Assembly: GCF_001577265.1 (NCBI RefSeq)
Contig: NZ_CP014517.1
Location: 611,001 to 675,000, forward strand
DNA from: Variovorax sp. PAMC 28711
GTDB taxonomy: Bacteria > Pseudomonadota > Gammaproteobacteria > Burkholderiales > Burkholderiaceae_C
Direction of reading: 5' to 3'
Length of the DNA stretch: 64,000 nt
Part shown: piece by piece, positions 1-64,000 of the stretch
Position numbering within the stretch: position 1 is the first letter of the stretch
Layout of the letters: the number at the start of each line of letters is the position of its first letter
Position numbers and translations under genes: made by a program
The notes under the pieces: model-generated
Seen by the model: the letters and a program-made list of their open reading frames with translations, nothing else
Database searches by the model: none
Told to the model about the DNA's origin: nothing

Positions 1-1
1 C

Positions 2-535
2 CAACTGGAGGGCGTGTCTCTGCAGAACCTGCCGGCGCATGCGGTGGTCGGCCGCGGCGTGTGCCACTGCCCGGAAGGGCGGCGCCTGTTCGGCGAGCTC
101 ACGGTGCGCAAAAACCTGATGTTGGGCGCGTACCTGCGGACCGACCGCGACGCGATCAACAAAGACTACGACTGGGTGCTGAACCTCTTTCCGGTGCTGC
201 ACGAACGCGGCAGCCAGATCGTCAGCACGATGTCGGGCGGCCAGCAGCAGATGGTCGCCATCGGCCGGGCGCTCATGGGTGCGCCGAAGTTGCTGCTGCT
301 CGACGAGCCCTCGGTGGGCATCGCGCACAAGCTCAAGCAGCAGATCTTCGAGGCCATCTGCGCGATCCGCGATCGAGGCGTGGCAATCCTGATGGCGGAG
401 CAGGACGCGCTGTCGGCGCTGCGCATCGCCGACCGCGTGTACGTGCTCGAGCACGGCAAGGTCGCGCAATGCGGCACGTCGGCCGAGATGGCTGCCGACA
501 ACCGCATCCAGCAGATCTATCTCGGGGTGGCCTAA
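2..535 (+). CDS. livF: Branched-chain amino acid ABC transporter ATPase (LivF type), 5' truncated by window edge
   Basis: This is the C-terminal part of an ATP-binding subunit that drives uptake of branched-chain amino acids or related compounds at the inner membrane. The frame is open to the first base, so the true start and the Walker A lie outside the window. PEGRRLF near the start is the LivF/LivG hallmark. SGGQQQ is the ABC signature, LLLLDEPSVG is Walker B plus D-loop, and the H-loop histidine is replaced by Gln in AEQD, as usual for LivF. The remaining 173 or so residues fit a LivF of about 235. A hairpin follows the stop. Confidence 0.9.
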   Translation, partial: QLEGVSLQNLPAHAVVGRGVCHCPEGRRLFGELTVRKNLMLGAYLRTDRDAINKDYDWVLNLFPVLHERGSQIVSTMSGGQQQMVAIGRALMGAPKLLLLDEPSVGIAHKLKQQIFEAICAIRDRGVAILMAEQDALSALRIADRVYVLEHGKVAQCGTSAEMAADNRIQQIYLGVA

Positions 536-545
536 GACTCAAAGT

Positions 546-579
546 GGCGGCGCTGAAACTTCAGCGCCCGCCCCTTCTT
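546..579 (+). terminator. Probable Rho-independent terminator after the LivF-type gene
   Basis: GGCGCTGAA (549-557) and TTCAGCGCC (60-68 of the same block) form a 9-bp stem with a 2-base loop, extendable by GGC/GCC across a bulge. A weak pyrimidine tract (CCCCTTCTT) follows. It lies between the LivF stop and the stop of the convergent oxidoreductase gene. The weak T-tract keeps confidence moderate. Confidence 0.5.
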
Positions 580-595
580 GTGGTGACCCGCAGGT

Positions 596-3500
596 TCAGG
601 CAGCCCGCTTCAGCGGGATCACGCGGCGCTGCAGCGCGGCGATCAGGTCCTGCTCGCGCAGGCGGGTCGCGGCCAGTGCCTTGGCACGCACATGGCCGTA
701 GCCGCGGATCTCTTCCGGCAGCGAGGCCAACGCCACGGCGGCTTCGTGGTGGACCGGGTCGGCGTGCGCCTCGAGGGTCAGCAGCGCCTGGGCGATCGTA
801 GTCTCGTAGCGCGCCAGCACCGCGCGCTCGCTGCGCCGCTCCTCGCTGTAGCCGAAGATGTCGAAGGCGGTGCCACGCAACGAGCGCAGCTTCGCCAACA
901 CGCGGAACACCGGGATGACCCAGGCGCCAAACTCCTGCTTCTTGAGTTCGCCGGTGACCGCATCGCGCTTCGACAGGAGCGGCGGCGCGAGGTTGAACAC
1001 CAGCTTGTAGTCGCCCTCGAATTGCTGCGCCACGTTGTCGAGGAAGCCGCTGTTCACATGAAGGCGGGCCACTTCGTATTCGTCCTTGATCGCGAGCAGC
1101 TTGAAGTGATAGCGCGCCACGGCCTCGGTCAGCGCGGTGCTGCCACCGAACGTCCTGGCCTCGACGGCGCGCACCTTGCCGACCAGATCGACATAGCGCT
1201 GTGCGTAGGCCGCATCCTGGTAGCCGGTGAGGAAGGTCTTGCGCAGCGCGATCGTTTCGTCGAGCGTCTTGACCGGCGAAGGCGACACGCCGGCCTCCGA
1301 GGTGGCGCGGCGCGAGGCCAGCAACCGTTCGACCGCCTTCGCGTCGACCGCCGTGCGACGGCCCCAGAGGAAGGCGTCCTTGTTCATTTTTTTCGCCGCA
1401 CCGTTGAGGTCGATGGCCGCGTCGATCGACTCCGCCGCGATCGGGATGAGGCCACGCTGGTACGCGAAGCCGAGCATGAACATGTTGGCCGCGATGCTGT
1501 CGCCCAGCAGCGCCGTCGCGATGCGGCCGGCATCGACGAATTCGGCATGGTCTTCACCGACCGCGTCGATCACGTTGCCGCGCAAGCCATCGCGCGGGAA
1601 CTGCATGTTCGCGTTGCGCGAGAACTCGCCGGGCATGAACTCTTTCGTGTTGACCAGCATGCGCGTGCTGCCGCGGCGCGCCGCGGCCAGCGTCTTGGAG
1701 TTGCCCGCCACGATCACGTCGCAGCCCAGCACGAGGTCGGCGCCGCCGGCCGCGATGCGGATCGTCTTGATCGACTCCGGCGACGGACCGAAGCGCAGGT
1801 GGCTCCACACCGAGCCGCCCTTCTGTGCCAGCCCCGCCATGTCGAGCAGGCCGCAGCCGCGCCCTTCGAGGTGCGCGGCCATGCCGAGGATCGCGCCGAT
1901 CGTGACGACGCCCGTGCCGCCCATGCCCGTCACGAGCACGCTGTAGACCTTCTCGTCGATCGACGGGCGCACCGGTTCCGGCAGCACCGGGAACAGCGTG
2001 CTCTCGCTGACGGGCTGCGGCTTGCGCAGCGACCCGCCGAGCACCGTCACGAAACTCGGGCAGAAGCCCTTCACGCAGGAGTAGTCCTTGTTGCAGGACG
2101 ACTGGTCGATGGCGCGCTTGCGGCCGAACTCGGTTTCGAGCGGCTGCACCGAGACGCAGTTCGACTTGACGCCGCAATCGCCGCAGCCTTCGCACACGAG
2201 GTCGTTGATCACCAGGCGCTTCGCCGGGTCGGGGAACGCGCCGCGCTTGCGACGCCGGCGCTTTTCTGCGGCGCAGGTCTGGTCGTAGATGAGCGCGGTG
2301 GTGCCGGTGAGCTCGCGCAACTCGCGCTGCACCGCATCGATGTCGTCGCGGTGATGCACCGTCACACCGTCGGGCCAGCGGATGTCGGCCGGGTACTTGT
2401 CGGGCTCGTCGGTCACGATGACGATGCGGCCGACGCCCTCGGCGCGCACCTGGTGCGTGATCGTCGGCACGTCGAGCGGGCCGTCGTGCTTCTGCCCGCC
2501 GGTCATGGCGACCGCGTCGTTGAACAGGATCTTGTAGGTGATGTTCGTCTTCGCGGCCACGGCAGCGCGGATCGCGAGCAGGCCCGAGTGGAAGTAGGTG
2601 CCGTCGCCGATGTTCTGGAACATGTGCGGCCGCTTCGAGAACGGCGCCTCGCCGACCCACGACATGCCTTCTGCACCCATCTGCGTGTAGCCGGTGGTGG
2701 AGCGGTCCATGGCCTGCGCCATCCAGCTGCAGCCGATGCCGGCGTAGCCCTTGCTGCCTTCGGGCAGCACGGTCGACGAGCTGTGCGGGCAGCCGCTGCA
2801 AAAGTAGAAGCTGCGCGACAGGATGTCGATCACGCCCTTCGGCGCGCGGTAGGCGCGGATCTCTTCGATGCGCTGGCGCAGCGCCGCGTTCTCGCCGAGT
2901 TCGAGCAGCCGCTCGCCGATGGCGATCGCGATCTGGTTCGAGTCGAGTGCCATTTCGGACTGCAGCAGCACCTGCCCGGCTTCGTCCTTCTTGCCGACGA
3001 TCGCGGGTGCGTGCGCACGGCCGTAGAGCTGCTCCTTCAGCTGGAATTCGATGAGGCTGCGCTTTTCTTCGACCACGAGAATCTTGTCGAGCCCCTCGGC
3101 AAATTCGACTGCGCCTTCGGGCTCCAGCGGCCACGGCATGCCGACCTTGTAGAGCCGCAGGCCCAGGTCGGCCGCCATCTCTTCCGAGAGGTTCAGGTCG
3201 TCGAGCGCCTGCAGCGTGTCGAGGTAGCTCTTGCCGTGCGAAATGACGCCGAGCTTCGCGCCCGCGCCGCCGAGGACCACGCGGTCGATGCGGTTGCTGC
3301 GCGCAAAGGCCGTGACCGCGCCAAGCTTGTAGCGGTGCAGCCGCGCCTCTTGCGCATGCGGCGTGTCGGGCTGGCGGATGTTCACCCCGTCGGCCGGAAA
3401 GTCCACGCCCTGCGGCAGCGTGATCTCGACGCGGTCGATGTCGACGTCGATCGACGCGGTCGCCTCGACCGTGTCCTTGACGCACTTGATGCCGACCCAG

Positions 3501-4084
3501 CAGCCGCTGAAGCGCGACATGGCCCAGCCGATCACGCCGTAGTCGAGAATTTCCTGCACGCCGGCGGGGCTCAATACGGGGATCATCGCGTCGACCATCG
3601 CGAACTCGCTCTGGTGGCAGGTGGTCGACGATTCGCAGGTGTGGTCGTCGCCCATCAGCACGAGCACGCCGCCCAGCTTCGACGATCCGGCCAGGTTGCC
3701 GTGCCGGAACGCATCGCCGGTGCGGTCGACGCCGGGGCCCTTGCCGTACCACATCGAAAACACGCCGTCGTACTTGCCCTCGCCGCCAATCTCGGCCTGC
3801 TGCGTGCCCCAGACCGCGGTGGCCGCCAGGTCTTCGTTGACGCCCGGCACGAAGACGACGTGGTGCGCATCGAGGTGCTTTTTCGCGCGGCCGATCTGCT
3901 CGTCGAAGGTGCCGAGCGGCGAACCGCGATACCCGCTGATGTAGCCCGCGGTGGCGTGGCCTTCGCGCAGGTCGCGCTGCTGCTGCGTCATCGGCAGGCG
4001 CACCAGCGCCTGCGTGCCGGTGATGAAAATGCGCCCGCTCGTGAGCGTGTACTTGTCATCCAGCGTCACCGTCTTCAGAGCCAT
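596..4084 (-). CDS. Indolepyruvate ferredoxin oxidoreductase family protein
   Basis: A large fused 2-oxoacid:acceptor oxidoreductase of 1162 aa. It is expected to decarboxylate aryl- or branched 2-oxoacids to acyl-CoA with thiamine diphosphate and iron-sulfur clusters. The N-terminal half holds the pyrimidine-binding and TPP domains (GYRGSPLG near the start, GIGCSWMAQAMD, IGDGTYFHSG). Cysteine clusters CEGCGDCGVKSNC and CNKDYSCVKGFC follow. The gamma-type domain (TGMGGTGVVTIG) is toward the C-terminus. ATG at 4084 is chosen because GAGGA precedes it by 7 bases; an upstream ATG at 4150 would only add an unconserved arginine-rich lead. The divergent GntR gene and the palindrome between them suggest local control. 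The substrate is not decided by sequence. Confidence 0.9.
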   Translation of the reverse strand: MALKTVTLDDKYTLTSGRIFITGTQALVRLPMTQQQRDLREGHATAGYISGYRGSPLGTFDEQIGRAKKHLDAHHVVFVPGVNEDLAATAVWGTQQAEIGGEGKYDGVFSMWYGKGPGVDRTGDAFRHGNLAGSSKLGGVLVLMGDDHTCESSTTCHQSEFAMVDAMIPVLSPAGVQEILDYGVIGWAMSRFSGCWVGIKCVKDTVEATASIDVDIDRVEITLPQGVDFPADGVNIRQPDTPHAQEARLHRYKLGAVTAFARSNRIDRVVLGGAGAKLGVISHGKSYLDTLQALDDLNLSEEMAADLGLRLYKVGMPWPLEPEGAVEFAEGLDKILVVEEKRSLIEFQLKEQLYGRAHAPAIVGKKDEAGQVLLQSEMALDSNQIAIAIGERLLELGENAALRQRIEEIRAYRAPKGVIDILSRSFYFCSGCPHSSSTVLPEGSKGYAGIGCSWMAQAMDRSTTGYTQMGAEGMSWVGEAPFSKRPHMFQNIGDGTYFHSGLLAIRAAVAAKTNITYKILFNDAVAMTGGQKHDGPLDVPTITHQVRAEGVGRIVIVTDEPDKYPADIRWPDGVTVHHRDDIDAVQRELRELTGTTALIYDQTCAAEKRRRRKRGAFPDPAKRLVINDLVCEGCGDCGVKSNCVSVQPLETEFGRKRAIDQSSCNKDYSCVKGFCPSFVTVLGGSLRKPQPVSESTLFPVLPEPVRPSIDEKVYSVLVTGMGGTGVVTIGAILGMAAHLEGRGCGLLDMAGLAQKGGSVWSHLRFGPSPESIKTIRIAAGGADLVLGCDVIVAGNSKTLAAARRGSTRMLVNTKEFMPGEFSRNANMQFPRDGLRGNVIDAVGEDHAEFVDAGRIATALLGDSIAANMFMLGFAYQRGLIPIAAESIDAAIDLNGAAKKMNKDAFLWGRRTAVDAKAVERLLASRRATSEAGVSPSPVKTLDETIALRKTFLTGYQDAAYAQRYVDLVGKVRAVEARTFGGSTALTEAVARYHFKLLAIKDEYEVARLHVNSGFLDNVAQQFEGDYKLVFNLAPPLLSKRDAVTGELKKQEFGAWVIPVFRVLAKLRSLRGTAFDIFGYSEERRSERAVLARYETTIAQALLTLEAHADPVHHEAAVALASLPEEIRGYGHVRAKALAATRLREQDLIAALQRRVIPLKRAA

Positions 4085-4148
4085 GGCCGGTCCTCGTTTT
4101 CGTGGGAATAGGGGTCGCTTCGAACGCGCGTCCGAACTTTGCCGGCAC

Positions 4149-4162
4149 AAGTGTCGACACTT
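4149..4162. promoter_or_regulatory. 14-bp perfect palindrome, candidate operator of the GntR regulator
   Basis: AAGTGTCGACACTT is a perfect inverted repeat in the divergent promoter region between the oxidoreductase and the GntR gene. Its centre, TGTCGACA, fits the GTM-KAC core known for FadR-subfamily (FCD) regulators. It lies 65 bases upstream of the oxidoreductase ATG and about 100 upstream of the regulator ATG, so it could control both. Confidence 0.55.
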
Positions 4163-4261
4163 ATTTTTCGGCCGCCTACTAGGGAAAGTCCGATGGCCCT
4201 GCTTGCGGGCGCGGTCTGGCTACACTGCGCCGTTGTCAGTCACCTGCGAGACTCGCCCCGA

Positions 4262-5041
4262 ATGCCCAAAACCGCGCCCCGCGCCATCAAGAAGCCGCTT
4301 CGCGCACCCCGCGAAGAGAGCAGCGTCGAGCGCCTGTATTTCGAACTGCGGGAGCGCTCGATGCGCTATGACTTCAAGCCCGGCGCCCGCATCAACGAAC
4401 AGGCACTCGGGCGCGAACTCGGCGTGAGCCGCGCGCCGCTGCGCGAGGCGCTGAACCGGCTGGTTGCCGAAGGCCTGCTCGACTTCGTGATGAACAAGGG
4501 TTTCTTTCGCAAGGCGATCAGCGTCGACGAAGTGTTCGATCTCTACCAGGTGCGGATCGCGCTGGAGCGACGCGCGGTGTTCTTGGCCGTGCAGCGCGCG
4601 AGCGACGACGAGATCGCGGCCGTGGCGGGGTTCTGGCAGACGTTCCTGGACGAATCCGCGCGGCTCGCCAGCGGCGACATGGTGCTGGCCGACGAAGAGT
4701 TCCATCGCCGGCTGGTCGCGCTGTCGCACAACAAGGAACTGTCGGCGTTCATGGAAGTGGTCACGCGACGCATCCACGTGGCGCGGCACATCGACATCGA
4801 GCAATCGTCGGACTGGAACGCCCGCGCGTTCGATGCGCACCGCGAGCTGATGGCGCTCATCGCCAGGCGCGACACCGCGGCCGCACTCCAGACGCTGACC
4901 GAACACATCGACATGAGCCTGAAGCGCGCGATCGAGATCACGCGCGAGATGGTGGCGCGCTTCTTCCTCGTCGAGACCACGTCCACGGGCAACGCGCATC
5001 CGAACACCGCGACGGCGCGACTGGTAACCACCACTGGCTGA
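4262..5041 (+). CDS. GntR family transcriptional regulator, FadR subfamily (FCD domain)
   Basis: A 259-aa DNA-binding repressor or activator. The N-terminal winged helix-turn-helix spans residues 20-85, with the signature GRELGVSRAPLREALNRLVAEGLL. The C-terminal alpha-helical FCD ligand domain has the usual Asp/His metal-site pattern, including DEEFHRRLV and a late AHRELM. ATG 4262 gives the normal family length; the frame stays open upstream to 4139 but those residues are not conserved. It is divergent from the oxidoreductase, which is its likely target through the palindrome at 4149-4162. The ligand is unknown. Confidence 0.9.
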   Translation: MPKTAPRAIKKPLRAPREESSVERLYFELRERSMRYDFKPGARINEQALGRELGVSRAPLREALNRLVAEGLLDFVMNKGFFRKAISVDEVFDLYQVRIALERRAVFLAVQRASDDEIAAVAGFWQTFLDESARLASGDMVLADEEFHRRLVALSHNKELSAFMEVVTRRIHVARHIDIEQSSDWNARAFDAHRELMALIARRDTAAALQTLTEHIDMSLKRAIEITREMVARFFLVETTSTGNAHPNTATARLVTTTG

Positions 5042-5148
5042 GTGCCACCTGACGGCTTACAGTTGTTCATGACACTTCGCGCGCGCCTTACACAGCCTTC
5101 ACATCGGGCCGCGACGATAGAGGCTCACTCAACCCCATCGGAGTCGCC

Positions 5149-5472
5149 ATGAAAAAACTCTCTTTCGCAGTCGCCCTTGCAGCCTTGCTGTCGCTCGCCT
5201 CGCTCGGCACGACCGCGCAGGCGCAGCCCGCCGGACGCCTCATCCAGACCCAGGTCTACGTGGTGCCCGCACCGCCGCCGCCCGGCTATTACCGCCACGC
5301 CGAGCCGCGCCGCTACTACGGTCCGCCGCCGCGCCATTACCGGCACGACCGCTACGACCGTCGCGATCGCCATGACCGTCGCTGGGACAACCGCCGCGGC
5401 CGCTGGGACAACGACCGTGACGGCGTGCCGAACCGCTACGACAGCCGGCCGAACAATCCCTATCGACGCTGA
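5149..5472 (+). CDS. Small secreted Arg/Tyr/Pro-rich protein
   Basis: A 107-aa protein with a clear Sec signal peptide: MKKLSFAVALAALLSLASLG, then cleavage after AQA. The mature part is rich in Pro, Tyr, His, Arg and Asp, with repeats of the RHDRYDRRDRHDRR kind. It ends in DNDRDGVPNRYDSRPNNPYRR-like sequence, resembling a thrombospondin type-3 calcium-binding turn (DxDxDGVxNxxD). CGGAG lies 9 bases before the ATG. It is monocistronic and convergent with the MATE gene. No enzymatic domain is seen; a periplasmic or surface role is inferred. Confidence 0.75.
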   Translation: MKKLSFAVALAALLSLASLGTTAQAQPAGRLIQTQVYVVPAPPPPGYYRHAEPRRYYGPPPRHYRHDRYDRRDRHDRRWDNRRGRWDNDRDGVPNRYDSRPNNPYRR

Positions 5473-5484
5473 CCGGATGCCGGA

Positions 5485-6900
5485 TCATGTCGGCGCGCCA
5501 GCCGGCAGCCGTCGCAACAGGCCGGCCGTCGTTCGGGGCCAGCCGACACGGCCGAACCAGGCGCCGCCGGCAATCGCCGAAGCGATGACGACGCCATAGA
5601 AAACCATCGCCAGCCCCTGGATGGCGAACACGTGATGAAGCTGGCCGCCCCAACGCAGCGCCAGCCAGCCGCCGAGACCGGCGACAAGCAGGCGCGTCAG
5701 GTTGCCGACCACCGGCCACAGCAAGCGCCCCGCGCCTTGCGAAGCGAAATAGAGCACCAGCCCGACGCCGAAGAAACCGTAAAAGGGCCCGACCGCCTGG
5801 AGGTATTGCGTGCCGGTATCGAGCATGGCCGGATCGCTGCCGAACAGGCTGAGCCAGGGTCGCGGAAAGAACGCCGCGACAAGCCCGATCAATTCCGTGA
5901 GCGTGAAGGCCATCGCCGCGCCGGCCCACGCCGCGCGCATGGCCCGCTCGCGCTGGCCTGCGCCCATGCAGGTGCCGACCATCGCAACGAGCGGCGCGCC
6001 GAGCCCGAAGACCAGCGGCACCAGCAGGTATTCGAGCCGCGACGCCGTGCCGTAGCCGGCGATCGCACCCGACCCGAAGTGGCCCGACAGCGCGGTCGCG
6101 ATGCCGATCGACAGGTTGGTCGACAAGGTCGCGATCGAACCGACCAACCCGATGCGCAGGATGTCGCGGAACAGCGGCCAGCGCAGCTTCACGCCGGCGA
6201 ACTTCGGCTTGAGCAGGCTGCGGCTCGATCGCAGGTACACGATCAGCGCGAGCGTGCCGAAGAGGTAGTACAGCAGCAGCGCGACGGCGCCGCCCGCGAT
6301 GCCCATGCCGGGAATCGGACCCCAGCCGAAGATCAGCAGCGGCGACACCGGAATGAGAAAGAGCACCCCGACCACTGTGACGTTCGCCGGGACGGCCATG
6401 TTGCCGGTGCCGCGGATCACGGCGGCCAGCGAGTTGAACATCCACACCAGGATGGCGCCGACGAAGACCCAGTTGGAATAGACCAGCGCCGCCTCGAGCG
6501 CCGCGCCGGTGCCGCCCATCAGCGCATAGAGCCAGCGCCCGCCGAGCAGCAGCGCCAGCGAGAACGCGATGCCGAAGCCCAGCGCGATCACGACCGCATG
6601 CAGCACCAGCGCATCGGCATCGTCGCGCCGCTGCGCGCCGAGCGCACGCGCGATGGCCGAGGCGATGCCGCCGCCCATGGCCCCGGCCGACGTCATCTGC
6701 ATCAGCATCACGACCGGAAACACGAGCGCCATGCCGGCGAGCGCATCGAGCCCCAGCTTGCCGACGAAATAGGTTTCGATGAGGCCGACCGCTGCCTGCG
6801 CCACCATCACGACCACGTTGGGCGCGGCCAGCTTCAGCAGTGTCGGCACGATCGGCGCTTCGAGCAGCATCCGTGTGCGGGGGTCGAGCGCGGCGCTCAT
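5485..6900 (-). CDS. MATE family efflux transporter
   Basis: A 471-aa integral membrane protein with about twelve hydrophobic segments and the two MatE halves typical of Na+/H+-driven multidrug and toxin extruders. The N-terminal half carries TLLKLAAPNVVVMVAQAAVGLIETYFVGKLG-type sequence. The ATG at 6900 overlaps the MFS stop in ATGA, so translation is coupled to that gene. It is the last gene of a marR-MFS-MATE operon, which suggests drug or metabolite export under MarR control. Substrates cannot be read from sequence. Confidence 0.88.
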   Translation of the reverse strand: MSAALDPRTRMLLEAPIVPTLLKLAAPNVVVMVAQAAVGLIETYFVGKLGLDALAGMALVFPVVMLMQMTSAGAMGGGIASAIARALGAQRRDDADALVLHAVVIALGFGIAFSLALLLGGRWLYALMGGTGAALEAALVYSNWVFVGAILVWMFNSLAAVIRGTGNMAVPANVTVVGVLFLIPVSPLLIFGWGPIPGMGIAGGAVALLLYYLFGTLALIVYLRSSRSLLKPKFAGVKLRWPLFRDILRIGLVGSIATLSTNLSIGIATALSGHFGSGAIAGYGTASRLEYLLVPLVFGLGAPLVAMVGTCMGAGQRERAMRAAWAGAAMAFTLTELIGLVAAFFPRPWLSLFGSDPAMLDTGTQYLQAVGPFYGFFGVGLVLYFASQGAGRLLWPVVGNLTRLLVAGLGGWLALRWGGQLHHVFAIQGLAMVFYGVVIASAIAGGAWFGRVGWPRTTAGLLRRLPAGAPT

Positions 6901-8153
6901 GCGGCCACCTTCGGTGCGCGACGCGGTGGCAGCAGCGCCTCGCGAATCGGCAGGTTGATCAGCGCTGCGCCCACGGCCAGCACGATGTCGATGTACCAGA
7001 CCCAGTCGTAGCTGCCGGTCGCCTGGAAGATGTAGCCGCCGAGGAACGCGCCGAGAAAGCCGCCGACCTGGTGCGCCAGCATCACGATGCCGAACAGCAT
7101 CGCCATGTTGCTCGGGCCGAACATCTTGGCGACGAGGCCTGCGGTCGGCGGCACGGTCGACAGGAAGGTCACGCCCATCACCGCGGCGAACACCAGCATC
7201 ACGCCGGCCGTCTTGGGTGCGAACAGGAAGACCAGCACCGCAAGACCGCGTGTCGCGTAGAGCAGCGACAGCAGCGACTTCATCCGCCAACGGCCGACCG
7301 CCCAACCCATCGCGAGGCTGCCGACGATGTTGAACAGGCCGATCATCGCGAGCGCCCAGCCGCCCACCTCCGGCGGCAAGCCGCAGGCCGCCACCACGCC
7401 CGGCAAGTGCGTCGCGAGAAACGCGACGTGAAAACCGCAAACGAGAAAGCCCAGGCTCAGATAGCGGTAGCTCGGTGTTGAAAGCGCTTGCCCGATCGCT
7501 TCCCGCGCCGTCAATGCCTTCTTGCCCGACGCTGCTGCAGCCTGCGCCGCGATCGCGTTCGAGTTGCCACGCAGCAGCCAGGCCGCCGGCAGCGCCAGCA
7601 ACACCAGCACGCCCAGCCATTGCATCGACGCGGCCCAGCCGAGCGTCGCCGTGAGGCCGATGGCGATCGGTGCCATCGCGAACTGCCCGAACGAGCCGCC
7701 GGCATTCACGATCCCGGTGGCCAGGCCGCGCTTCTCAGGCGGCACGAGCCGCGTCGTCGCGCCCATCAGCACCGACGGCCCGGCCATGCCGGCGCCGCCC
7801 GCGGCGAGCACGCCGATCGCGAAGATCAGGCCGGCGGTCGTCGTCATGAGCGGCGTGATCAGCGTGCCGATGGCGACCAGCACGACGCCAATGAAGACCA
7901 CGCGACCGGTGCCGACGCGGTCGGCCACTGCCCCGGCGAACGGCTGGGTCAGGCCCCACCACAGCTGGCCGAACGCGAAGGCCAGGCTGATGCTGCCGAT
8001 GCCGAGCGCGGTCGAGGTGTTGAGCGACGAGAGGAAGAGCCCCATCGTCTGCCGCACGCCCATCGTCAGTGCGAAGGCGCCGGCGGCGCCGAGCAGCACG
8101 ATCCAGAGCGCGCGATAGGCCGGTGCGGTCGCCGTCTTCAGAGGTTCACTCAT
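6897..8153 (-). CDS. MFS transporter
   Basis: A 418-aa major facilitator with twelve predicted transmembrane segments. The loop 2-3 region carries DRVGTGRVVFIG, the expected motif A variant. It resembles OFA/aromatic-acid type MFS proteins (GVRQTMGLFLSSLN near the N-terminus). ATG 8153 is chosen because the preceding residues of the open frame belong to the overlapping marR gene; the overlap with marR is 8 bases. It is probably co-transcribed with marR and the MATE gene. Confidence 0.87.
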   Translation of the reverse strand: MSEPLKTATAPAYRALWIVLLGAAGAFALTMGVRQTMGLFLSSLNTSTALGIGSISLAFAFGQLWWGLTQPFAGAVADRVGTGRVVFIGVVLVAIGTLITPLMTTTAGLIFAIGVLAAGGAGMAGPSVLMGATTRLVPPEKRGLATGIVNAGGSFGQFAMAPIAIGLTATLGWAASMQWLGVLVLLALPAAWLLRGNSNAIAAQAAAASGKKALTAREAIGQALSTPSYRYLSLGFLVCGFHVAFLATHLPGVVAACGLPPEVGGWALAMIGLFNIVGSLAMGWAVGRWRMKSLLSLLYATRGLAVLVFLFAPKTAGVMLVFAAVMGVTFLSTVPPTAGLVAKMFGPSNMAMLFGIVMLAHQVGGFLGAFLGGYIFQATGSYDWVWYIDIVLAVGAALINLPIREALLPPRRAPKVAA

Positions 8154-8613
8154 GGTCGGCTCGCCGGTCGTCGGCCAAACCGGCCTGTTGCAGGATCTCG
8201 AGGCTCTCGTCGAGCAGCGCATGAAGCGCCAGCACGCGCTCCACACCGAGCAGTTCGTTCAGGCCTTCTTGCGCTTCACGCCAGTGCGCCTGCGCTTGCG
8301 CCCGCTTGGCGCGCCCTTCCTCGGTGATCGAAATGAGGCGACTGCGCGCGTCCGGGCCTTCGGTCTGCGTGAGCCAGCCGCCCCCCACCATCGGCTTGAG
8401 ATTGCGGGTGAGCGTGGAGGCCTCGATGTTCATCGCGCGCGCCAGATCGACCGGACGCAAAGGCCCGAGGTGCAGCACATGCGAGAGCAGCGAGTACTGC
8501 GTCGTCTTCAGCCCGCTGACCGACACGTGCGCGTCGTAGTGGCGCGAGACAAGCCGACCCAGCCGGCGCAGCCTCAGGTTGGTACAGCCTTGCGGCTTGA
8601 TGGCGGTTTTCAT
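8146..8613 (-). CDS. MarR family transcriptional regulator
   Basis: A 155-aa winged-helix regulator. The recognition region is RPVDLARAMNIEASTLTRNLKPMVGGGWL, and the wing is DARSRLISITEEGRAKRAQAQ. It is the first gene of the marR-MFS-MATE operon and divergent from a thioesterase gene. Two adjacent perfect palindromes begin 8 bases upstream of its ATG, making autoregulation and control of both directions likely. The inducer is unknown. Confidence 0.9.
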   Translation of the reverse strand: MKTAIKPQGCTNLRLRRLGRLVSRHYDAHVSVSGLKTTQYSLLSHVLHLGPLRPVDLARAMNIEASTLTRNLKPMVGGGWLTQTEGPDARSRLISITEEGRAKRAQAQAHWREAQEGLNELLGVERVLALHALLDESLEILQQAGLADDRRADHE

Positions 8614-8620
8614 GAAAACA

Positions 8621-8649
8621 ATTGTAGCTACAATCGTTGCATATGCAAC
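8621..8649. promoter_or_regulatory. Two adjacent 14-bp palindromes, candidate MarR operators
   Basis: ATTGTAGCTACAAT (8621-8634) and GTTGCATATGCAAC (8636-8649) are both perfect inverted repeats separated by one base. They lie in the 50-bp region between the MarR gene and the divergent thioesterase. The first matches the TTGTAnnTACAA style of many MarR sites. Their centres are 15 bp apart. Confidence 0.65.
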
Positions 8650-8663
8650 TTAACGGAGAAACC

Positions 8664-9206
8664 ATGACCCAAAGCAATCAGCTCGACGCCTGGCTCGCCG
8701 CGGAAAGCGAAGTGATCGCGCGGCTGGAAGCCGGCCCGGGTCCGGGCCTGGCACGCCCCGAACAGGTCGCAGGCAAGACCGGCCTCGAAGTCATGCAGAT
8801 GATGCTGGCTGGCGAGATTCCGTATGCGGCCATCGCCAAGACGCTGGACTTCACGATCGTCGAAGTCGGCCCCGGCGTGGCGATTTTCCAGGGCACCCCG
8901 CTGCCCCGCCACCTGAACCCGCTCGGCACCATCCACGGCGGCTGGGCCGCGACGATGCTCGACTCCGCATTGGGCTGCTCGGTGCACACGATGATGCCGG
9001 CGGGCCGCGGCTACACGACGGCCGAACTCAGCGTGAACTACGTGCGCGGCCTCACGCCGAAAATTCAACGGGTGCGGGCCGAAGGCAAGGTGATCCATTG
9101 CGGTCGCCAGCTCGCCACCGCCGAAGCGCGGCTCGTCGGCGCCGACGGCACGCTCTACGCGCACGCCACCACCACCTGCCTGGTGTTCGAACTGCCGCAA
9201 CGCTGA
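8664..9206 (+). CDS. PaaI family thioesterase (hotdog fold)
   Basis: A 180-aa hotdog acyl-CoA thioesterase. The signature LGTIHGGWAATMLDSALGCSVHTMM matches the PaaI HGG-helix. About 70 N-terminal residues precede the hotdog core, a common long form. ATG 8664 has GGAGA 5 bases upstream; an earlier in-frame start at 8637 lies inside the second palindrome and is rejected. The divergent MarR arrangement suggests induction together with the efflux operon. Confidence 0.85.
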   Translation: MTQSNQLDAWLAAESEVIARLEAGPGPGLARPEQVAGKTGLEVMQMMLAGEIPYAAIAKTLDFTIVEVGPGVAIFQGTPLPRHLNPLGTIHGGWAATMLDSALGCSVHTMMPAGRGYTTAELSVNYVRGLTPKIQRVRAEGKVIHCGRQLATAEARLVGADGTLYAHATTTCLVFELPQR

Positions 9207-9252
9207 CCCTGCATCGCGTACGTGTTTTGAGGCATTCGCGCGACCGCGAGTT

Positions 9253-9271
9253 GATAATTGTTCGCATTGAC
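9253..9271 (+). promoter_or_regulatory. Putative Fur box
   Basis: GATAATTGTTCGCATTGAC matches 12 of 19 positions of the classical Fur consensus and keeps both the GATAAT and CATT half-site elements. It lies about 50 bases upstream of the ferric-iron binding protein gene, where iron repression is expected. Confidence 0.45.
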
Positions 9272-9321
9272 ACGCCTGCGCCAATGCACCATTCCAATTC
9301 GAGAATCTCTGGAGGACACCC

Positions 9322-10371
9322 GTGACCCGACGCCCCACCACCCTGCTTTGCGTGGCTGCCGCCGCATGGCTCGCCGCAGCGCTCCCCGCGCATGCCGCCG
9401 AAGAACTCACGCTCTACACCACCCGTGAAGCCGCGCTGATCCAGCCGCTGATTTCGGCCTTCACCGCGCAGACGAAGATCGACGTCAAGACCGTGTTCAT
9501 CAAGGACGGGCTGCTCGAGCGCGTCAAGGCCGAAGGCGCGCGCTCGCCGGCCGACCTGCTGATGACGGTCGACATCGGCAACCTGATCGACCTGGTCGAT
9601 GGCGGCGTGACCCAGCCGGTGAAATCCGCCGCGCTCGAATCCGCGATCCCGGCCAACCTGCGCGGCGCCGACGGCCAGTGGTTCGCGCTCTCGCTGCGCG
9701 CCCGCGTGCTCTATGCCGACAAGAGCCTGCCGCTCACCAGCTTCCGATACGAAGACCTGGCCGATCCGAAGTGGAAGGGCAAGGTCTGCATCCGTGCCGG
9801 CCAGCACCCCTACAACACGGCCCTCGTGGCCTCGATGATCGCGCACGACGGCGAAGCCAAGACCGAACAATGGCTGCGCGGCGTGAAGGCCAACCTGGCG
9901 CGCAAGGCGACCGGCGGCGACCGCGACGTGGCGCGCGACATCCTCGGCGGCATCTGCGATGTCGGCCTCGCCAATTCCTACTACGTGGGCCAGATGAAGG
10001 CCTCGAAGGAAGGCACCGACGCGCGCAAGTGGGGCGACGCCATCAAAGTGATACGCCCGACCTTCGCCAATGCCAAAACCGGCGGTACGGGTGCCGGCAC
10101 GCACGTGAACATCAGCGGCGCCGCCGTCGCGAAGAACGCGCCGAACCGCGCCAACGCGGTGAAGCTCGTCGAGTTCCTCGTGTCGGCCCCGGCGCAGGTG
10201 CTGTACGCGCAAGCCAACTACGAATACCCGGTGCGCAAGGGCGTGGCGCTCGATCCGATCCTGGCCGCGACCATCGGCGAGCTCAAGGTCGACCCGCTGC
10301 CGCTGACCGAGATCGCGAAGCACCGCAAGCAGGCCAGCGTGCTGGTCGACAAGGTCGGCTTCGACCAGTGA
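9322..10371 (+). CDS. fbpA: Fe(3+) ABC transporter substrate-binding protein
   Basis: A 349-aa periplasmic ferric-iron binding protein (FbpA/FutA/SfuA type). The Sec signal peptide ends at PAHAA. ELTLYTTREAALIQPL opens the type-2 periplasmic binding fold. GGDRDVARDILGGICDVGLANSYYVG carries the consecutive tyrosines that ligate Fe3+ in this family, followed by TFANAKTGGTGAGTHVNISG. GTG 9322 is used because GGAGG lies 6 bases upstream. It is the first gene of an fbpABC-like operon, likely iron-regulated through the Fur-like site upstream. Confidence 0.93.
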   Translation: MTRRPTTLLCVAAAAWLAAALPAHAAEELTLYTTREAALIQPLISAFTAQTKIDVKTVFIKDGLLERVKAEGARSPADLLMTVDIGNLIDLVDGGVTQPVKSAALESAIPANLRGADGQWFALSLRARVLYADKSLPLTSFRYEDLADPKWKGKVCIRAGQHPYNTALVASMIAHDGEAKTEQWLRGVKANLARKATGGDRDVARDILGGICDVGLANSYYVGQMKASKEGTDARKWGDAIKVIRPTFANAKTGGTGAGTHVNISGAAVAKNAPNRANAVKLVEFLVSAPAQVLYAQANYEYPVRKGVALDPILAATIGELKVDPLPLTEIAKHRKQASVLVDKVGFDQ

Positions 10372-12029
10372 TCGCGCGGGCCGCGGGCCTGCCAGCGGCC
10401 GGGCCGCTCTGGCGCGGCGCCTCGTTGCTGATCGCGCTCGGCGTGCTCGCGCCGGTGCTCACGCTGGCGTGGCTGGCGTTCGGTTCGGGCCTCGGGCACT
10501 GGTCGCACCTGCTGGGCACCGTGCTGCCGCAGGCAGCGCTCAACACGGCCTTGTTGCTCTCGGGCGTCGGCGCGCTGGTGCTGCTGATCGGCGTGGGTTG
10601 CGCGTGGGCGGTCACGGCGTGGGACTTTCCGGGCCGCGCGACGCTGCACTGGGCGCTGCTGCTGCCGCTCGCCATGCCGACCTACATCGTCGCCTTCGCT
10701 TACCTCGACCTGCTGCACCCGATCGGGCCGGTGCAAGGCGCCATCCGGTGGCTGCTGGGCTTCGACAGCCCACGGCAATTCCGCTTGCCCGACCTGCGCT
10801 CGTTGCCGGGCGCGATCTTCGTGCTCGGCTTCGTGCTGTACCCGTACGTCTACCTCACCAGCCGCGCGATGTTCACGACGCAGCCGGCCCACCTCATGGA
10901 AGCCGCACGCACGCTCGGTGAGACCCGGCTCGGCGCGTTCCTGCGGGTCGCGTTGCCACTGGCGAGGCCAGCGATCGCAGTCGGGCTGAGCCTGGCGCTG
11001 CTCGAAACGCTGAACGACATCGGCGCGTCGGAATTCCTCGGGGTGAACACGCTCACCGTCGCGGTCTACACCACCTGGATCACGCGCTCCGACCTGGCCG
11101 GCGCGGCGCAGATCGCGTGCGCGATGTTGCTGCTGGTGGTGGCGCTGGTCTGGATGGAACGCCACGGTCGCCGGAACCAGCGCTTCGGTTCCGCGCAACG
11201 CATGCGCGCGATGCAGCCGCGCCGGCTGCACGGCGCCGCCGCCTGCACGGCGACGGTGTTGACGGCCGCGCCGGTCGTGATCGGCTTCGTTGCGCCCGCG
11301 CTTTACCTGGTCTGGGAAAGCGCCAAGCGGCTGCTTCAGGGCGGTGGCGTGTCGCCGGGTCTCGTCGCCAGCCTGGTCAACACGCTCGGGCTGGCCGCCG
11401 GCGTCACGCTGGTGGCCGTGGCGGCCGGCCTCGTCGTGGCATGGGCGACGCGCAGTGCCGGCGCGAGACGCAATCCTGCGCAATGGCAGGCCCGTGCCGC
11501 CACGCTGGGCTACGCCGTGCCCGGCACCGTGCTGGCGATCGGCCTGCTCACACCGGCCCTCGCCTTCGATGCCGGCTTCGCGGCGTTCTTCGGGTTGCCC
11601 GGCCTGCCGCTCATGGGCGCCGGGATCGTGCTGGTGATCGCGTGTGCTATCCGTTTTCTCGCGATGCCGGTGGGCGGCATCGAATCCGGGCTGGCGCGCA
11701 TCCCGCCCACCATCGAGCAAGCCGCGCGCCTGCTCGGCGAAACCGCCAGCGGCACGCTGCGCCGCGTGCATCTGCCGCTGCTGCGCCCGGCACTGGCGGC
11801 CGGCGCACTGCTGGTGTTCGTCGATGCCATGAAGGAACTGCCCGCCACGCTGCTGCTGCGGCCGGCCAACTTCGACACCCTCGCCACCTGGCTCTATGCC
11901 GAAGCGTCGCGCGGCACCTACGAAGAAGGCGCGATCGCGGCACTGGCCATCGTGCTGGCCGGTCTGTTGCCCGTGGTGCTGCTCGCACGCCATCAACTCG
12001 GCACCCCACTCGACACTCGCATCGCATGA
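10368..12029 (+). CDS. fbpB: Ferric iron ABC transporter permease
   Basis: A 553-aa inner-membrane permease with two fused BPD_transp_1 halves, as in FbpB/SfuB. Each half carries an EAA loop: EAARTLGETRLGAFLRVALPLARPA and EQAARLLGETASGTLRRVHLPLLRP. About twelve transmembrane segments are expected. The start is GTG 10368, which overlaps the fbpA stop in GTGA. It forms the transmembrane path for iron delivered by the upstream binding protein. Confidence 0.92.
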   Translation: MIARAAGLPAAGPLWRGASLLIALGVLAPVLTLAWLAFGSGLGHWSHLLGTVLPQAALNTALLLSGVGALVLLIGVGCAWAVTAWDFPGRATLHWALLLPLAMPTYIVAFAYLDLLHPIGPVQGAIRWLLGFDSPRQFRLPDLRSLPGAIFVLGFVLYPYVYLTSRAMFTTQPAHLMEAARTLGETRLGAFLRVALPLARPAIAVGLSLALLETLNDIGASEFLGVNTLTVAVYTTWITRSDLAGAAQIACAMLLLVVALVWMERHGRRNQRFGSAQRMRAMQPRRLHGAAACTATVLTAAPVVIGFVAPALYLVWESAKRLLQGGGVSPGLVASLVNTLGLAAGVTLVAVAAGLVVAWATRSAGARRNPAQWQARAATLGYAVPGTVLAIGLLTPALAFDAGFAAFFGLPGLPLMGAGIVLVIACAIRFLAMPVGGIESGLARIPPTIEQAARLLGETASGTLRRVHLPLLRPALAAGALLVFVDAMKELPATLLLRPANFDTLATWLYAEASRGTYEEGAIAALAIVLAGLLPVVLLARHQLGTPLDTRIA

Positions 12030-12718
12030 CCGCCTCACTGCACCTGGACGCCGTGCGCGTCGCCTACGACCACCGCGCGCACGCCGTGCTCGACAACTTT
12101 TCGCTCGCGCTCGACGCAGGCGACATCGGGTGCCTGCTCGGCCCGTCGGGCTGCGGCAAGACGACCGTGTTGCGTGCCATTGCCGGCTTCGAACCCCTGC
12201 GCGCCGGCCGCATCCAGCTCGGCGCCACGCTGCTGTCGTCGACACAGGTTCACCTGCCGCCGGAGCGGCGCAGGGTCGGCATGATGTTCCAGGAATACGC
12301 GCTGTTCCCGCACCTCACGGCAGCGCAGAACGTCGGGTTCGGACTGCGGCGCGAGACCGCCGACACGCGGAACAGGCGCGTGAGTGAAATGCTCGCGACG
12401 GTCGGGCTGGCCGACGCCGGCGGTCGCTTTCCGCACGAGCTGTCGGGCGGTCAGCAGCAGCGCATCGCACTGGCCCGCGCCCTCGCGCCGGCGCCGGCCC
12501 TGCTGCTGCTCGACGAGCCTTTTTCGAACCTCGACGGCGCCACCCGCGACCGGCTCACGCTCGAAGTGCGCAGCATCCTCAAGGCCGCCGGCCAGACCGC
12601 CGTGCTGGTGACGCACAACGAAGCCGAAGCCCGCGCCATGGCCGACCACACCGGCGTGATGCACAACGGCCGCCTCGTGCGCTGGACCGCCACGCGCGCA
12701 ATAATTCCGCCACTATGA
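12026..12718 (+). CDS. fbpC: Ferric iron ABC transporter ATPase, short form lacking the C-terminal domain
   Basis: The ATP-hydrolysing subunit of the iron importer, 230 aa. Walker A is GPSGCGKTT, the Q-loop is in [10 protein letters not shown], the signature is LSGGQQQR, Walker B is [12 protein letters not shown], and the H-loop is VTHNEAEA. Usual FbpC proteins run to about 340-360 aa with a C-terminal TOBE/regulatory domain. Here the frame stops right after NGRLVRW plus a few residues and overlaps gloA in ATGA, so that domain is absent. The ATG overlaps the permease stop in ATGA. Confidence 0.9.
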
Positions 12719-13125
12719 GACTACTTCACACGATGCTTCGCGTTGGCAACCTCCAGCGTTCGATCGACTTCTACACCCAGGTGCTCGGCATGCAATTGCT
12801 GCGCACCTCCGAGAACCCCGAATACAAGTACAGCCTCGCGTTCGTCGGTTACGAAGGCAATCCGGCGCAGGCCGAAATCGAGCTGACCTGGAACTGGGAC
12901 ACCGACCACTACGAGCTCGGCACCGCCTACGGCCACATCGCGCTCGGCGTCCCCGACGCCTACGCCGCGTGCGACAAGATCAAGGCCGCCGGCGGCACCA
13001 TCTCGCGCGAGCCGGGCCCGGTCAAGGGCGGCACGACGGTGATCGCTTTCGTGACGGACCCCGACGGCTACAAGATCGAGCTGATCCAGCGCCAGGAAGG
13101 CGCCGGCGGCGGCGGACTGCGCTGA
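12715..13125 (+). CDS. gloA: Lactoylglutathione lyase (glyoxalase I)
   Basis: A 136-aa enzyme converting the methylglyoxal-glutathione hemithioacetal to S-lactoylglutathione in the cytoplasm. The two vicinal-oxygen-chelate motifs are complete. The metal ligands H5, E56, H74 and E122 are all present at the same numbers as in E. coli GlxI, which suggests the Ni2+-type enzyme. [15 protein letters not shown] is the C-terminal signature. Its ATG overlaps the fbpC stop, so it is probably read through from the iron operon. Confidence 0.95.
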
Positions 13126-13131
13126 CTCGCC

Positions 13132-13533
13132 ATGGCCCTCGAAGATTTCCCCGAACCCCTGCTGCACACAATCGGCTTTTCCAGCCTGTTGAAGACCGAC
13201 CCCGAGGCCGGCACCGCGCGCGTGCGCTTCATCGCGCGCCCCGAGTTCGCCCACACAAACGGCACCATCGTGCAGGGCGGCATCATCACGGCCTGGCTCG
13301 ACAACGCGATGGCGTTTGCCGTGGTGGGACGCGACCCGTCTGCCGCGCTCGCGAGCCTCGAACTGAAGGTGTCGTTTCTGGAGCGCGTCGGCGTGGAGAC
13401 CTTCGAGGTCGAGGCGCGCATCGTTCGATGGGGCCGCAGCATCGTGTTTCTCGAGGCCGACCTGTGGGCTGCCGATGGCCGCCTGCTGGCCCGCGCCTCG
13501 TCGACCGGCAAGCTGTTGCGCGTCGCGGCCTGA
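13132..13533 (+). CDS. PaaI family thioesterase
   Basis: A 133-aa hotdog thioesterase. FAHTNGTIVQGGIITAWLDNAMAFAVVG is the PaaI-type substrate helix region, and ELKVSFLERV is the following strand. It starts 7 bases after the gloA stop and ends one base before the stop of the convergent dehalogenase gene. The acyl substrate is unknown. Confidence 0.85.
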   Translation: MALEDFPEPLLHTIGFSSLLKTDPEAGTARVRFIARPEFAHTNGTIVQGGIITAWLDNAMAFAVVGRDPSAALASLELKVSFLERVGVETFEVEARIVRWGRSIVFLEADLWAADGRLLARASSTGKLLRVAA

Positions 13534-13534
13534 T

Positions 13535-14260
13535 TCAGCAGCCGAGCTGCTCCGCGAGCGCGACGATGTCGCGCGCGTGGAGCGTGTTGGCCGCCACGGG
13601 CGACACGTCTTTCGGCTGCGCCGCACCGAACTCGGCCCGGCGCTCGATGTAGGCGGTCTTCAAACCGCAGGCGCGAGCCGACGCCAGATCGTCCTGATGC
13701 GTCGCCGCGAGCATCACCTGCCCCGGCGCGACATCGAACACACCCGCGACGCCGAGGTAGGTGCGCGGATCGGGCTTGTAGGCCTTGAACACCTCGGCCG
13801 ACAGCACGCAGTCCCAGGGCAGGCCCGCGTTTTTCGCCATGTCGGTGAGCAGGCCGATGTTGCCGTTGGAGAGCGTGCACACGATGTATTTCGACTTGAG
13901 CCGCGTGATGCCTTCCACGGCATCGGGCCACGCCGGCAAGCGGTGCCACGCCTTGTTCAGCTCGCGCTTGCGGGCCTCGTCGAGGCCGTCGAATCCGAAG
14001 TCGCGCAGCACCGGACCGAGGATGCTCAGGTGCAGTTCGTCGATGAGCGTGAAGCCGCCCTCGCCCGCCGCGATGCGCGCCATCACGCTTTTCATGGCGG
14101 GCTTGTAGCCGGCGCGCCAGGCCAGCGCGAATGCCTTGCCGTCGACGCCGGGCAACAGGCGCTCGGCTTCGGCGGCGATGCCGCTGTGCCAATCGACCAC
14201 GGTGCCGAACACGTCGAAGGCGATGACCTTGAGATCGCTCGCGTCGAACGTCGTCGTCAT
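13535..14260 (-). CDS. Haloacid dehalogenase, type II (HAD superfamily)
   Basis: A 241-aa L-2-haloacid dehalogenase-like hydrolase. Motif I is FDVFGTVVDW with nucleophile D16. Motif II is CTLSNGN, the lysine motif is in FKAYKPDPRTYLG, and the final motif is AATHQDDLASARACGLKTAYIER. These features match the type II haloacid dehalogenase branch more closely than phosphatases. The gene precedes eda-edd in coordinates but lies downstream in the same direction, with only 4 bases between, so it may be co-transcribed. Confidence 0.88.
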   Translation of the reverse strand: MTTTFDASDLKVIAFDVFGTVVDWHSGIAAEAERLLPGVDGKAFALAWRAGYKPAMKSVMARIAAGEGGFTLIDELHLSILGPVLRDFGFDGLDEARKRELNKAWHRLPAWPDAVEGITRLKSKYIVCTLSNGNIGLLTDMAKNAGLPWDCVLSAEVFKAYKPDPRTYLGVAGVFDVAPGQVMLAATHQDDLASARACGLKTAYIERRAEFGAAQPKDVSPVAANTLHARDIVALAEQLGC

Positions 14261-14264
14261 GGCG

Positions 14265-14896
14265 TCAGCGCGTCAGCTGCGTGGCCGCGCGGGCGAGTTG
14301 CTCGATGCGGCCCCAGTCGCCGTCGCGAATCGCATCGGCCGGCACGATCCACGAGCCGCCCACACACGCCACGTTCGACAGCGCGAGAAATTCCTCGGCG
14401 TTGCCGGCGTGGATGCCGCCGGTCGGGCAGAAGGTCACGTCGCCGAACGGGCCTTGCCACGCCTTGAGCATCGGCAAGCCGCCGGCCTGCAGCGCCGGGA
14501 AAAACTTGAGCTGTGTGTAGCCGTCTTCCTGCGCCGTCATGATTTCGCTGCCGGTGGCCACGCCGGGCAAGAGCGGCAGGCCGAGGTCGTGGCACGCCTT
14601 GCCGACCGCGCGGGTGTAGCCCGGGCTCACGCCGAACTTCGCGCCGGCCAACGCCGAGGCCTGCGCATCGGCAGCGCTGCGGATCGTGCCCGCGCCGGCC
14701 ACGGCATCGGGCACTTCTTTCGCGATCGCCTCGATGCACTGCAAGGCCTGCGGCGTGCGCAAGGTCACCTCGAGCATGCGGATGCCGCCGGCCACCAGCG
14801 CACGCGCCAGCGGAACCGCATCCTTGACGTCGTACAGCACGATCACCGGTATGACCGGCGCGTCGCGCATCACGTCGAGGGCAGTGAGTTTTTTGT

Positions 14897-14906
<10 letters not shown>
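14265..14906 (-). CDS. eda: 2-dehydro-3-deoxy-phosphogluconate aldolase
   Basis: A 213-aa KDPG/KHG aldolase. It splits KDPG into pyruvate and glyceraldehyde-3-phosphate in the Entner-Doudoroff pathway. Schiff-base K134 (QLKFFPA) and general base E46 ([10 protein letters not shown]) match the E. coli enzyme. GAGTI and FCPTGGI phosphate-binding motifs are present. It overlaps the edd 3' end by 10 bases and follows it, giving an edd-eda operon. Confidence 0.96.
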
Positions 14907-16726
<1,820 letters not shown>

Positions 16727-16771
16727 GAGGTTCTCATCGATCAGGGAAAACCCATGGTACCAAGCGCCCAT

Positions 16772-16796
16772 GAAAAAGCCCGGTATTGCCGGGCTT
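16772..16796 (-). terminator. Rho-independent terminator of the OmpA-type gene
   Basis: AAGCCCGG (16776-16783) and CCGGGCTT (16789-16796) form an 8-bp stem with loop TATTG. Read on the minus strand the stem is followed by TTTTTC, an oriented T-tract. It ends transcription of the OmpA-like gene (stop at 16837) before edd. Confidence 0.8.
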
Positions 16797-16836
16797 CAGG
16801 TCGATAGGAATTTGCGCCACTGCAGCGCTTTTGCGT

Positions 16837-17376
16837 TCAGTCCACCAGCTTGGCTTCGACGCGGCGCGCTTCGGCGTCGTTGCCGCTGCCGGCGGTGACG
16901 GCCGGCTTTTGCAGATTCACCTTGTCGGCCGGTACACCGAGGCCCACCAGCACGTCGCGCACCATCTCGGCACGCTTTTGCGCCAGTTGCTCGTTGATGG
17001 CGGCGTCGCCTGTCGTGTCGTGGAAGCCCGAGACGACCGCCTTGCGACCGTCCTGCACGCCCTTGATCACCGCGGCCAGCGCTTCGGCCGCGCCGGGTGC
17101 CAGGTCGGCACTGCCGGTGGCGAAGTAGAAGTTCACCACGCCGTCGTTGACACGGATGCTTGCGCCGTCGGGAATGGTCACCGTGACCGTTTCGGTCACC
17201 ACGGCGAGCGTCGGCGGATTGACCACGACGACGGGCGCCTGCGTTTTCGCCGCCGCGCTGCGGCCGTTGTGCCAGAGCGCGATGCCGATCACGAAGAACA
17301 CGACCACTGCGAGCAGTGCGATCAGGAAACCGAGAGCGAATCGTTGCTGGCTGTCGTCGTCGTTGCTGGATGCCAT
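16837..17376 (-). CDS. OmpA-domain (peptidoglycan-associating) inner-membrane protein
   Basis: A 179-aa protein with a short cytoplasmic head, one transmembrane segment (FALGFLIALLAVVVFFVIGIALW) and a periplasmic C-terminal OmpA-like domain. The domain is marked by VVNFYFATGSADLAPGA, and by GFHDTTGD and AQKRAEMVRDVL where the NQ-LSxxRAxxV motif usually lies. GGAG lies about 8 bases before ATG 17376. A terminator follows. It probably tethers the membrane to peptidoglycan; it is not a porin because no barrel is present. Confidence 0.82.
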   Translation of the reverse strand: MASSNDDDSQQRFALGFLIALLAVVVFFVIGIALWHNGRSAAAKTQAPVVVVNPPTLAVVTETVTVTIPDGASIRVNDGVVNFYFATGSADLAPGAAEALAAVIKGVQDGRKAVVSGFHDTTGDAAINEQLAQKRAEMVRDVLVGLGVPADKVNLQKPAVTAGSGNDAEARRVEAKLVD

Positions 17377-17463
17377 CGGGCGATCTCCGTAAGAAAGGGG
17401 TCGGTAAATAATGGTGGGGTGTTCCATGACGGCGAAATTGTAAGTGGCCTCCCTCTCTACCCC

Positions 17464-18048
17464 ATGACGAAGCCTGTGCGCGACCCCCAACCGATGCTCG
17501 ACCGCGTGATCGACGAATGGGGCGGCCACGACGATTTCTGGGTCTTCGGCTACGGCTCGCTGATCTGGCGCCCCGAATTCGACTTCGCCGAGCGGCGACC
17601 GGCGCGGGTGCATGGCTGGCATCGGGCACTCAAGATGTGGAGCCGGGTGAACCGCGGCACGGTCGAGAACCCGGGCCTGGTGTTCGGCCTGTTGTCGGGC
17701 GGCAGCTGTCGCGGCATGGTGTTCCGGATTCCGCGCGCCGATGCGCTCGACACGCTGGGCCGGCTCTGGCTGCGCGAAATGCCGACCGGCGTCTACGACC
17801 CGCGCTGGCTCGACTGCGTGACACCCGGCGGCAACGTGCGGGCACTCGCCTTCACGCTGTCGCGCCGCAGCCCCAACTTCACCGGCGACCTGACCGAAGC
17901 GCGTTACCGGCAAATTTTCGCGAGCGCGACCGGCCGCTACGGCACCTCGCTCGACTACGCCCACCAGACGCTGGTCGAGCTGCAGCGCCACGCGATCCAC
18001 GATGCGGCGCTGGCGCGGCTGCTCCGGCTGGCCCGTTCCGATCTGTAG
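17464..18048 (+). CDS. chaC: Gamma-glutamylcyclotransferase (ChaC family)
   Basis: A 194-aa ChaC-like enzyme, expected to cleave glutathione to 5-oxoproline and Cys-Gly. The family loop VFGYGSLIWRP is at residues 27-37, and the probable catalytic glutamate is E105 in LWLREMPTGVY. It is divergent from the OmpA-type gene. The upstream 85 bases hold the likely promoters, with no clear operator visible. Confidence 0.9.
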   Translation: MTKPVRDPQPMLDRVIDEWGGHDDFWVFGYGSLIWRPEFDFAERRPARVHGWHRALKMWSRVNRGTVENPGLVFGLLSGGSCRGMVFRIPRADALDTLGRLWLREMPTGVYDPRWLDCVTPGGNVRALAFTLSRRSPNFTGDLTEARYRQIFASATGRYGTSLDYAHQTLVELQRHAIHDAALARLLRLARSDL

Positions 18049-18132
18049 ACCGCGTCCGACGCCACAGAATGGGCCGATGCGCTAAACCATCGGCAGTCGC
18101 ACGATGCGCATTCACTTCAAGGAACCCGACAC

Positions 18133-18675
18133 ATGACGAACCGATTCACTTTGAGCGTCGCCGCCCTGCTCACCACGGCCGCGCTGGCCGGCTGTGGCGG
18201 CATGAAGATGGGCGGCAAGGCCGCCGCTGTCGCCAACCTCACCCCCACCGCCGCGATCACGCCGAACCCGACGATGGGCAAGGTCACGTTCGACGCGCTG
18301 GAACACGGCGTGCGCATCGCCGGCGAAGTGCGCGGCCTGGTACCGGGCAGCGAGCATGGGTTCCACATCCATGAAAAGGGCGACTGCGGCAACAACGGCG
18401 ATGCCTCCGGCGGCCACTTCAATCCGGCCGGCGGCACGCACGGCAAGTTCGGCGCGCCGGGCAGCCATGCCGGCGAACTGCCGAGCCTGGTCGCCGATGC
18501 CAATGGCGTCGCGCGCTTCAGCGTCGAAGACCACACCGTGTCGCTGATGGACGGTGCCGACAACAACGTGGTCGGCCGCGCGCTGGTGGTGCACCGCGAC
18601 CCCGACGACTTCAAGACCCAGCCGTCAGGCAACTCCGGGCCGCGCACGGCATGTGCCGTGATCGCGCGGACCTAG
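18133..18675 (+). CDS. sodC: Cu/Zn superoxide dismutase, lipoprotein
   Basis: A 180-aa periplasmic Cu/Zn SOD. The lipobox LAGC places the lipidated cysteine at residue 21. Copper and zinc ligands are visible in HGFHIHEKGDC, SGGHFNPAGGTHG and the late VVHRDPDDF; the disulfide cysteines are in GDCG and TACAVI. It protects the envelope from superoxide. Its TAG stop overlaps the stop of the convergent nucleotidyltransferase gene in CTAG. Confidence 0.95.
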   Translation: MTNRFTLSVAALLTTAALAGCGGMKMGGKAAAVANLTPTAAITPNPTMGKVTFDALEHGVRIAGEVRGLVPGSEHGFHIHEKGDCGNNGDASGGHFNPAGGTHGKFGAPGSHAGELPSLVADANGVARFSVEDHTVSLMDGADNNVVGRALVVHRDPDDFKTQPSGNSGPRTACAVIART

Positions 18676-19235
18676 GCCTCCCACGCCCCTTTAGCGAGGA
18701 GCGCTTCGGCATGCCGGAGCGCGGCGGGCGTGTCGATGTCAGTCACCGTTCCGATGTCGTCCGTGTCGACGATGGCGACCCGATCGGCGGCGGCCAAGAT
18801 CCGCAAGACAGGTGCAGCGCCCTGGTTCCCTTCGAGCGCGGAGAGTTGAGCGAAGCAGCTGCGCGCGAAGGCCACCGGATGACCGAGCTCACCGCGATAC
18901 GACGGTCGTGCCGCCTGCAAGGCTCCACGGAGCACCGTTGCCATGGCACGCAAGGTCGATGGCTGAACCAGCGGCAGATCGCCCGGCAAGACCAGCCATC
19001 CGCCCGCATCCGGCGTGGCTCGCACCGCGGCTGCGATCGAATCGCCCATGCCCGGATGCCCCGCGTCTTCCAGGTGCCAGGGCAGGCCGCTGGCCTGCAC
19101 GGCGGCCAGGGTGCGGGCCAGCACGGTCTGCCCGCCCAGCCTCGCCTGCAACTTCGATCCTTCGCCACCGGCGGCCCGGAAACGCTCACCGCGTCCGGAC
19201 GCCAGCACGATCACAACGGGTAGTGGCGCGCTCAT
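18672..19235 (-). CDS. MobA-like nucleotidyltransferase (MocA type)
   Basis: A 187-aa NTP transferase domain protein. [23 protein letters not shown] is the nucleotide-binding signature with the catalytic lysine, and [11 protein letters not shown] is the acidic metal site. This branch includes MocA-like enzymes that transfer CMP or GMP onto molybdopterin cofactor. No molybdoenzyme genes are adjacent, so the substrate is inferred. ATG 19235 is chosen over an earlier in-frame ATG at 19256, which coincides with the divergent pdxH start region. Confidence 0.8.
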
Positions 19236-19255
19236 GCCGCCAGTATCGACCGACA

Positions 19256-19918
19256 ATGCCTTCCATGACTTCTCCGAACGACGATCTCGCGGCCCTGCGC
19301 AAAAGCTACGAACGGGCCGAACTCGACGAAAACGCCAGTGCCGAGGTGCCGCTCATGCAGTTCGAGCGCTGGCTGGCCGAAGCGATCGACGCCAAAGTGC
19401 CCGAACCGAACGCGATGACGCTGGCCACCGTTGGCGGCGACCTGCGGCCTTCGACCCGCATCGTGCTGATCAAGGGCTACGACGCGCGCGGCATCGTCTG
19501 GTACACGAACTACGAAAGCCGCAAAGGCCAGGAGCTGGCGGGCAATCCGTATGCCGCGCTGCAGTTTCACTGGGTCGAGCTGGAACGCGTGGTGCGCATC
19601 GAAGGCACGGTCGAAAAGGTGAGCGATGAAGAGAGCGACGCCTACTTCGCGAGCCGTCCACTCGACTCGCGCATCGGCGCATGGGCCAGCCCGCAAAGCG
19701 AAGTGATCTCGGGTCGCGACGTGCTCGTCAAGAACGCGGCGGTCGTCGCCGCCAGGCATTTGCTCTCGCCGCCGAGACCGCCGCAATGGGGTGGCTACCG
19801 GCTGGTGCCGGAGCGCTGGGAATTCTGGCAAGGCCGCAAGAGCCGATTACACGACAGGCTGCGCTATCGGCGCGACGGTGAAGGAGCCGGTTGGTTGCGC
19901 GAGCGCCTGGCGCCCTGA
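19256..19918 (+). CDS. pdxH: Pyridoxamine 5'-phosphate oxidase
   Basis: A 220-aa FMN enzyme making pyridoxal 5'-phosphate from PNP or [60 protein letters not shown] and [19 protein letters not shown] are the family blocks in order. Two in-frame ATGs, 19256 and 19265, are possible; neither has a clear ribosome site. It is divergent from the nucleotidyltransferase with only about 20 bases between the starts. Confidence 0.95.
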
Positions 19919-19937
19919 GCGCTTCTTGACGAGTCGG

Positions 19938-20237
19938 CTAGAAAGTGTCCGGCAACGGCCTGCCGGGCTGCGGCGCCGTCAACTCGGGCGGCATCGGCTT
20001 GCCGTCATCGAGGATCTTCTTCTGCGCCGAAAAAATGTCCTTGGCCTCGAGCCGATCAAGCGGGCTGCCCACCTGTGCCGGGACCGTGGGCCGATCGACC
20101 TGTGCGATGTTGCAAGGCCGGTCGGTCAGGATGGTTCGGCCCTTGGCGTCCCTGCAGGAATTGACTTCCTGCGCGGACGCCAGAGGCACAAGGGCGCAGA
20201 CCATGGCGCCGAGCGAAAGTAGTCTTAAAGCATTCAT
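19938..20237 (-). CDS. Secreted DUF4124-like protein
   Basis: A 99-aa protein with a signal peptide (MNALRLLSLGAMVCALVPLASAQ). A short cysteine-bounded domain VNSCRDAKGRTILTDRPC follows, which resembles the DUF4124 pattern of C-x-D-x-xG-x-x-x-x-x-D-x-PC. The rest is Pro/Lys-rich. It is probably periplasmic; no function is known. The 96 bases between it and the TonB-receptor stop hold nothing recognisable. Confidence 0.72.
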   Translation of the reverse strand: MNALRLLSLGAMVCALVPLASAQEVNSCRDAKGRTILTDRPCNIAQVDRPTVPAQVGSPLDRLEAKDIFSAQKKILDDGKPMPPELTAPQPGRPLPDTF

Positions 20238-20333
20238 TCCTGAATCCTAAGATGGTTCTCGCCCGCCGTCCATCGGACGCCTGCTCGTCGCCCGCGCGAA
20301 TCATCAACCTTCGCGCTCGCCCGGCCGCAAGCT

Positions 20334-22415
20334 TCAGAAGGTCGCGCGAAGTCCGACCTTGAGGGTGCGGCCCGGCAACGGCGCGTTGGGGAACACGGTC
20401 GTCGTCAGGATCGATGTCGCGCTGTACGCCAGCTTGTTGCCGATGTTGTCCAGGCGCGCATACCACGTGAGGTTGGCGCGATCGACTTTCATGCGGTAAG
20501 TCAGCGCGGCGTTCCACAGCGTGTAGGCCTCGGTTTCGCGTGCGCCCACGGTCGGCACCCGGCGCTGGGCAGCGTTGTAGTCGAACCCGACACGCGCGCC
20601 CCACGGACCGTTGGCGTAGGCCAGCGTCGCACCCAGGCGCCACGGCGCGATGCGTGGCAAGGGCTCGCCGGTGTCGCTGTTGGTCGCGCGCACCGCGTCG
20701 CCGCGCCACTCGAGGTCGAGCGTCGAGGCATCGTCCGCACGCGCAAAACCGTCTTTGCCGAGCAGCCGCAGATTGCCGCTGGCTTCGACGCCGGCGAAGC
20801 GGGCCCGCACGCCGCTGTAGCGGTACTCGGCCAGCGTGTCGGTGACCTCCGGATCGGTCACGACGTTGCCTTCTTCATCGAGGTTGCGGCCCGAAGCGGC
20901 AAGCCCGATGTAGTTGCGAAAACGCGTGGCGTACAGGTTGACCTTCGCCGTGTTCGCACCCGATTTCCACTGCGCCCCGAAGTCGATGCCGGTCGACTTT
21001 TCCTTTTGCAGCGACGCGTCGCCGACTTCCCACGCCGCGGTCGCGACGTGCGGGCCGTTGGCGAAGAGTTCGTAGTCCTTCGGTGCGCGCTCGGTGTAGG
21101 CGAGGTTCGAGGTCAGCTGCCATTGCGGCGTCAGGTTCACCAGTGCGCCGAAGGCTGCGCTGTGCGGATTGAAGCTGCGCTCGCCCTCCGTGAAGCGCGT
21201 GACCGACAGGTCTTCCGGGTAGCCGAGCGATGTCACTTTCACCTGCTCGGTGCGTGCGCCGAAGCTCAGGCGGCCCCACGAGGTGCCGTATTCCTCGTGC
21301 AGGAAGAAGGCGTTCGCCCGCGTGCGGCTGTTCGGTGCGAACGCCTCTTCGCCATCGGCCGAGAAACGATTGCTCTCGCTGCTGAAGCCGACCAGGCCTT
21401 CGAGATTGCCGATCTTCCGGTGCTTGGCTTCGAGGCGAAAGTCGTCGCTCTTGTTGGCGAAGGTGGTGCCCGCCTGGCTGCCTTCGAATTCGGTGTGACG
21501 GTAGTCGGTGCGGCTCAGCTTGGCATGCACGCTGGTGAAAAAGCCGCCCGGGCGCCACTCGCCTTCGAGCGCGTAGCGGTCCGACTTCATGCCGATCGTC
21601 ACGTCGTCTTCGGCGACGGTGCCGTAGGTGCTGCGATAGGTGCTGGCCGAGGCGCCGATCCAGCCCTGATCGAAGAACAGTGTGCCGCCGATGGCGCCGC
21701 CGTGCGCTTCATTGGCCGAGTTGCAGATGCGGCGCGCTACCCACGGCGATCCCGGCTTGCTGCACTGCAGTTCGATCGGCACCTTCACGTCGTCGGAGTC
21801 GCGGCTGAACGCGTCGACGTGCAGCGCATAGCGGTCGTTGCCGCCCTCCAGCACCACGCCGCCGTTCTTCTCGCGATTGCCCATCGAATAGCCGAGATCC
21901 GCACGCCCGCCGAAGCTGCCGGCCGCGTCGAACGGCTCGGTCGGGATGCGGTTGTCGATCACGTTGACCACGCCGCCGACGGCGCTGCCACCGTACTGCA
22001 GCGCCGACGGGCCACGCAGCACTTCGATGCGGTCGGTCACCAGTGCATCGATCGGCACCGCGTGGTCGTAGCTCAGCGCCGAGGCGTCGGGTGCACCGCC
22101 GCCGTTTTGCAGGATGCGGATGCGGTCGCCGTCCTGTCCGCGAATGATCGGCCGGCTGGCATTCGGGCCGAAATAGCTGCTGCTCACGCCCGGCAGGCTG
22201 TCGAGCGTCTCGCCCAGCGTGGATTGCGAGCGCAGGAGCAAGGCGTCGCCCTGCAGAACGGCGGTGGGCGCGATCGAATCGGTGGCGCCGAGCGGGTTGC
22301 CGGTGACGGTGATCTCCTGCAACGTGGCGGTTTGTGCCGACGCGACGGAAACGAAAGAGGCAAGAAACGTGAATGCGGCGACGCCGATGGCGCCCCGACG
22401 GAAAGGGGAAGTCAT
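20334..22415 (-). CDS. TonB-dependent receptor, ZnuD-like
   Basis: A 693-aa outer-membrane receptor. The signal peptide ends at SVASA. The TonB box region EITVTG and the plug (SLGETLDSLPGVSSSYFGPNASRPIIRGQDGDRIRIL) are followed by a 22-strand barrel ending in a terminal phenylalanine (KVGLRATF). An extracellular loop with a cysteine pair (QCSKPGSPWVARRIC) and the plug sequence resemble the zinc receptor ZnuD. The neighbouring small His-containing membrane protein fits metal uptake. ATG 22415 is chosen because it gives a normal signal peptide. Zinc specificity is inferred. Confidence 0.85.
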   Translation of the reverse strand: MTSPFRRGAIGVAAFTFLASFVSVASAQTATLQEITVTGNPLGATDSIAPTAVLQGDALLLRSQSTLGETLDSLPGVSSSYFGPNASRPIIRGQDGDRIRILQNGGGAPDASALSYDHAVPIDALVTDRIEVLRGPSALQYGGSAVGGVVNVIDNRIPTEPFDAAGSFGGRADLGYSMGNREKNGGVVLEGGNDRYALHVDAFSRDSDDVKVPIELQCSKPGSPWVARRICNSANEAHGGAIGGTLFFDQGWIGASASTYRSTYGTVAEDDVTIGMKSDRYALEGEWRPGGFFTSVHAKLSRTDYRHTEFEGSQAGTTFANKSDDFRLEAKHRKIGNLEGLVGFSSESNRFSADGEEAFAPNSRTRANAFFLHEEYGTSWGRLSFGARTEQVKVTSLGYPEDLSVTRFTEGERSFNPHSAAFGALVNLTPQWQLTSNLAYTERAPKDYELFANGPHVATAAWEVGDASLQKEKSTGIDFGAQWKSGANTAKVNLYATRFRNYIGLAASGRNLDEEGNVVTDPEVTDTLAEYRYSGVRARFAGVEASGNLRLLGKDGFARADDASTLDLEWRGDAVRATNSDTGEPLPRIAPWRLGATLAYANGPWGARVGFDYNAAQRRVPTVGARETEAYTLWNAALTYRMKVDRANLTWYARLDNIGNKLAYSATSILTTTVFPNAPLPGRTLKVGLRATF

Positions 22416-22505
22416 GAAGGAAAACTCGTTGAATCGATGCCGCAACGGCATCGGGCCGGCCGCACGCCCGCAAGGGCATCGCAACCGGAACCGGAAAACG
22501 GAAAT

Positions 22506-22877
22506 TCAACGAGGAGAAGGCGGGCCGCGTGCCTGGAACAGCGCGACCCAGCGGGCGAGTGCTTCGCCCTGGAAAAAGTCGAAGCTGGCCGCCGGCAGGA
22601 CCAGCGGCAACACGATCAACGGGACGGCGATGGCCGCCGGCCCGTGCGACAGCTGGTCGTAGATGCGGCACTGCGCATCGCCATCGTGGTGGTCGGTGAA
22701 GAGTGCGGCCACCGAGCCGAACAGGCTCCTGTGCGTGTCTTGTGCGGTGGCCGTGGCATGCGTGTGTGCCAGCCCCGGCGCGTGCACGACGCCATGCACA
22801 AGCCCCAGGGTCGACGCGAACCACAACGCCAGCGTGAGCACGCAGGCGGTGAGGAAGGCGAACCGGGGCAGCCGCAT
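22506..22877 (-). CDS. Small His-containing membrane protein next to the metal receptor
   Basis: A 123-aa protein with an N-terminal hydrophobic segment, then a periplasmic stretch with several histidines and one cysteine (VVHAPGLAHTHATATAQDTHRS, TDHHDGDAQCRIYDQLSHG), then a second hydrophobic helix. It resembles small DUF2946-like proteins found beside zinc or copper TonB receptors. It starts 4 bases after the msrA stop and precedes the receptor, so the three may form one transcript. A role in handling the imported metal is inferred. Confidence 0.7.
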   Translation of the reverse strand: MRLPRFAFLTACVLTLALWFASTLGLVHGVVHAPGLAHTHATATAQDTHRSLFGSVAALFTDHHDGDAQCRIYDQLSHGPAAIAVPLIVLPLVLPAASFDFFQGEALARWVALFQARGPPSPR

Positions 22878-22881
22878 GTGG

Positions 22882-23427
22882 CTACTTCACGCGCGACGCG
22901 AAGGTCTTCTGGAACTTCTCGACCTTCGGGCCGACGACGAACGCGCAGTAGCCCTGGTTCGGGTTGTTCAGGAAGTAATCCTGGTGATAGGCCTCGGCCG
23001 TCGAGTAGTTCGCGAGCGGCACCACCTCGGTGACGATCGGCGACTTGTACGTCTTGCTCTCGGTGATCTCGCGAATCACGCCCTGCGCCACTTCTTTTTG
23101 CGCGTCGCTGGTCGTGTAGATGCCGCTGCGGTATTGGGTGCCGGCATCGTTGCCTTGGCGGTTTAGCGTCGTCGGGTCGTGCACGACGAAGAAGATCTCG
23201 AGGATCTCGCGCAAGCTGATGACGGCCGGGTCGAACGCGACCTTGACCACCTCGACGTGCCCAGTGCGGCCCGTGCACACCTGCTCGTAGGTCGGATTGA
23301 TCACGGCGCCGTTGCAATAGCCCGACTCGACATCGACGACGCCCTGCACGCGGTCGAAAACCGCTTCGGTGCACCAAAAGCAGCCGCCACCCAGGGTGAT
23401 GGATTCGGTGTTCGACGTTGTGGACAT
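22882..23427 (-). CDS. msrA: Peptide-methionine (S)-S-oxide reductase
   Basis: A 181-aa repair enzyme reducing methionine-S-sulfoxide in proteins. The catalytic motif GGGCFWC has active cysteine C16. HVEVVKVAFDP, FFVVHDPTTLNRQGNDAGTQYRS and AYHQDYF are the conserved blocks. ATG 23427 has GGAGT upstream; the longer open frame to 23502 is not conserved. It is divergent from the TetR gene. Confidence 0.95.
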   Translation of the reverse strand: MSTTSNTESITLGGGCFWCTEAVFDRVQGVVDVESGYCNGAVINPTYEQVCTGRTGHVEVVKVAFDPAVISLREILEIFFVVHDPTTLNRQGNDAGTQYRSGIYTTSDAQKEVAQGVIREITESKTYKSPIVTEVVPLANYSTAEAYHQDYFLNNPNQGYCAFVVGPKVEKFQKTFASRVK

Positions 23428-23506
23428 GTTCAAGGACTCCTGCTGGATTGAAAGAGGCGGGGGCCGGTATTGTCGCGGCTTGACGGGCTTCCTGCCCGTC
23501 ACTACA

Positions 23507-23524
23507 TTACTAACCCGTCAGTCA
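23507..23524. promoter_or_regulatory. Candidate TetR operator
   Basis: TTACTAACCCGTCAGTCA contains ACTAAC-CC-GTCAGT, an inverted repeat with one mismatch per arm, 18 bases upstream of the TetR ATG. This layout is common for TetR repressors of RND pump operons. Confidence 0.45.
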
Positions 23525-23541
23525 TTAACCCGCCCCGCCGA

Positions 23542-24219
23542 ATGTCCGCGCCCCGCTCCCTCGCCGACAAGCTCTGCCCGATCCGCGCCAAGCGCGAGCG
23601 TCGGAAAGAAGCGCGCCCGGGCGAGTTGCTCGAAGCAGCGCTGGACCTGTTCGTCGAAAAAGGGTTTGCGGCTACGCGATCCGAAGAGGTGGCGGCGCGC
23701 GCGGGTGTTTCCAAGGGCACGCTCTTTCTTTATTTCCCGAGCAAGGAAGAGCTGTTCAAGGCGGTGATCGTCGAGAACCTGTCGGGCCGCTTCACCGAGT
23801 GGAACCAGGAATTCGAGGCTTTCGAAGGCACCAGCGCCGACATGTTGCGCTACTGCATGCGCATCTGGTGGGAGCGCGTGGGCTCGACCAAAGCCTCGGG
23901 CCTCACCAAGCTCATGATGAGCGAGGGCGGCAACTTTCCCGCGCTGGCCGAGTTCTACCGGCAGGAGGTGGTGCGACCCGGCCACGAACTGCTGCGCCGG
24001 ATCCTGCGCCGCGGCATCGACAGCGGCGAGTTCGCGCCGGTCGATGTCGACCACGCGATCTATTCGGTCCTCGCGCCGATGATGTTCCTGATGCTCTGGA
24101 AGCATGCAAGCAACATCTGCGTGGACGACCAGACGCAGATCGATCCTGAAAAATACCTCGCCATCCAGGCCGAGACGGTGCTGTTCGGCCTCTCGGCGCA
24201 GCGGAATGCCAAGCCATGA
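23542..24219 (+). CDS. TetR family transcriptional regulator
   Basis: A 225-aa repressor. The N-terminal helix-turn-helix is LLEAALDLFVEKGFAATRSEEVAARAGVSKGTLFLYFPSKEELFKAVI, with a divergent ligand-binding C-terminal domain of the AcrR type. ATG 23542 is used because the preceding residues of the open frame cover the operator region. The stop overlaps the RND adaptor start in ATGA, so the regulator and pump form one operon, presumably self-repressed through the repeat at 23507-23524. Confidence 0.92.
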   Translation: MSAPRSLADKLCPIRAKRERRKEARPGELLEAALDLFVEKGFAATRSEEVAARAGVSKGTLFLYFPSKEELFKAVIVENLSGRFTEWNQEFEAFEGTSADMLRYCMRIWWERVGSTKASGLTKLMMSEGGNFPALAEFYRQEVVRPGHELLRRILRRGIDSGEFAPVDVDHAIYSVLAPMMFLMLWKHASNICVDDQTQIDPEKYLAIQAETVLFGLSAQRNAKP

Positions 24220-25358
24220 AGCGCGCCGTTAAATGGGGCATCGCGGTGCTCGCGATCGCGCTGGTGGCCGGCGGCGCCTTCCGCACGATCGGCGCCCGCA
24301 AGGCCACGCAGGCGAGCGCTGCGGCCTCGGCCACGCCGGCGGAAACGGTGGTGCAACTGGCCGCGGCCGATGTCGTCACGGTGCGGCCGCGTTCGCTGGC
24401 CCAAACGCTCGGCGTTTCCGGCTCGCTCAAGGCGGTCGACTCGGCCGCCGTGAAGGCGCGGGTCGCCGGCGAACTCACCGGCCTCACCGTGCGCGAGGGC
24501 GACACGGTGACGGCCGGCCAGGTCATCGGCCGCATCGAGCCGGCCGAATACGAATCGCGCGTGCGGCAGGCGCAGGAGCAAGCCGACGCTGCCGCTGCGC
24601 AGGCCGACGTGGCCCAACGTTCGTACGACAACAACAAGGCACTGGTCGACCAGGGGTTCATCTCGAAGACGGCGCTCGACACGTCGCAGTCCAACCTGAA
24701 TTCCGCACGCTCCACGCACCGTGCCGCGCTCGCTGCGGTCGAGGTCACTCGCAAGTCGCTCAACGACACCGTGCTCAAGAGCCCCATCGCGGGCCAGGTC
24801 GCGCAGCGGCTGGTGCAGTCGGGTGAGCGCGTCGCGATCGACACGCGCGTGATCGAAGTGGTCGACTTGAGCAAGATCGAGGTCGAGGCCACGCTCGCGG
24901 CGGCCGATTCGGTCGCGGTGCGGGTCGGCCAGCGCGCGAGCCTGCAGATCGAAGGCAGCGGCGTGGATGCGAGCGGCGCCGACCGCCAGGTCAACGCGAC
25001 GGTGGTGCGCGTGAACCCGACCGCGCAGGCCGGCAGCCGCAGCGTGTTGGTGTATCTGCGGCTGGACCGCAACGCGGGCTTCCGCCAGGGCCTGTTCGCG
25101 CAGGGCAGCATCGAGGTCGGCCGCAGCACGGCACTCGCGCTGCCGCTGTCGGCAGTGCGCATCGACAAGCCCGCGCCGTATGTGCAGACAGTGGTTGATG
25201 GCCGCATCGCACACCGCGGCGTGCAGACCGGCCCGCGCGGCCAGGTCGATGGTCAGACGATGGTGGTGGTGAGCGGCATCGCCGACGGCGCGATGGTCGT
25301 GGCCGGCACGGTCGGGCCCTTGCGCGACGGCACCGCCGTGCGGCTGCCCGCCCCCTGA
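24216..25358 (+). CDS. Efflux RND transporter periplasmic adaptor subunit
   Basis: A 380-aa membrane-fusion protein. It has an N-terminal membrane anchor (WGIAVLAIALVAGGAF) and a biotinyl-lipoyl half-motif (AVKARVAGELTGLTVREGDTVTAGQVIGRIEP). An alpha-helical hairpin rich in Gln/Ala, the second lipoyl half (DTVLKSPIAGQVAQRLVQSGERV) and a beta-barrel follow. It links the inner-membrane pump to a TolC-type channel. Overlaps the TetR gene by 4 bases; the permease starts 15 bases downstream. Confidence 0.92.
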   Translation: MKRAVKWGIAVLAIALVAGGAFRTIGARKATQASAAASATPAETVVQLAAADVVTVRPRSLAQTLGVSGSLKAVDSAAVKARVAGELTGLTVREGDTVTAGQVIGRIEPAEYESRVRQAQEQADAAAAQADVAQRSYDNNKALVDQGFISKTALDTSQSNLNSARSTHRAALAAVEVTRKSLNDTVLKSPIAGQVAQRLVQSGERVAIDTRVIEVVDLSKIEVEATLAAADSVAVRVGQRASLQIEGSGVDASGADRQVNATVVRVNPTAQAGSRSVLVYLRLDRNAGFRQGLFAQGSIEVGRSTALALPLSAVRIDKPAPYVQTVVDGRIAHRGVQTGPRGQVDGQTMVVVSGIADGAMVVAGTVGPLRDGTAVRLPAP

Positions 25359-25373
25359 TCTTCCCGCCCCCTC

Positions 25374-28300
25374 ATGTGGTTCACCCGCGTCAGCCTGAAG
25401 AACCCCGTTTTCGCGACGATGCTGATGCTCGCGCTGGTGGTGCTCGGCCTCTTTTCGTACCAGCGGCTGCAGGTCGACCAGTTCCCCAACATCGACTTCC
25501 CGGTGGTGGTCATCATCACCGAGTACCCCGGCGCGTCGCCCGAAATCGTCGAGAGCGAAGTCACCAAGAAGGTAGAAGAAGGCGTCAACTCGATCGCCGG
25601 CATCAACGCCCTGACCTCGCGCAGCTACGAGGGCCAGTCGGTCGTCATCGTCGAGTTCCAGCTGTACGTGGACGGACGCAAGGCGGCCGACGACGTGCGC
25701 GAAAAAGTCGCTGCGGTGCGGCCGCTGTTTCGCGACGAGGTGAAAGACCCGCGCGTGCTGCGTTTCGATCCGGCCTCGCGGGCCGTCTGGTCGGTCGCGG
25801 TGCTGCCCGATGGCGGCGCCGCCAAGCAACCGAGCGCGGTCGAGCTCACCAACTGGGCCGACCAGGTGCTGAAGAAGCGCCTGGAGAACGTGCGCGGCGT
25901 CGGCTCCGTCACGCTCGTGGGCGGCACCAAACGCGAGATCAACCTCTACCTCAATCCGCAGGCCATGGAAGGCTTCGGCGTCAGCACCGAGCAGGTCGTG
26001 AACGCGGTGCGCAACGAGAACCAGGCGCTGCCGGTCGGCTCGGTGCGCTCGCTGGAGCAAGACCGGGTGGTGCAGATCGATGCGCGGATGGAACGGCCCG
26101 AAGACTTCGGCCGGATCATCGTCATGCGCAAGGGCGGCGCACCGATCCGCGTTGAACAGGTGGCGCGCGTGTCAGACGGCGCGCAGGAGCTCGACAGCCT
26201 CGCGCTCTACAACGGCCAGCGCACGCTGCTGCTCTCGGTGCAGAAGGCGCAGGACGAGAACACCATCGCAGTGGTCGACGGGCTGGTGAAGGCCATCGCC
26301 GAAATCCGCTCGCAATTGCCGCCGGGCGTGAAGCTCGAACCCATCGGCGACGCCTCGCGACCGATCCGCGTCGCGGTACAGAACGTGCGCCAGACGCTGA
26401 TCGAAGGCGCGCTGCTCACGGTACTCATCGTCTTCCTGTTCCTCAATTCGTGGCGCTCCACCGTCATCACCGGCCTCACGCTGCCGATCGCGCTCATCGG
26501 CACCTTCTGGTTCATGGCGATGTTCGGTTTCACCATCAACATGGTCACGCTGATGGCGCTGTCGCTGTGCGTGGGCTTGCTGATCGACGACGCGATCGTG
26601 GTGCGCGAGAACATCGTGCGGCATGTGCAGATGGGCAAGACGCCCTACCGCGCCGCGCTCGAGGGCACGCAGGAGATCGGGTTGGCGGTGCTGGCCACCA
26701 CGCTGTCGATCGTCGCGGTGTTCCTGCCGATCGGCTTCATGGGGGGGATCATCGGCAAGTTCTTCCACGAGTTCGGCATCACCATCGTGGCGGCGGTGCT
26801 GATCTCGATGTTCGTGAGCTTCACGCTCGACCCGATGCTCTCCAGCCTCTGGCACGACCCGGCTATTGACAACCACGGCAAGCGCGGCCGGCCGGTCACC
26901 TTCTACGACCGCACGATCGGCCGCGTCACCGGCGGATTCGACCGCGCGACCGAACGGCTGGCCGAAGGTTATCAACGCATCCTGCGCTGGTCGCTGGTGC
27001 ACAAGCTGACGACGCTGTTCATCGCAATCGGCATCTTCGTCGGCAGCGTCTTCATGGTGCCGCTGCTCGGCACCGAGTTCGTGCCCAAGGCCGATTTTTC
27101 GGAGACGGCGATCAACTTTTACACGCCGGTCGGCTCGTCGATCGAAGTCACCGAAGCGCGGGCGCGGCAGGTCGAAGGCATCCTGCGCGAGATGCCCGAG
27201 GTGCGCTACACGCTTTCAACCATCAACACCGGCGACGCGCAGGGAAAGATGTACGCCAGCATCTACGTGCGGTTGGTCGACCGCAGTGCGCGCGAGCGCA
27301 GCGTCGACCAGATGTCGGCGGTGCTGCGCCAGCGGTTGCGGTCCGTGCCCGGCATCACCGTCACGCACGTCGGCCTGCGCGATTCGGTCGGCGGCAACAA
27401 GCCGGTCGAGTTCTCGCTGCAGGGGCCCGACCTGAAGGAGCTCGAACGCCTGAGCCAGCGCGTGATGGAGCGCCTCCGCCAGATCCCCGGCCTGGTCGAC
27501 CTCGACTCCAGCCTCAAGCCCAACAAGCCGACGGTGAGCGTGGTGGTGCGCCGCGACGCCGCCTCCGACCTCGGCCTCGGCGTGGCACCGATCGCCACCG
27601 CGCTGCGCACGCTGGTGGCCGGCACCACGGTCGGCAACTGGCGCGCACCCGATGACCAGACCTACGACGTGAATGTGCGGCTCGCGCCCGAGGTGCGCAA
27701 CTCGCCGGCCGACCTGGCGCGCCTGCCGTTCGTGACCACCGCCGCCGGCAGCAACGCGGACGGCTCGAGCCGCATCGTGCGACTCAACCAGGTGGCCGAC
27801 GTGCGCGAATCGACCGGGCCGAACCAGATCAACCGCCGCGCGCTGGCGCGCGAAGTGGGCATCAACGCGAACACCGACGGCCGCTCGGCTGGCGAGGTGT
27901 CGAACGACGTGCGCACCGCGCTGGCCGAGATCGCTTTTCCACCCGGCTACAGCTACCAGTTCAGCGGCTCGACCAAGAACATGCAGGAGTCGTTCGCGTA
28001 CGCGGTGTCGGCGCTGGCGCTCGCGATCATCTTCATCTACATGATCCTGGCGAGCCAGTTCAAAAGCTTCCTGCAGCCGCTGGCGCTCATGACGGCACTG
28101 CCGCTCACGCTGATCGGCGTGGTGCTGGCGCTGCTCACCTTCCATTCGACGCTCTCGATGTTCTCGGTCATCGGCATCGTGATGCTGATGGGCCTCGTCA
28201 CCAAGAACGCGATCTTGCTGGTCGACTTCGCGATTCGCTCACGCGAACCGCACCTTGCCGACGACGGCACGGAAGTACCGGGCCTGGATCGCGCCGACGC

Positions 28301-28589
28301 CTTGCTGCTCGCCGCGCGCGTGCGGCTGCGGCCCATCCTGATGACCACGCTCGCCATGATCTTCGGCATGGTGCCGCTCGCCTTCGCCCTCAGCGAAGGC
28401 TCCGAGCAGCGCGCGCCGATGGGCCAGGCCGTCATCGGCGGCGTCATCACCTCGTCGCTGCTCACGCTGGTCGTGGTGCCGGTCGTCTACTGCTACATGG
28501 ACGATCTCGCGACCTGGGCGCGCCGCCGCTGGAACGGCTCGCCCACACCCTTGCCAACGACCCCACCTAAAATTGAGGGTTTGTCCTGA
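25374..28589 (+). CDS. Efflux RND transporter permease subunit (HAE1-like)
   Basis: A 1071-aa AcrB/MexB-type proton antiporter with twelve transmembrane segments and two large periplasmic loops. [22 protein letters not shown] opens TM1. [21 protein letters not shown] holds the TM4 double aspartate needed for proton relay, which marks drug-type rather than heavy-metal CusA-type pumps. The second half repeats with [16 protein letters not shown]. Substrates are not readable from sequence. Confidence 0.94.
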
Positions 28590-28656
28590 GACCCCTCGGA
28601 GAAAGTCCCATGAACCCCACCAATCCCCCGCCACGCTCGCGCTCCTGCGCTTCAAC

Positions 28657-29295
28657 ATGATCGAGCAGCAGATCCGTCCCTGGGATGTGCACGACGCCGA
28701 GATCCTCGCGTTGCTCGACCAGATCCGCCGCGAGGACTACGTGCCGCAGGCACACCGCGCGCTGGCCTTCTTCGACATGGAGCTGCCGCTCGGCGACGGC
28801 AGCGTGCCGGGCGAAACCATGCTGGCGCCGAAGGTCGAAGCGCGCATGCTGCACGACCTGCATGTGCAGAAGCACGAGAAGGTGCTGGAGATCGGCACCG
28901 GCTCCGGCTTCATGGCCGCGCTGCTCGGCAACCGCGCCGCCAGCGTGCTGACGCTGGAGATCAATCCCGCGCTGGCGGCCCGCGCCGCCGAGACGCTGCG
29001 CCAGAACGGCATGTCCAATGTCGAGGTGCGCCACGCCGACGGCGCGAAGCCGCTGGCGAGCGGCCCCAGCTTCGACGTGATCGTGCTGAGCGGCTCGGTC
29101 GCGAAGGTGCCGCAGAACCTGCTCGGCTCGCTCAACGTCGGTGGCCGTCTGATTGCCATCGTGGGCGACGAGCCGATGATGCGCACCCACATCGTCACGC
29201 GCGTGAGCGAAGGCAAGTGGGAAACGGCGCAGCCCTGGGACACCGTGGCGCCGCGCCTGCTCAGCTTCCCCGAGCCGTCGAAGTTCGCCTTCTGA
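28657..29295 (+). CDS. pcm: Protein-L-isoaspartate O-methyltransferase family protein, start disturbed by an apparent one-base deletion
   Basis: A SAM-dependent methyltransferase of the PCMT family. KVLEIGTGSGFMAALLG is motif I; VLTLEINPALAARAAETL and SFDVIVLSGSV follow. The open frame begins safely at ATG 28657 (MIEQQIRPWDV, 212 aa). However, a well-placed GGAGA (28598-28602) precedes ATG 28610, which is one base out of frame and stops after 16 codons. Adding one base near 28613-28625 would give a 228-aa protein with the lead MNPT-SPATLALLRF. The original start was therefore probably 28610. Confidence 0.85.
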   Translation: MIEQQIRPWDVHDAEILALLDQIRREDYVPQAHRALAFFDMELPLGDGSVPGETMLAPKVEARMLHDLHVQKHEKVLEIGTGSGFMAALLGNRAASVLTLEINPALAARAAETLRQNGMSNVEVRHADGAKPLASGPSFDVIVLSGSVAKVPQNLLGSLNVGGRLIAIVGDEPMMRTHIVTRVSEGKWETAQPWDTVAPRLLSFPEPSKFAF

Positions 29296-29300
29296 ACGCG

Positions 29301-29639
29301 ATGATCGATCAGGTCCGCCCCGCCGATCTCGCCGCCTGGTTCGCACAGGAGGGTGACGCGCCTGCCGTGTTGCTCGACGTGCGCGAGCCGTGGGAGCTGC
29401 AGACCGCGAGTGTCACGCCGCAAGGCTTTGCGCTGGTGGCGATTCCGATGAACGAGATCCCGGCGCGTGTGGCCGAACTCGATCCCGGCCTGCGCATTGC
29501 CTGCCTGTGCCATCACGGCGCGCGCAGTCAACGCGTGGCCGCCTTTCTGAGCCAGAACGGCTTTGCCGACATCGCCAATGTGGCGGGCGGCATCGACGCC
29601 TGGTCGGCGCAACACGACGCGAGCGTGCCGCGCTACTGA
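29301..29639 (+). CDS. Rhodanese-like domain protein
   Basis: A 112-aa single-domain sulfurtransferase-like protein. LLDVREPWEL is the CH2A motif. The active-site loop CLCHHGARSQRV holds the probable persulfide cysteine C70. VAGGIDAWSAQ ends the fold. It lies 5 bases after pcm and 17 before the TolC-like gene in one direction. Its sulfur acceptor is unknown. Confidence 0.9.
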   Translation: MIDQVRPADLAAWFAQEGDAPAVLLDVREPWELQTASVTPQGFALVAIPMNEIPARVAELDPGLRIACLCHHGARSQRVAAFLSQNGFADIANVAGGIDAWSAQHDASVPRY

Positions 29640-29656
29640 TCTTCCAAGGACCTGCG

Positions 29657-31183
29657 ATGTCTGTCTGGCCCCGGCTACTTCCCCTTCCGGCTGCACTCGT
29701 CGCGGCGCTTGCGTTGCCGGCCCATGGCCAGAGCCTCATCGACCTCTATGAATCTGCGCGCGGCTACGACGCCACGTACCAGGGCGCCCGCGCGCAGTTC
29801 GATGCCAGCGTGGCACGCGCCGCACAGGCGAAGGCTGGCATCCTGCCCGCGGTGGGTCTGTCGGCGGGCGTGAACCGCAACGACCTCGACATCCACGTGA
29901 TCAGCGGCAGCCAGCAGGGCTCCGCGTCGCGTGACTTCAATACGCAGAGCGCCGGCATCAACGCGACACAGCCAATCTACCGCCCCGCCGCCTGGGCGAC
30001 CTACGAGCAGGGCAAGCTGCAGGCCGAAGTGGCGCAGGCGGTGTTGACCAGTGCGGAGCAAGACCTCATCGTGCGCGTGAGCCAGACCTACTTCGACGTG
30101 CTGGCCAGCCAGGACAGCCTGGCGCTGGTTCGCGCGCAGAAGGTGGCCGTGGCAGAACAGCTCGCGTCGGCCAAGCGCAACTTCGAAGTCGGCACCTCGA
30201 CCATCACCGATTCGCGCGAAGCGCAGGCGCGCTACGACCTGGTGATCGCACAGGAGATCGCCGCCGAGAACGACTTGCAGGTCAAGAAGATCGTGCTCGA
30301 CCAGCTGGTCGGCCGGCCCGGCAGCGTGCCGGTGCCGCTCGCCGCGCCGGTGGTGTTGCCGGTTGCCACGCCCACCGACATGAACGTGTGGGTCGCGCAG
30401 GCCGAAGAAGTGCACCCGTCGATCAGGCAGGCGCGCCTGGGCCTCGACGTGGCCGGGCTGGAAGTGAAGAAGGCCGAAGCCGGCCACAAGCCGACGCTGG
30501 ACGCCAACCTCGGCTACAACATCTCGCGCAACCCGACCGGCACCAGCACCGCCACCGTGGGCACGCGCGTCAACGCGGCAAGCATCGGCGTGGTGTTCAA
30601 CATGCCGCTCTTCGCCGGCTTCGCGACCGAAAACCGGATCCGGGAAACGCTGGCACTCGAAGAGCAATCGCGACAGATCCTCGAATCCACGCGCCGCAGC
30701 GTGACGCAGGCGACCCGCGCGGCTTATCTCGGGCTCGTGTCGGGTGCCGGGCAGGTGAAGGCGCTGGAGGCGGCCGAATCGTCGAGCCAGAGTGCGCTGG
30801 ACGCCAACCGCCTCGGCTATCAGGTCGGCGTGCGCATCAACATCGACGTGCTCAATTCGCAGAGCCAGTTGTTCCAGACCAAGCGCGACCTCGCGCAGGC
30901 GCGCTACAACGTTCTGCTGGGCAACCTCAAGTTGCGCCAGGCCAACGGCACGCTGGTGCCGGAAGACCTGCAGGCGATCAACGCGACGCTGGCGCCACCG
31001 GGCACCGCCGGCGCCGCCGCCTCGGCCGTCACGCCGTCGGCTGCGACGCAAAGCCCGGTGCCGGTCGCGCCGACGACGATTCCCACCGTGCCGCCGGTGC
31101 CGCAGCAACCCTTCAACCCGCTGCCGCCCGTGATGCCGACGGCACCGCCGCCGCCGGTCATCCTCAGTCCGCCGGTGCGCTGA
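29657..31183 (+). CDS. tolC: TolC family outer membrane protein
   Basis: A 508-aa outer-membrane channel. The signal peptide ends at PAHGQ, and two TolC repeats of about 190 aa follow (SLIDLYESARGYDATYQGARAQ...; AEEVHPSIRQARLGLDVAGLEVKKAEAGHKPTLDANL). The last 80 residues are Pro/Ala-rich and unlike E. coli TolC. It is likely the exit duct for the RND pump upstream or for type I secretion. Its 3' end overlaps the convergent waaA by 20 bases. Confidence 0.9.
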   Translation: MSVWPRLLPLPAALVAALALPAHGQSLIDLYESARGYDATYQGARAQFDASVARAAQAKAGILPAVGLSAGVNRNDLDIHVISGSQQGSASRDFNTQSAGINATQPIYRPAAWATYEQGKLQAEVAQAVLTSAEQDLIVRVSQTYFDVLASQDSLALVRAQKVAVAEQLASAKRNFEVGTSTITDSREAQARYDLVIAQEIAAENDLQVKKIVLDQLVGRPGSVPVPLAAPVVLPVATPTDMNVWVAQAEEVHPSIRQARLGLDVAGLEVKKAEAGHKPTLDANLGYNISRNPTGTSTATVGTRVNAASIGVVFNMPLFAGFATENRIRETLALEEQSRQILESTRRSVTQATRAAYLGLVSGAGQVKALEAAESSSQSALDANRLGYQVGVRINIDVLNSQSQLFQTKRDLAQARYNVLLGNLKLRQANGTLVPEDLQAINATLAPPGTAGAAASAVTPSAATQSPVPVAPTTIPTVPPVPQQPFNPLPPVMPTAPPPPVILSPPVR

Positions 31184-32579
31184 GGTCGTCGAGCACCGGG
31201 TCGGTTCGCTCCGCGGACGCACCCGCCGGCACGCCGGCCGGACCCGAGGCGCCCGCACCCGCGACGGGCCGCGGCACGTCCTGCACCAGCGCCAGCACCG
31301 CCGCCGCCGTGCGCTGCGCGGCGCCGCGGTTCGATGACGAAAACGCCAGCGCGGCCTGAACCATCGCATCGCGTTTGGCCGCGTTGTTGACGATGGCCAA
31401 AGCGGCCTTCACCGCCTGCTCCATGTCGGCCACGCGCTGCGCGGCACCCGCCGCCAGCGACAGTTCGGCCGCCTCGGCGAAGTTGAAGGTCGACGGCCCC
31501 ATCACCACCGGGCAGCCGCAGGCGGCGGCTTCGATCAGGTTCTGCCCGCCCAGTGGCTCGAAACTGCCGCCGAGCAGCGCCACGTGGGCCAGGCCGTAGT
31601 AAAGCGCCATTTCGCCGAGCGAGTCGCCGAGCCAGATCTCGGCATCGCTGAGCTCGTCGGCAGCGGCGCTCCGGCGCGCGACGCCGAAGCCATGCGAGGC
31701 AACCAGCGCAGCCACTTCGTCGAAACGCTGCGGATGGCGCGGGACGATCATCCACTGCACGTCGTGCACGCGCTTCGCGATGGAATTGATCGCGGCCTGC
31801 GCCGGCGGAACGGGCACGGCGGCACCGAACCGCTTCAGTACCTCGAGCAGCATTTGCTCCTCGCCGTCGCGCGAGCTGGCGAACACCACGATCGGCTTGG
31901 GCAGCGAAGCGCGCAACTGATCGGCCGCGGCGAGTTGCCGAATGTCGGGGGCGGCGTCGAACTTCAGATTGCCGTAGACGCCTTCGACCTTGGCACCGAG
32001 CGACACCAGCCGGTGCGCATCGGCTTCGGTCTGCGCCCACACCGCGGTGAGCGCGCCGTAGGCCGGCCGCGCCAGCCAGGCGAGGCGCTCGGCGGACGCC
32101 AGCGACTTCTCGTTCAGGCGGGCGTTGGCGAGCACCAGCGGAATGCCGCGCTCGGCGCAGGCCGCGGTCATTTCGGGCCACACCTCGGTTTCCATCAGCA
32201 CGCCGATGCGCGGGCGGAATCGATCGAGAAATGCCGCCACCGCTTTCGGCGTGTCCCACGGCATCCACACCTGCAGGTCCCCGGGCTCGAGCAGTCGGGC
32301 GCCCTCTTCGCGGCCGGTCGCCGTGCCGTGCGTGAGCAGGATCGGCACGCCCGGATGCTGGCGTCGCAGCTCGATCAGCAGGATGCCGGCGGCACGCGCC
32401 TCGCCGAGCGACACCGCATGGATCCAGCACCAGTCCTGGCCGGTGAGTACGGGGTCGTACATGCCGAAGCGCTCTTCCACCGCCACGGCGTAGCCGGGCT
32501 CGGCCACGGCGCGCTTCTTGAGCTTTCGCCGCACCAGCGGCTGCGACAACCGCGTGAACGCGCCGTAGAGGCGCAGCAT
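31164..32579 (-). CDS. waaA: 3-deoxy-D-manno-octulosonic acid (Kdo) transferase
   Basis: A 471-aa GT-30 glycosyltransferase adding Kdo to lipid A precursor at the inner-membrane cytoplasmic face. WIHAVSLGEARAA, TETEVWPEMTAACAERGIPLVLANARLNEKS-type sequence (here LMETEVWPEM) and GGSFEPLGGQNLIEAAACGCPVVMGPSTFNF are the family blocks. ATG 32579 (MLRLYGAFTRL) matches usual WaaA starts; the frame runs open further upstream without conservation. A Pro/Ala/Gly-rich tail of about 40 aa is extra. Confidence 0.93.
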   Translation of the reverse strand: MLRLYGAFTRLSQPLVRRKLKKRAVAEPGYAVAVEERFGMYDPVLTGQDWCWIHAVSLGEARAAGILLIELRRQHPGVPILLTHGTATGREEGARLLEPGDLQVWMPWDTPKAVAAFLDRFRPRIGVLMETEVWPEMTAACAERGIPLVLANARLNEKSLASAERLAWLARPAYGALTAVWAQTEADAHRLVSLGAKVEGVYGNLKFDAAPDIRQLAAADQLRASLPKPIVVFASSRDGEEQMLLEVLKRFGAAVPVPPAQAAINSIAKRVHDVQWMIVPRHPQRFDEVAALVASHGFGVARRSAAADELSDAEIWLGDSLGEMALYYGLAHVALLGGSFEPLGGQNLIEAAACGCPVVMGPSTFNFAEAAELSLAAGAAQRVADMEQAVKAALAIVNNAAKRDAMVQAALAFSSSNRGAAQRTAAAVLALVQDVPRPVAGAGASGPAGVPAGASAERTDPVLDDLSAPAD

Positions 32580-32608
32580 CAACGACCGCACGTTGCGTGT
32601 TGACGCGT

Positions 32609-33989
32609 TCAGTGGGAAGCCTCCGCCAGCGACGCGTCGGGCTTGACGGTGCGCAGCAGTGCGAGGAACGTGTCCTGGATGCGGTGCAGCGCGGCGTCGG
32701 TCTGCCCTTCGAAGCGCATGACCAGCACCGGCGTCGTGTTGGAAGCGCGAATCAGGCCGAAGCCGTCGGGCCAGTCGACGCGCAGGCCGTCGATGGTCGA
32801 CACCACCGCCGGCGCATCGAAGGTCGCCGTCTTCACGAGTTGCTCGACCAGGCCATGCGGTTCGCCTTCGGCGCACTTCACGTTCAGCTCAGGCGTCGAG
32901 AAGCTGGTCGGCAGGCCGTTGAGCACGGCGTTCGCATCCGGGCTCTTGCTCAGGATCTCGAGCAGACGGCAACCCGCATACGTGCCGTCGTCGAAACCGA
33001 ACCAGCGCTCCTTGAAGAAGATGTGGCCGCTCATCTCGCCGCCGAGCGGCGAGTCGATCTCTTTCATCTTCGCCTTGATGAGCGAGTGGCCGGTCTTGTA
33101 GATCATCGGCACGCCGCCGGCGGCTTCGATGGCCGGGGCCCAGGCGCTGCGAGCACTTCACGTCGTAGTGATGGTGCCGCCCGGCACGCGCGAGAGCACA
33201 TCCGCTGCGAAGAGCTGCATCTGGCGGTCGGGGAAGATGTTCTGGCCGTCCTGGGTGACGATGCCGAGGCGGTCGCCCGTCGCCATCGAACGCGAGGCCC
33301 AGTTCGGCGTCGCCAGCCTTCAAGGCAGCCATCAGATCCTTGAGGTTCTCGGGCCGGCTCGGGTCGGGGTGGTGGTTGGGAAAGTCGCCGTCGACCTCGC
33401 TGAAAAGCTCGGTCACTTCGCAGCCAGCGCACGGAAGATCGCCGGGGCCGAGGCGCCGGCGATGCCGTTGCCCGAATCGACCACGATCTTCATGGGCGCG
33501 CCAGCTGGATGTCGCCCACGATGCGCTGCGTGTAGGCCTCGGTCACATCGACCTGGCGCACGCTGCCGCCGGGTGCGCGCATGGCGCTGTCGGCCTCCAT
33601 CGTGCGGCGAAGGCCTGGATTTCGTCGCCATAGATCGCGCGGCCAGCCATCACCATCTTGAAACCGTTGTAGTCCTTGGGGTTGTGGCTGCCCGTGACCT
33701 GGATGCCGCTGGTGCACAGCGTGTGCGCCGCGAAGTAGAGCATCGGCGTGGTCACCGCGCCGACGTCGAGCACCTCGACGCCGGTGGCGACCAGGCCCTT
33801 GATCAGCGCCTCGACGAGCGACGGACCCGAGAGGCGACCGTCGCGTCCCACGGCCACGGATTTTTCGCCGGCGGCGCGGGCCGCGCTGCCGAAGGCCCGG
33901 CCCAATGCCTCGGCGACCTGCGTGTCGAGCGTGCCGGGCACGACACCGCGAATGTCGTAGGCCTTGAAGATGGATGCGTTGAGCTGCAT
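32609..33989 (-). pseudogene. Phosphomannomutase/phosphoglucomutase (AlgC type), six single-base frameshifts
   Basis: Read across frames this is a complete AlgC-like hexose-phosphate mutase. It starts at ATG 33989 (MQLNASIFKAYDIRGVVPG) and carries the phosphoserine loop TGSHNPKDYNGFK, metal loop DGDGDRLG and sugar loop GGEMSGH. It ends in LVMRFEGQT. Apparent one-base deletions lie near 33612, 33495, 33424 and 33170, and one-base insertions near 33278 and 33140. Correcting them gives 461 codons, the normal family length. All conserved residues are intact, so a locally poor consensus is likelier than decay. The product would supply sugar phosphates for LPS or exopolysaccharide, fitting waaA 29 bases downstream. 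Confidence 0.85.
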
Positions 33990-34098
33990 GAGTGCCCTGT
34001 GGTTGGCTGAAAACTGGGAACCATTGTAGGCATCCGCACCCCGAGCCACATGTCCGAAAACGGCCAGCGCCAGAATGACAGACTCGTATCATCCGACC

Positions 34099-35622
34099 AT
34101 GTCCACCCCTCTCACGCCCGGCCTTGAAGGCGATGCCTGCTACCTCGCGATGAAGACGCACGACGCGCGTTTCGACGGTTCTTTTTTTACCGCCGTGACA
34201 TCGACTGGCATCTATTGCCGCCCGGTGTGCCGGGTGAAGCTGCCGCGGCGCGAGAACTGCCGGTTCTTTCGCCACGCGGCGCAGTGCGAAGCCGAAGGTT
34301 TTCGCCCCTGCCTGCGCTGCCGGCCCGAACTTGCGCCGCGTGCGGCGAGCTGGTCGACCGAAGACGCGTCGCGCATCCTCGCGCTGCAGGCGGCGCGGCT
34401 GATCGACCAGCCCGATGCCTGGGCGCATCTCACCGAGGGCAGCGGCCCCGGCGCCGCGCAGATCGCGGCGCGCCTTGGCGTGAGCGACCGGCATCTGCGC
34501 CGCATCTTCGAAACGCAGTTCGGCGTCTCGCCGCTGCAATACCTGCAAACCCGCCGGCTGCTCGCGGCCAAGCAACTCATCGCCGACACCCGCCTGCCGA
34601 TGACACAGGTGGCGCCGGCCAGCGGCTTCGCGAGCGTGCGGCGTTTCAATGCGGCGTTCGTCGCGCACTACGGGCTCAACCCGAGCGCGCTGCGACGCGC
34701 CGGTGGCACGGCGGAGCGCCGCGAGGGCCAGCCGGTCGAAGTGCGCCTCGGTTACCGGCCACCGTACGACGCGGCGGCGATGCTCGGCTTTTTCGGACGG
34801 CGCGCACTGCGCGGCATCGAGGCCGTCACCGGCAGCGGCGGGCAGGCGGGCATCGCGCGCACGCTGCGCGTGCTGCAAGGCGCGCACACGCACACCGGCT
34901 GGCTGCAGATGCGCTTCGAGCCGTCGCGCGAACAACTGCTGCTGTCGGTCAGCGATTCGCTCGCCGGCGTGTTGCCGATCGTGATCGGCCGCGTGCGCGC
35001 CATGCTCGATCTCGATGCCGAGCCGATGGCGATCAATGCGGCGCTGCACGCGCGCTTCCCGGACGGCGACGGCTTGCGGGTGCCGGGCACGGTCGACGGC
35101 TTCGAGCTCGCGGTGCGCGCCGTGCTCGGCCAGCAGATCACGGTGGCCGCGGCGCGCACGCTGGGCGCGCGGCTGGTCGAGGCCTTCGGCGACGCCATCG
35201 CCACGCCGGTGGCCGGACTCGACCGCTTGTTCCCGACGCCCGCCGCGATTGCCGCGGCAAGCGGCGACGCCCTGGGCCACCTCGGCATCGTGCGCCAGCG
35301 GCAGGCCGCGCTGCAGGCCATCGCACGCGAGGTGGCCGAAGGCCGGCTCGCATTGCACGCCGGCGCCGACGTTCCCTCGACGCTGGTCGCGCTCCAGGCG
35401 CTGCCCGGCATCGGCGAATGGACCGCGCAATACATCGCGATGCGCGCACTGCGCTGGCCCGACGCGTTCCCGGCCGGCGACGTGGCGCTGCAAAAAGCAC
35501 TCGGCGTGACCGGCGCCCGCGCGGCCACCGAGGCCTCGCAAGCCTGGCGCCCGTGGCGCGGCTACGCGGTGCTGCGCGCATGGCACACCCTTTCAACTCC
35601 ACCAGCCGCTGCCCGCGCCTGA
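34099..35622 (+). CDS. Ada-type regulator fused to AlkA DNA-3-methyladenine glycosylase
   Basis: A 507-aa fusion for alkylation repair. The N-terminal Ada zinc domain (TSTGIYCRPVCRV, GFRPCLRCRP) holds the four metal cysteines, one of which can accept methyl from phosphotriesters. An AraC helix-turn-helix pair follows (RLGVSDRHLRRIFETQFGVSPLQY). Then come an AlkA N-domain and a HhH-GPD domain (LQALPGIGEWTAQYIAMRALRWPDAFPAGD) with the probable catalytic aspartate in the last motif. An alternative start at 34075 adds 8 residues. ogt follows 8 bases later, forming an adaptive-response pair. Confidence 0.93.
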   Translation: MSTPLTPGLEGDACYLAMKTHDARFDGSFFTAVTSTGIYCRPVCRVKLPRRENCRFFRHAAQCEAEGFRPCLRCRPELAPRAASWSTEDASRILALQAARLIDQPDAWAHLTEGSGPGAAQIAARLGVSDRHLRRIFETQFGVSPLQYLQTRRLLAAKQLIADTRLPMTQVAPASGFASVRRFNAAFVAHYGLNPSALRRAGGTAERREGQPVEVRLGYRPPYDAAAMLGFFGRRALRGIEAVTGSGGQAGIARTLRVLQGAHTHTGWLQMRFEPSREQLLLSVSDSLAGVLPIVIGRVRAMLDLDAEPMAINAALHARFPDGDGLRVPGTVDGFELAVRAVLGQQITVAAARTLGARLVEAFGDAIATPVAGLDRLFPTPAAIAAASGDALGHLGIVRQRQAALQAIAREVAEGRLALHAGADVPSTLVALQALPGIGEWTAQYIAMRALRWPDAFPAGDVALQKALGVTGARAATEASQAWRPWRGYAVLRAWHTLSTPPAAARA

Positions 35623-35630
35623 TTGCTCCC

Positions 35631-36128
35631 ATGAAATTCAAGAACACCCTCCTTTTCACCTCGCACATCGACACCCGCCTGGGCGGCGTGCGCCTGGTTG
35701 CCACCGACCAGGGCCTGGCCGGCGTCTGGTTCGACGCGCAACGGCACTTCCCCGACATCACCGGCTGGCAAACGAACGACGCCCACCCGGTGCTGGCCGA
35801 AGCAGCGACGCAGCTGCGCGACTACTTCGAAGGCCGGCGCCGGCAGTTCGACCTGCCGCTCGACCTCTCGCATGGCACCGCGTTCCAGCAGGCCGTGTGG
35901 CAGGCGTTGCGGGCGATCCCGGCCGGCGCGACCACGAGCTACGGCCGGCTGAGCGCCGGGGTCGGCAAGCCGGCCGCGGTTCGCGCCGTGGGTGCGGCTG
36001 TCGGGCGCAACCCGATCAGCGTGATCGTGCCGTGCCATCGCGTGCTCGGCGCCGATGGCTCGCTCACCGGTTACGCAGGCGGGCTCGACCGCAAAACGGC
36101 GCTGCTCGAACTGGAAGGCGCGCTGTGA
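35631..36128 (+). CDS. ogt: Methylated-DNA--protein-cysteine methyltransferase
   Basis: A 165-aa suicide repair protein removing O6-alkyl from guanine. The acceptor is C135 in the motif IVPCHRVLG. FQQAVWQALRAIPAGATTSYGRLSAGVGKPAAVRAVGAAVGRNP is the DNA-binding helix-turn-helix and arginine finger region. It sits behind the Ada-AlkA gene and ends in a GTGA overlap with the EamA transporter gene. Confidence 0.95.
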   Translation: MKFKNTLLFTSHIDTRLGGVRLVATDQGLAGVWFDAQRHFPDITGWQTNDAHPVLAEAATQLRDYFEGRRRQFDLPLDLSHGTAFQQAVWQALRAIPAGATTSYGRLSAGVGKPAAVRAVGAAVGRNPISVIVPCHRVLGADGSLTGYAGGLDRKTALLELEGAL

Positions 36129-37045
36129 GCGCGGCGGCAGCGCGCGCGCCGCGCAGCTGGCTGGTCGATCTGGTGCTGCTTGGCGCGCTGTGGGGCGCGT
36201 CGTTCCTGTTCATGCGCATCGGTGCGGCGGAGTTCGGCGCACTGCCGGCCGCCGCCGTGCGGGTGGCGGTGGCCATGGTGTTCCTCATCCCGCTGATGAT
36301 GGCGCGCGGACATGGCGCGACGCTGGTGCGCCACTGGAAGCCGGCGCTGCTGATCGGCGTCTTCAACTCGGGCATTCCGTTCGCACTGTTCTGTTTCGCG
36401 CTGCTGACGATCAACAGCGGCTTGGCGGCCGTGCTCAACGCGACGGTGCCGATGTTCGGCGCGCTCGTCGCGTGGGCCTGGTTCAAGGATCGGCCCGACG
36501 GTGCGCGCCTGATCGGCCTGGTCATCGGCTTTGCCGGCGTGGCCATGCTCGCGAGTCGCAGTGCCGGGCTTCATGCCGAAGCCGGCGGCGGCAACGCGGC
36601 ACTGTGGGCCGTGCTGGCCTGCCTGGGCGCCTGCGTGAGCTACGGCATTTCGGCCAGCGCAGCGCGGCGCTACCTCGGCGGCATTCCTGCACTGGCGACC
36701 GCGACCGGCAGCCAGATCGGCGCCACGCTGTTCCTCGCCCTGCCCGCGATCTGGTTCTGGCCTGCGCAGATGCCGGGGCTGCGCGCCTGGCTCGCGCTCA
36801 TTGCGCTCGGCGTGGCCAGCACCGGCATCGCGTACATCCTGTTTTTCCGGCTGATCGAAAACGCCGGGCCGGCGCGCGCGCTCACCGTGACCTTTCTGGT
36901 GCCGGTTTTCGCGGTGTTCTACGGCGCGGTGTTCCTGGGCGAGAGCATCACCCAGTGGATGCTGCTCTGCGCCGTGGTGATCGTCTGCGGCGTGGCGCTG
37001 TCGACGGGCCTTGTCAAACTCGGGCGCCGCGCCGCAGGCGCTTGA
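36125..37045 (+). CDS. EamA/DMT family transporter
   Basis: A 306-aa ten-helix drug/metabolite transporter with two EamA repeats. The first is marked by LGALWGASFLFMRIGAAEFGALPAAAVR, and the second by SYGISASAARRYLG through ALSTGLVKLG. The start is GTG 36125, coupled to the ogt stop. The substrate is unknown; amino-acid or metabolite export is typical for the family. Confidence 0.88.
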   Translation: MSAAAARAPRSWLVDLVLLGALWGASFLFMRIGAAEFGALPAAAVRVAVAMVFLIPLMMARGHGATLVRHWKPALLIGVFNSGIPFALFCFALLTINSGLAAVLNATVPMFGALVAWAWFKDRPDGARLIGLVIGFAGVAMLASRSAGLHAEAGGGNAALWAVLACLGACVSYGISASAARRYLGGIPALATATGSQIGATLFLALPAIWFWPAQMPGLRAWLALIALGVASTGIAYILFFRLIENAGPARALTVTFLVPVFAVFYGAVFLGESITQWMLLCAVVIVCGVALSTGLVKLGRRAAGA

Positions 37046-37064
37046 AGCTCGGGCGGTTGAAGGG

Positions 37065-37089
37065 AATTTCCTACAAGAGTGAGGAAATT
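37065..37089. repeat. Inverted repeat AATTTCCT / AGGAAATT
   Basis: Perfect 8-bp arms at 37065-37072 and 37082-37089 are separated by 9 bases, in the 119-bp gap between the EamA gene and a small damaged gene. The arms are AT-rich against a GC-rich background. It has no T-tract of terminator type and may be an operator. Confidence 0.4.
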
Positions 37090-37164
37090 TCGGATTTGCA
37101 AACGGGCTGACAACGTGCATGCTGGCGACGCTGTGCTCCATTTCGCTCCTCGCCCAACTCAGCC

Positions 37165-37403
37165 ATGAAGTTCGTTGTCTTTCAAGTTGCCGGCGGTCGC
37201 TGGGATTGGGAATTCCGGGCGGCCGATGGCTCAGCCATCGCGCGCTGCGTGCTGGATTCAGCACCCGCCAAGCGGCCATCCTCGACGTCCAGAAATTGCG
37301 GTCGGGTGCGGCGGCCAGCGCCATATTCGATCCGCTGGGAAATCTGGTGATCGGCGAACCATCCCCATCGTCGGGCATTGCGGCGCCGCTTCGCAAACCC
37401 TGA
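37165..37403 (+). pseudogene. Small hypothetical gene with one apparent frameshift
   Basis: The frame from ATG 37165 begins MKFVVFQVAGGRWDWEFRAA. Continuity then passes to a second frame near 37250 (FSTRQAAILDVQKLRSGAAA). Adding one base gives a 79-aa reading frame to the stop at 37401-37403. The pattern of a short strand, FRAADG turn, then a helix is reminiscent of DUF1508-like (YegP) modules, but similarity is weak. Function unknown. It could instead be two non-coding frames. Confidence 0.4.
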
Positions 37404-37417
37404 GCCGGCAGTTGCCC

Positions 37418-38077
37418 CTAGATGGCGCTGGCCACCACGTTGATCGACAGCGCGAGCACCACCATGTTGAAGGCGAACGCCAACACCCCGTGCAGCAGCG
37501 TGAGCCGACGCATCTGGCGCGACGTGACCTGGACGTCGGACACCTGCGACGTCATGCCGACGACGTAGGAGTAATAGAGAAAGTCGAAGTAGTCCGGGTC
37601 TTCCGTGCCTGGGAAATCGAGCCCGGCTTGCTTGCTCGAATCGGCGCTCTTCTCGGCCTGGTAGTAGCGATGCGCGTAGTGGAACGTGAACAGCGTGTGG
37701 ATCAGCAACCACGAGCCGGCGAGCGACACGACGCCCAGCCCGATGTGCAACGCCCGGTCCAGATCGCCCATGTCCTTGACCTGCCGGAGCAACATGCCGA
37801 TGACCACCACGCTGACCCCGATGGCGACCAGCATCGCGAAGAGGATCAGCATGTTGGGCTGGTCGAGCGCCTGCGCTCGGGCCCGCACGCGCTTGGCGTC
37901 GCAGGTCATCGCGAGGCGCCAGACCAGCAACAGGTACACCACGACAGCACAGCACCAGCCGAACAGGCCTCGCGCCAGCCCGTCGAGCGGATACGCGAGA
38001 ACCCCCGCAAGGACGCCGGCGCCGGCGCCGTAGAGCAGGCGCTGCGGGCCCTGGGTGGACGATATGTCTAGTCGCAT
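37418..38077 (-). CDS. DUF1345 membrane protein
   Basis: A 219-aa membrane protein with five or so transmembrane helices and the DUF1345 landmarks: FTFHYAHRYYQAE before the acidic stretch DPDYFDFLYYSYVVGMTSQVSDVQVTSRQMRRLTLLHG. ATG 38077 (MRLDISSTQG) is chosen; a longer frame to 38143 is not needed. The family has no established function. It is divergent from the cytochrome c pair. Confidence 0.85.
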   Translation of the reverse strand: MRLDISSTQGPQRLLYGAGAGVLAGVLAYPLDGLARGLFGWCCAVVVYLLLVWRLAMTCDAKRVRARAQALDQPNMLILFAMLVAIGVSVVVIGMLLRQVKDMGDLDRALHIGLGVVSLAGSWLLIHTLFTFHYAHRYYQAEKSADSSKQAGLDFPGTEDPDYFDFLYYSYVVGMTSQVSDVQVTSRQMRRLTLLHGVLAFAFNMVVLALSINVVASAI

Positions 38078-38106
38078 ACGGCGACTGTAGCCTTCACAAT
38101 GGTCGG

Positions 38107-38829
38107 ATGAGACAGGCCTTGCGAACCCTCGCATCCATTGCATGCATCGCGTTCACCGGCATGGGCGGGGTGAGCGCCTCGGCGGCGACGCCACCGGGCC
38201 GCGTGCCCGACACCATCGCGCAGCGCGTGGCAGCCTGCATCGCCTGTCATGGGCGCGAAGGCGCGAGCACCAACGTCGGCTACTTCCCGCGGTTGGCGGG
38301 CAAGCCGGCAGGCTATCTCTTCAATCAGCTGGTCAGCTTTCGCGATGGTCGGCGCTTCAATTCAGACATGGCGTACATGGTCCAGCACCTGTCGGACGAC
38401 TACCTGCGCGAGATCGCCGACTACTTCGCGAACCTCGACTACCCCTATCCGCCCGTCGCGACCACGAGCGATGCCTCGCCGGCCCTGGTCGCGCGCGGCA
38501 AGACGCTGGCGTTGCAGGGCGATGCGGCACGGGGCATTCCAGCCTGCGTCGCGTGCCATGGCACGGCGCTGACCGGCGTGCTGCCCGCGATCCCCGGGCT
38601 GGTCGGTCTGCCGCGCCTGTATGTCGCATCGCAGCTCGGTTCCTGGCTGACCGACAGCCGGCACGCGCTCGGCCCCGACTGCATGACGGAGGTGGGCCGC
38701 AAGCTCACGACCGACGACGTCAACGCCGTAGCGAGCTGGCTGGCCCTGCAGCCGGTCCCTGTCAATGCGAAGGCGGCCGCTGCTCTCCCCGGCCCGGCGC
38801 CGATGGCGTGCAGCGCCATGGCAAAGTGA
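38107..38829 (+). CDS. Di-haem cytochrome c (c4-like)
   Basis: A 240-aa periplasmic electron carrier with a signal peptide (to SASAA) and two CxxCH haem motifs, CIACH and CVACH, one per half. YFPRLAGKPAGYLFNQLVSFRDGRR and YVASQLGSWLTDSRH are the c4-type segments. A second cytochrome c gene follows 8 bases after the stop, so the two probably work in one electron-transfer chain to an oxidase or from a dehydrogenase. Confidence 0.9.
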   Translation: MRQALRTLASIACIAFTGMGGVSASAATPPGRVPDTIAQRVAACIACHGREGASTNVGYFPRLAGKPAGYLFNQLVSFRDGRRFNSDMAYMVQHLSDDYLREIADYFANLDYPYPPVATTSDASPALVARGKTLALQGDAARGIPACVACHGTALTGVLPAIPGLVGLPRLYVASQLGSWLTDSRHALGPDCMTEVGRKLTTDDVNAVASWLALQPVPVNAKAAAALPGPAPMACSAMAK

Positions 38830-38837
38830 GGCACGGC

Positions 38838-40111
38838 ATGTGGCGTCGCATCGTCTGGGTCCTGATCGGCATCATGGTGCTGACGGCGCTGGTCGGCAGC
38901 GTGTTCATCGCCTTCAGCCTGCTTGGCGCCGAGCCGGCCCCTGCAGCGCCGGTGGCGTTTCAGTCCACGCCGGCGCAGGTCGATCGGGGCGCTACCTCGC
39001 GCTCGCCGGCAACTGCGCGGGCTGCCACACGGTGCGCGGTGGTGCGCCCTATGCGGGCGGGCTGGCCATCGACACGCCCTTCGGCACCATCTACACGAGC
39101 AACCTCACGCCCGACGATGCCCACGGCATCGGGAGCTGGAGCGCCGCGCACTTCTGGCGCGCGATGCACGAGGGTCGCTCCAAGGGCGGACGACTGCTGT
39201 ACCCGGCGTTTCCGTATCCGAACTTCACGAAGGTGACGCGCGAAGACTCGGACGCCATCTACGCCTACCTGCGCAGCGTGCCGGCGGCAGCCACCCCCAA
39301 CACGCCGCATCACCTTCGCTTTCCGTACAACACGCAAGTCGCGCTGGCGGTGTGGCGTGCACTGTCGTTCACGCCCGGCACCTTCGTCGCGGTCGCGGGC
39401 AAGCCGGCCGAATGGAATCGCGGCGCTTACCTCGTCGACGGTCTCGGGCATTGCATCGCCTGCCACGGTACCCGCAACGTGCTGGGCGCGACCGAAGAAA
39501 AGCGAGGCATGTCGGGCGGCTTGATCCCGGTCGAGAACTGGTATGCCCCATCGCTCACGTCCACGCGCGAGGCCGGCGTGGCGGACTGGCCCACGGCCGA
39601 TGTGGTCGCGCTGCTCAAGAATGGCACCTCGGCGGGCGGATCGGTCATCGGACCGATGGCCGAAGTGGTCTATGGGAGCACGCAGCACCTGACCGATGCC
39701 GACCTCGCGGCGATGGCGACGTACCTGAAGCAACTACCGGCCGCCGATGCGCCGCCCCCGCCCGCATCGGTGCCCAGCCGACGCGACCCCGGCGTGATGG
39801 CGCGCGGCGAAAAGATCTTCGACCAGCGTTGCGCCTACTGCCACGGCGACGTGGGCCAGGGCGCGGTGGACGCCTATCCCCCGCTGGCGGGCAATCGCGC
39901 GGTGAACATGGCGCAGCCCACGAACCTGATCCAGATGGTGCGACATGGCGGCTTCCTGCCGGCCACTGCAGGCAATCCGCGGCCCTACGGCATGCCGGCC
40001 TTCGGCCATGTGCTGGACGACGGGGAGATCGCCGCGGTGCTCACCTTCATTCGCGGGTCTTGGGGCAACGATGCCGACCCGGTGTCGCCCCGCCAGATGA
40101 TGCGGCGCTGA
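38838..40111 (+). pseudogene. Tri-haem cytochrome c (dehydrogenase-subunit type), one apparent frameshift
   Basis: ATG 38838 opens a membrane-anchored N-terminus (WVLIGIMVLTALVGSVFIAFSLLGAEP). The frame slips near 38986, where GGGGCGCTACC lacks one C; the other frame then reads RYLALAGNCAGCHTVRGGAPYAGG to the end. With one base added it is 424 aa with three haem motifs: CAGCH, CIACH and CAYCH. This matches the cytochrome subunits of gluconate, alcohol or aldehyde dehydrogenases. No large dehydrogenase subunit is present nearby. A sequencing error is likelier than real loss because the rest is intact. Confidence 0.85.
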
Positions 40112-40127
40112 GCGCCGGTCGATCAAT

Positions 40128-40538
40128 CTACTTGCCGCGTGCCGGAACGGACTGGCCGCTGCGCGTGGACGTGCCGAGTGCGGCCTGTCGGGATTGCTGA
40201 ATCGCCTTGAGCTGTGCGAGCCTGGCCGGGCAATCGCTCGAGGTCGCCACCAGCGTCAAGGAGCTGCGGCGCAGGTTGGCGATCGACTTTTCGACGGCGA
40301 CCGTGTCTGCCTTTGCCGACACCAGGCCGACCGCGACGGCCTTACGCGATTGCGCGGAAAACGATTTCTCGAAAGCCGGCGAGCCGCAACGCGCCGCGAT
40401 GACGCGGTAATCCGCCTCCCATTGCTCTTCCGCGCCGGGGGGCGCAACGGGCGCAGCCACCGACTGCGCCTGCGCCACGCCGACCGCGCCGGAAGCCGTC
40501 GTCAACAAAAGTACGCCTATCCAGCTGTGCCGCTTCAT
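40128..40538 (-). CDS. Hypothetical secreted protein
   Basis: A 136-aa protein with a signal peptide (MKRHSWIGVLLLTTASGAVGVAQAQ). The mature part is Ala/Ser-rich and mostly helical, with two cysteines that could pair (AARCGS and SSDCPA). No family is recognised. It is convergent with the cytochrome gene and lies just downstream of the DUF2875-like gene. Confidence 0.65.
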   Translation of the reverse strand: MKRHSWIGVLLLTTASGAVGVAQAQSVAAPVAPPGAEEQWEADYRVIAARCGSPAFEKSFSAQSRKAVAVGLVSAKADTVAVEKSIANLRRSSLTLVATSSDCPARLAQLKAIQQSRQAALGTSTRSGQSVPARGK

Positions 40539-40653
40539 CTCATTCGCCCTCTGTGTGTGTTCCAGGGGCGATGGTAGGAGGCCCGCCGTCTTATTTCATC
40601 TGGCCAGTCGATGTAGTTGCGTCGACCGCGCAATTTGCCCGGTATGCGCAGGC

Positions 40654-42080
40654 TCAGGCGGCGGCGTTCGACGGCGGCAACGGCCTGTCCACCAGGAGGG
40701 CCGCGCGGGCGAAAGGATCTGTCAACAAGGCGACGATCACGCGCTGCCCGTGGTCCCTCGCGAGCTGGCATCCCAGCGCGAGGCTCACCAAATCACCTGC
40801 TGCGCCCATGTGCGAGCAGGTCATGCCGGTCATCAGGTGGTTGCTGTCGAAAGGCACATGCGGCAGGCGCTCCTGCACGAAGGCGGCGACTTCGGTCACG
40901 CGCGACACGCGATGATCGGCGTCGCTGACCAGCCATTCCACGGCAGGCGTGTCGAGCTTCGCGACCGTCAGCAATTGGTCGGTGAGCGCTCCAGTACCCC
41001 GGCATTTCCAGCCCGTGCGGCATCGGCGGAGGTCGCGCGCTGGCTCGCGATGGGCCGGCCGAGCTGCGGTGCCTCTGCATGCTGCAGCCCCGCATCCTTC
41101 GTGGCCGTGAGCAAGAGGCCCGCTGCTGCCTCGCCGGGCATCAACCCCGTTCGCCGGATGGAGGTGTACAGCACGCCGGCCGTTTCCCACTGCGCGACCC
41201 GCGTGTCCGACAGAGCCGATTCGGCCGCGAGCACGATGTGCAATGTCTGGCGCACATCCCGGTTGACGGACACGATGACGCGGTCCAGCAGCACGAAGCC
41301 GGTCGCGCCGGCTTCGCTCCGGAACGAATCGACCGTCCAGGCGAGTGCGGGGCTCTCGACGGCGCACAGGTGCTGCACCCACTGCATTGCGAGCAGACGT
41401 TCGGGCTCGCTCCACCCACCGGGCAACAGCAGAGAAATGCGCAGGGCGCGCGGTCGCGCTGCGAGGGGGTCGTCGACGACGATGCCGTCGACGGTTTCGT
41501 TGGCCTTCGCGAGCAAATCGATGAGCGTGTCGCCCATGATCTGGAATGCGCGCAGCCGATCGTCCGTCAACGCCTGCAGATCGATGTCGGCCGACGGCGC
41601 CAGCGGCATCCCGGCCAGCTGCTCGCGCAGCGCATCGGTGTCCAGCCCGGCAATGCGACTGGCGAAGACCGGGAAGCCATCGTCGGTCTTGAGTTGAGCG
41701 TCGGGCGCGGCGCCCTTGCCTTCGGCGATGGCCGCGATCAATTCCTGCGCCGAAGCGCCGCCGGGCGCCCGCAAGCTCGAAGCCAGGACGCACACCCGAA
41801 ACCGCGCTTCGTCGACGTCGGCTTTGTCGGCTTTGTCGGTGCGTTTCGGTGCAGCCCGGGTGGTGCCGGACGCGGCAAGAAGCACCGCCGCCGGCGCCGC
41901 GTTCGCGCGTCGCAGCAGCCACCAGGCCAGCAGCACGCCCAGAGGCAGAAGCCCCAGCCACAGCACCACATCGCCGGTGCCCGGCATGCGCGACGTGGAC
42001 TGCCAATAGAAGAACACCAGCAGCCAGACTGCCGCGAAGACGCCGAGCACCCGCAGGGCCGGCTTGAGGAAGCGAATCAT
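40654..42080 (-). pseudogene. DUF2875-like (Tla3-type T6SS adaptor) protein, one apparent frameshift
   Basis: Starts at ATG 42080 with two hydrophobic helices (ALRVLGVFAAVWLLVFFYW and a second one), then a cytoplasmic or periplasmic domain with FRVCVLASSLRAPGGAS and TDDGFPVFASRIAGLD. Near 40997-41000 a G-run is one base short; past it the other frame continues TGALTDQLLTVAKLDTPAVEWLVSD to TCSHMGAAGDLVSLALGCQLA, a thiolase-like ending. Restored length is 475 aa. It resembles DUF2875 proteins such as Tla3, which loads a Tle3 lipase in type VI secretion. That match is from memory of the family. The PAAR gene 13 bases upstream supports it. Confidence 0.55.
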
Positions 42081-42093
42081 GTGCCGGTGACCG

Positions 42094-42360
42094 CTACTCG
42101 GAAGCCGAGTCGGGCTGGCCTGCGAGGAGCAGCGAACCGCATGCAGTCACATCGTGGTGTCGCGCCACGCGGCGGCCGTCGATTTCGACGTACGGACTGG
42201 CGGTGACGATCGGATTGACGCCATGCCCGGGGATCGGGCAAGACACCAGGTCACCGATGCACGCAACCCGACGCTCGTCGGTGAACGTGTTGTCGGACGC
42301 GGTGATGACGACACCGCCATGGTCGGTCTTGTCGCCCAACACAATGAATGGTCGTTCCAT
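42094..42360 (-). CDS. PAAR domain protein
   Basis: An 88-aa protein that is almost only a PAAR domain, the cone that sharpens the VgrG spike of a type VI secretion system. Features are GDKTDHGGVVITASDNTF, VACIGDLVSCPIPGHGVNPIV and DGRRVARHHDVTACGSLLLAG, with the conserved His/Cys metal ligands. No vgrG, hcp or tss genes are in the window, so it is an orphan spike module paired with the DUF2875-like gene. The 131 bases between it and the thioredoxin stop hold no gene. Confidence 0.9.
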   Translation of the reverse strand: MERPFIVLGDKTDHGGVVITASDNTFTDERRVACIGDLVSCPIPGHGVNPIVTASPYVEIDGRRVARHHDVTACGSLLLAGQPDSASE

Positions 42361-42491
42361 TTTTTTCTACTCCCTTGGCGCATGCCGGCGAAGCGCGGCA
42401 GCCCGCCGATGGTAGCTGCGATTCGCAGGGTGCCGCGTGCTGGGCGGCCGAGCGGGCCGTCGGCCGACTGGTGGAGGCCTTCAGCGCCCGC

Positions 42492-42875
42492 TCACCGAGC
42501 GCGGGATCCGCCTTGTCCAGCCTCGAAGCGCTCGGGTGCAAGGTGAAGGGCGGCGAGCAGCGTGCTCACCGCGGGCGTGGCCACCTGCGCCGGCTGCAGC
42601 GCCGACAGCAAGCGCGACAGTGTTTCGGCATGGGGCAGCAAGGGTCCGACGAAACGGGTGCCGTCGGCACCGGCCACCAGGAGGGTCGGGAAGGTCTCGA
42701 CCTCGAAGTCGTCGGCAATGTCCGCGTGGTCCTCGATGTCGACCCAGGCAAAGCGGAAGTCGGGATTCGCACGTGCCACCTGCTCGAAGAGCGGCCGGTA
42801 TTCTCGGCAGGCACCGCACCATTCGGCGCACAGGCACACGACCCACTGCCGTGGGTCGTCGGACACGCTGTTCAC
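42492..42875 (-). CDS. Thioredoxin family protein
   Basis: A 127-aa thioredoxin fold. The active site is CAEWCGACREYRP, a WCGAC variant of WCGPC. FAWVDIEDHADIADDFEVETFPTLLV carries the cis-proline. No signal peptide is seen, so it is cytoplasmic. GTG 42875 overlaps the YihY stop in GTGA. The C-terminal 30 residues extend beyond classical thioredoxin. Confidence 0.88.
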   Translation of the reverse strand: MNSVSDDPRQWVVCLCAEWCGACREYRPLFEQVARANPDFRFAWVDIEDHADIADDFEVETFPTLLVAGADGTRFVGPLLPHAETLSRLLSALQPAQVATPAVSTLLAALHLAPERFEAGQGGSRAR

Positions 42876-44053
42876 AGCACGTCCCGCAGGCACAGCGATC
42901 GCAGCGGGCCGCGGGTCCACAGGTTGTCGAGCGGTTGCGCGATCGGCATCAGCAGTTCCTTCAAGAGCGGTTCGATCGGGGTCGCGGGGTCGGCCAACAG
43001 CACGTAGCGCGGATCGGTGCCTGCCTGCTCTTCGGCCAGCAGCGCAATCCAGTCGAGCGCGACGAGCGTCTCCAGTACCGGCGCGAGCTGCAGCGCATCG
43101 ACCTTCATGTGCGCCACCAGCGTGTTGGCGCCCAGCCCGCGCTGCGGCGTGTGCCGCGCGTCGGCCAGCAACTGGAGCGCCTCGACCGCCAGTTGCATCG
43201 GCCAGCCCGCCATGCCGCCGCGCCGCGCCACGCCGTTGAGCAAGCTCGGCAAGTAGGCGGCGATCACCGCGCCGAGCAGCACGATGACCCATGCGGTGTA
43301 AATCCAGATCAGCAGGATCGGCACGATGGCGAAGGCACCGTAGACCATCGAATAGGTGGGCACCAGGCTCAGGTAGTAGGCCAGCACCCGCTTGGCGATT
43401 TCGATGGCCGCCGCCACGAACAGGCCGCCGGCCCAGGCGTGTGACCAGCGGACCTGCGTGTTGGGGACGTAGTGATAGAGCGACGCCATGCCGAGCGCCA
43501 GCAGTGCGAACTCGAAGGTGTCGAAGAGCAGCTTGAGCACGGCACCGCCATCGCCCACCAGACCGCGCGACGCCGAGAACACATACGACGTGGTCGACAG
43601 GCTCACCGCAAGAATCAGCGGCCCGAGCGTGATCGCCGCCCAGTAGATCAGCACCCGCTGCGCGAAGGGCCGCGGCGAGCGCACGCGCCACACGTTGTTG
43701 AGCGTCTTGTCGATGGTGAGAAAAAGCGCGATCGCCGTGACGAGCAGCACCATCAACCCTGCGATCCCGAGGCCGCTGGCCTTGCTCGCGAACTGGTTGA
43801 GGTAGCCGAGCACCTGGCGCGCGATGTTGTCGGGAATCAGGCTGTCGATGAACCAGCGCTGCAGCCGGCCCTGCAGTTTCGAGAACATCGGGAACACGGT
43901 GAAAAGCGCGAGCGCCACCGTGAAGAACGGCACCATCGCGATGGTCGTCGTGAAGGTCAGGCTGCTGGCAGTGAGCCCGAGCCGGTCTTCCCGAAAACGC
44001 TCGCCCAGCACGGTCGCGGTGTTGCGCCACGGAAAGCGGGAAAGGTCCCCCAA
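42872..44053 (-). CDS. YihY/virulence factor BrkB family membrane protein
   Basis: A 393-aa inner-membrane protein with six transmembrane helices and a soluble C-terminal part. TASSLTFTTTIAMVPFFTVALALFTVFP and LIWIYTAWVIVLLGAVIAAYLPSL are family blocks. The frame opens with TTG 44053. ATG 44070 (MNRHQIWG) is out of frame by one base at a run of five G on the coding strand, so the true start may be 44070 with one G missing, giving 399 aa. Function in the family is unsettled. Confidence 0.87.
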   Translation of the reverse strand: MGDLSRFPWRNTATVLGERFREDRLGLTASSLTFTTTIAMVPFFTVALALFTVFPMFSKLQGRLQRWFIDSLIPDNIARQVLGYLNQFASKASGLGIAGLMVLLVTAIALFLTIDKTLNNVWRVRSPRPFAQRVLIYWAAITLGPLILAVSLSTTSYVFSASRGLVGDGGAVLKLLFDTFEFALLALGMASLYHYVPNTQVRWSHAWAGGLFVAAAIEIAKRVLAYYLSLVPTYSMVYGAFAIVPILLIWIYTAWVIVLLGAVIAAYLPSLLNGVARRGGMAGWPMQLAVEALQLLADARHTPQRGLGANTLVAHMKVDALQLAPVLETLVALDWIALLAEEQAGTDPRYVLLADPATPIEPLLKELLMPIAQPLDNLWTRGPLRSLCLRDVL

Positions 44054-44117
44054 ATCTGGTGGCGATTCATGGCCGGTATCATGCCATCGGGTGTTTTGTC
44101 ACCCTCTGATTGCCTCT

Positions 44118-44510
44118 GTGACCACACCCTCCCCCACTGTTGCCGCCACACGCTGGCTCGCCGTCGGCAGCCTCGTCGGCCTGATCGTGCTCGGGCTCGC
44201 CTGGGAACTGTGGCTGGCCCCGTTGCGGCCGGGCGGCTCGCTGCTCGCGCTCAAGGTGCTTCCGCTGGTCGTGCCGCTGGCGGGGCTCTTGAAAAACCGG
44301 ATGTACACCTACCGCTGGGTCAGCCTGATGGTGTGGCTCTATTTCATCGAGGGCGTGGTGCGTGCCTGGAGCGATCGCGGCATTGGCCAGGTGCTTGGGC
44401 TCGTCGAAGTGGCGCTGTGCCTGGCCCTGTTCACCGCCTGCGCCTGGCATGTGCGTTCGCGACTGCGCGCCGCCGCGGCGCTGCGCCTTCTGGAGACCCC
44501 TGCATCGTGA
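44118..44510 (+). CDS. DUF2069 membrane protein
   Basis: A 130-aa protein with four transmembrane helices. LPLVVPLAGLLKNRMYTYRWVSLMVWLYFIEGVVRAWSD is typical of DUF2069. GTG 44118 is taken as the start since no ATG fits. The stop overlaps the next gene in GTGA. Function unknown. Confidence 0.82.
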   Translation: MTTPSPTVAATRWLAVGSLVGLIVLGLAWELWLAPLRPGGSLLALKVLPLVVPLAGLLKNRMYTYRWVSLMVWLYFIEGVVRAWSDRGIGQVLGLVEVALCLALFTACAWHVRSRLRAAAALRLLETPAS

Positions 44511-45943
44511 CCGCCCTGCTGCTGGATGAACTGCGCGCCATCGTCGGCGCACCGAACGTGTTGACCGAAGGCGACCTCACCGCCTGGGAACAGGACTGGC
44601 GCAAGCGCGAGCGCGGCAAGGCGCTCGCCATCGTGCGGCCTGCCAACACCGCGCAGGTGGCGGCCGTCGTGAAGGCCTGCGCTGCGGCCGGCACGGCCAT
44701 CGTCCCGCAAGGCGGCAACACCGGCTTGGCCGTTGGATCGACACCGGACGATAGCGGCACGCAAGTCTTGCTCAGCCTGCAGCGCATGAACGCGATTCGC
44801 GCCATCGATCCAGCCAACCTGACGGTCACGGTCGAGGCCGGCTGCATCCTGCAAACGCTGCAGGAAGCGGCTGAAAAAGCCGGCTTCCTGTTTCCGCTCA
44901 GCCTGGCGGCGGAAGGCAGTTGCACCATCGGCGGCAATCTGGCGACCAACGCCGGCGGCACGCAGGTCGTGCGCTACGGCAACACGCGCGACCTGTGCCT
45001 CGGCCTCGAAGTGGTCACGCCGCAAGGCGAGGTCTGGGACGGCACCAGCGGCCTGCGCAAGGACAACACCGGCTACGACCTGCGCGACCTGATGGTCGGC
45101 AGCGAAGGCACGCTGGGCATCATCACGGCGGCCACCATGAAGCTGTACCCGCAGCCGGCCGCACGACTCACCGCGTGGGCCGCCGTGCCGTCGCTCGAAC
45201 ACGCCGTCACGCTGCTCGGCCTCGCGCACAAGCACCTCGGCTCGGGCCTGACCGGATTCGAGGTAATGGGCAAGTTCGCACTGAGCCTGGTCGACAAGCA
45301 CATGCCGCAACTGCGCGTGCCCTTCATCGACGACGACGCAGCGCCGTGGTGCGTGCTGCTCGAAAATTCCGACAGCGAATCCGAACAGCACGCGCGCGCG
45401 CGTTTCGAGGCGCTGCTCGAAACTGCCTTCGAAGACGGCTGCGTGACCGATGCTGTGGTCGCCGAAAACCTCACGCAGGCGCACCAGCTCTGGCACATCC
45501 GGGAGAACATCCCGCTGGCGCAGGCCGAAGAGGGCCTGAACATCAAGCACGACATCTCGATCGCGGTGTCGCGGATTCCGGCCTTCGTCGCATCGACCGA
45601 CGCGCTGCTGCAACGCGAGATTCCCGGCGTGCGGCTGGTCAATTTCGGCCATCTGGGCGACGGCAACCTGCACTACAACGTGCAGGCGCCGGTCGATGGC
45701 GATGCCAAGGCTTTTCTCGACGACGAAGAAGCGCGCGTCAACACGCTGGTGTACGACGCCGTGGCCGAATTCGGCGGCTCGTTCTCGGCCGAGCATGGCA
45801 TCGGCGGGCTCAAGGTCGACAAGCTCGAAAAGCACAAGTCGCCGGTTGCGCTCGGCATGATGCGCGCCATCAAGCGCGGGCTCGACCCGCAGAACATCCT
45901 GAATCCGGGGCGCGTGCTTCGGTCACAAGGCCCATCGTCATGA
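44507..45943 (+). CDS. FAD-binding oxidoreductase (GlcD/D-2-hydroxyglutarate dehydrogenase type)
   Basis: A 478-aa flavoprotein of the vanillyl-alcohol oxidase fold. [17 protein letters not shown] and [26 protein letters not shown] sequence (here [14 protein letters not shown]) bind [21 protein letters not shown] ends the PCMH domain. The C-terminal part has [13 protein letters not shown] and [10 protein letters not shown], metal/substrate motifs of D-lactate and D-2-hydroxyglutarate dehydrogenases. GTG 44507 is coupled to DUF2069, and thyA overlaps its end by 4 bases. The exact 2-hydroxyacid is not decided. Confidence 0.9.
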
Positions 45944-46770
45944 CCCGTCCCGTCCGCAAGCAATACGAAGACTTCATGCGCCATGTCGACACGACCGGCG
46001 TGGTCAAGAGCGACCGCACCGGCACCGGCACCAAGAGCGTCTTCGGCCACCAGATGCGCTTCGACCTGAACGAAGGTTTTCCGCTGGTCACGACCAAGAA
46101 GGTGCACGTCAAGTCGATCATCCAGGAACTCCTGTGGTTCCTCACCGGCTCCAGCGACAACAACTGGCTGCGCGAACGCGGCGTGACGATCTGGGACGAA
46201 TGGGCGCGCGAGGACGGCGACCTCGGTCCGGTCTACGGCGTGCAATGGCGCAGTTGGCCGACGCCCGACGGCGGCCACATCGACCAGATCGCCGAAGTCA
46301 TCAAGACGCTCAAGAGCAACCCGGATTCACGCCGCATCATCGTGAGCGCGTGGAACGTGGCCGAGCTCTCAAAGATGGCGCTGATGCCCTGCCACGCGTT
46401 CTTCCAGTTCTACGTGGCGCCGCCGCAAGCCGAAGGCCAGCGCGGCAAGCTCAGCTGCCAGCTCTACCAGCGCAGCGCCGACATTTTTCTCGGCGTGCCT
46501 TTCAACATCGCGAGCTATGCGCTGCTCACGCACATGGTCGCGCAGCAGTGCGACCTGGACGTCGGCGACTTCATCTGGACCGGTGGCGACTGCCACATCT
46601 ACAGCAATCACGCCGAGCAGGTCGCACTGCAACTGAGCCGCGAACCCCGCGCGTACCCGACGCTCGTGATCCAGCGCAAGCCCGATTCGATCTTCGACTA
46701 CCAGTACGAAGACTTCGCGTTTGAAGGCTACGACCCGCATCCGGCCATCAAGGCGCCGGTGGCGGTATGA
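45940..46770 (+). CDS. thyA: Thymidylate synthase
   Basis: A 276-aa enzyme methylating dUMP to dTMP with methylenetetrahydrofolate. The catalytic cysteine is C151 in [52 protein letters not shown] and GDCHIYSNH are conserved blocks. The ATG overlaps the oxidoreductase stop, and folA overlaps its own stop in ATGA. Confidence 0.97.
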
Positions 46771-47267
46771 CCATGCGCATCAACCTGATCTATGCGCGCG
46801 CGGCCAATGGCGTGATCGGCAAAGACGGCGCCATGCCCTGGCACCTGCCCGAAGACATGGCGCACTTCAAACGCCAGACCGCCGGCGCGCCGGTCATCAT
46901 GGGCCGCAAGACCTGGGACTCGCTTCCGCCGAAGTTCCGGCCGCTGCCCGGACGCACCAACATCGTGGTGACGCGCCAGGCCAGCCTGGTGGCAGAGGGT
47001 GCGCAACGCGCATCCGGCCTGCGCGAAGCGCTTTCGATGTGCGAGCGCACGCGTGCGCCGGAGGCATGGGTGATCGGTGGCGCGCAGATCTACGCGGAAG
47101 CCGCGCCGCTCGCGCAGCGCGCCATCGTGACCGAGATCGCACGCGACTTCGACGGCGATGCCTTTGCACCGACGCTCGACGCGCAGTGGCGCGAGACGGC
47201 GCGTGTGTCCCATGTCTCTACCAACGGCCTGCCGTTCAGCTTTGTGACCTACGAACGGACAGACTGA
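46767..47267 (+). CDS. folA: Dihydrofolate reductase
   Basis: A 166-aa NADPH enzyme regenerating tetrahydrofolate used up by ThyA. Signatures are [45 protein letters not shown] and [12 protein letters not shown]. It is translationally coupled to thyA and ends 9 bases before the convergent ParB-like stop. Confidence 0.97.
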
Positions 47268-47275
47268 GGGCGGTC

Positions 47276-48046
47276 TCAGGTGGAAAGCGCTGCAAGCTGC
47301 AGCCGCAGCATGTCGTTTTCAGCAGTGAGTTCCGCCACCCGGCGCCGCAGGTCGGCAATCTCCAATGCTGGACCGTCGCCGTGTGGTGACGGCGCCGCGG
47401 ACGCACTGGCCGGAACAGTCTGTTCGCGCGCGAGACGCTTCGCTTCGCGCACCCGCTTGGCGGCTTGCTTCAGTTCGCCTTTGCCGGCGGCCGCTGCCGC
47501 AATTTGCTCATGCGCCGGCAGCGTGGCAACCGCTGCGGCGGCGTTGATCGAAATCGTGCCCGACTTCACCGCTGCGACGAGTTCGGGCGAAGCCTGCTTC
47601 TGGATCTTCTCGATCATCACGACCTGGTTGCTGCTCAGCCGCGCCGCCCTGGCGATCGCTTCGCGGCTGCTCATGGCGGTCGCGTCGGCATCACCGGACG
47701 TGGACGCATCGGCGCGCGATCGCCGCAACGCCACGATGTCCTTCTTGCGCAGCGCCAGGACGCCGCGCTGAAAATCGGAAACGCTGCGCCGCCCGAGATG
47801 CTGGTCGATCATCCAGAGATGCACGTCCTCGGTCGACTGGAACCGCGTGTTCTGCGTCGTCTGAAACGGCAGCCCATGCTTCTGGCAGATGCCGTACCGG
47901 TTGTGCCCGTCTACCAACACATCGCCCCACAGAACCAGCGCGTCGCGGCAGCCTTCGGCCAGGATGCTGCGTTCCAGTGCCGCATGCTCGTCGTCGGTGA
48001 GCGGATCGATGTAGGTTTTGAGTTCTTCGTCGACGGAGATGTTCAT
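47276..48046 (-). CDS. ParB N-terminal-domain-like protein
   Basis: A 256-aa protein. The N-terminal ParB/sulfiredoxin-like domain (DEHAALERSILAEGCRDALVLWGDVLVDGHNRYGIC) is followed by a helical region with a helix-turn-helix-like stretch (REAIARAARLSSNQVVMIEKI). A C-terminal coiled coil (IADLRRRVAELTAENDMLRLQL) ends it. It lacks the usual parA partner, so it is probably not the chromosome partition ParB. ATG 48046 is chosen; a longer frame begins at 48088. It lies about 90 bases from the tRNA-Asp attachment site and may belong to an older mobile element. Confidence 0.72.
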   Translation of the reverse strand: MNISVDEELKTYIDPLTDDEHAALERSILAEGCRDALVLWGDVLVDGHNRYGICQKHGLPFQTTQNTRFQSTEDVHLWMIDQHLGRRSVSDFQRGVLALRKKDIVALRRSRADASTSGDADATAMSSREAIARAARLSSNQVVMIEKIQKQASPELVAAVKSGTISINAAAAVATLPAHEQIAAAAAGKGELKQAAKRVREAKRLAREQTVPASASAAPSPHGDGPALEIADLRRRVAELTAENDMLRLQLAALST

Positions 48047-48094
48047 GCAGCGAATGCAGGCAAAAAAGGGGAAGGAGCGGTGGCCCAAACGACA

Positions 48095-48130
48095 AAAAGG
48101 GCTAGCAGATCAAGATCTGCTAGCCCTTTT
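48095..48130 (-). terminator. Strong Rho-independent terminator of the tRNA-Asp transcript
   Basis: AAAAGGGCTAGCAGATC (48095-48111) pairs with GATCTGCTAGCCCTTTT (48114-48130): a 17-bp stem whose ends give a T-tract in both directions. It starts 6 bases beyond the 3' end of the tRNA-Asp fragment on the minus strand, as expected for the native tRNA terminator. It could also stop transcription coming the other way. Confidence 0.85.
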
Positions 48131-48136
48131 GCTAAC

Positions 48137-48186
48137 TGGCGGAGCGGACGGGACTCGAACCCGCGACCCCCGGCGTGACAGGCCGG
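48137..48186 (-). other. 3' half of a tRNA-Asp gene: island attachment site
   Basis: On the minus strand the segment contains the anticodon arm CCGGC-CTGTCAC-GCCGG (anticodon GTC), the variable region, the T-arm GCGGGTTCGAGTCCCGT, the acceptor strand CCGCTCC and the encoded CCA of tRNA-Asp. Upstream of the anticodon stem (from 48187) the expected D-arm and 5' acceptor strand GGAGCGG are missing and unrelated DNA begins. A tRNA truncated exactly at the anticodon stem is the classic product of tyrosine-integrase insertion. Because the native terminator remains on the left, the inserted element lies to the right. Confidence 0.82.
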
Positions 48187-48222
48187 GGGTCAGTGAGCAT
48201 CCATGCGGGTTTGCGGCCGATG

Positions 48223-48293
48223 AGTATTCCAAAACGTAGCAAATTTCTGCAATTGTCCGCAGGAAGACGTCGGAAGTATTCCAAAAGGCAGCA
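48223..48293 (+). repeat. Pair of 19-bp direct repeats next to the attachment site
   Basis: AGTATTCCAAAACGTAGCA (48223-48241) and AGTATTCCAAAAGGCAGCA (48275-48293) differ at two positions and are 52 bp apart, beginning 37 bp inside the tRNA fragment. Spacing and place suit integrase arm-type binding sites. The stretch 48187-48449 is otherwise gene-free and noticeably more AT-rich than its surroundings. Confidence 0.6.
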
Positions 48294-48449
48294 TCAGGGA
48301 CGTCGATTTTATAACCTCCGCAATGGGGGTGACGATTGCCTATTTGCTCGTAGGCCCGAGCTCTGATTTACAGACCGGTAGTGCCTGGTTTTTGCAGTGC
48401 TCCCCTGCAGCTGGTGCTCTGGCAGTCAGCAGGCCGTTCTCACAACGTC

Positions 48450-48995
48450 TCACATCAGTGCCTCTGATCTCGGCGCGAATCCGGCGTGCGTTGTATGCAC
48501 GCGGCGCTCCGGCAGAGCGTCTCGATGGGCGCTAATCATGATCACGCTCGCTTCCACGGCGAGCCGAATTTCGTTGCTTATTCCGGTTACCCCCACAAGC
48601 GACGCGATGCATTGCTCGGCGCCCTGCTTCTGAAATGGCCAGTCAAGCTGCCCTGCCAGCGTGACCCAGCCGTTCTCGACCTCGACGTAGACAGAGCCGA
48701 CCGGCAGGTAGGTGATCCACTCGATCACGTCCTGGGCGGAACGGGCGATGTCGGCATCCACGCGCACACTCTCCTCGCCCAGTTCGACCGCGAGCTCACC
48801 CACCAGCGCGGCCACCCCCGCGACGCGTTCGATGACATGCCGCGCTCGCCACTTCTCGGTGTAGGTCGCTACACGGCCGCTCCAGGAGATCACCCCCGCG
48901 CGGGCGTCGATCTCGATGAAGGTCGCGTCGACGGAGGGCTCCCAGGCCAGTTCGGCCAGCACATCGCGCCGGAGTCGGGCATCTGTTTTCTTCAT
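48450..48995 (-). CDS. BON-domain protein with degenerate third domain
   Basis: A 181-aa paralogue of the intact BON protein at 61424-62080. Two BON domains are clear: DVLAELAWEPSVDATFIEIDAR through GVAALVGELAVEL, then ADIARSAQDVIEWITYLPVGSVYVEVENGWVTLAGQLDWPFQKQ. After about residue 150 the frame leaves homology. Pieces of a third BON domain can still be read in other frames (ARRIRAEIRGTDV, about 48440-48500), so the 3' end has decayed. BON domains bind phospholipid or envelope surfaces. Its ATG overlaps the uspA remnant, and a copy of the shared island motif lies 52 bases upstream. Confidence 0.75.
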   Translation of the reverse strand: MKKTDARLRRDVLAELAWEPSVDATFIEIDARAGVISWSGRVATYTEKWRARHVIERVAGVAALVGELAVELGEESVRVDADIARSAQDVIEWITYLPVGSVYVEVENGWVTLAGQLDWPFQKQGAEQCIASLVGVTGISNEIRLAVEASVIMISAHRDALPERRVHTTHAGFAPRSEALM

Positions 48996-49306
48996 TGCAT
49001 TGCGCCTCGTGTTGCAAAGCCGGAGCATCGCGCGCGCGACAGGCCGGGTCTGTGCGCTGCCACACCAAGCGCACCGGCACGCTGTTTCACCAGCACCACG
49101 GGTTGCCGTGCCGTCGCGAGCACGCGCTGCGCCACCGACCCCATGAGCAGGTCGGCGAAGGCGCCGCGTCCCTTGGCGCCCAGCACGATGAGGTCGTACT
49201 TTCCGGTGTTCGCGCAATCGACGATCTCCTTGGCCGATCAGTTCGGCAGCGTATTGACGGCCCGCAACGCGTGCTTCGAACCGTCAGTGGCGACGAGCAT
49301 TTTCAT
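48992..49306 (-). pseudogene. Universal stress protein (UspA) remnant with internal deletion
   Basis: The start at ATG 49306 (MKMLVATDGSKHALRAVNTL) and the C-terminal block (KYDLIVLGAKGRGAFADLLMGSVAQRVLATARQPVVLVK) are in the same frame. Between them only about 10 codons remain where a UspA normally has about 70, and a TGA at 49238-49240 interrupts. The deletion cannot be a one-base error, so this is a true pseudogene. It is coupled by ATGA to the P-type ATPase upstream and runs into the BON gene. Confidence 0.85.
49045..49061 (-). promoter_or_regulatory. Island motif copy 1, upstream of the truncated BON gene
   Basis: CGGGTCTGTGCGCTGCC on the plus strand; core CGCACAGAC on the minus strand ends 52 bases before the BON ATG (48995). 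Identical over 17 bases to copy 3 at 56362. It lies inside the 3' end of the uspA remnant. Confidence 0.6.
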
Positions 49307-52170
49307 GGTCTTCTTTCGGAGTGGATCGGGGTTCGGGAATGAAAGGCGCGGCTGGCCCACTTGCGCAGCTCGCCGTACCAGACCACCACGCTGGCCATGA
49401 CGACGCACAGCGCCCATTGCTGCGCAGACAGGGGCGCAGTGCCGAAGGCCCGGTTGAGAAAGCCAAGATGGACCACGGCCACCTGCAGCACGACCGCGAG
49501 CGCGACGGCGCCCCAGAGCCAGCGGTTGACGAAGAGCTGCGAGAAGGCGCTGCGGCGATCGGAGCGCGCGTTGAAGCAATTGAAGAGCTGCGCCAGCACC
49601 AGCACGGTGAAGCCTGCGGTGCGCGCGGTGGTCAGGTCCTGGTGGCCCTCGACCATTCCGCCCGGCAGAAGGATGTCGATGGTCAGTAGCGTCACGAGCG
49701 CGATCACCAGACCGACCTGGAGCACTTCGGACCCCATGCGCGCATCGATCACCCGTTCGCCGCGCGCACGCGGCTTGCGTGCCATCACGTCGTCGGTCGG
49801 CGGATCGATGCCCATCGCCAAGGCAGGGCCGGTGTCGGTCACGAGGTTGATCCAGAGAATCTGCGTGGCGAGCAGGGGCAGCACCACGCCACCGCCCGTG
49901 CCGGCCAGGCCCAGCACGCCGGCCCCGACGACGCCCAGGAACACGGTGAGCACCTCCCCCATGTTGGACGAGAGCAGGTAGCGCAGCGCTTTGCGGATGT
50001 TGTCGAAGATGCTGCGGCCTTCGCGCACCGCCTCGACGATGGTCGCGAAGTTGTCGTCCACCAGGATCATCCGCGCGGCCTCGCGCGTCACTTCGGTGCC
50101 GGTCATGCCCATGGCGATGCCGATGTCCGCCGCCTTGAGCGCCGGCGCGTCGTTGACGCCGTCGCCCGTCATCGCGACCACGTTGCCCGCGGCCTGCAGC
50201 GCGGCGACGATGCGCAGCTTGTGCGCCGGCGCCACCCGAGCGAAAACCGAGGTCTTGCGCACCGCCTCGGCGAAACCCGCCTCGTCGAGTGCATCGAGTT
50301 GCAGACCCGTCAGAGCGACGGCGCCTTCCGCGACGATGCCGAGGTCTTCAGCGATGCGGGTCGCGGTGCGCGGATGGTCGCCAGTGATCATGACCACGCG
50401 GATGCCGGCGCGCTGCGCCTCACGGATCGCCACCGCCACCTCGGCACGCGGCGGGTCGATGATGCCGACCGTGCCGACGAAGACGAGGTCGTCTTCAAGG
50501 ACCTCGAGCCCTTCGCGGGGCGTGGGCGCATCGCCCCCTCGCGTCATCGAAGCGGATTCCTGCGCGGTCAGTGGCCGATAGGCCACGGCCAGCGTGCGCA
50601 GCGCGGCATCGGACAGCGCGTCGACATCGGCCACGATGCGCGCACGCATTGTGGCGTCCAGCGGCTTCACGTCCATACCGACGCGCACACGCTGGCACCG
50701 CGACAACAGCACGCCGGGCGCGCCCTTGGCCACGAGCATGAGCTGGTCGCCGTGCGTGTGATCGCGCTCGATCGTCGACATCATCTTGCGTTCGGACGTG
50801 AAAGGCATCTCGGCGACGCGCTCGAAGCGCTTCTTGCGCTGCGCAGTCAGCCCCATCTTGCGTTCGGCGACGAGGAAGGCGGCCTCGGTCGGATCGCCCT
50901 GGATCGTCCATGCGCCGCCTTCACCCTGGTGCAGCTGCGCATCGCCGGCCAGACTGCCGCCCGCCAGCACGACGGTCTGCTCTTCGCGCAACGGCCCGGC
51001 CTGCAGCTCGGCGCCGTCGAGCTCCACACGGCCCTCCGGCACATAGCCGGCGCCCGTGATGCGCGTGGTGCCCGAAGCCGTCACCACCCGCTCGATGGTC
51101 ATCTCCGCGCGCGTGAGCGTGCCGGTCTTGTCGGTGCAGATGATCGACGCTGCGCCCAGCGTTTCGACCGACGACAGCTTCTTCACGATGGCCTTGTGCC
51201 TGGCCATGCGCTGCACCCCCATGGCCAGCACCACCGACAGGATGGCGGGCAAGCCCTCCGGCACGGCCGCCACCGCGAGCGACACGCCGAGCAGCAACAC
51301 GGCGACGACCTCCGCCGCGGTGGGGTGGCCGGACACCAGCAGGATCGTCGCCACCACCACGGCGGCGATCACCAAAACCGCGATGCCCAGCACGCGACCG
51401 ATGCGCGCCACCTCGATGCCGAGCGGCGTCGGCGCCTCGACCGTGGCGTCCAGCATGCCGGCGATCGCGCCCATCTCGGTCTGCATGCCGGTGGCGGTGA
51501 CGACCGCACGGCCGACGCCCTGGGCGACGGCGGTGCCCTTGAACACCATGTCGAGACGGTCGCCCAGCGCGCCGGGTTCGGCCAGCGTCGCAGGGTCCTT
51601 CTGTACCGCCTCGCTCTCGCCCGTGAGCGAAGCCTCGAGTACGCGAAGGGAAGATGCCTCGATCAGACGCGCATCGGCGCCGACGGCATCGCCCTCGGCT
51701 AGCACCAGGATGTCGCCGGGCACCAGCTCGGCACTGGGGACCCGGAAAGTCCGGCCGTCGCGGACGACGGACGAAGTCACTGCCGTCATGCGGGCCAGCG
51801 CGGCCACGGCATCCGCGGCCTTCGCCTGCTGCACGAAGCCGAGCACCGCGTTGAGCAACAGCACCGTCGCGATCACCAGTGCGTCGAGCGGCCAGCCCAC
51901 GAAACCCTCGAGCGCCCAGGCACCGAGCGCCACCGCGATGGCGAACCCGAGCAGGTAGACCAGCGGATCGCGGAACTGGGCCAGCACCCGTCGCCACGTG
52001 GGCACGGGCGGCGCGGCGCGCAGCGCGTTGCGCCCGTGCTCGGTCAGCCGCTGCGCGGCCTGCTGCGCAGAGAGCCCACGCGCCGCATCGACCGAGAGCG
52101 ACTGCAGCACCCGCTCGGCCGACTGCACGGAGGGATCGCCGGCAGACCCTTCTGCACCGTCAGCGGCCAT
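49303..52170 (-). CDS. Cation-translocating P-type ATPase (P2A, calcium-type)
   Basis: A 955-aa ion pump. Order: cation ATPase N-domain (residues 15-85), actuator domain with TGES (183-186), TM4 motif AAVPEGLP (301-308), phosphorylation site D347 in CTDKTGTLT, nucleotide domain, MTGDGVNDAPALKAADIG hinge, and C-terminal cation ATPase helices. PEGL in TM4 marks P2 Ca2+/Mn2+-type pumps and not the CPx heavy-metal type. It overlaps the cytochrome c gene upstream by 11 bases and is coupled to the uspA remnant. The family includes mycobacterial CtpF, induced in hypoxia. Confidence 0.92.
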   Translation of the reverse strand: MAADGAEGSAGDPSVQSAERVLQSLSVDAARGLSAQQAAQRLTEHGRNALRAAPPVPTWRRVLAQFRDPLVYLLGFAIAVALGAWALEGFVGWPLDALVIATVLLLNAVLGFVQQAKAADAVAALARMTAVTSSVVRDGRTFRVPSAELVPGDILVLAEGDAVGADARLIEASSLRVLEASLTGESEAVQKDPATLAEPGALGDRLDMVFKGTAVAQGVGRAVVTATGMQTEMGAIAGMLDATVEAPTPLGIEVARIGRVLGIAVLVIAAVVVATILLVSGHPTAAEVVAVLLLGVSLAVAAVPEGLPAILSVVLAMGVQRMARHKAIVKKLSSVETLGAASIICTDKTGTLTRAEMTIERVVTASGTTRITGAGYVPEGRVELDGAELQAGPLREEQTVVLAGGSLAGDAQLHQGEGGAWTIQGDPTEAAFLVAERKMGLTAQRKKRFERVAEMPFTSERKMMSTIERDHTHGDQLMLVAKGAPGVLLSRCQRVRVGMDVKPLDATMRARIVADVDALSDAALRTLAVAYRPLTAQESASMTRGGDAPTPREGLEVLEDDLVFVGTVGIIDPPRAEVAVAIREAQRAGIRVVMITGDHPRTATRIAEDLGIVAEGAVALTGLQLDALDEAGFAEAVRKTSVFARVAPAHKLRIVAALQAAGNVVAMTGDGVNDAPALKAADIGIAMGMTGTEVTREAARMILVDDNFATIVEAVREGRSIFDNIRKALRYLLSSNMGEVLTVFLGVVGAGVLGLAGTGGGVVLPLLATQILWINLVTDTGPALAMGIDPPTDDVMARKPRARGERVIDARMGSEVLQVGLVIALVTLLTIDILLPGGMVEGHQDLTTARTAGFTVLVLAQLFNCFNARSDRRSAFSQLFVNRWLWGAVALAVVLQVAVVHLGFLNRAFGTAPLSAQQWALCVVMASVVVWYGELRKWASRAFHSRTPIHSERRP

Positions 52171-52552
52171 CCGGCCCGACAGGTTGGGCGCGCGCCACGG
52201 GCGCCACCATCGGCGGATAGCGATAGAAGCGCTCGTTCAGGTAGCGCGACACGGCCTGGATGTCGCTCTCGTTCCAGCCCAGCCCCGAGGCATCCTGCCA
52301 GCGGCGCACCTGGAACATGAGGGACGACCAGTCGGTGGCGGCCTTCTTGTCGCGCCAGTGCATCTCGGTCGTATGACAGGTGACGCAATGGGTCGAATAG
52401 AGCAGCTCGCCCCGGCCCTGGCTCTGCGCCGGGGCCTGCAGCGGGGTCTGCATCGGCGTCTGTGCGCGAACTGCAAGCACCGGGGCGAGAGCACCCAGCA
52501 GCGTGGCCATGGCCAGGGCACCGGTGCGGCGGAATCGGGAATGCGGGTTCAT
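52160..52552 (-). CDS. Small cytochrome c
   Basis: A 130-aa periplasmic mono-haem cytochrome. The signal peptide ends near AVRAQ, the haem site is CVTCH (YSTHCVTCHTTEMHWRDKK), and the distal methionine is likely in SLMFQVRRW. Two starts are possible: ATG 52552 (chosen, AGGAG upstream) or 52600. It is the first gene of an operon with the P-type ATPase; copy 2 of the island motif lies upstream. Confidence 0.85.
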   Translation of the reverse strand: MNPHSRFRRTGALAMATLLGALAPVLAVRAQTPMQTPLQAPAQSQGRGELLYSTHCVTCHTTEMHWRDKKAATDWSSLMFQVRRWQDASGLGWNESDIQAVSRYLNERFYRYPPMVAPVARAQPVGPDGR

Positions 52553-52616
52553 GCGTGGGCTCCTTAGCGACGGTCGGAAAGCCGCCGTACCCTTCACCAT
52601 GCCGCGGCATCCGCCG

Positions 52617-52633
52617 CCCGTCTGTGCGCTGGC
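52617..52633 (-). promoter_or_regulatory. Island motif copy 2, upstream of the cytochrome c-ATPase operon
   Basis: CCCGTCTGTGCGCTGGC differs from copies 1 and 3 only near the ends; the core GTCTGTGCGCTG is kept. It lies between the ABC ATPase stop and the cytochrome start, 67 bases upstream of ATG 52552. Confidence 0.5.
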
Positions 52634-52645
52634 GAACGTGCGGCG

Positions 52646-53318
<673 letters not shown>

Positions 53319-53326
<8 letters not shown>

Positions 53327-54584
53327 GGATGGCCACCACGGGGTCGAGGCGCGCAGCACGGCGTGCCGGCGCGAAGGCCGCGGCCAGGCCGGTGAGCATG
53401 GCAAGCAGCAGCGCATAGACGAACAGCATCGGCTCCAGCGCCAGCGCGAACAACGGCGTGCCGTCTGCATTGAGTGCGGTGCGTTGCCACAGCACGAGGA
53501 TGCCGGCGCCCAGCAGGCAGCCCGCCACCGACCCCGCCAGCCCGAGCAGCCCGCCCTGCAGGAGGAACATCCGCATGATCTGCGCCTGCGAGATGCCCAT
53601 CGCGCGCAGGATGCCGATCTCGCGCGCCTTCTGCACCACCACCACGGCCATCACGCTGGCGATGCCGAACGCGACCGACAGGCCGACGAAGAAGCGGATC
53701 GCCGTGTTGGCCAGCGTCTGCGCGTTCACGGCGCTGAAGAACTCCGCGTTCGTCTTGATCCAACTGTCGGCCTGGACCCCCGTGGAGGCGGTGATCCGCT
53801 GCGCGATGCGCTCGGCGGCATAGACGTCCTCCACCGTCACCTCCAGGCTGGTGACGCCACCCGGCAGCCCGAGCAGGCTTTGCGCGGTGCGCAGCGCGAC
53901 GAAGGTGTTGCGTGCGTTCGCGCCCTTGTTGCCAAGATCGAAGATGCCGGTGATGGTGAGCGTCAGCGCGGCGCCCGTGGCGTCCGACCCGGTGGCGCTG
54001 GTCGCGGTCGACAGCCGCAGCTTGTCGCCCACCTGCAGGCCGAGGTCGTCCGCCAGTTCGGTGCCGATGAGGATGTCGCTCGTCGTCAACTGCGCACGGC
54101 CGCGCACGATCTTCGAGGCCAGGTCGACGATTCGGAAGTACTGCGCCGGCTCCACGCCCGCCACCGACACCGCGCGGTTGGCGTTGCCCCGCACCACCAG
54201 CGCGGAGCCGCCGGCCACCGAGGCCACCACCTTCAGCTCGGGCATGGTGCGGATCTGCGCCATCACCGACTGCCACTGGTCGATGGACTTGAGCCGCTGC
54301 AGCGGCGGCTGGACGATGGCGCCTTCCACCTCACCCGGCGCTGCATGCGCGCCCATGCGCAACGGGCGCGACACCTCCTTGGGCGGCAGCAGTTCGATGT
54401 GCGCCTGCGCCGACAGCACCCGCCGGATGAAGTTGCCTTGCAGCCCGGCCATGAGCGCGGACATGAACACGATCACGGCCACGCCGATCGCCACGCCCGC
54501 CATGATGAACACCGTCTGCAAGCGGCCTTCGCGCAAGAAGCGAATCGCGAGGATCCATTCGAAGGGCAGCAGCGGGTTGAACAT
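53319..54584 (-). CDS. ABC transporter permease (MacB/LolC type, FtsX domain)
   Basis: A 421-aa permease with four transmembrane helices: one at the start ([28 protein letters not shown]) and three in the C-terminal FtsX domain ([28 protein letters not shown] onward). A periplasmic MacB-PCD domain lies between. This is the layout of proteins that push lipoproteins, peptides or drugs out of the envelope. It starts 5 bases after the adaptor gene and overlaps the ATPase gene by 8 bases. Confidence 0.9.
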
Positions 54585-54589
54585 CGCAC

Positions 54590-55837
54590 TCAGGGGTTGG
54601 CGACCGCGGCGGCCCGCACGCGCGCACCGGCCGCTGCACTGGCGGCCACGGGCACCACGCGGTCCCCTTCGGCGAGGCCTTCGAGCACCTCGGCCACGCC
54701 GCCGCTGCGCAGGCCGATGCGCAGCGCCCGCCGCACCGCGTGGCGCCCCTCGATGCGCAACACCCAGGGCGCCGCGCCGTCCGCGTCGTGCAACGACGTC
54801 GCCGGCACGACCAGTGCGGCGGGGCGGCGCGCCACTTCGATGTCGACCGAGACCGTCATGTCCTGCTTGAGCACCGGCGGCGGCTGCGGCACGTCGAGCT
54901 TGACCTCGACGGCGCCGGTCTGTGCGTTGACGCCCGGGTTCACATAGGAAAGCACCGCGTCGAAGCGTTCCTGCGGGTACGCGTCGGCCGACACCCGCGC
55001 CGGCTGGCCGAGCGCCAGCAGGCGCAGGTTCTTCTCGTCGATCTGCACCACCAGCTGGGTGCGACCCGCAGGCGAGAGCGTCATCAGCACCTTGCCGGGC
55101 TGCACCACGTCGCCCGGCTCGACGCTGCGGCCGATGAGCGTGCCGGCCAGCGGCGCCACGATCACCGCGTAGCCGGCACGGGCCCGCGCCGCATGGGCAT
55201 TGGCATCGGCCGACGCCACGTCCGCAACCGCGAGCGCCGTGTCGCTGCCGGTGCGGCCCAGGCTGTCGAGCTGCATCTGCGCCGATCGCACTTCGGCGTC
55301 CGCGAGCTCGGCCACCTTGCGTGCGTCGTCGAGGGCGGCGCGGCCGACGAAGCCCTGCGCGAACAGGGCCTGGCTGCGTCCGAGCGAGGTGTTGGCGTTG
55401 ACGAGCGCGGCCTGTGCCTGGCGCACCGACTGCGCGCCGACCGGTGCCTGCACCTCGCGCAGCCGCCGCAGCCGGGCCTGCGCCTGCGCCGCTGCCGCAT
55501 CGGCCTGCGCGGTGGCCGCGGCCAGTTCGGCCGACTCCAGGCTGATCAGCAACTGGCCCGCATGCACCCGCTCGCCCTCTTCCACCGGTACCTGCTGCAC
55601 GGTCCCGGTGATCTGCGCGCCGATGTCCACCCGGTGCGGCGCCTCGACGCGCCCGCTGGCCACCACGGTCTGCACGAAGTCGCGGCGCACCACCGCATCG
55701 ACGGGCACGACGGGCCCCTGCCACCAGCGCCAGCCGAGCACCGCGCATCCCGCGAGGACGAGCAGCGCCGCGCCGATGGCCCACCGATGCTGGCGCCACC
55801 ACGATGGCGCGGGCGGGACCGGCGGCTGGTCGCTCAC
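54590..55837 (-). CDS. Periplasmic adaptor (MacA/HlyD type)
   Basis: A 415-aa membrane-fusion protein. A single N-terminal membrane helix (WAIGAALLVLAGCAVLGW) is followed by VVASGRVEAPHRVDIGAQITGTVQQVPVEEGERVHAGQLL, the first lipoyl half. A long helical hairpin, then APLAGTLIGRSVEPGDVVQPGKVLMTLSP and a beta-barrel follow. With the FtsX permease and ATPase it makes a MacAB-like exporter. No TolC gene is adjacent in the island. GTG 55837 is coupled to the preceding gene. Confidence 0.9.
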   Translation of the reverse strand: MSDQPPVPPAPSWWRQHRWAIGAALLVLAGCAVLGWRWWQGPVVPVDAVVRRDFVQTVVASGRVEAPHRVDIGAQITGTVQQVPVEEGERVHAGQLLISLESAELAAATAQADAAAAQAQARLRRLREVQAPVGAQSVRQAQAALVNANTSLGRSQALFAQGFVGRAALDDARKVAELADAEVRSAQMQLDSLGRTGSDTALAVADVASADANAHAARARAGYAVIVAPLAGTLIGRSVEPGDVVQPGKVLMTLSPAGRTQLVVQIDEKNLRLLALGQPARVSADAYPQERFDAVLSYVNPGVNAQTGAVEVKLDVPQPPPVLKQDMTVSVDIEVARRPAALVVPATSLHDADGAAPWVLRIEGRHAVRRALRIGLRSGGVAEVLEGLAEGDRVVPVAASAAAGARVRAAAVANP

Positions 55838-56310
55838 GTCCGCAGCCGGGCGCAGGTGGCGCGCGCGGCATCGCGCACGGCACGCAGGTCGCTGCCGACC
55901 AGATCGACCGGCAGGTGCCCGCCCAGCACTTCGTGCGGCTCGGCGAACCAGCAGGCCACAGCCCAGCCGTCCAGCGCGTCGGGCAGTTCGAGCCGCACCG
56001 CCTGCGGCGCGAAAGCCACAGAGAGGTCCGCCGGATCGAACTGGAACATCGGGAGCCACAGGCTTCCACGCCAGCCGAACCCGAAGACCTGCCGCGACAC
56101 GATCAGCCGAGCCAGCGTGACCAGGTCGCCGCGCCGATGGTCCTTCATCATTTCGCTCATCGCGTCGCCCGGTGCGGTACCGCCCGAGGCACGGAACGCC
56201 TTGAGCAGGTGCAGGAAGGCCCGCGTGCCCGGTGCGGCGGGCGTCGATTCGAAACAGGGCGGCGGCGCCGAAGCGATGCGGGTCGAAGGCGCTGATTGCA
56301 CGGCGTTCAT
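55834..56310 (-). CDS. MbcA/ParS/Xre-like (DUF2384-type) protein heading the exporter operon
   Basis: A 158-aa soluble protein. The second half reads VFGFGWRGSLWLPMFQFDPADL, then DALDGWAVACWFAEPHEVLGGHLPVDLVGSDLRAVRDAARA. It resembles the toxin-binding C-terminal domain of MbcA/ParS/Xre antitoxins (W-x-x-Pxx-L-x-G-xxPxDLL pattern). No RES-type toxin gene is adjacent and no clear helix-turn-helix is seen, so an antitoxin role is unproven. It is the first gene of the exporter operon, with copy 3 of the island motif 52 bases upstream. Confidence 0.65.
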   Translation of the reverse strand: MNAVQSAPSTRIASAPPPCFESTPAAPGTRAFLHLLKAFRASGGTAPGDAMSEMMKDHRRGDLVTLARLIVSRQVFGFGWRGSLWLPMFQFDPADLSVAFAPQAVRLELPDALDGWAVACWFAEPHEVLGGHLPVDLVGSDLRAVRDAARATCARLRT

Positions 56311-56361
56311 GGGGGCCTCGGCGTTGTGGCGTGGTGCCGCATGCTCGCGCCCTGCGGGCCG

Positions 56362-56378
56362 CGGGTCTGTGCGCTGCC
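56362..56378 (-). promoter_or_regulatory. Island motif copy 3, between exporter operon and kinase gene
   Basis: CGGGTCTGTGCGCTGCC, identical to copy 1. The minus-strand core lies about 54 bases from ATG 56310, the same distance as in copies 1 and 4. It lies 19 bases before the plus-strand kinase start. Confidence 0.6.
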
Positions 56379-56396
56379 GAACCCACCCCTGCCTGT

Positions 56397-57941
56397 ATGG
56401 TGTGTCGGGTGAACACCTCTTCCCTCCTGGCCGCGGCCGCTGCTCGCGTCGCGACCCTGCAGGCGTCGCTCACGGTCCGCGACGGCGCGCCGGCGAAGCT
56501 GATCGAAATCCACATCTCCTGGCTGCTGCTCGGCCAGTCGACGGCCTACAAGCTCAAGAAGCCCTTGCGCCTGCCCTTCCTCGACTGCACGACGCTGGCC
56601 GCGCGCCAGCGCTTCTGCGAAGAGGAACTGCGGCTCAACCGCCGCCTGGCGCCTTCGCTCTACCTCGACGTGGTGCCGATCTGCGACGACGGCCACGGCG
56701 CCACTTTCGGCGGCCCGGGCGAAGCGGTCGATGCCGCGGTCTGCATGCAGCGGTTTCCGGATGGCGCCTTGTGGCGCGAGATGCTGCGGGCCGGCACGCT
56801 GGCCCCGCACCACGTCGACGCGCTGGCGCAGACCCTCGCCGCCTTCCACCACGATGCCGCAGTGGCGCCCGCGGGCAGCGCATTCGGATCGCCCGCGGCG
56901 CACGAGAAAGTGCTGCACGGCCTGCGCGAAACGGTCGCCACGCCGACGCTGGCCGCGTGGTTGGAGGCGCAACTCGCGACCCTCGCGCCCTGGTGGACCG
57001 CACGGCAACGCGACGGCCGTGTGCGCGAATGCCACGGCGACCTGCACCTGGGCAACGTGCTGCAACTCGACGGCGACGCGATCGCGTTCGACGGGATCGA
57101 GTTCGACGCCGCACTGCGCTGGACCGACGTGGTCGACGACATCGCCTTCCTCGCCATGGACCTGCTCGCGCACGACCGCCGCGCGCTGGCCTTCCGCTTT
57201 CTCAACGCCTACTTTTCAGCGAGCGGCGACTACGACGCCCTGCCCGGCCTGCGATTCGCCATGGTGTGCCGCGCGCTGGTCCGCGCGCAGGTGACCACGC
57301 TCGCCGCGCAGCAGGGCGTGCACGCCGTCGAGGGTTGCGACGCGGCCGCGTACACGGCGCTCGCCGAAGCGCTGTCGCGCAGCACCGACCCGCGGCTCGC
57401 CATCACCCACGGCCTCCCGGGGTCTGGCAAGAGCTTCGTCTCGCAAGGCGTGCTCGAGGCGGCCGGTGCGGTCTGCGTGCGTTCCGACGTCGAGCGCAAG
57501 CGCCTGTTCGGGCTCGACGCGCTGGCCTCGTCCCGCGACCATGTGCCCGCAGGCATCTACGACCCGGCGACCACGCGCCGCACCTACGCGCGCCTGCAAG
57601 CGGTGGCCGACACCGCCCTGCAGAGCGGCTGGCCGGTGATCGTCGACGCGGCGTTCCTGCGCCATTCGGAGAGGGCCGCGTTCGCCGACCTTGCCGCATC
57701 GCGACGCGCACCCTTTGCCATCTTCGATTGCCGGGCGGCGCTGCCGCTGCTTCGCCAACGCATCCAGTTGCGCATGGCCGCCGGCGCGGACCCTTCGGAG
57801 GCCGATCTGTCGGTGCTCGAGAAGCTGGCGGGCGTGGATGAGCCACTGCAGGGGATGGAAGCCGCCGCCGCCATCGTGGCGGACGCCGCCGCGATGGCCG
57901 CACCGGAGAGCCTGGCCCGGCAGTGGCTCGAGGCCGCCTGA
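56397..57941 (+). CDS. Aminoglycoside phosphotransferase-like / P-loop kinase fusion
   Basis: A 514-aa two-domain protein. The N-terminal APH-like kinase domain has VRECHGDLHLGNVLQLDGDAIAFDGIEFD, with the catalytic HGDLHxxN and metal IxFDxIEF motifs. The C-terminal AAA_33 P-loop domain has ITHGLPGSGKSFVSQ (Walker A) and acts on an unknown small molecule. The same fusion is known in Mycobacterium as Rv2004c of the hypoxia (DosR) regulon. Start at ATG 56397 or GTG 56409. It is divergent from the exporter operon. True aminoglycoside resistance is unlikely. Confidence 0.85.
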   Translation: MVCRVNTSSLLAAAAARVATLQASLTVRDGAPAKLIEIHISWLLLGQSTAYKLKKPLRLPFLDCTTLAARQRFCEEELRLNRRLAPSLYLDVVPICDDGHGATFGGPGEAVDAAVCMQRFPDGALWREMLRAGTLAPHHVDALAQTLAAFHHDAAVAPAGSAFGSPAAHEKVLHGLRETVATPTLAAWLEAQLATLAPWWTARQRDGRVRECHGDLHLGNVLQLDGDAIAFDGIEFDAALRWTDVVDDIAFLAMDLLAHDRRALAFRFLNAYFSASGDYDALPGLRFAMVCRALVRAQVTTLAAQQGVHAVEGCDAAAYTALAEALSRSTDPRLAITHGLPGSGKSFVSQGVLEAAGAVCVRSDVERKRLFGLDALASSRDHVPAGIYDPATTRRTYARLQAVADTALQSGWPVIVDAAFLRHSERAAFADLAASRRAPFAIFDCRAALPLLRQRIQLRMAAGADPSEADLSVLEKLAGVDEPLQGMEAAAAIVADAAAMAAPESLARQWLEAA

Positions 57942-57968
57942 CCGCACGACGTGCAGCCGCGCGGTGGG

Positions 57969-58613
57969 CTATCCCTCGTGGACTGCGGCGCGATCGAAGC
58001 GGGACAACACCGCCACGATCAGCACCGCCGCCACGGGACCGGCGAACGGATGCAGCAGGGACGCGAGGATGGGCGCCACCAGGATCAGGTGCCGAAGGCC
58101 CCAGCTGTAGAGCAGCCCCGCGCGCCGCACATAGGCCGCGCCGGCGGGGGCCCAGCGTTGCCGCGCCTCCGATTCCAGCGGCATCCCGCTGATGAAGCCC
58201 GCATGGTTGTAGTAGCGCACCGCCATGGCCGAGCAGACCAATGACGCGAACAGCAAGGTGAGCAGCAGCAGCTCGAGTACGAGCCGGGGCGTGAGGCGTG
58301 GCAATGCGGCCGCTTCACCCAGGCTCACATGCAGCGACGGCGCCGCGAGCGTGACCGTGCCCATGAGGCCGAGCACCGCGGTCGAGGCCGTCATGGTGGC
58401 CGACATCAGCGCGTTGCGCAGGGTCTGCACCGACAGCAGCTCGGACCCCCCGTGCAGCGACACCGCAGCGAACCAGTCCTCACGCAATGCGGCATGCGCG
58501 GTACGCGCCATGCGGTCCGGCCGGCGTCGCTGCGCCACGGCCACTGCGGCCTCGTAGCCGAACAGCAGCACGAAGGTGACCAGCGTGGACAGCCAGACCG
58601 TGTCGACGTTCAT
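57969..58613 (-). CDS. DUF599 membrane protein
   Basis: A 214-aa membrane protein with four helices. YEAAVAVAQRRRPDRMARTAHAALREDWF near the N-terminus, QTLRNALMSATMTASTAVLGLMG, and VRYYNHAGFISG are DUF599 landmarks. Function is unknown. It lies 9 bases after the second YeeE half-gene and is the last gene of that minus-strand operon. Confidence 0.82.
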   Translation of the reverse strand: MNVDTVWLSTLVTFVLLFGYEAAVAVAQRRRPDRMARTAHAALREDWFAAVSLHGGSELLSVQTLRNALMSATMTASTAVLGLMGTVTLAAPSLHVSLGEAAALPRLTPRLVLELLLLTLLFASLVCSAMAVRYYNHAGFISGMPLESEARQRWAPAGAAYVRRAGLLYSWGLRHLILVAPILASLLHPFAGPVAAVLIVAVLSRFDRAAVHEG

Positions 58614-58622
58614 CGTCGGGCC

Positions 58623-59063
58623 TCAGGCGGCACGCGGCTGCAACGCCTGGCGGCGGCGCTCCAGCAGCTCGAAAACGCCCATGCCCGCCAACATCGCGAG
58701 CACGAACGCGAGCGCCTTGGCCTGCCCCATGCCGAGCGCGACCAACCCGGGGCCCGGGCAGAAGCCCGCCACGCCCCAGCCGATGCCGAACAACACGCTG
58801 CCGAGGACCAGGCGGCGGTCGATGTCGCGCGCAGTGGGCAGCTTCATGGCCGCGCCGAGCAGCGACACCGAGCGCTTCCTGGCCACCGCGAACGCGATCG
58901 CGGCGACCGCGATCGCGCCGCCCATCACGAACGCGAGCGACGGGTCCCATGCGCCGGCGAGATCGAGGAACCCCAGCACCTTGGCCGGGTTGGCCATGCC
59001 GGAGAGGATGAGGCCCAGTCCGAAGACAAGGCCCGAGAGCAGGGAGACGAAAACGGTGGTCAT
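58623..59063 (-). CDS. YeeE/YedE family half-transporter (second subunit)
   Basis: A 146-aa membrane protein with four helices. GLGLILSGMANPAKVLGFLDLAGAWDPSLAFVMGGA and GIGWGVAGFCPGPGLVALG are the YeeE signatures with the conserved cysteine that handles thiosulfate or sulfide-like sulfur. Together with the next upstream gene it makes a split YeeE/YedE pair, as in PmpA/PmpB. It belongs to the BigR operon. Confidence 0.9.
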   Translation of the reverse strand: MTTVFVSLLSGLVFGLGLILSGMANPAKVLGFLDLAGAWDPSLAFVMGGAIAVAAIAFAVARKRSVSLLGAAMKLPTARDIDRRLVLGSVLFGIGWGVAGFCPGPGLVALGMGQAKALAFVLAMLAGMGVFELLERRRQALQPRAA

Positions 59064-59071
59064 GGGATTCC

Positions 59072-59509
59072 TCAGAGACCGAACAGGTGACGCGTCACGA
59101 ACACCGTGACGAAGCCGGCCGCCATGAAGGTCACCGTGGCGACCATGGAGCGCGGCGACAGGCGCGCCAATCCGCACACACCGTGGCCGCTGGTGCAGCC
59201 CGCGCCGTAGCGGGTGCCGACGCCTACCAGCAGCCCTGCGGCCACCAGCGCGCCGAACTGCGCATCGATCCGAGGGGTCGGCAACACGGCGAACAGGCCG
59301 TAGACCACGGGCGCGCCGACCAGGCCGATCACGAAGGCCGCCCGCCAGGCCACGTCGCCGCCGACCGGTCTGAACAGCCCGCCGAGGACGCCGCTGATGC
59401 CGGCGATCCGTCCGTTGAGCAACACGAACATCGCCGCAGCGAGGCCGATGAGCACCCCGCCCGACAGGGCCGACCAGGGGGTGAATGCATTCCATGCAAT
59501 CGTCATCAT
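59072..59509 (-). CDS. YeeE/YedE family half-transporter (first subunit)
   Basis: A 145-aa membrane protein with four helices. [34 protein letters not shown] and [37 protein letters not shown] carry the conserved cysteine GCTSGHG motif of sulfur-compound channels. ATG 59509 overlaps the BigR stop in ATGA. It is likely to move a sulfur species across the inner membrane when persulfides build up. Confidence 0.92.
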
Positions 59510-59832
59510 TTTTCCTTGGGACAGTAGAGACGGTAGAGCACCGCGAGGATCTCGAGCAGGTCGGGATCGACCACGCTGTAGAAGATGTTCTTGCCTTCGC
59601 GGCGGGTGTTGACCACGCCTTCGTTGCGCAGCACGCCCAGTTGCTGGGAGAGGGTCGGCTGCCGGATGCCGAGCTGCACCTCGAGTTCGCTCACGCACAT
59701 CTCGCCTTGCGAAAGCTGGCACAGCAACAACATGCGTTCCACGTTGGCGAGCAGCTTGAGCGCGCCGACCGCCTTGTCGGCTGCAAGACGAAGTGTTTCG
59801 GGGTCGAGCGCCGGAGGCGAGGCTGCTTTCAT
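59506..59832 (-). CDS. bigR: ArsR family persulfide-sensing regulator (BigR/SqrR type)
   Basis: A 108-aa winged-helix repressor. [41 protein letters not shown] is the DNA-binding block. C38 (LLLCQL) and C104 (LYCPKEK) are 66 residues apart, exactly as the two redox cysteines of Xylella BigR (C42 and C108), which link through sulfur in the presence of persulfide. It heads the operon with two YeeE genes and faces the persulfide dioxygenase-like gene. It should repress both until sulfide or persulfide is present. Confidence 0.92.
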
Positions 59833-59845
59833 GAGTCGATCGAAG

Positions 59846-59907
59846 TGTTAAAGAAGTTGCTTCATTATATTCATAGATATATTATTTTTCAATAGATTAA
59901 AAATCAC
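59846..59907. promoter_or_regulatory. AT-rich divergent promoter/operator of the BigR module
   Basis: Between the BigR ATG and the dioxygenase ATG lies about 60 bases of strongly AT-rich DNA, unlike the rest of the window, with TTCATTATATTCATAG and ATATATTATT elements. The loosely symmetric ATTATAT...ATATATTAT block is a plausible BigR operator, and TATATT-type sequence could serve as -10 in either direction. Confidence 0.55.
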
Positions 59908-59924
59908 GAAAGCGAGAACCCGCC

Positions 59925-60833
59925 ATGAACCACCGCGCCATCACCCAGGCCTTCTTCGACCCCGGGACCTGGACCGTCACCTACCTCGTGTGGGACCCTG
60001 CGACCCTGCGCGCCGCCGTCATCGACCCCGTGCTCGACTACGACTTCAAGTCGGGCCACACCGCGAGCGCGTCGTCGGACAAGGTCATCGCCTGCGTGGA
60101 GCGCCACGCGCTGCAGGTCGACTGGATCCTCGAGACCCACGCCCACGCGGATCACCTCTCGGGCGCGCGCTACCTGCAGGAGCGCCTCGGCGGCAAGATC
60201 GCCATCGGCGAGAACATCCGTGTCGTGCAGGCCACCTTCAAGAAGCTCTACAACCTGGAGCGCAGCTTCCTGCCCGATGGCAGCCAGTTCGATCACCTGT
60301 TCAAGGACGGCGAGACCTTCATGATCGGCAGCATCGAGGCCCGCGCCTTGCTGGTGCCCGGCCACACACCGGCCGACATGGCCTACCTCATCGAGGACGC
60401 CGTGTTCGTCGGCGACACCCTCTTCATGCCGGACGTCGGCAGTGCACGCGCCGACTTCCCCGGCGGCGATGCCCATCAGCTGTACGGCTCGATGCGGCGG
60501 CTGCTCGCCCTGCCGCCCGAGACCCGCATGTACGTGTGCCACGACTATCCGCCGGCCTCGCGTGCGGCGCACTGGGAAAGCACCGTCGCCGAGCAGCGCG
60601 CACACAACGTCCATGCACACGACGGCATCGGCGAAGACGAATTCGTGGCGATGCGGCAGGCACGCGACGCCACGCTCGATGTGCCCACGCTGATCCTGCC
60701 GTCCATCCAGGTCAACGTGCGCGCCGGTCACCTCCCGCCGACCGACGAGAACGGGGTCTCCTACCTGCGCATTCCGCTGAATGCATTGCCGGTTCACGGC
60801 GCGGTGCCTGCGCCCACGCGCACGCCGCAGTGA
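59925..60833 (+). CDS. Metallo-beta-lactamase fold persulfide dioxygenase-like protein (Blh type)
   Basis: A 302-aa MBL-fold enzyme. The metal motif THAHADHLSG gives ligands H72, H74, D76 and H77; VPGHTPADMAYLIEDAVFVGDTLF supplies the remaining His and Asp. YVCHDYPP follows. It matches Blh/ETHE1-like enzymes that oxidise glutathione persulfide to sulfite using one iron. Divergent placement from bigR and the YeeE genes supports sulfide detoxification. The C-terminus also has NVRAGHLPPTDENGVSYLRIPLN, common in this branch. Confidence 0.92.
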   Translation: MNHRAITQAFFDPGTWTVTYLVWDPATLRAAVIDPVLDYDFKSGHTASASSDKVIACVERHALQVDWILETHAHADHLSGARYLQERLGGKIAIGENIRVVQATFKKLYNLERSFLPDGSQFDHLFKDGETFMIGSIEARALLVPGHTPADMAYLIEDAVFVGDTLFMPDVGSARADFPGGDAHQLYGSMRRLLALPPETRMYVCHDYPPASRAAHWESTVAEQRAHNVHAHDGIGEDEFVAMRQARDATLDVPTLILPSIQVNVRAGHLPPTDENGVSYLRIPLNALPVHGAVPAPTRTPQ

Positions 60834-60837
60834 AGAG

Positions 60838-61413
60838 TCAGCGCGCCGCCCCTGGCCCTGCGAGTGTGTTCACGGCCGGCGGCAGCGGCTTCAAGTCGAG
60901 GCTGTAGCGCACCTGGGTGGCGTCGTCCGGGTCGGGCTCGTGGCGCAGGCCCATGTGCGCGGCGAACCGGCGCATCAGTTCGTTGTCCCATGCGTCGCTG
61001 GAGTACATGTTGCGCAGGCCGCGCTGGCGGGCGGTCGCGATCAGGTGCTCCATCAGCAGCGTGCCGAGGCCCTTCTGCTGCCACGCGTCGGCCACGGTGA
61101 CCGCGAACTCGCAGTCCTTGCCGCCCCGGTCGGCGCTGAAGCGGCCCACGCCAATCGGCGCTTCGCGCGAGCCGGTCACCGTCACCGCCACGAAGGCCGC
61201 ATCGGTCGCGGGGTCGAGCACCGTCAGCTGCTTGAGCAGCGCTTCGCTCGGCGTCTTCATCGTTTCGAGAAAGCGGAAACGTCGTGCGACCGGCGACAAC
61301 GCTTCGATGAAGCGACGCTCCATTTCGGCGTCCTGCGAATGCAGCGGGCGAATGAGCACCCGGTCGCCGCCGCGGATGATGCGCACCCAGCCTTCGGTTT
61401 GAACGTCGGTCAT
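60838..61413 (-). CDS. GNAT family N-acetyltransferase
   Basis: A 191-aa acetyltransferase. The acetyl-CoA loop is VADAWQQKGLGTLLMEHLIATARQRGLRNMYS (Q-x-x-G-x-G). FIEALSPVARRFRFLETMKTPSEALLKQLT is the lead region common to GNAT enzymes that act on proteins near universal-stress or acetyl-CoA synthetase genes. It starts 10 bases after the BON gene, in the same direction and presumably the same transcript. The substrate is unknown. Confidence 0.88.
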   Translation of the reverse strand: MTDVQTEGWVRIIRGGDRVLIRPLHSQDAEMERRFIEALSPVARRFRFLETMKTPSEALLKQLTVLDPATDAAFVAVTVTGSREAPIGVGRFSADRGGKDCEFAVTVADAWQQKGLGTLLMEHLIATARQRGLRNMYSSDAWDNELMRRFAAHMGLRHEPDPDDATQVRYSLDLKPLPPAVNTLAGPGAAR

Positions 61414-61423
61414 GGCGGGCGCC

Positions 61424-62080
61424 TCAATCGGTCACGACCATGTGGTCGATCACGCGCTGCACGCCCGGCGTGCTCCAGGCGGTGCGGCGCGCCAGTGAGC
61501 GCTCCGACCAGCTGTGCACCGTGCCCGCGAGCGTCACGTCCGACCCATCGATCGCCACCGTGATGTCGCGCGCCGCCGCATGGGCGCGGCGCTGCAGCGC
61601 GGTCTCGATGTCGTCCTTCACGGCGCTCATCGCCACCTTGGCCTTGAGCACGATCTGGTCGCTCACGCCCGTCACGCCCATGAGCGAGCGCACGCCCGAC
61701 TCTGCGCCCTCCTTCTGGAACGCCCAGTCGACCTGGCCGCTCAGGGTGATCCATCCGTTCTCGACGAGCACCTTGACCGCGTCCTTGGGCAGGTAGGTCA
61801 TCCACTCGATCACGTTCTCGGCCGAGCGCGCGATGTCGGCATCGGTGCGCGTGTTGCTGTCGGGCAGCTTGACGTCGATCTCGATGGCCAGCGCCTTGAC
61901 GCCGCTCACGCGCTGGGCCGCGCGCTCGGCCTCCCACTTGGCATTAAAGCTCTCCACGTGGCCGGCGAGCGTCACGATGCCCTCGTGCACCTCGACGCCG
62001 ATCGCCGCGGCATCGACCGAGGGCTCCCACGCGAGTTCGGCGAGCACGTCGTGCTGGATCTGGCTGTCGGTCTTGGTCAT
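61424..62080 (-). CDS. BON-domain protein, three domains
   Basis: A 218-aa protein with three BON modules: residues about 4-70 (QHDVLAELAWEPSVDAAAIGVEVHEGIVTLAGHV), 76-145 (ADIARSAENVIEWMTYLPKDAVKVLVENGWITLSGQVDW) and 150-217 (DDIETALQRRAHAAARDITVAIDGSDVTLAGTV). No signal peptide is seen. BON modules bind lipids or cell-envelope parts and occur in osmotic-stress proteins such as OsmY. The truncated gene at 48450 is its paralogue. Copy 4 of the island motif lies 53 bases upstream. ATG 62080 is preceded by AGGA. Confidence 0.9.
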   Translation of the reverse strand: MTKTDSQIQHDVLAELAWEPSVDAAAIGVEVHEGIVTLAGHVESFNAKWEAERAAQRVSGVKALAIEIDVKLPDSNTRTDADIARSAENVIEWMTYLPKDAVKVLVENGWITLSGQVDWAFQKEGAESGVRSLMGVTGVSDQIVLKAKVAMSAVKDDIETALQRRAHAAARDITVAIDGSDVTLAGTVHSWSERSLARRTAWSTPGVQRVIDHMVVTD

Positions 62081-62130
62081 AGCGTTTCGTCCTGGTTGCA
62101 AAAACATCAGCTTGCGCGGCGGACGGCCCG

Positions 62131-62147
62131 CGGGTCTGTGCGGTAAC
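62131..62147 (-). promoter_or_regulatory. Island motif copy 4, upstream of the intact BON gene
   Basis: CGGGTCTGTGCGGTAAC keeps the first 12 bases of copies 1 and 3. The minus-strand core CGCACAGAC ends 53 bases before ATG 62080. It lies in the gap between the antiporter stop and the BON gene. Confidence 0.55.
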
Positions 62148-62165
62148 GCACCGGTCGGACTCCGA

Positions 62166-63798
62166 TCAGAGGTAGCGCGCTTCCTGCAGGTCGATCTCGC
62201 GCACCATCCGACCCTGCGCCGCTTCCGTGATCCGGCGGTCGCGACCGCGCTGCAGGACCTGTTCGCGCTCCGCGCGCAGCCCGAGCAGCCGCAACTGACG
62301 ATCGACGGCGTCCGCCGCGTGGCGGCGCGCAGCGGTGGCGCCTTCGGCGGGGTCGGGATCGATCCGCTGGCGGTACATGGCGATCAGACGGGCGGTCGTT
62401 GCGGCGTACGGGTCGGCGGCGCTGCCGGCATCGCCCGACACCAGTGCCAGGCGAGCTGCCTGCGCGCGTTCGAGCGCCACGATGGCGGCTTCGGCCGCAC
62501 CCGCCCGGGCCCGGTCCTCCTCGACGACGTGCGAAGCCTCGGGCAACGCCACACCCCGGAGCGCGCGCGGCAGCAGCACCGTCGCGGCGACGAGCGACAT
62601 CAGGATGACCCCCGCCGCCAGCGCGATCGCCAGGTCGCGCGCCGGAAACGGAGCGCCATCGCCCAGCAGCAGCGGCAGCGTCATCACGCCCGCGAGCGTG
62701 ACCGCCCCGCGCACCCCTGCGAGCGACATGGCGGCCACCACGCGCCAGCGCTGGCCGTGCGAGATGGGCGTGAGCGACTGCATGCCGAAGAAGGTGACCA
62801 TCATCGAAGTCCAGACCCACGCGAAGCGCAGGCCCGCGAGGGCCACGACGATGCCAAGCACGTACACGCCGAGCCACCACGGATTCTGGTGCCCGGTGAG
62901 CCGCACCGTCTCGCCGGCCCCCGCCACGATGGAAGGAATCTGCTCCCCGAGCAGCACGAACACGCTGCCGTTCGCCACCAGCTGCAGCGTGTACCACACG
63001 GCGGTGCGGCGGATGCGCGTGATCGCCTGCCAGTGCGCGTGCGGGCTGTGGCCCATCGTGATGCCGGCGGCGACGGCAGCGAGGATGCCCGAGCACTCCA
63101 TCGCCTCGGCCAGCAGGTAGACGCCGAACGGGATCAGCACGCTCGCCAGGATCTGCGCGCCACCGTCGTCGCCGACCGGTGCCGACGACGTGCGAACCTT
63201 GGTCACCAGCCAGGTCACCGTGAAGCCGACACCCAGCCCGCCCGATGCGACCCATAGAAAACTCAACAGCGCCTGCGACAGGGCGAACGATCCGGTCAGC
63301 GCGGCGACCACGGCAAAGCGCATGCACACGAGCCCGACGCGTCGTTGAACAGGGCTTCGCCTTCGAGGATGCGGCGCATGCGCAGCGGCAGCGGCGTCTG
63401 CCCCGCAATGGCGGACACCGCGATCGGATCGGTCGGCGAGATCACCGCCGCCAGCGCGAACGCGACGGCCAGCGGCATCGCCGGGATGGCCCAGTGGATC
63501 AGCAGCCCGATGCCAGCACCGTGAAGACCACCAGTCCCAGGGCGAGCGTGACGATGGTGGGCGCTTCGCGACGCAGGTCGTCCTTGGGGATGCGCCAGCC
63601 ATCGAGGAACAGCAGCGGCGGCAGCAGAAGCAGGAAGAACACCTGTGGCTCGAGCGGCACGGACGTGAGGCCCGAATAGAACAGCGCGCTACCCAGTGCG
63701 ATCTGGATCAGCGGCACGGGCAGTGGGACCACGCGCGCGATCAGCCTGCTGCCGACGACCGCCAGCAGCATGAGCAGGACGAGTCGCGTGGCGTCCAA
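62166..63798 (-). pseudogene. Na+/H+ antiporter (CPA1 type), two apparent frameshifts
   Basis: Read across frames it begins near TTG 63798 (DATRLVLLMLLAVVGSRLIARVVPLPVPLIQIALG). It continues after a missing base near 63508 as GLLIHWAIPAMPLAVAFALAAVISPTDPIAVSAIAG, and after a second missing base near 63332 as LVCMRFAVVAALTGSF to LQEARYL. Restored length is 544 aa, normal for CPA1 antiporters with about twelve helices and a soluble tail. ISPTDPIAV holds the ion-binding aspartate. Both gaps are at G/C runs, so consensus error is likely and the gene may be intact. Confidence 0.85.
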
Positions 63799-63815
63799 CG
63801 GCGTGTGCGGCCGCG

Positions 63816-64000
63816 CTAGTGCGAGACGAGCGAGCAGCGCTGGCCGCTCACGAGCAGGTCGCGCGTGACGCCGCCCAGCGCCCATTCGCGCAGGCGGCTG
63901 TGGCCGTAGGCGCCGGCGACGGTGATGTCGATGCCCCGGTCCTGGCCCAGGGCGAACAGGACGGTCGCATCGTCGCCCCCCGGTGGCGAGGACACGCACT
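63816..64000 (-). CDS. Universal stress protein C-terminus, truncated by window edge
   Basis: The minus-strand frame into the window edge reads DDATVLFALGQDRGIDITVAG and AYGHSRLREWALGGVTRDLL, ending QRCSLVSH. GAYGHSRLREWxLGGVTR is the nucleotide-binding end block of UspA-type proteins. The upstream part lies outside the window. It is 17 bases before the antiporter start and probably in the same operon. Confidence 0.82.
   Translation of the reverse strand, partial: CVSSPPGGDDATVLFALGQDRGIDITVAGAYGHSRLREWALGGVTRDLLVSGQRCSLVSH

Follow-up and report, generated by a model that had tools for sequence, protein, structure and literature searches.

A candidate 22-bp CRP/FNR-type operator and its putative regulators in a stress island of Variovorax sp. 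PAMC 28711

The ligands of the FNR cluster are mainly N-terminal, and the operator consensus of CRP is TGTGA-N6-TCACA. Class II promoters of FNR and Anr carry TTGAT-N4-ATCAA centred at -41.5, and TGTGA is the CRP half-site, as given in the accessible part of PMC4886647. The base contacts of CRP are made by Arg180, Glu181, and Arg185 (PMC12531629, in its accessible part). On the scale of whole islands, the accessible portions of PMC9104464 and PMC3759415 present the lxa locus of Burkholderia cenocepacia as a metabolism, stress, and transport island for non-growth survival. The island described here is similar in this respect, a likeness of description; lxa is a low-oxygen-activated locus, and the present island is described from its sequence. 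A search of published titles, with subscription journals mostly outside its reach, yielded no description of the operator or of the regulator family reported below among the matches listed. The novelty lies in this particular CRP/FNR regulon and operator; the mechanism itself is not new.

The window is a stretch of 64,000 nt of Variovorax sp. PAMC 28711 (NZ_CP014517.1, genome positions 611,001 to 675,000). The first-pass annotation had pointed to a 17-bp motif upstream of four genes, and the motif is real: two copies, at 49045 and 56362, are identical, and those at 52617 and 62131 have 3 mismatches each. With up to 3 mismatches allowed, the window holds 6 matches to the 17-mer against 1.41 expected, a count of 6 or more being reached in none of 100 shuffles; a 3-mismatch match is also located at 26133, off the island. 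Between CGCACAGAC and the start codons lie 52, 67, 54, and 53 nt, in agreement with the values first reported, and the genes behind the motif had been named correctly, namely two BON genes, the CVTCH protein with the P-type ATPase, and the weak MbcA/ParS match (E 9e-4, under Pfam's cut-off) with the HlyD and ABC ATPase genes (Table 1). Within the window the exact core occurs 6 times, always between 49 and 62 kb and always on the same strand. Two extra copies of GTCTGTGCG, at 52458 and 54918, are both intragenic; they were rejected as real sites and look like chance occurrences, since neither scores high enough to pass the threshold of the 22-bp profile.

Table 1. Candidate operators, putative promoter elements, and genes in the window (window coordinates)
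Feature	Position	Strand	Remark
Candidate 22-bp dyad operator CTTGGTGTGGCAGCGCACAGAC	49048..49069	-	Profile match; right half is the motif noted earlier
Putative -10 hexamer GATGCT	49024..49029	-	18 nt after GAC
BON-domain protein	48450..48995	-	Start codon 52 nt after motif core
Candidate 22-bp dyad operator GCACGTTCGCCAGCGCACAGAC	52620..52641	-	Profile match
Putative -10 hexamer CATGGT	52596..52601	-	
130-aa protein with CVTCH haem-type motif	52160..52552	-	No Pfam match; start 67 nt after core
P-type cation ATPase	49303..52128	-	Directly downstream of cytochrome-like gene
Candidate 22-bp dyad operator GTGGGTTCGGCAGCGCACAGAC	56365..56386	-	Profile match; between divergent genes
Putative -10 hexamer GAGCAT	56341..56346	-	
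158-aa protein, weak MbcA/ParS C-terminal match	55834..56310	-	Start 54 nt after core
HlyD-type membrane fusion protein	54590..55837	-	Unit of MbcA-like gene
ABC ATPase (MacB-type)	52646..53326	-	Unit of MbcA-like gene
Candidate 22-bp dyad operator ACCGGTGCGTTACCGCACAGAC	62134..62155	-	Profile match
Expected -10 position, GCAAGC	62110..62115	-	Poor hexamer
BON-domain protein, three BON stretches	61424..62080	-	Start 53 nt after core
GNAT acetyltransferase	60838..61413	-	Next in unit of three-stretch BON gene

The 17-base motif is the promoter-proximal half of a 22-bp inverted repeat, GTCTGTKCG-CYRG-CGCACAGAC. This dyad, not the 17-mer, presents itself as the natural unit, the flanks of the core being poorly conserved in relatives. 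The half-sites stand in the CRP/FNR register; the operator consensus is GTGCG-N4-CGCAC, with a half-site, TGTGCG, that is neither TGTGA nor TTGAT. When sites were selected by the right half alone (105 sites from 80 loci, this genome excluded), the left half was still conserved at the mirror positions, and the -10 hexamer recurred in the same sites at one fixed distance. The GAC of the motif constitutes the -35 core, and the -10 hexamer, NANNNT, begins 18 nt after it; taking the last base of the hexamer as -7, the centre of the dyad is projected to lie 41.5 bp ahead of the transcription start. The geometry is that of a putative class II promoter activated by CRP/FNR, but with another half-site. 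The initial statement that the motif fits no familiar consensus such as FNR holds for the half-site, which is GTGCG here and TTGAT in FNR, but not for the architecture: the 22-bp dyad in 5+4+5 register, the projected -41.5 centre, the overlap with the -35 element, and the CRP/FNR fold of the regulators are all shared with FNR/Anr class II promoters and belong to the CRP/FNR superfamily. Compared with CRP/GlxR-type regulators, TGTG occupies the same positions and is followed by C instead of A (TGTGC/TGTTC). A dispersed repeat or a promoter read by an alternative sigma factor, in place of an activator site, might account for a -10-like hexamer at fixed spacing, but is extremely unlikely in view of the dyad symmetry and the covariation with a regulator residue described below; moreover, a repeat element would show conservation beyond the dyad and the hexamer, and none is present in the 105 sites of the 80 loci. 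Direct-repeat and sigma-54 readings, judged by eye, were dropped once the dyad had been recognised.

The island outruns the window, reaching approximately 732 kb of the genome. In 124 kb of the organism's own genome, the 22-bp profile finds 29 sites versus 1 in the reversed control; 27 of these 29 are intergenic, though intergenic DNA makes up only about 10% of the sequence, and the window's first 49 kb is devoid of sites. Genome-wide scanning, which had been put forward as a refutation test, left the motif standing, since 12 of the 35 matches to SSGTCTGTGCG lie within 45 kb of 4.3 Mb (2 of the 12 intragenic). The claim that no copy exists outside the island is correct for the exact core within the window but not for the genome, where a second small cluster of sites is found at 4.251-4.257 Mb. 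A search for tRNA and tmRNA in the pieces spanning 655-735 kb and 4.245-4.262 Mb gave no match, and thus pointed to no insertion site.

Conservation was assessed in the surroundings of relatives of the island's CRP/FNR-like regulators, at 80 named loci (up to 20.7 kb each, this genome not among them). The most over-represented 9-mer in these loci is CGCACAGAC, with 105 occurrences versus 8.2 expected. Every one of the 80 loci carries a site, and for 66 of the 80 regulator genes a site lies no more than 350 bp upstream; a held-out test on 40 loci gave 171 sites versus 5. Among 300 genomes, with kinship ignored, 178 dyads (control 21) were counted in the 69 with a close regulator and 129 (control 39) in 202 without. 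The latter still exceed the control, at 100 versus 39 in 201 genomes with G087 excluded, kinship again being ignored. G087, which has 29 dyads and no close regulator, is no exception, because 28 of the 29 form a tandem array with spacings that are multiples of 60 bp. A comparison confined to the genus gives a modest difference: 129 dyads (control 35) with the regulator and 81 (control 39) without (p 0.0035, kinship ignored). Of 24 hand-picked same-genus pattern matches, at least 10 lie at most 350 bp upstream of a regulator, an illustrative figure for which regulator positions came from part of the contigs. The expected conservation upstream of orthologous genes was found for both BON genes (a site in 7 of 8 loci each) but not for several other island genes: a site within 350 bp accompanies 1 of 5 phosphoketolase homologues, and none of the 12 glycoside hydrolase 94, 4 MacB-type ABC ATPase, or 3 MbcA-like homologues.

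The little-studied regulator family is found across Burkholderiales and in a few gammaproteobacteria; plasmids, among them some from clinical isolates, carry it as well. The pKLC102 element of Pseudomonas aeruginosa (L158) encodes a Crp/Fnr regulator (69.5% identity), adjoined by glycoside hydrolase 94 and fatty acid desaturase genes, and its 21.8-kb region contains 6 sites versus 1 in the reversed control. Unlike in Variovorax, the regulator in pKLC102 is part of a conjugative element, and candidate target genes are few.

The centre of the Variovorax island (678-685 kb) encodes three CRP/FNR-like paralogues, among them regulators A (genome 683200-683907) and B (684674-685390), and a fourth, regulator D (4252839-4253549), is encoded at 4.253 Mb. 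Regulators A, B, and C all score above the cut-off for the CRP-type winged helix-turn-helix domain PF13545. An AlphaFold2 model (pLDDT 86.4) has the CRP fold, with an N-terminal beta barrel and a long central helix, and matches the structure of M. tuberculosis CRP, 4a2u (E 4e-13). The cNMP domain gives a weak match in A and B and is absent in C at E 1e-3; judged from the motif, cAMP binding by these regulators is unlikely. Among 75 regulator sequences, cysteines are conserved only at 141, 152, 218, and 220, with no conserved N-terminal cluster of the FNR/Anr type. In the recognition helix, an Arg-Glu pair aligns with that of GlxR, residue 183 takes the position of CRP Glu181, and most members of the family have Glu at the third contact position, where CRP has Arg185.

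Residue 183 and the base that it would contact change together. Of 332 half-sites associated with Glu183 regulators, 273 have G/T at operator position 7; of 66 associated with Ser183 regulators, 56 have A/C, the Ser-type sites being drawn from 6 loci with orthologous sites in common. For this reason, the island-encoded CRP/FNR regulators themselves most likely bind the dyad. Binding by the host's general CRP or Anr/FNR, as a variant of their own operators, is very unlikely: the dyad register and spacing do equal those of FNR (TTGAT-N4-ATCAA; PMC4886647, accessible part), but the half-site is unlike that of either protein, site density tracks the linked regulator family, and base 7 tracks that family's residue 183. 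Also considered was the island's LuxR/FixJ-type response regulator (genome 684107-684658), which would be fed by a nearby PAS histidine kinase, as in FixLJ/DosR-type regulons. Its gene lies in the island centre and is preceded by a site; nevertheless, it has only a slight chance of being the binder, as it would leave the covariation at residue 183 unexplained, and it was rejected because a relative is present in only 2 of the 80 site-bearing loci (up to 20.7 kb each; the gene may be located in another part of the same genomes).

The initial proposal of a promoter or activator site of a common regulon is borne out by the fixed -10 spacing, the intergenic position, the orientation toward the next gene, the conservation across Burkholderiales, and the linkage to the regulators. 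In our opinion, the whole is best explained, with high probability, by 22-bp dyads serving as operators of the island's CRP/FNR regulators in class II-type activation. The paralogues from 678-685 kb and 4.253 Mb would bind the inverted repeat, any assignment of individual paralogues to sites being provisional; the dimer at -41.5 would overlap a poor -35 element that retains GAC, and would recruit sigma-70 polymerase to the -10 hexamer starting 18 nt past GAC. The circuit is probably self-regulating, since the regulators' own genes carry sites. The same regulators on the same dyad might instead repress, or act either way depending on position; autoregulatory sites are common, some sites lie far from the fixed start-codon distance, and the divergent gene starts 21 bp from the site at 56365. 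We consider this unlikely, because a -41.5 centre and a degenerate -35 element in which only GAC is kept are typical of activator-dependent promoters, and we infer activation rather than repression. It should be noted that the poor -10 at 62110 and the homologues of several island genes that have no site count against the proposed mechanism. The nature of the target genes suggests that failing respiration or a failing energy supply prompts the circuit to switch on survival functions.

A large stress and energy-survival island now has a defined operator, together with candidates for its regulators, and its poorly understood genes (BON, PRC-barrel, the F-type ATPase-like operon, and others) become a testable regulon. 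The system also offers a natural example of a specificity switch in the CRP family, where a single helix residue covaries with a single base of the operator. A broader reading, which we regard as tentative and somewhat doubtful, is that proteobacterial survival islands, widespread and partly plasmid-borne, carry a private CRP/FNR operator code: Glu, Ser, and Val base-7 paralogues would read versions of the dyad, and the C141, C152, C218, and C220 set, placed unlike that of FNR, would sense redox or energy failure. If such a private code is true, islands could be transferred between hosts without crosstalk to the host CRP or Anr, because the paralogues would read their own versions of the dyad.

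All four copies of the 17-bp motif were found at the positions, and at the distances from start codons, that the first-pass annotation had given them upstream of four minus-strand units. Its 9-base core, GTCTGTGCG, occurs six times in the window, all on one strand between 49 and 62 kb; two of these copies, at 52458 and 54918, are intragenic. In the source genome (4.3 Mb, a single contig, of which the window covers 611001-675000) the pattern SSGTCTGTGCG has 35 matches, 12 of them within 660-705 kb, and the backwards control pattern has 13 across the genome. The island therefore reaches past the window. In the 124 kb formed by the window and the following 60 kb, with genes called by a simple script, exact CGCACAGAC occurs 14 times, 12 times between genes, and each of these 12 copies is followed by a start codon on the same strand 30-152 nt downstream.

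The motif is half of a larger element. Among 80 named loci in which a close relative of the island's CRP-type regulators is encoded (the best 80 of at least 587 confirmed; mostly Burkholderiales such as Variovorax, Polaromonas, Ramlibacter, Rubrivivax and Collimonas, with a few gammaproteobacteria, namely Thermomonas, Thiocystis, Dyella and Rhodanobacter), CGCACAGAC is the most over-represented of the 9-mers with at least 60 occurrences in 1.36 Mb, with 105 copies in 53 loci against 8.2 expected under an order-3 Markov model. These copies were picked on the right half alone, and the mirror positions of a left half are nevertheless kept (G 90%, T 86%, G/T 75%, C 72%, G 80%). On the 3' side nothing notable appears before one hexamer at a fixed distance (A 65%, T 66%); for each conserved left-half or hexamer column tested, binomial p is below 1e-16. 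The iterated profile has the consensus GTCTGTGCG-CYRG-CGCACAGAC, and part of this symmetry is inherent in the method, as a palindromic site is scored on either strand. This 22-bp profile finds 344 sites in 80/80 loci, against 17 in reversed sequences, when scored on the loci that trained it; a profile from 40 loci, applied to the other 40, finds 171 against 5, with sites in 40/40.

In the 124 kb of the source genome the profile yields 29 sites against 1 in the control, 27 of them intergenic, where intergenic DNA accounts for 9.8% of the island; no site falls in the window's first 49 kb. Six divergent intergenic regions (688, 697, 700, 704, 708 and 717 kb) carry two sites each, and in every pair the promoter profile scores one site higher towards each gene, once by a margin of just 0.1. 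Another small cluster, at 4.251-4.257 Mb, contains five sites together with a close copy of regulator B and a paralogue of regulator C. Neighbouring genes encode a predicted Asp-Ala exchanger permease and a PLP decarboxylase, a pair that resembles an amino-acid-dependent acid-resistance system.

The sigma-70 -35 box is TTGACA. The conserved hexamer begins 18 nt 3' of GAC in the right half, with A at position 2 in 11/12 and T at position 6 in 9/12 intergenic sites, as counted by eye; GAC is therefore the centre of a -35 box with a 17-bp spacer. The four sites in the window have GATGCT, CATGGT, GAGCAT and GCAAGC, the last being poor. If the hexamer's last base is set at -7, the dyad centre projects to -41.5.

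The island encodes three CRP/FNR-like regulators, none of which scores above the cut-off of any NCBIfam model; the nearest named relative of one, from Variovorax sp. H27-G14, is 92% identical. A PAS histidine kinase, an orphan receiver and a LuxR-type response regulator are encoded there as well. A site lies within 350 bp upstream of the regulator gene in 66/80 loci, typically at about 100 bp. The LuxR-type protein was found in 2/80 loci, the orphan receiver in 5/80 and the kinase in 14/80, counts to be read with the loci spanning at most 20.7 kb, so that these genes could be elsewhere in the genome.

Coordinates of the island regulators and of further genes of the regulator C type (Val at residue 183)
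Feature	Type	Source genome	Single locus (strand)
Regulator A	CRP/FNR-like	683200-683907	
Regulator B	CRP/FNR-like	684674-685390	L041:9674-10390
Regulator C	CRP/FNR-like	678559-679251	L041:3559-4251 (-)
Second paralogue type	regulator C	within 4.251-4.257 Mb	L044:6840-7664 (-)
Second paralogue type	regulator C		L160:16059-16835 (+)

Across 300 genomes of the order split by regulator match, and with counts that ignore kinship, TGTKCGNYRNCGMACA dyads number 178 (control 21) in 69 genomes with a close regulator (E <= 1e-100), 34 (control 10) in 29 with an intermediate match and 129 (control 39) in 202 without a close one. Leaving out one genome of the last group, G087, gives 100 (control 39) in 201. 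In that genome TGTTCGCTGCCGCACA recurs 28 times at multiples of 60 bp (G087:C1:473954-477929), a tandem array that has nothing to do with the regulon. When a looser pattern was applied inside the genus, leaving out the source genome, 36 genomes with the regulator have 129 matches (control 35) and 36 without it 81 (control 39; p 0.0035), a smaller difference than across the order.

CRP Glu181 contacts base 7 of its site. The recognition helix of the island regulators, VRREGVTE, has an Arg-Glu that aligns with the Arg-Glu of GlxR in a profile alignment, and residue 183 takes the place of Glu181. CRP base contacts are given as Arg180, Glu181 and Arg185 in PMC12531629. When 118 loci were classed by residue 183 (two fitted no class and were dropped) and half-sites counted with the generic pattern GTNCG-N4-CGNAC, position 7 was G/T in 273/332 half-sites of Glu-only loci (n=74) and in 200/250 of loci with Glu and Val copies (n=35). 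It was A/C in 56/66 half-sites of Ser loci (n=7); the 66 half-sites amount to fewer independent events, because these loci (six plasmid records from Burkholderia, Paraburkholderia and Cupriavidus, and one genome yielding no site) share orthologous sites. Background is higher in the Glu set, as reversed sequences gave 51 against 166 sites there and 5 against 33 in the Ser set. This joint change of residue 183 and base 7, its expected contact, is the strongest evidence that the regulators bind the motif. Sites before regulator C genes look different (CTATGTGYG...CAGACAGTC), having, in promoter orientation, G at position 7 of one half-site and C in the other; they may reflect a specificity of their own or binding by a mixed dimer.

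Conservation before target genes is uneven. For the annotated units, the site is kept before both BON genes in 7/8 homologous loci, and is absent before the MacB-type ATPase (0/4) and the MbcA-like gene (0/3). It precedes 3/3 aldolase, 1/4 VIT1 and 1/5 phosphoketolase homologues, and none of the glycoside hydrolase 94 (0/12), sensor kinase (0/4) or orphan receiver (0/3) homologues; chance is 0.089 sites per random 350-bp stretch. Not every absence is counter-evidence, because a gene within an operon would not be expected to have a site of its own.

Relatives of the regulator (E <= 1e-20) occur on 189 plasmid records, at 60-80% identity on 17. P. aeruginosa pKLC102, a B. multivorans plasmid and Variovorax WDL1 plasmid 3 have 6, 7 and 5 sites, with 1 in each reversed control. 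At record positions 83988-94501 of pKLC102, which is a conjugative element, an 8.5-kb gene for glycoside hydrolase 94 has the regulator and its sites on its flanks.

By type the motif is nothing unusual, being a CRP/FNR-type operator at a projected class II position, and we assign the CRP/FNR-like regulators to it with high confidence. In the portion of the literature searched, no description of the half-site, regulator subfamily or regulon was found. Activation and the signal are less certain. For regulator B, the predicted model (pLDDT 86.4) is matched by M. tuberculosis CRP at E 4e-13 and by Aliivibrio fischeri FNR at E 4e-12. In the aligned family, cysteines 141, 218 and 220 occur in 75/75 members and cysteine 152 in 73/75; 218 and 220 form a C-terminal CxC. 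These four nearly invariant cysteines are a possible metal, Fe-S or thiol sensor. A Na+/H+-exchanger family protein of the island appears to be split over two called frames (window 63499-63771 and 62166-63323) that correspond to PF00999 profile positions 3-90 and 155-373 (Pfam), perhaps through a frameshift or a gene-calling gap. The island further encodes phosphoketolase, acetate kinase, class I aldolase, triose-phosphate isomerase, an F-type ATPase-like operon, a cation ATPase, Hsp70, a ferritin-like protein, and BON and PRC-barrel proteins, a gene content from which we infer that the regulon answers low oxygen or energy failure.
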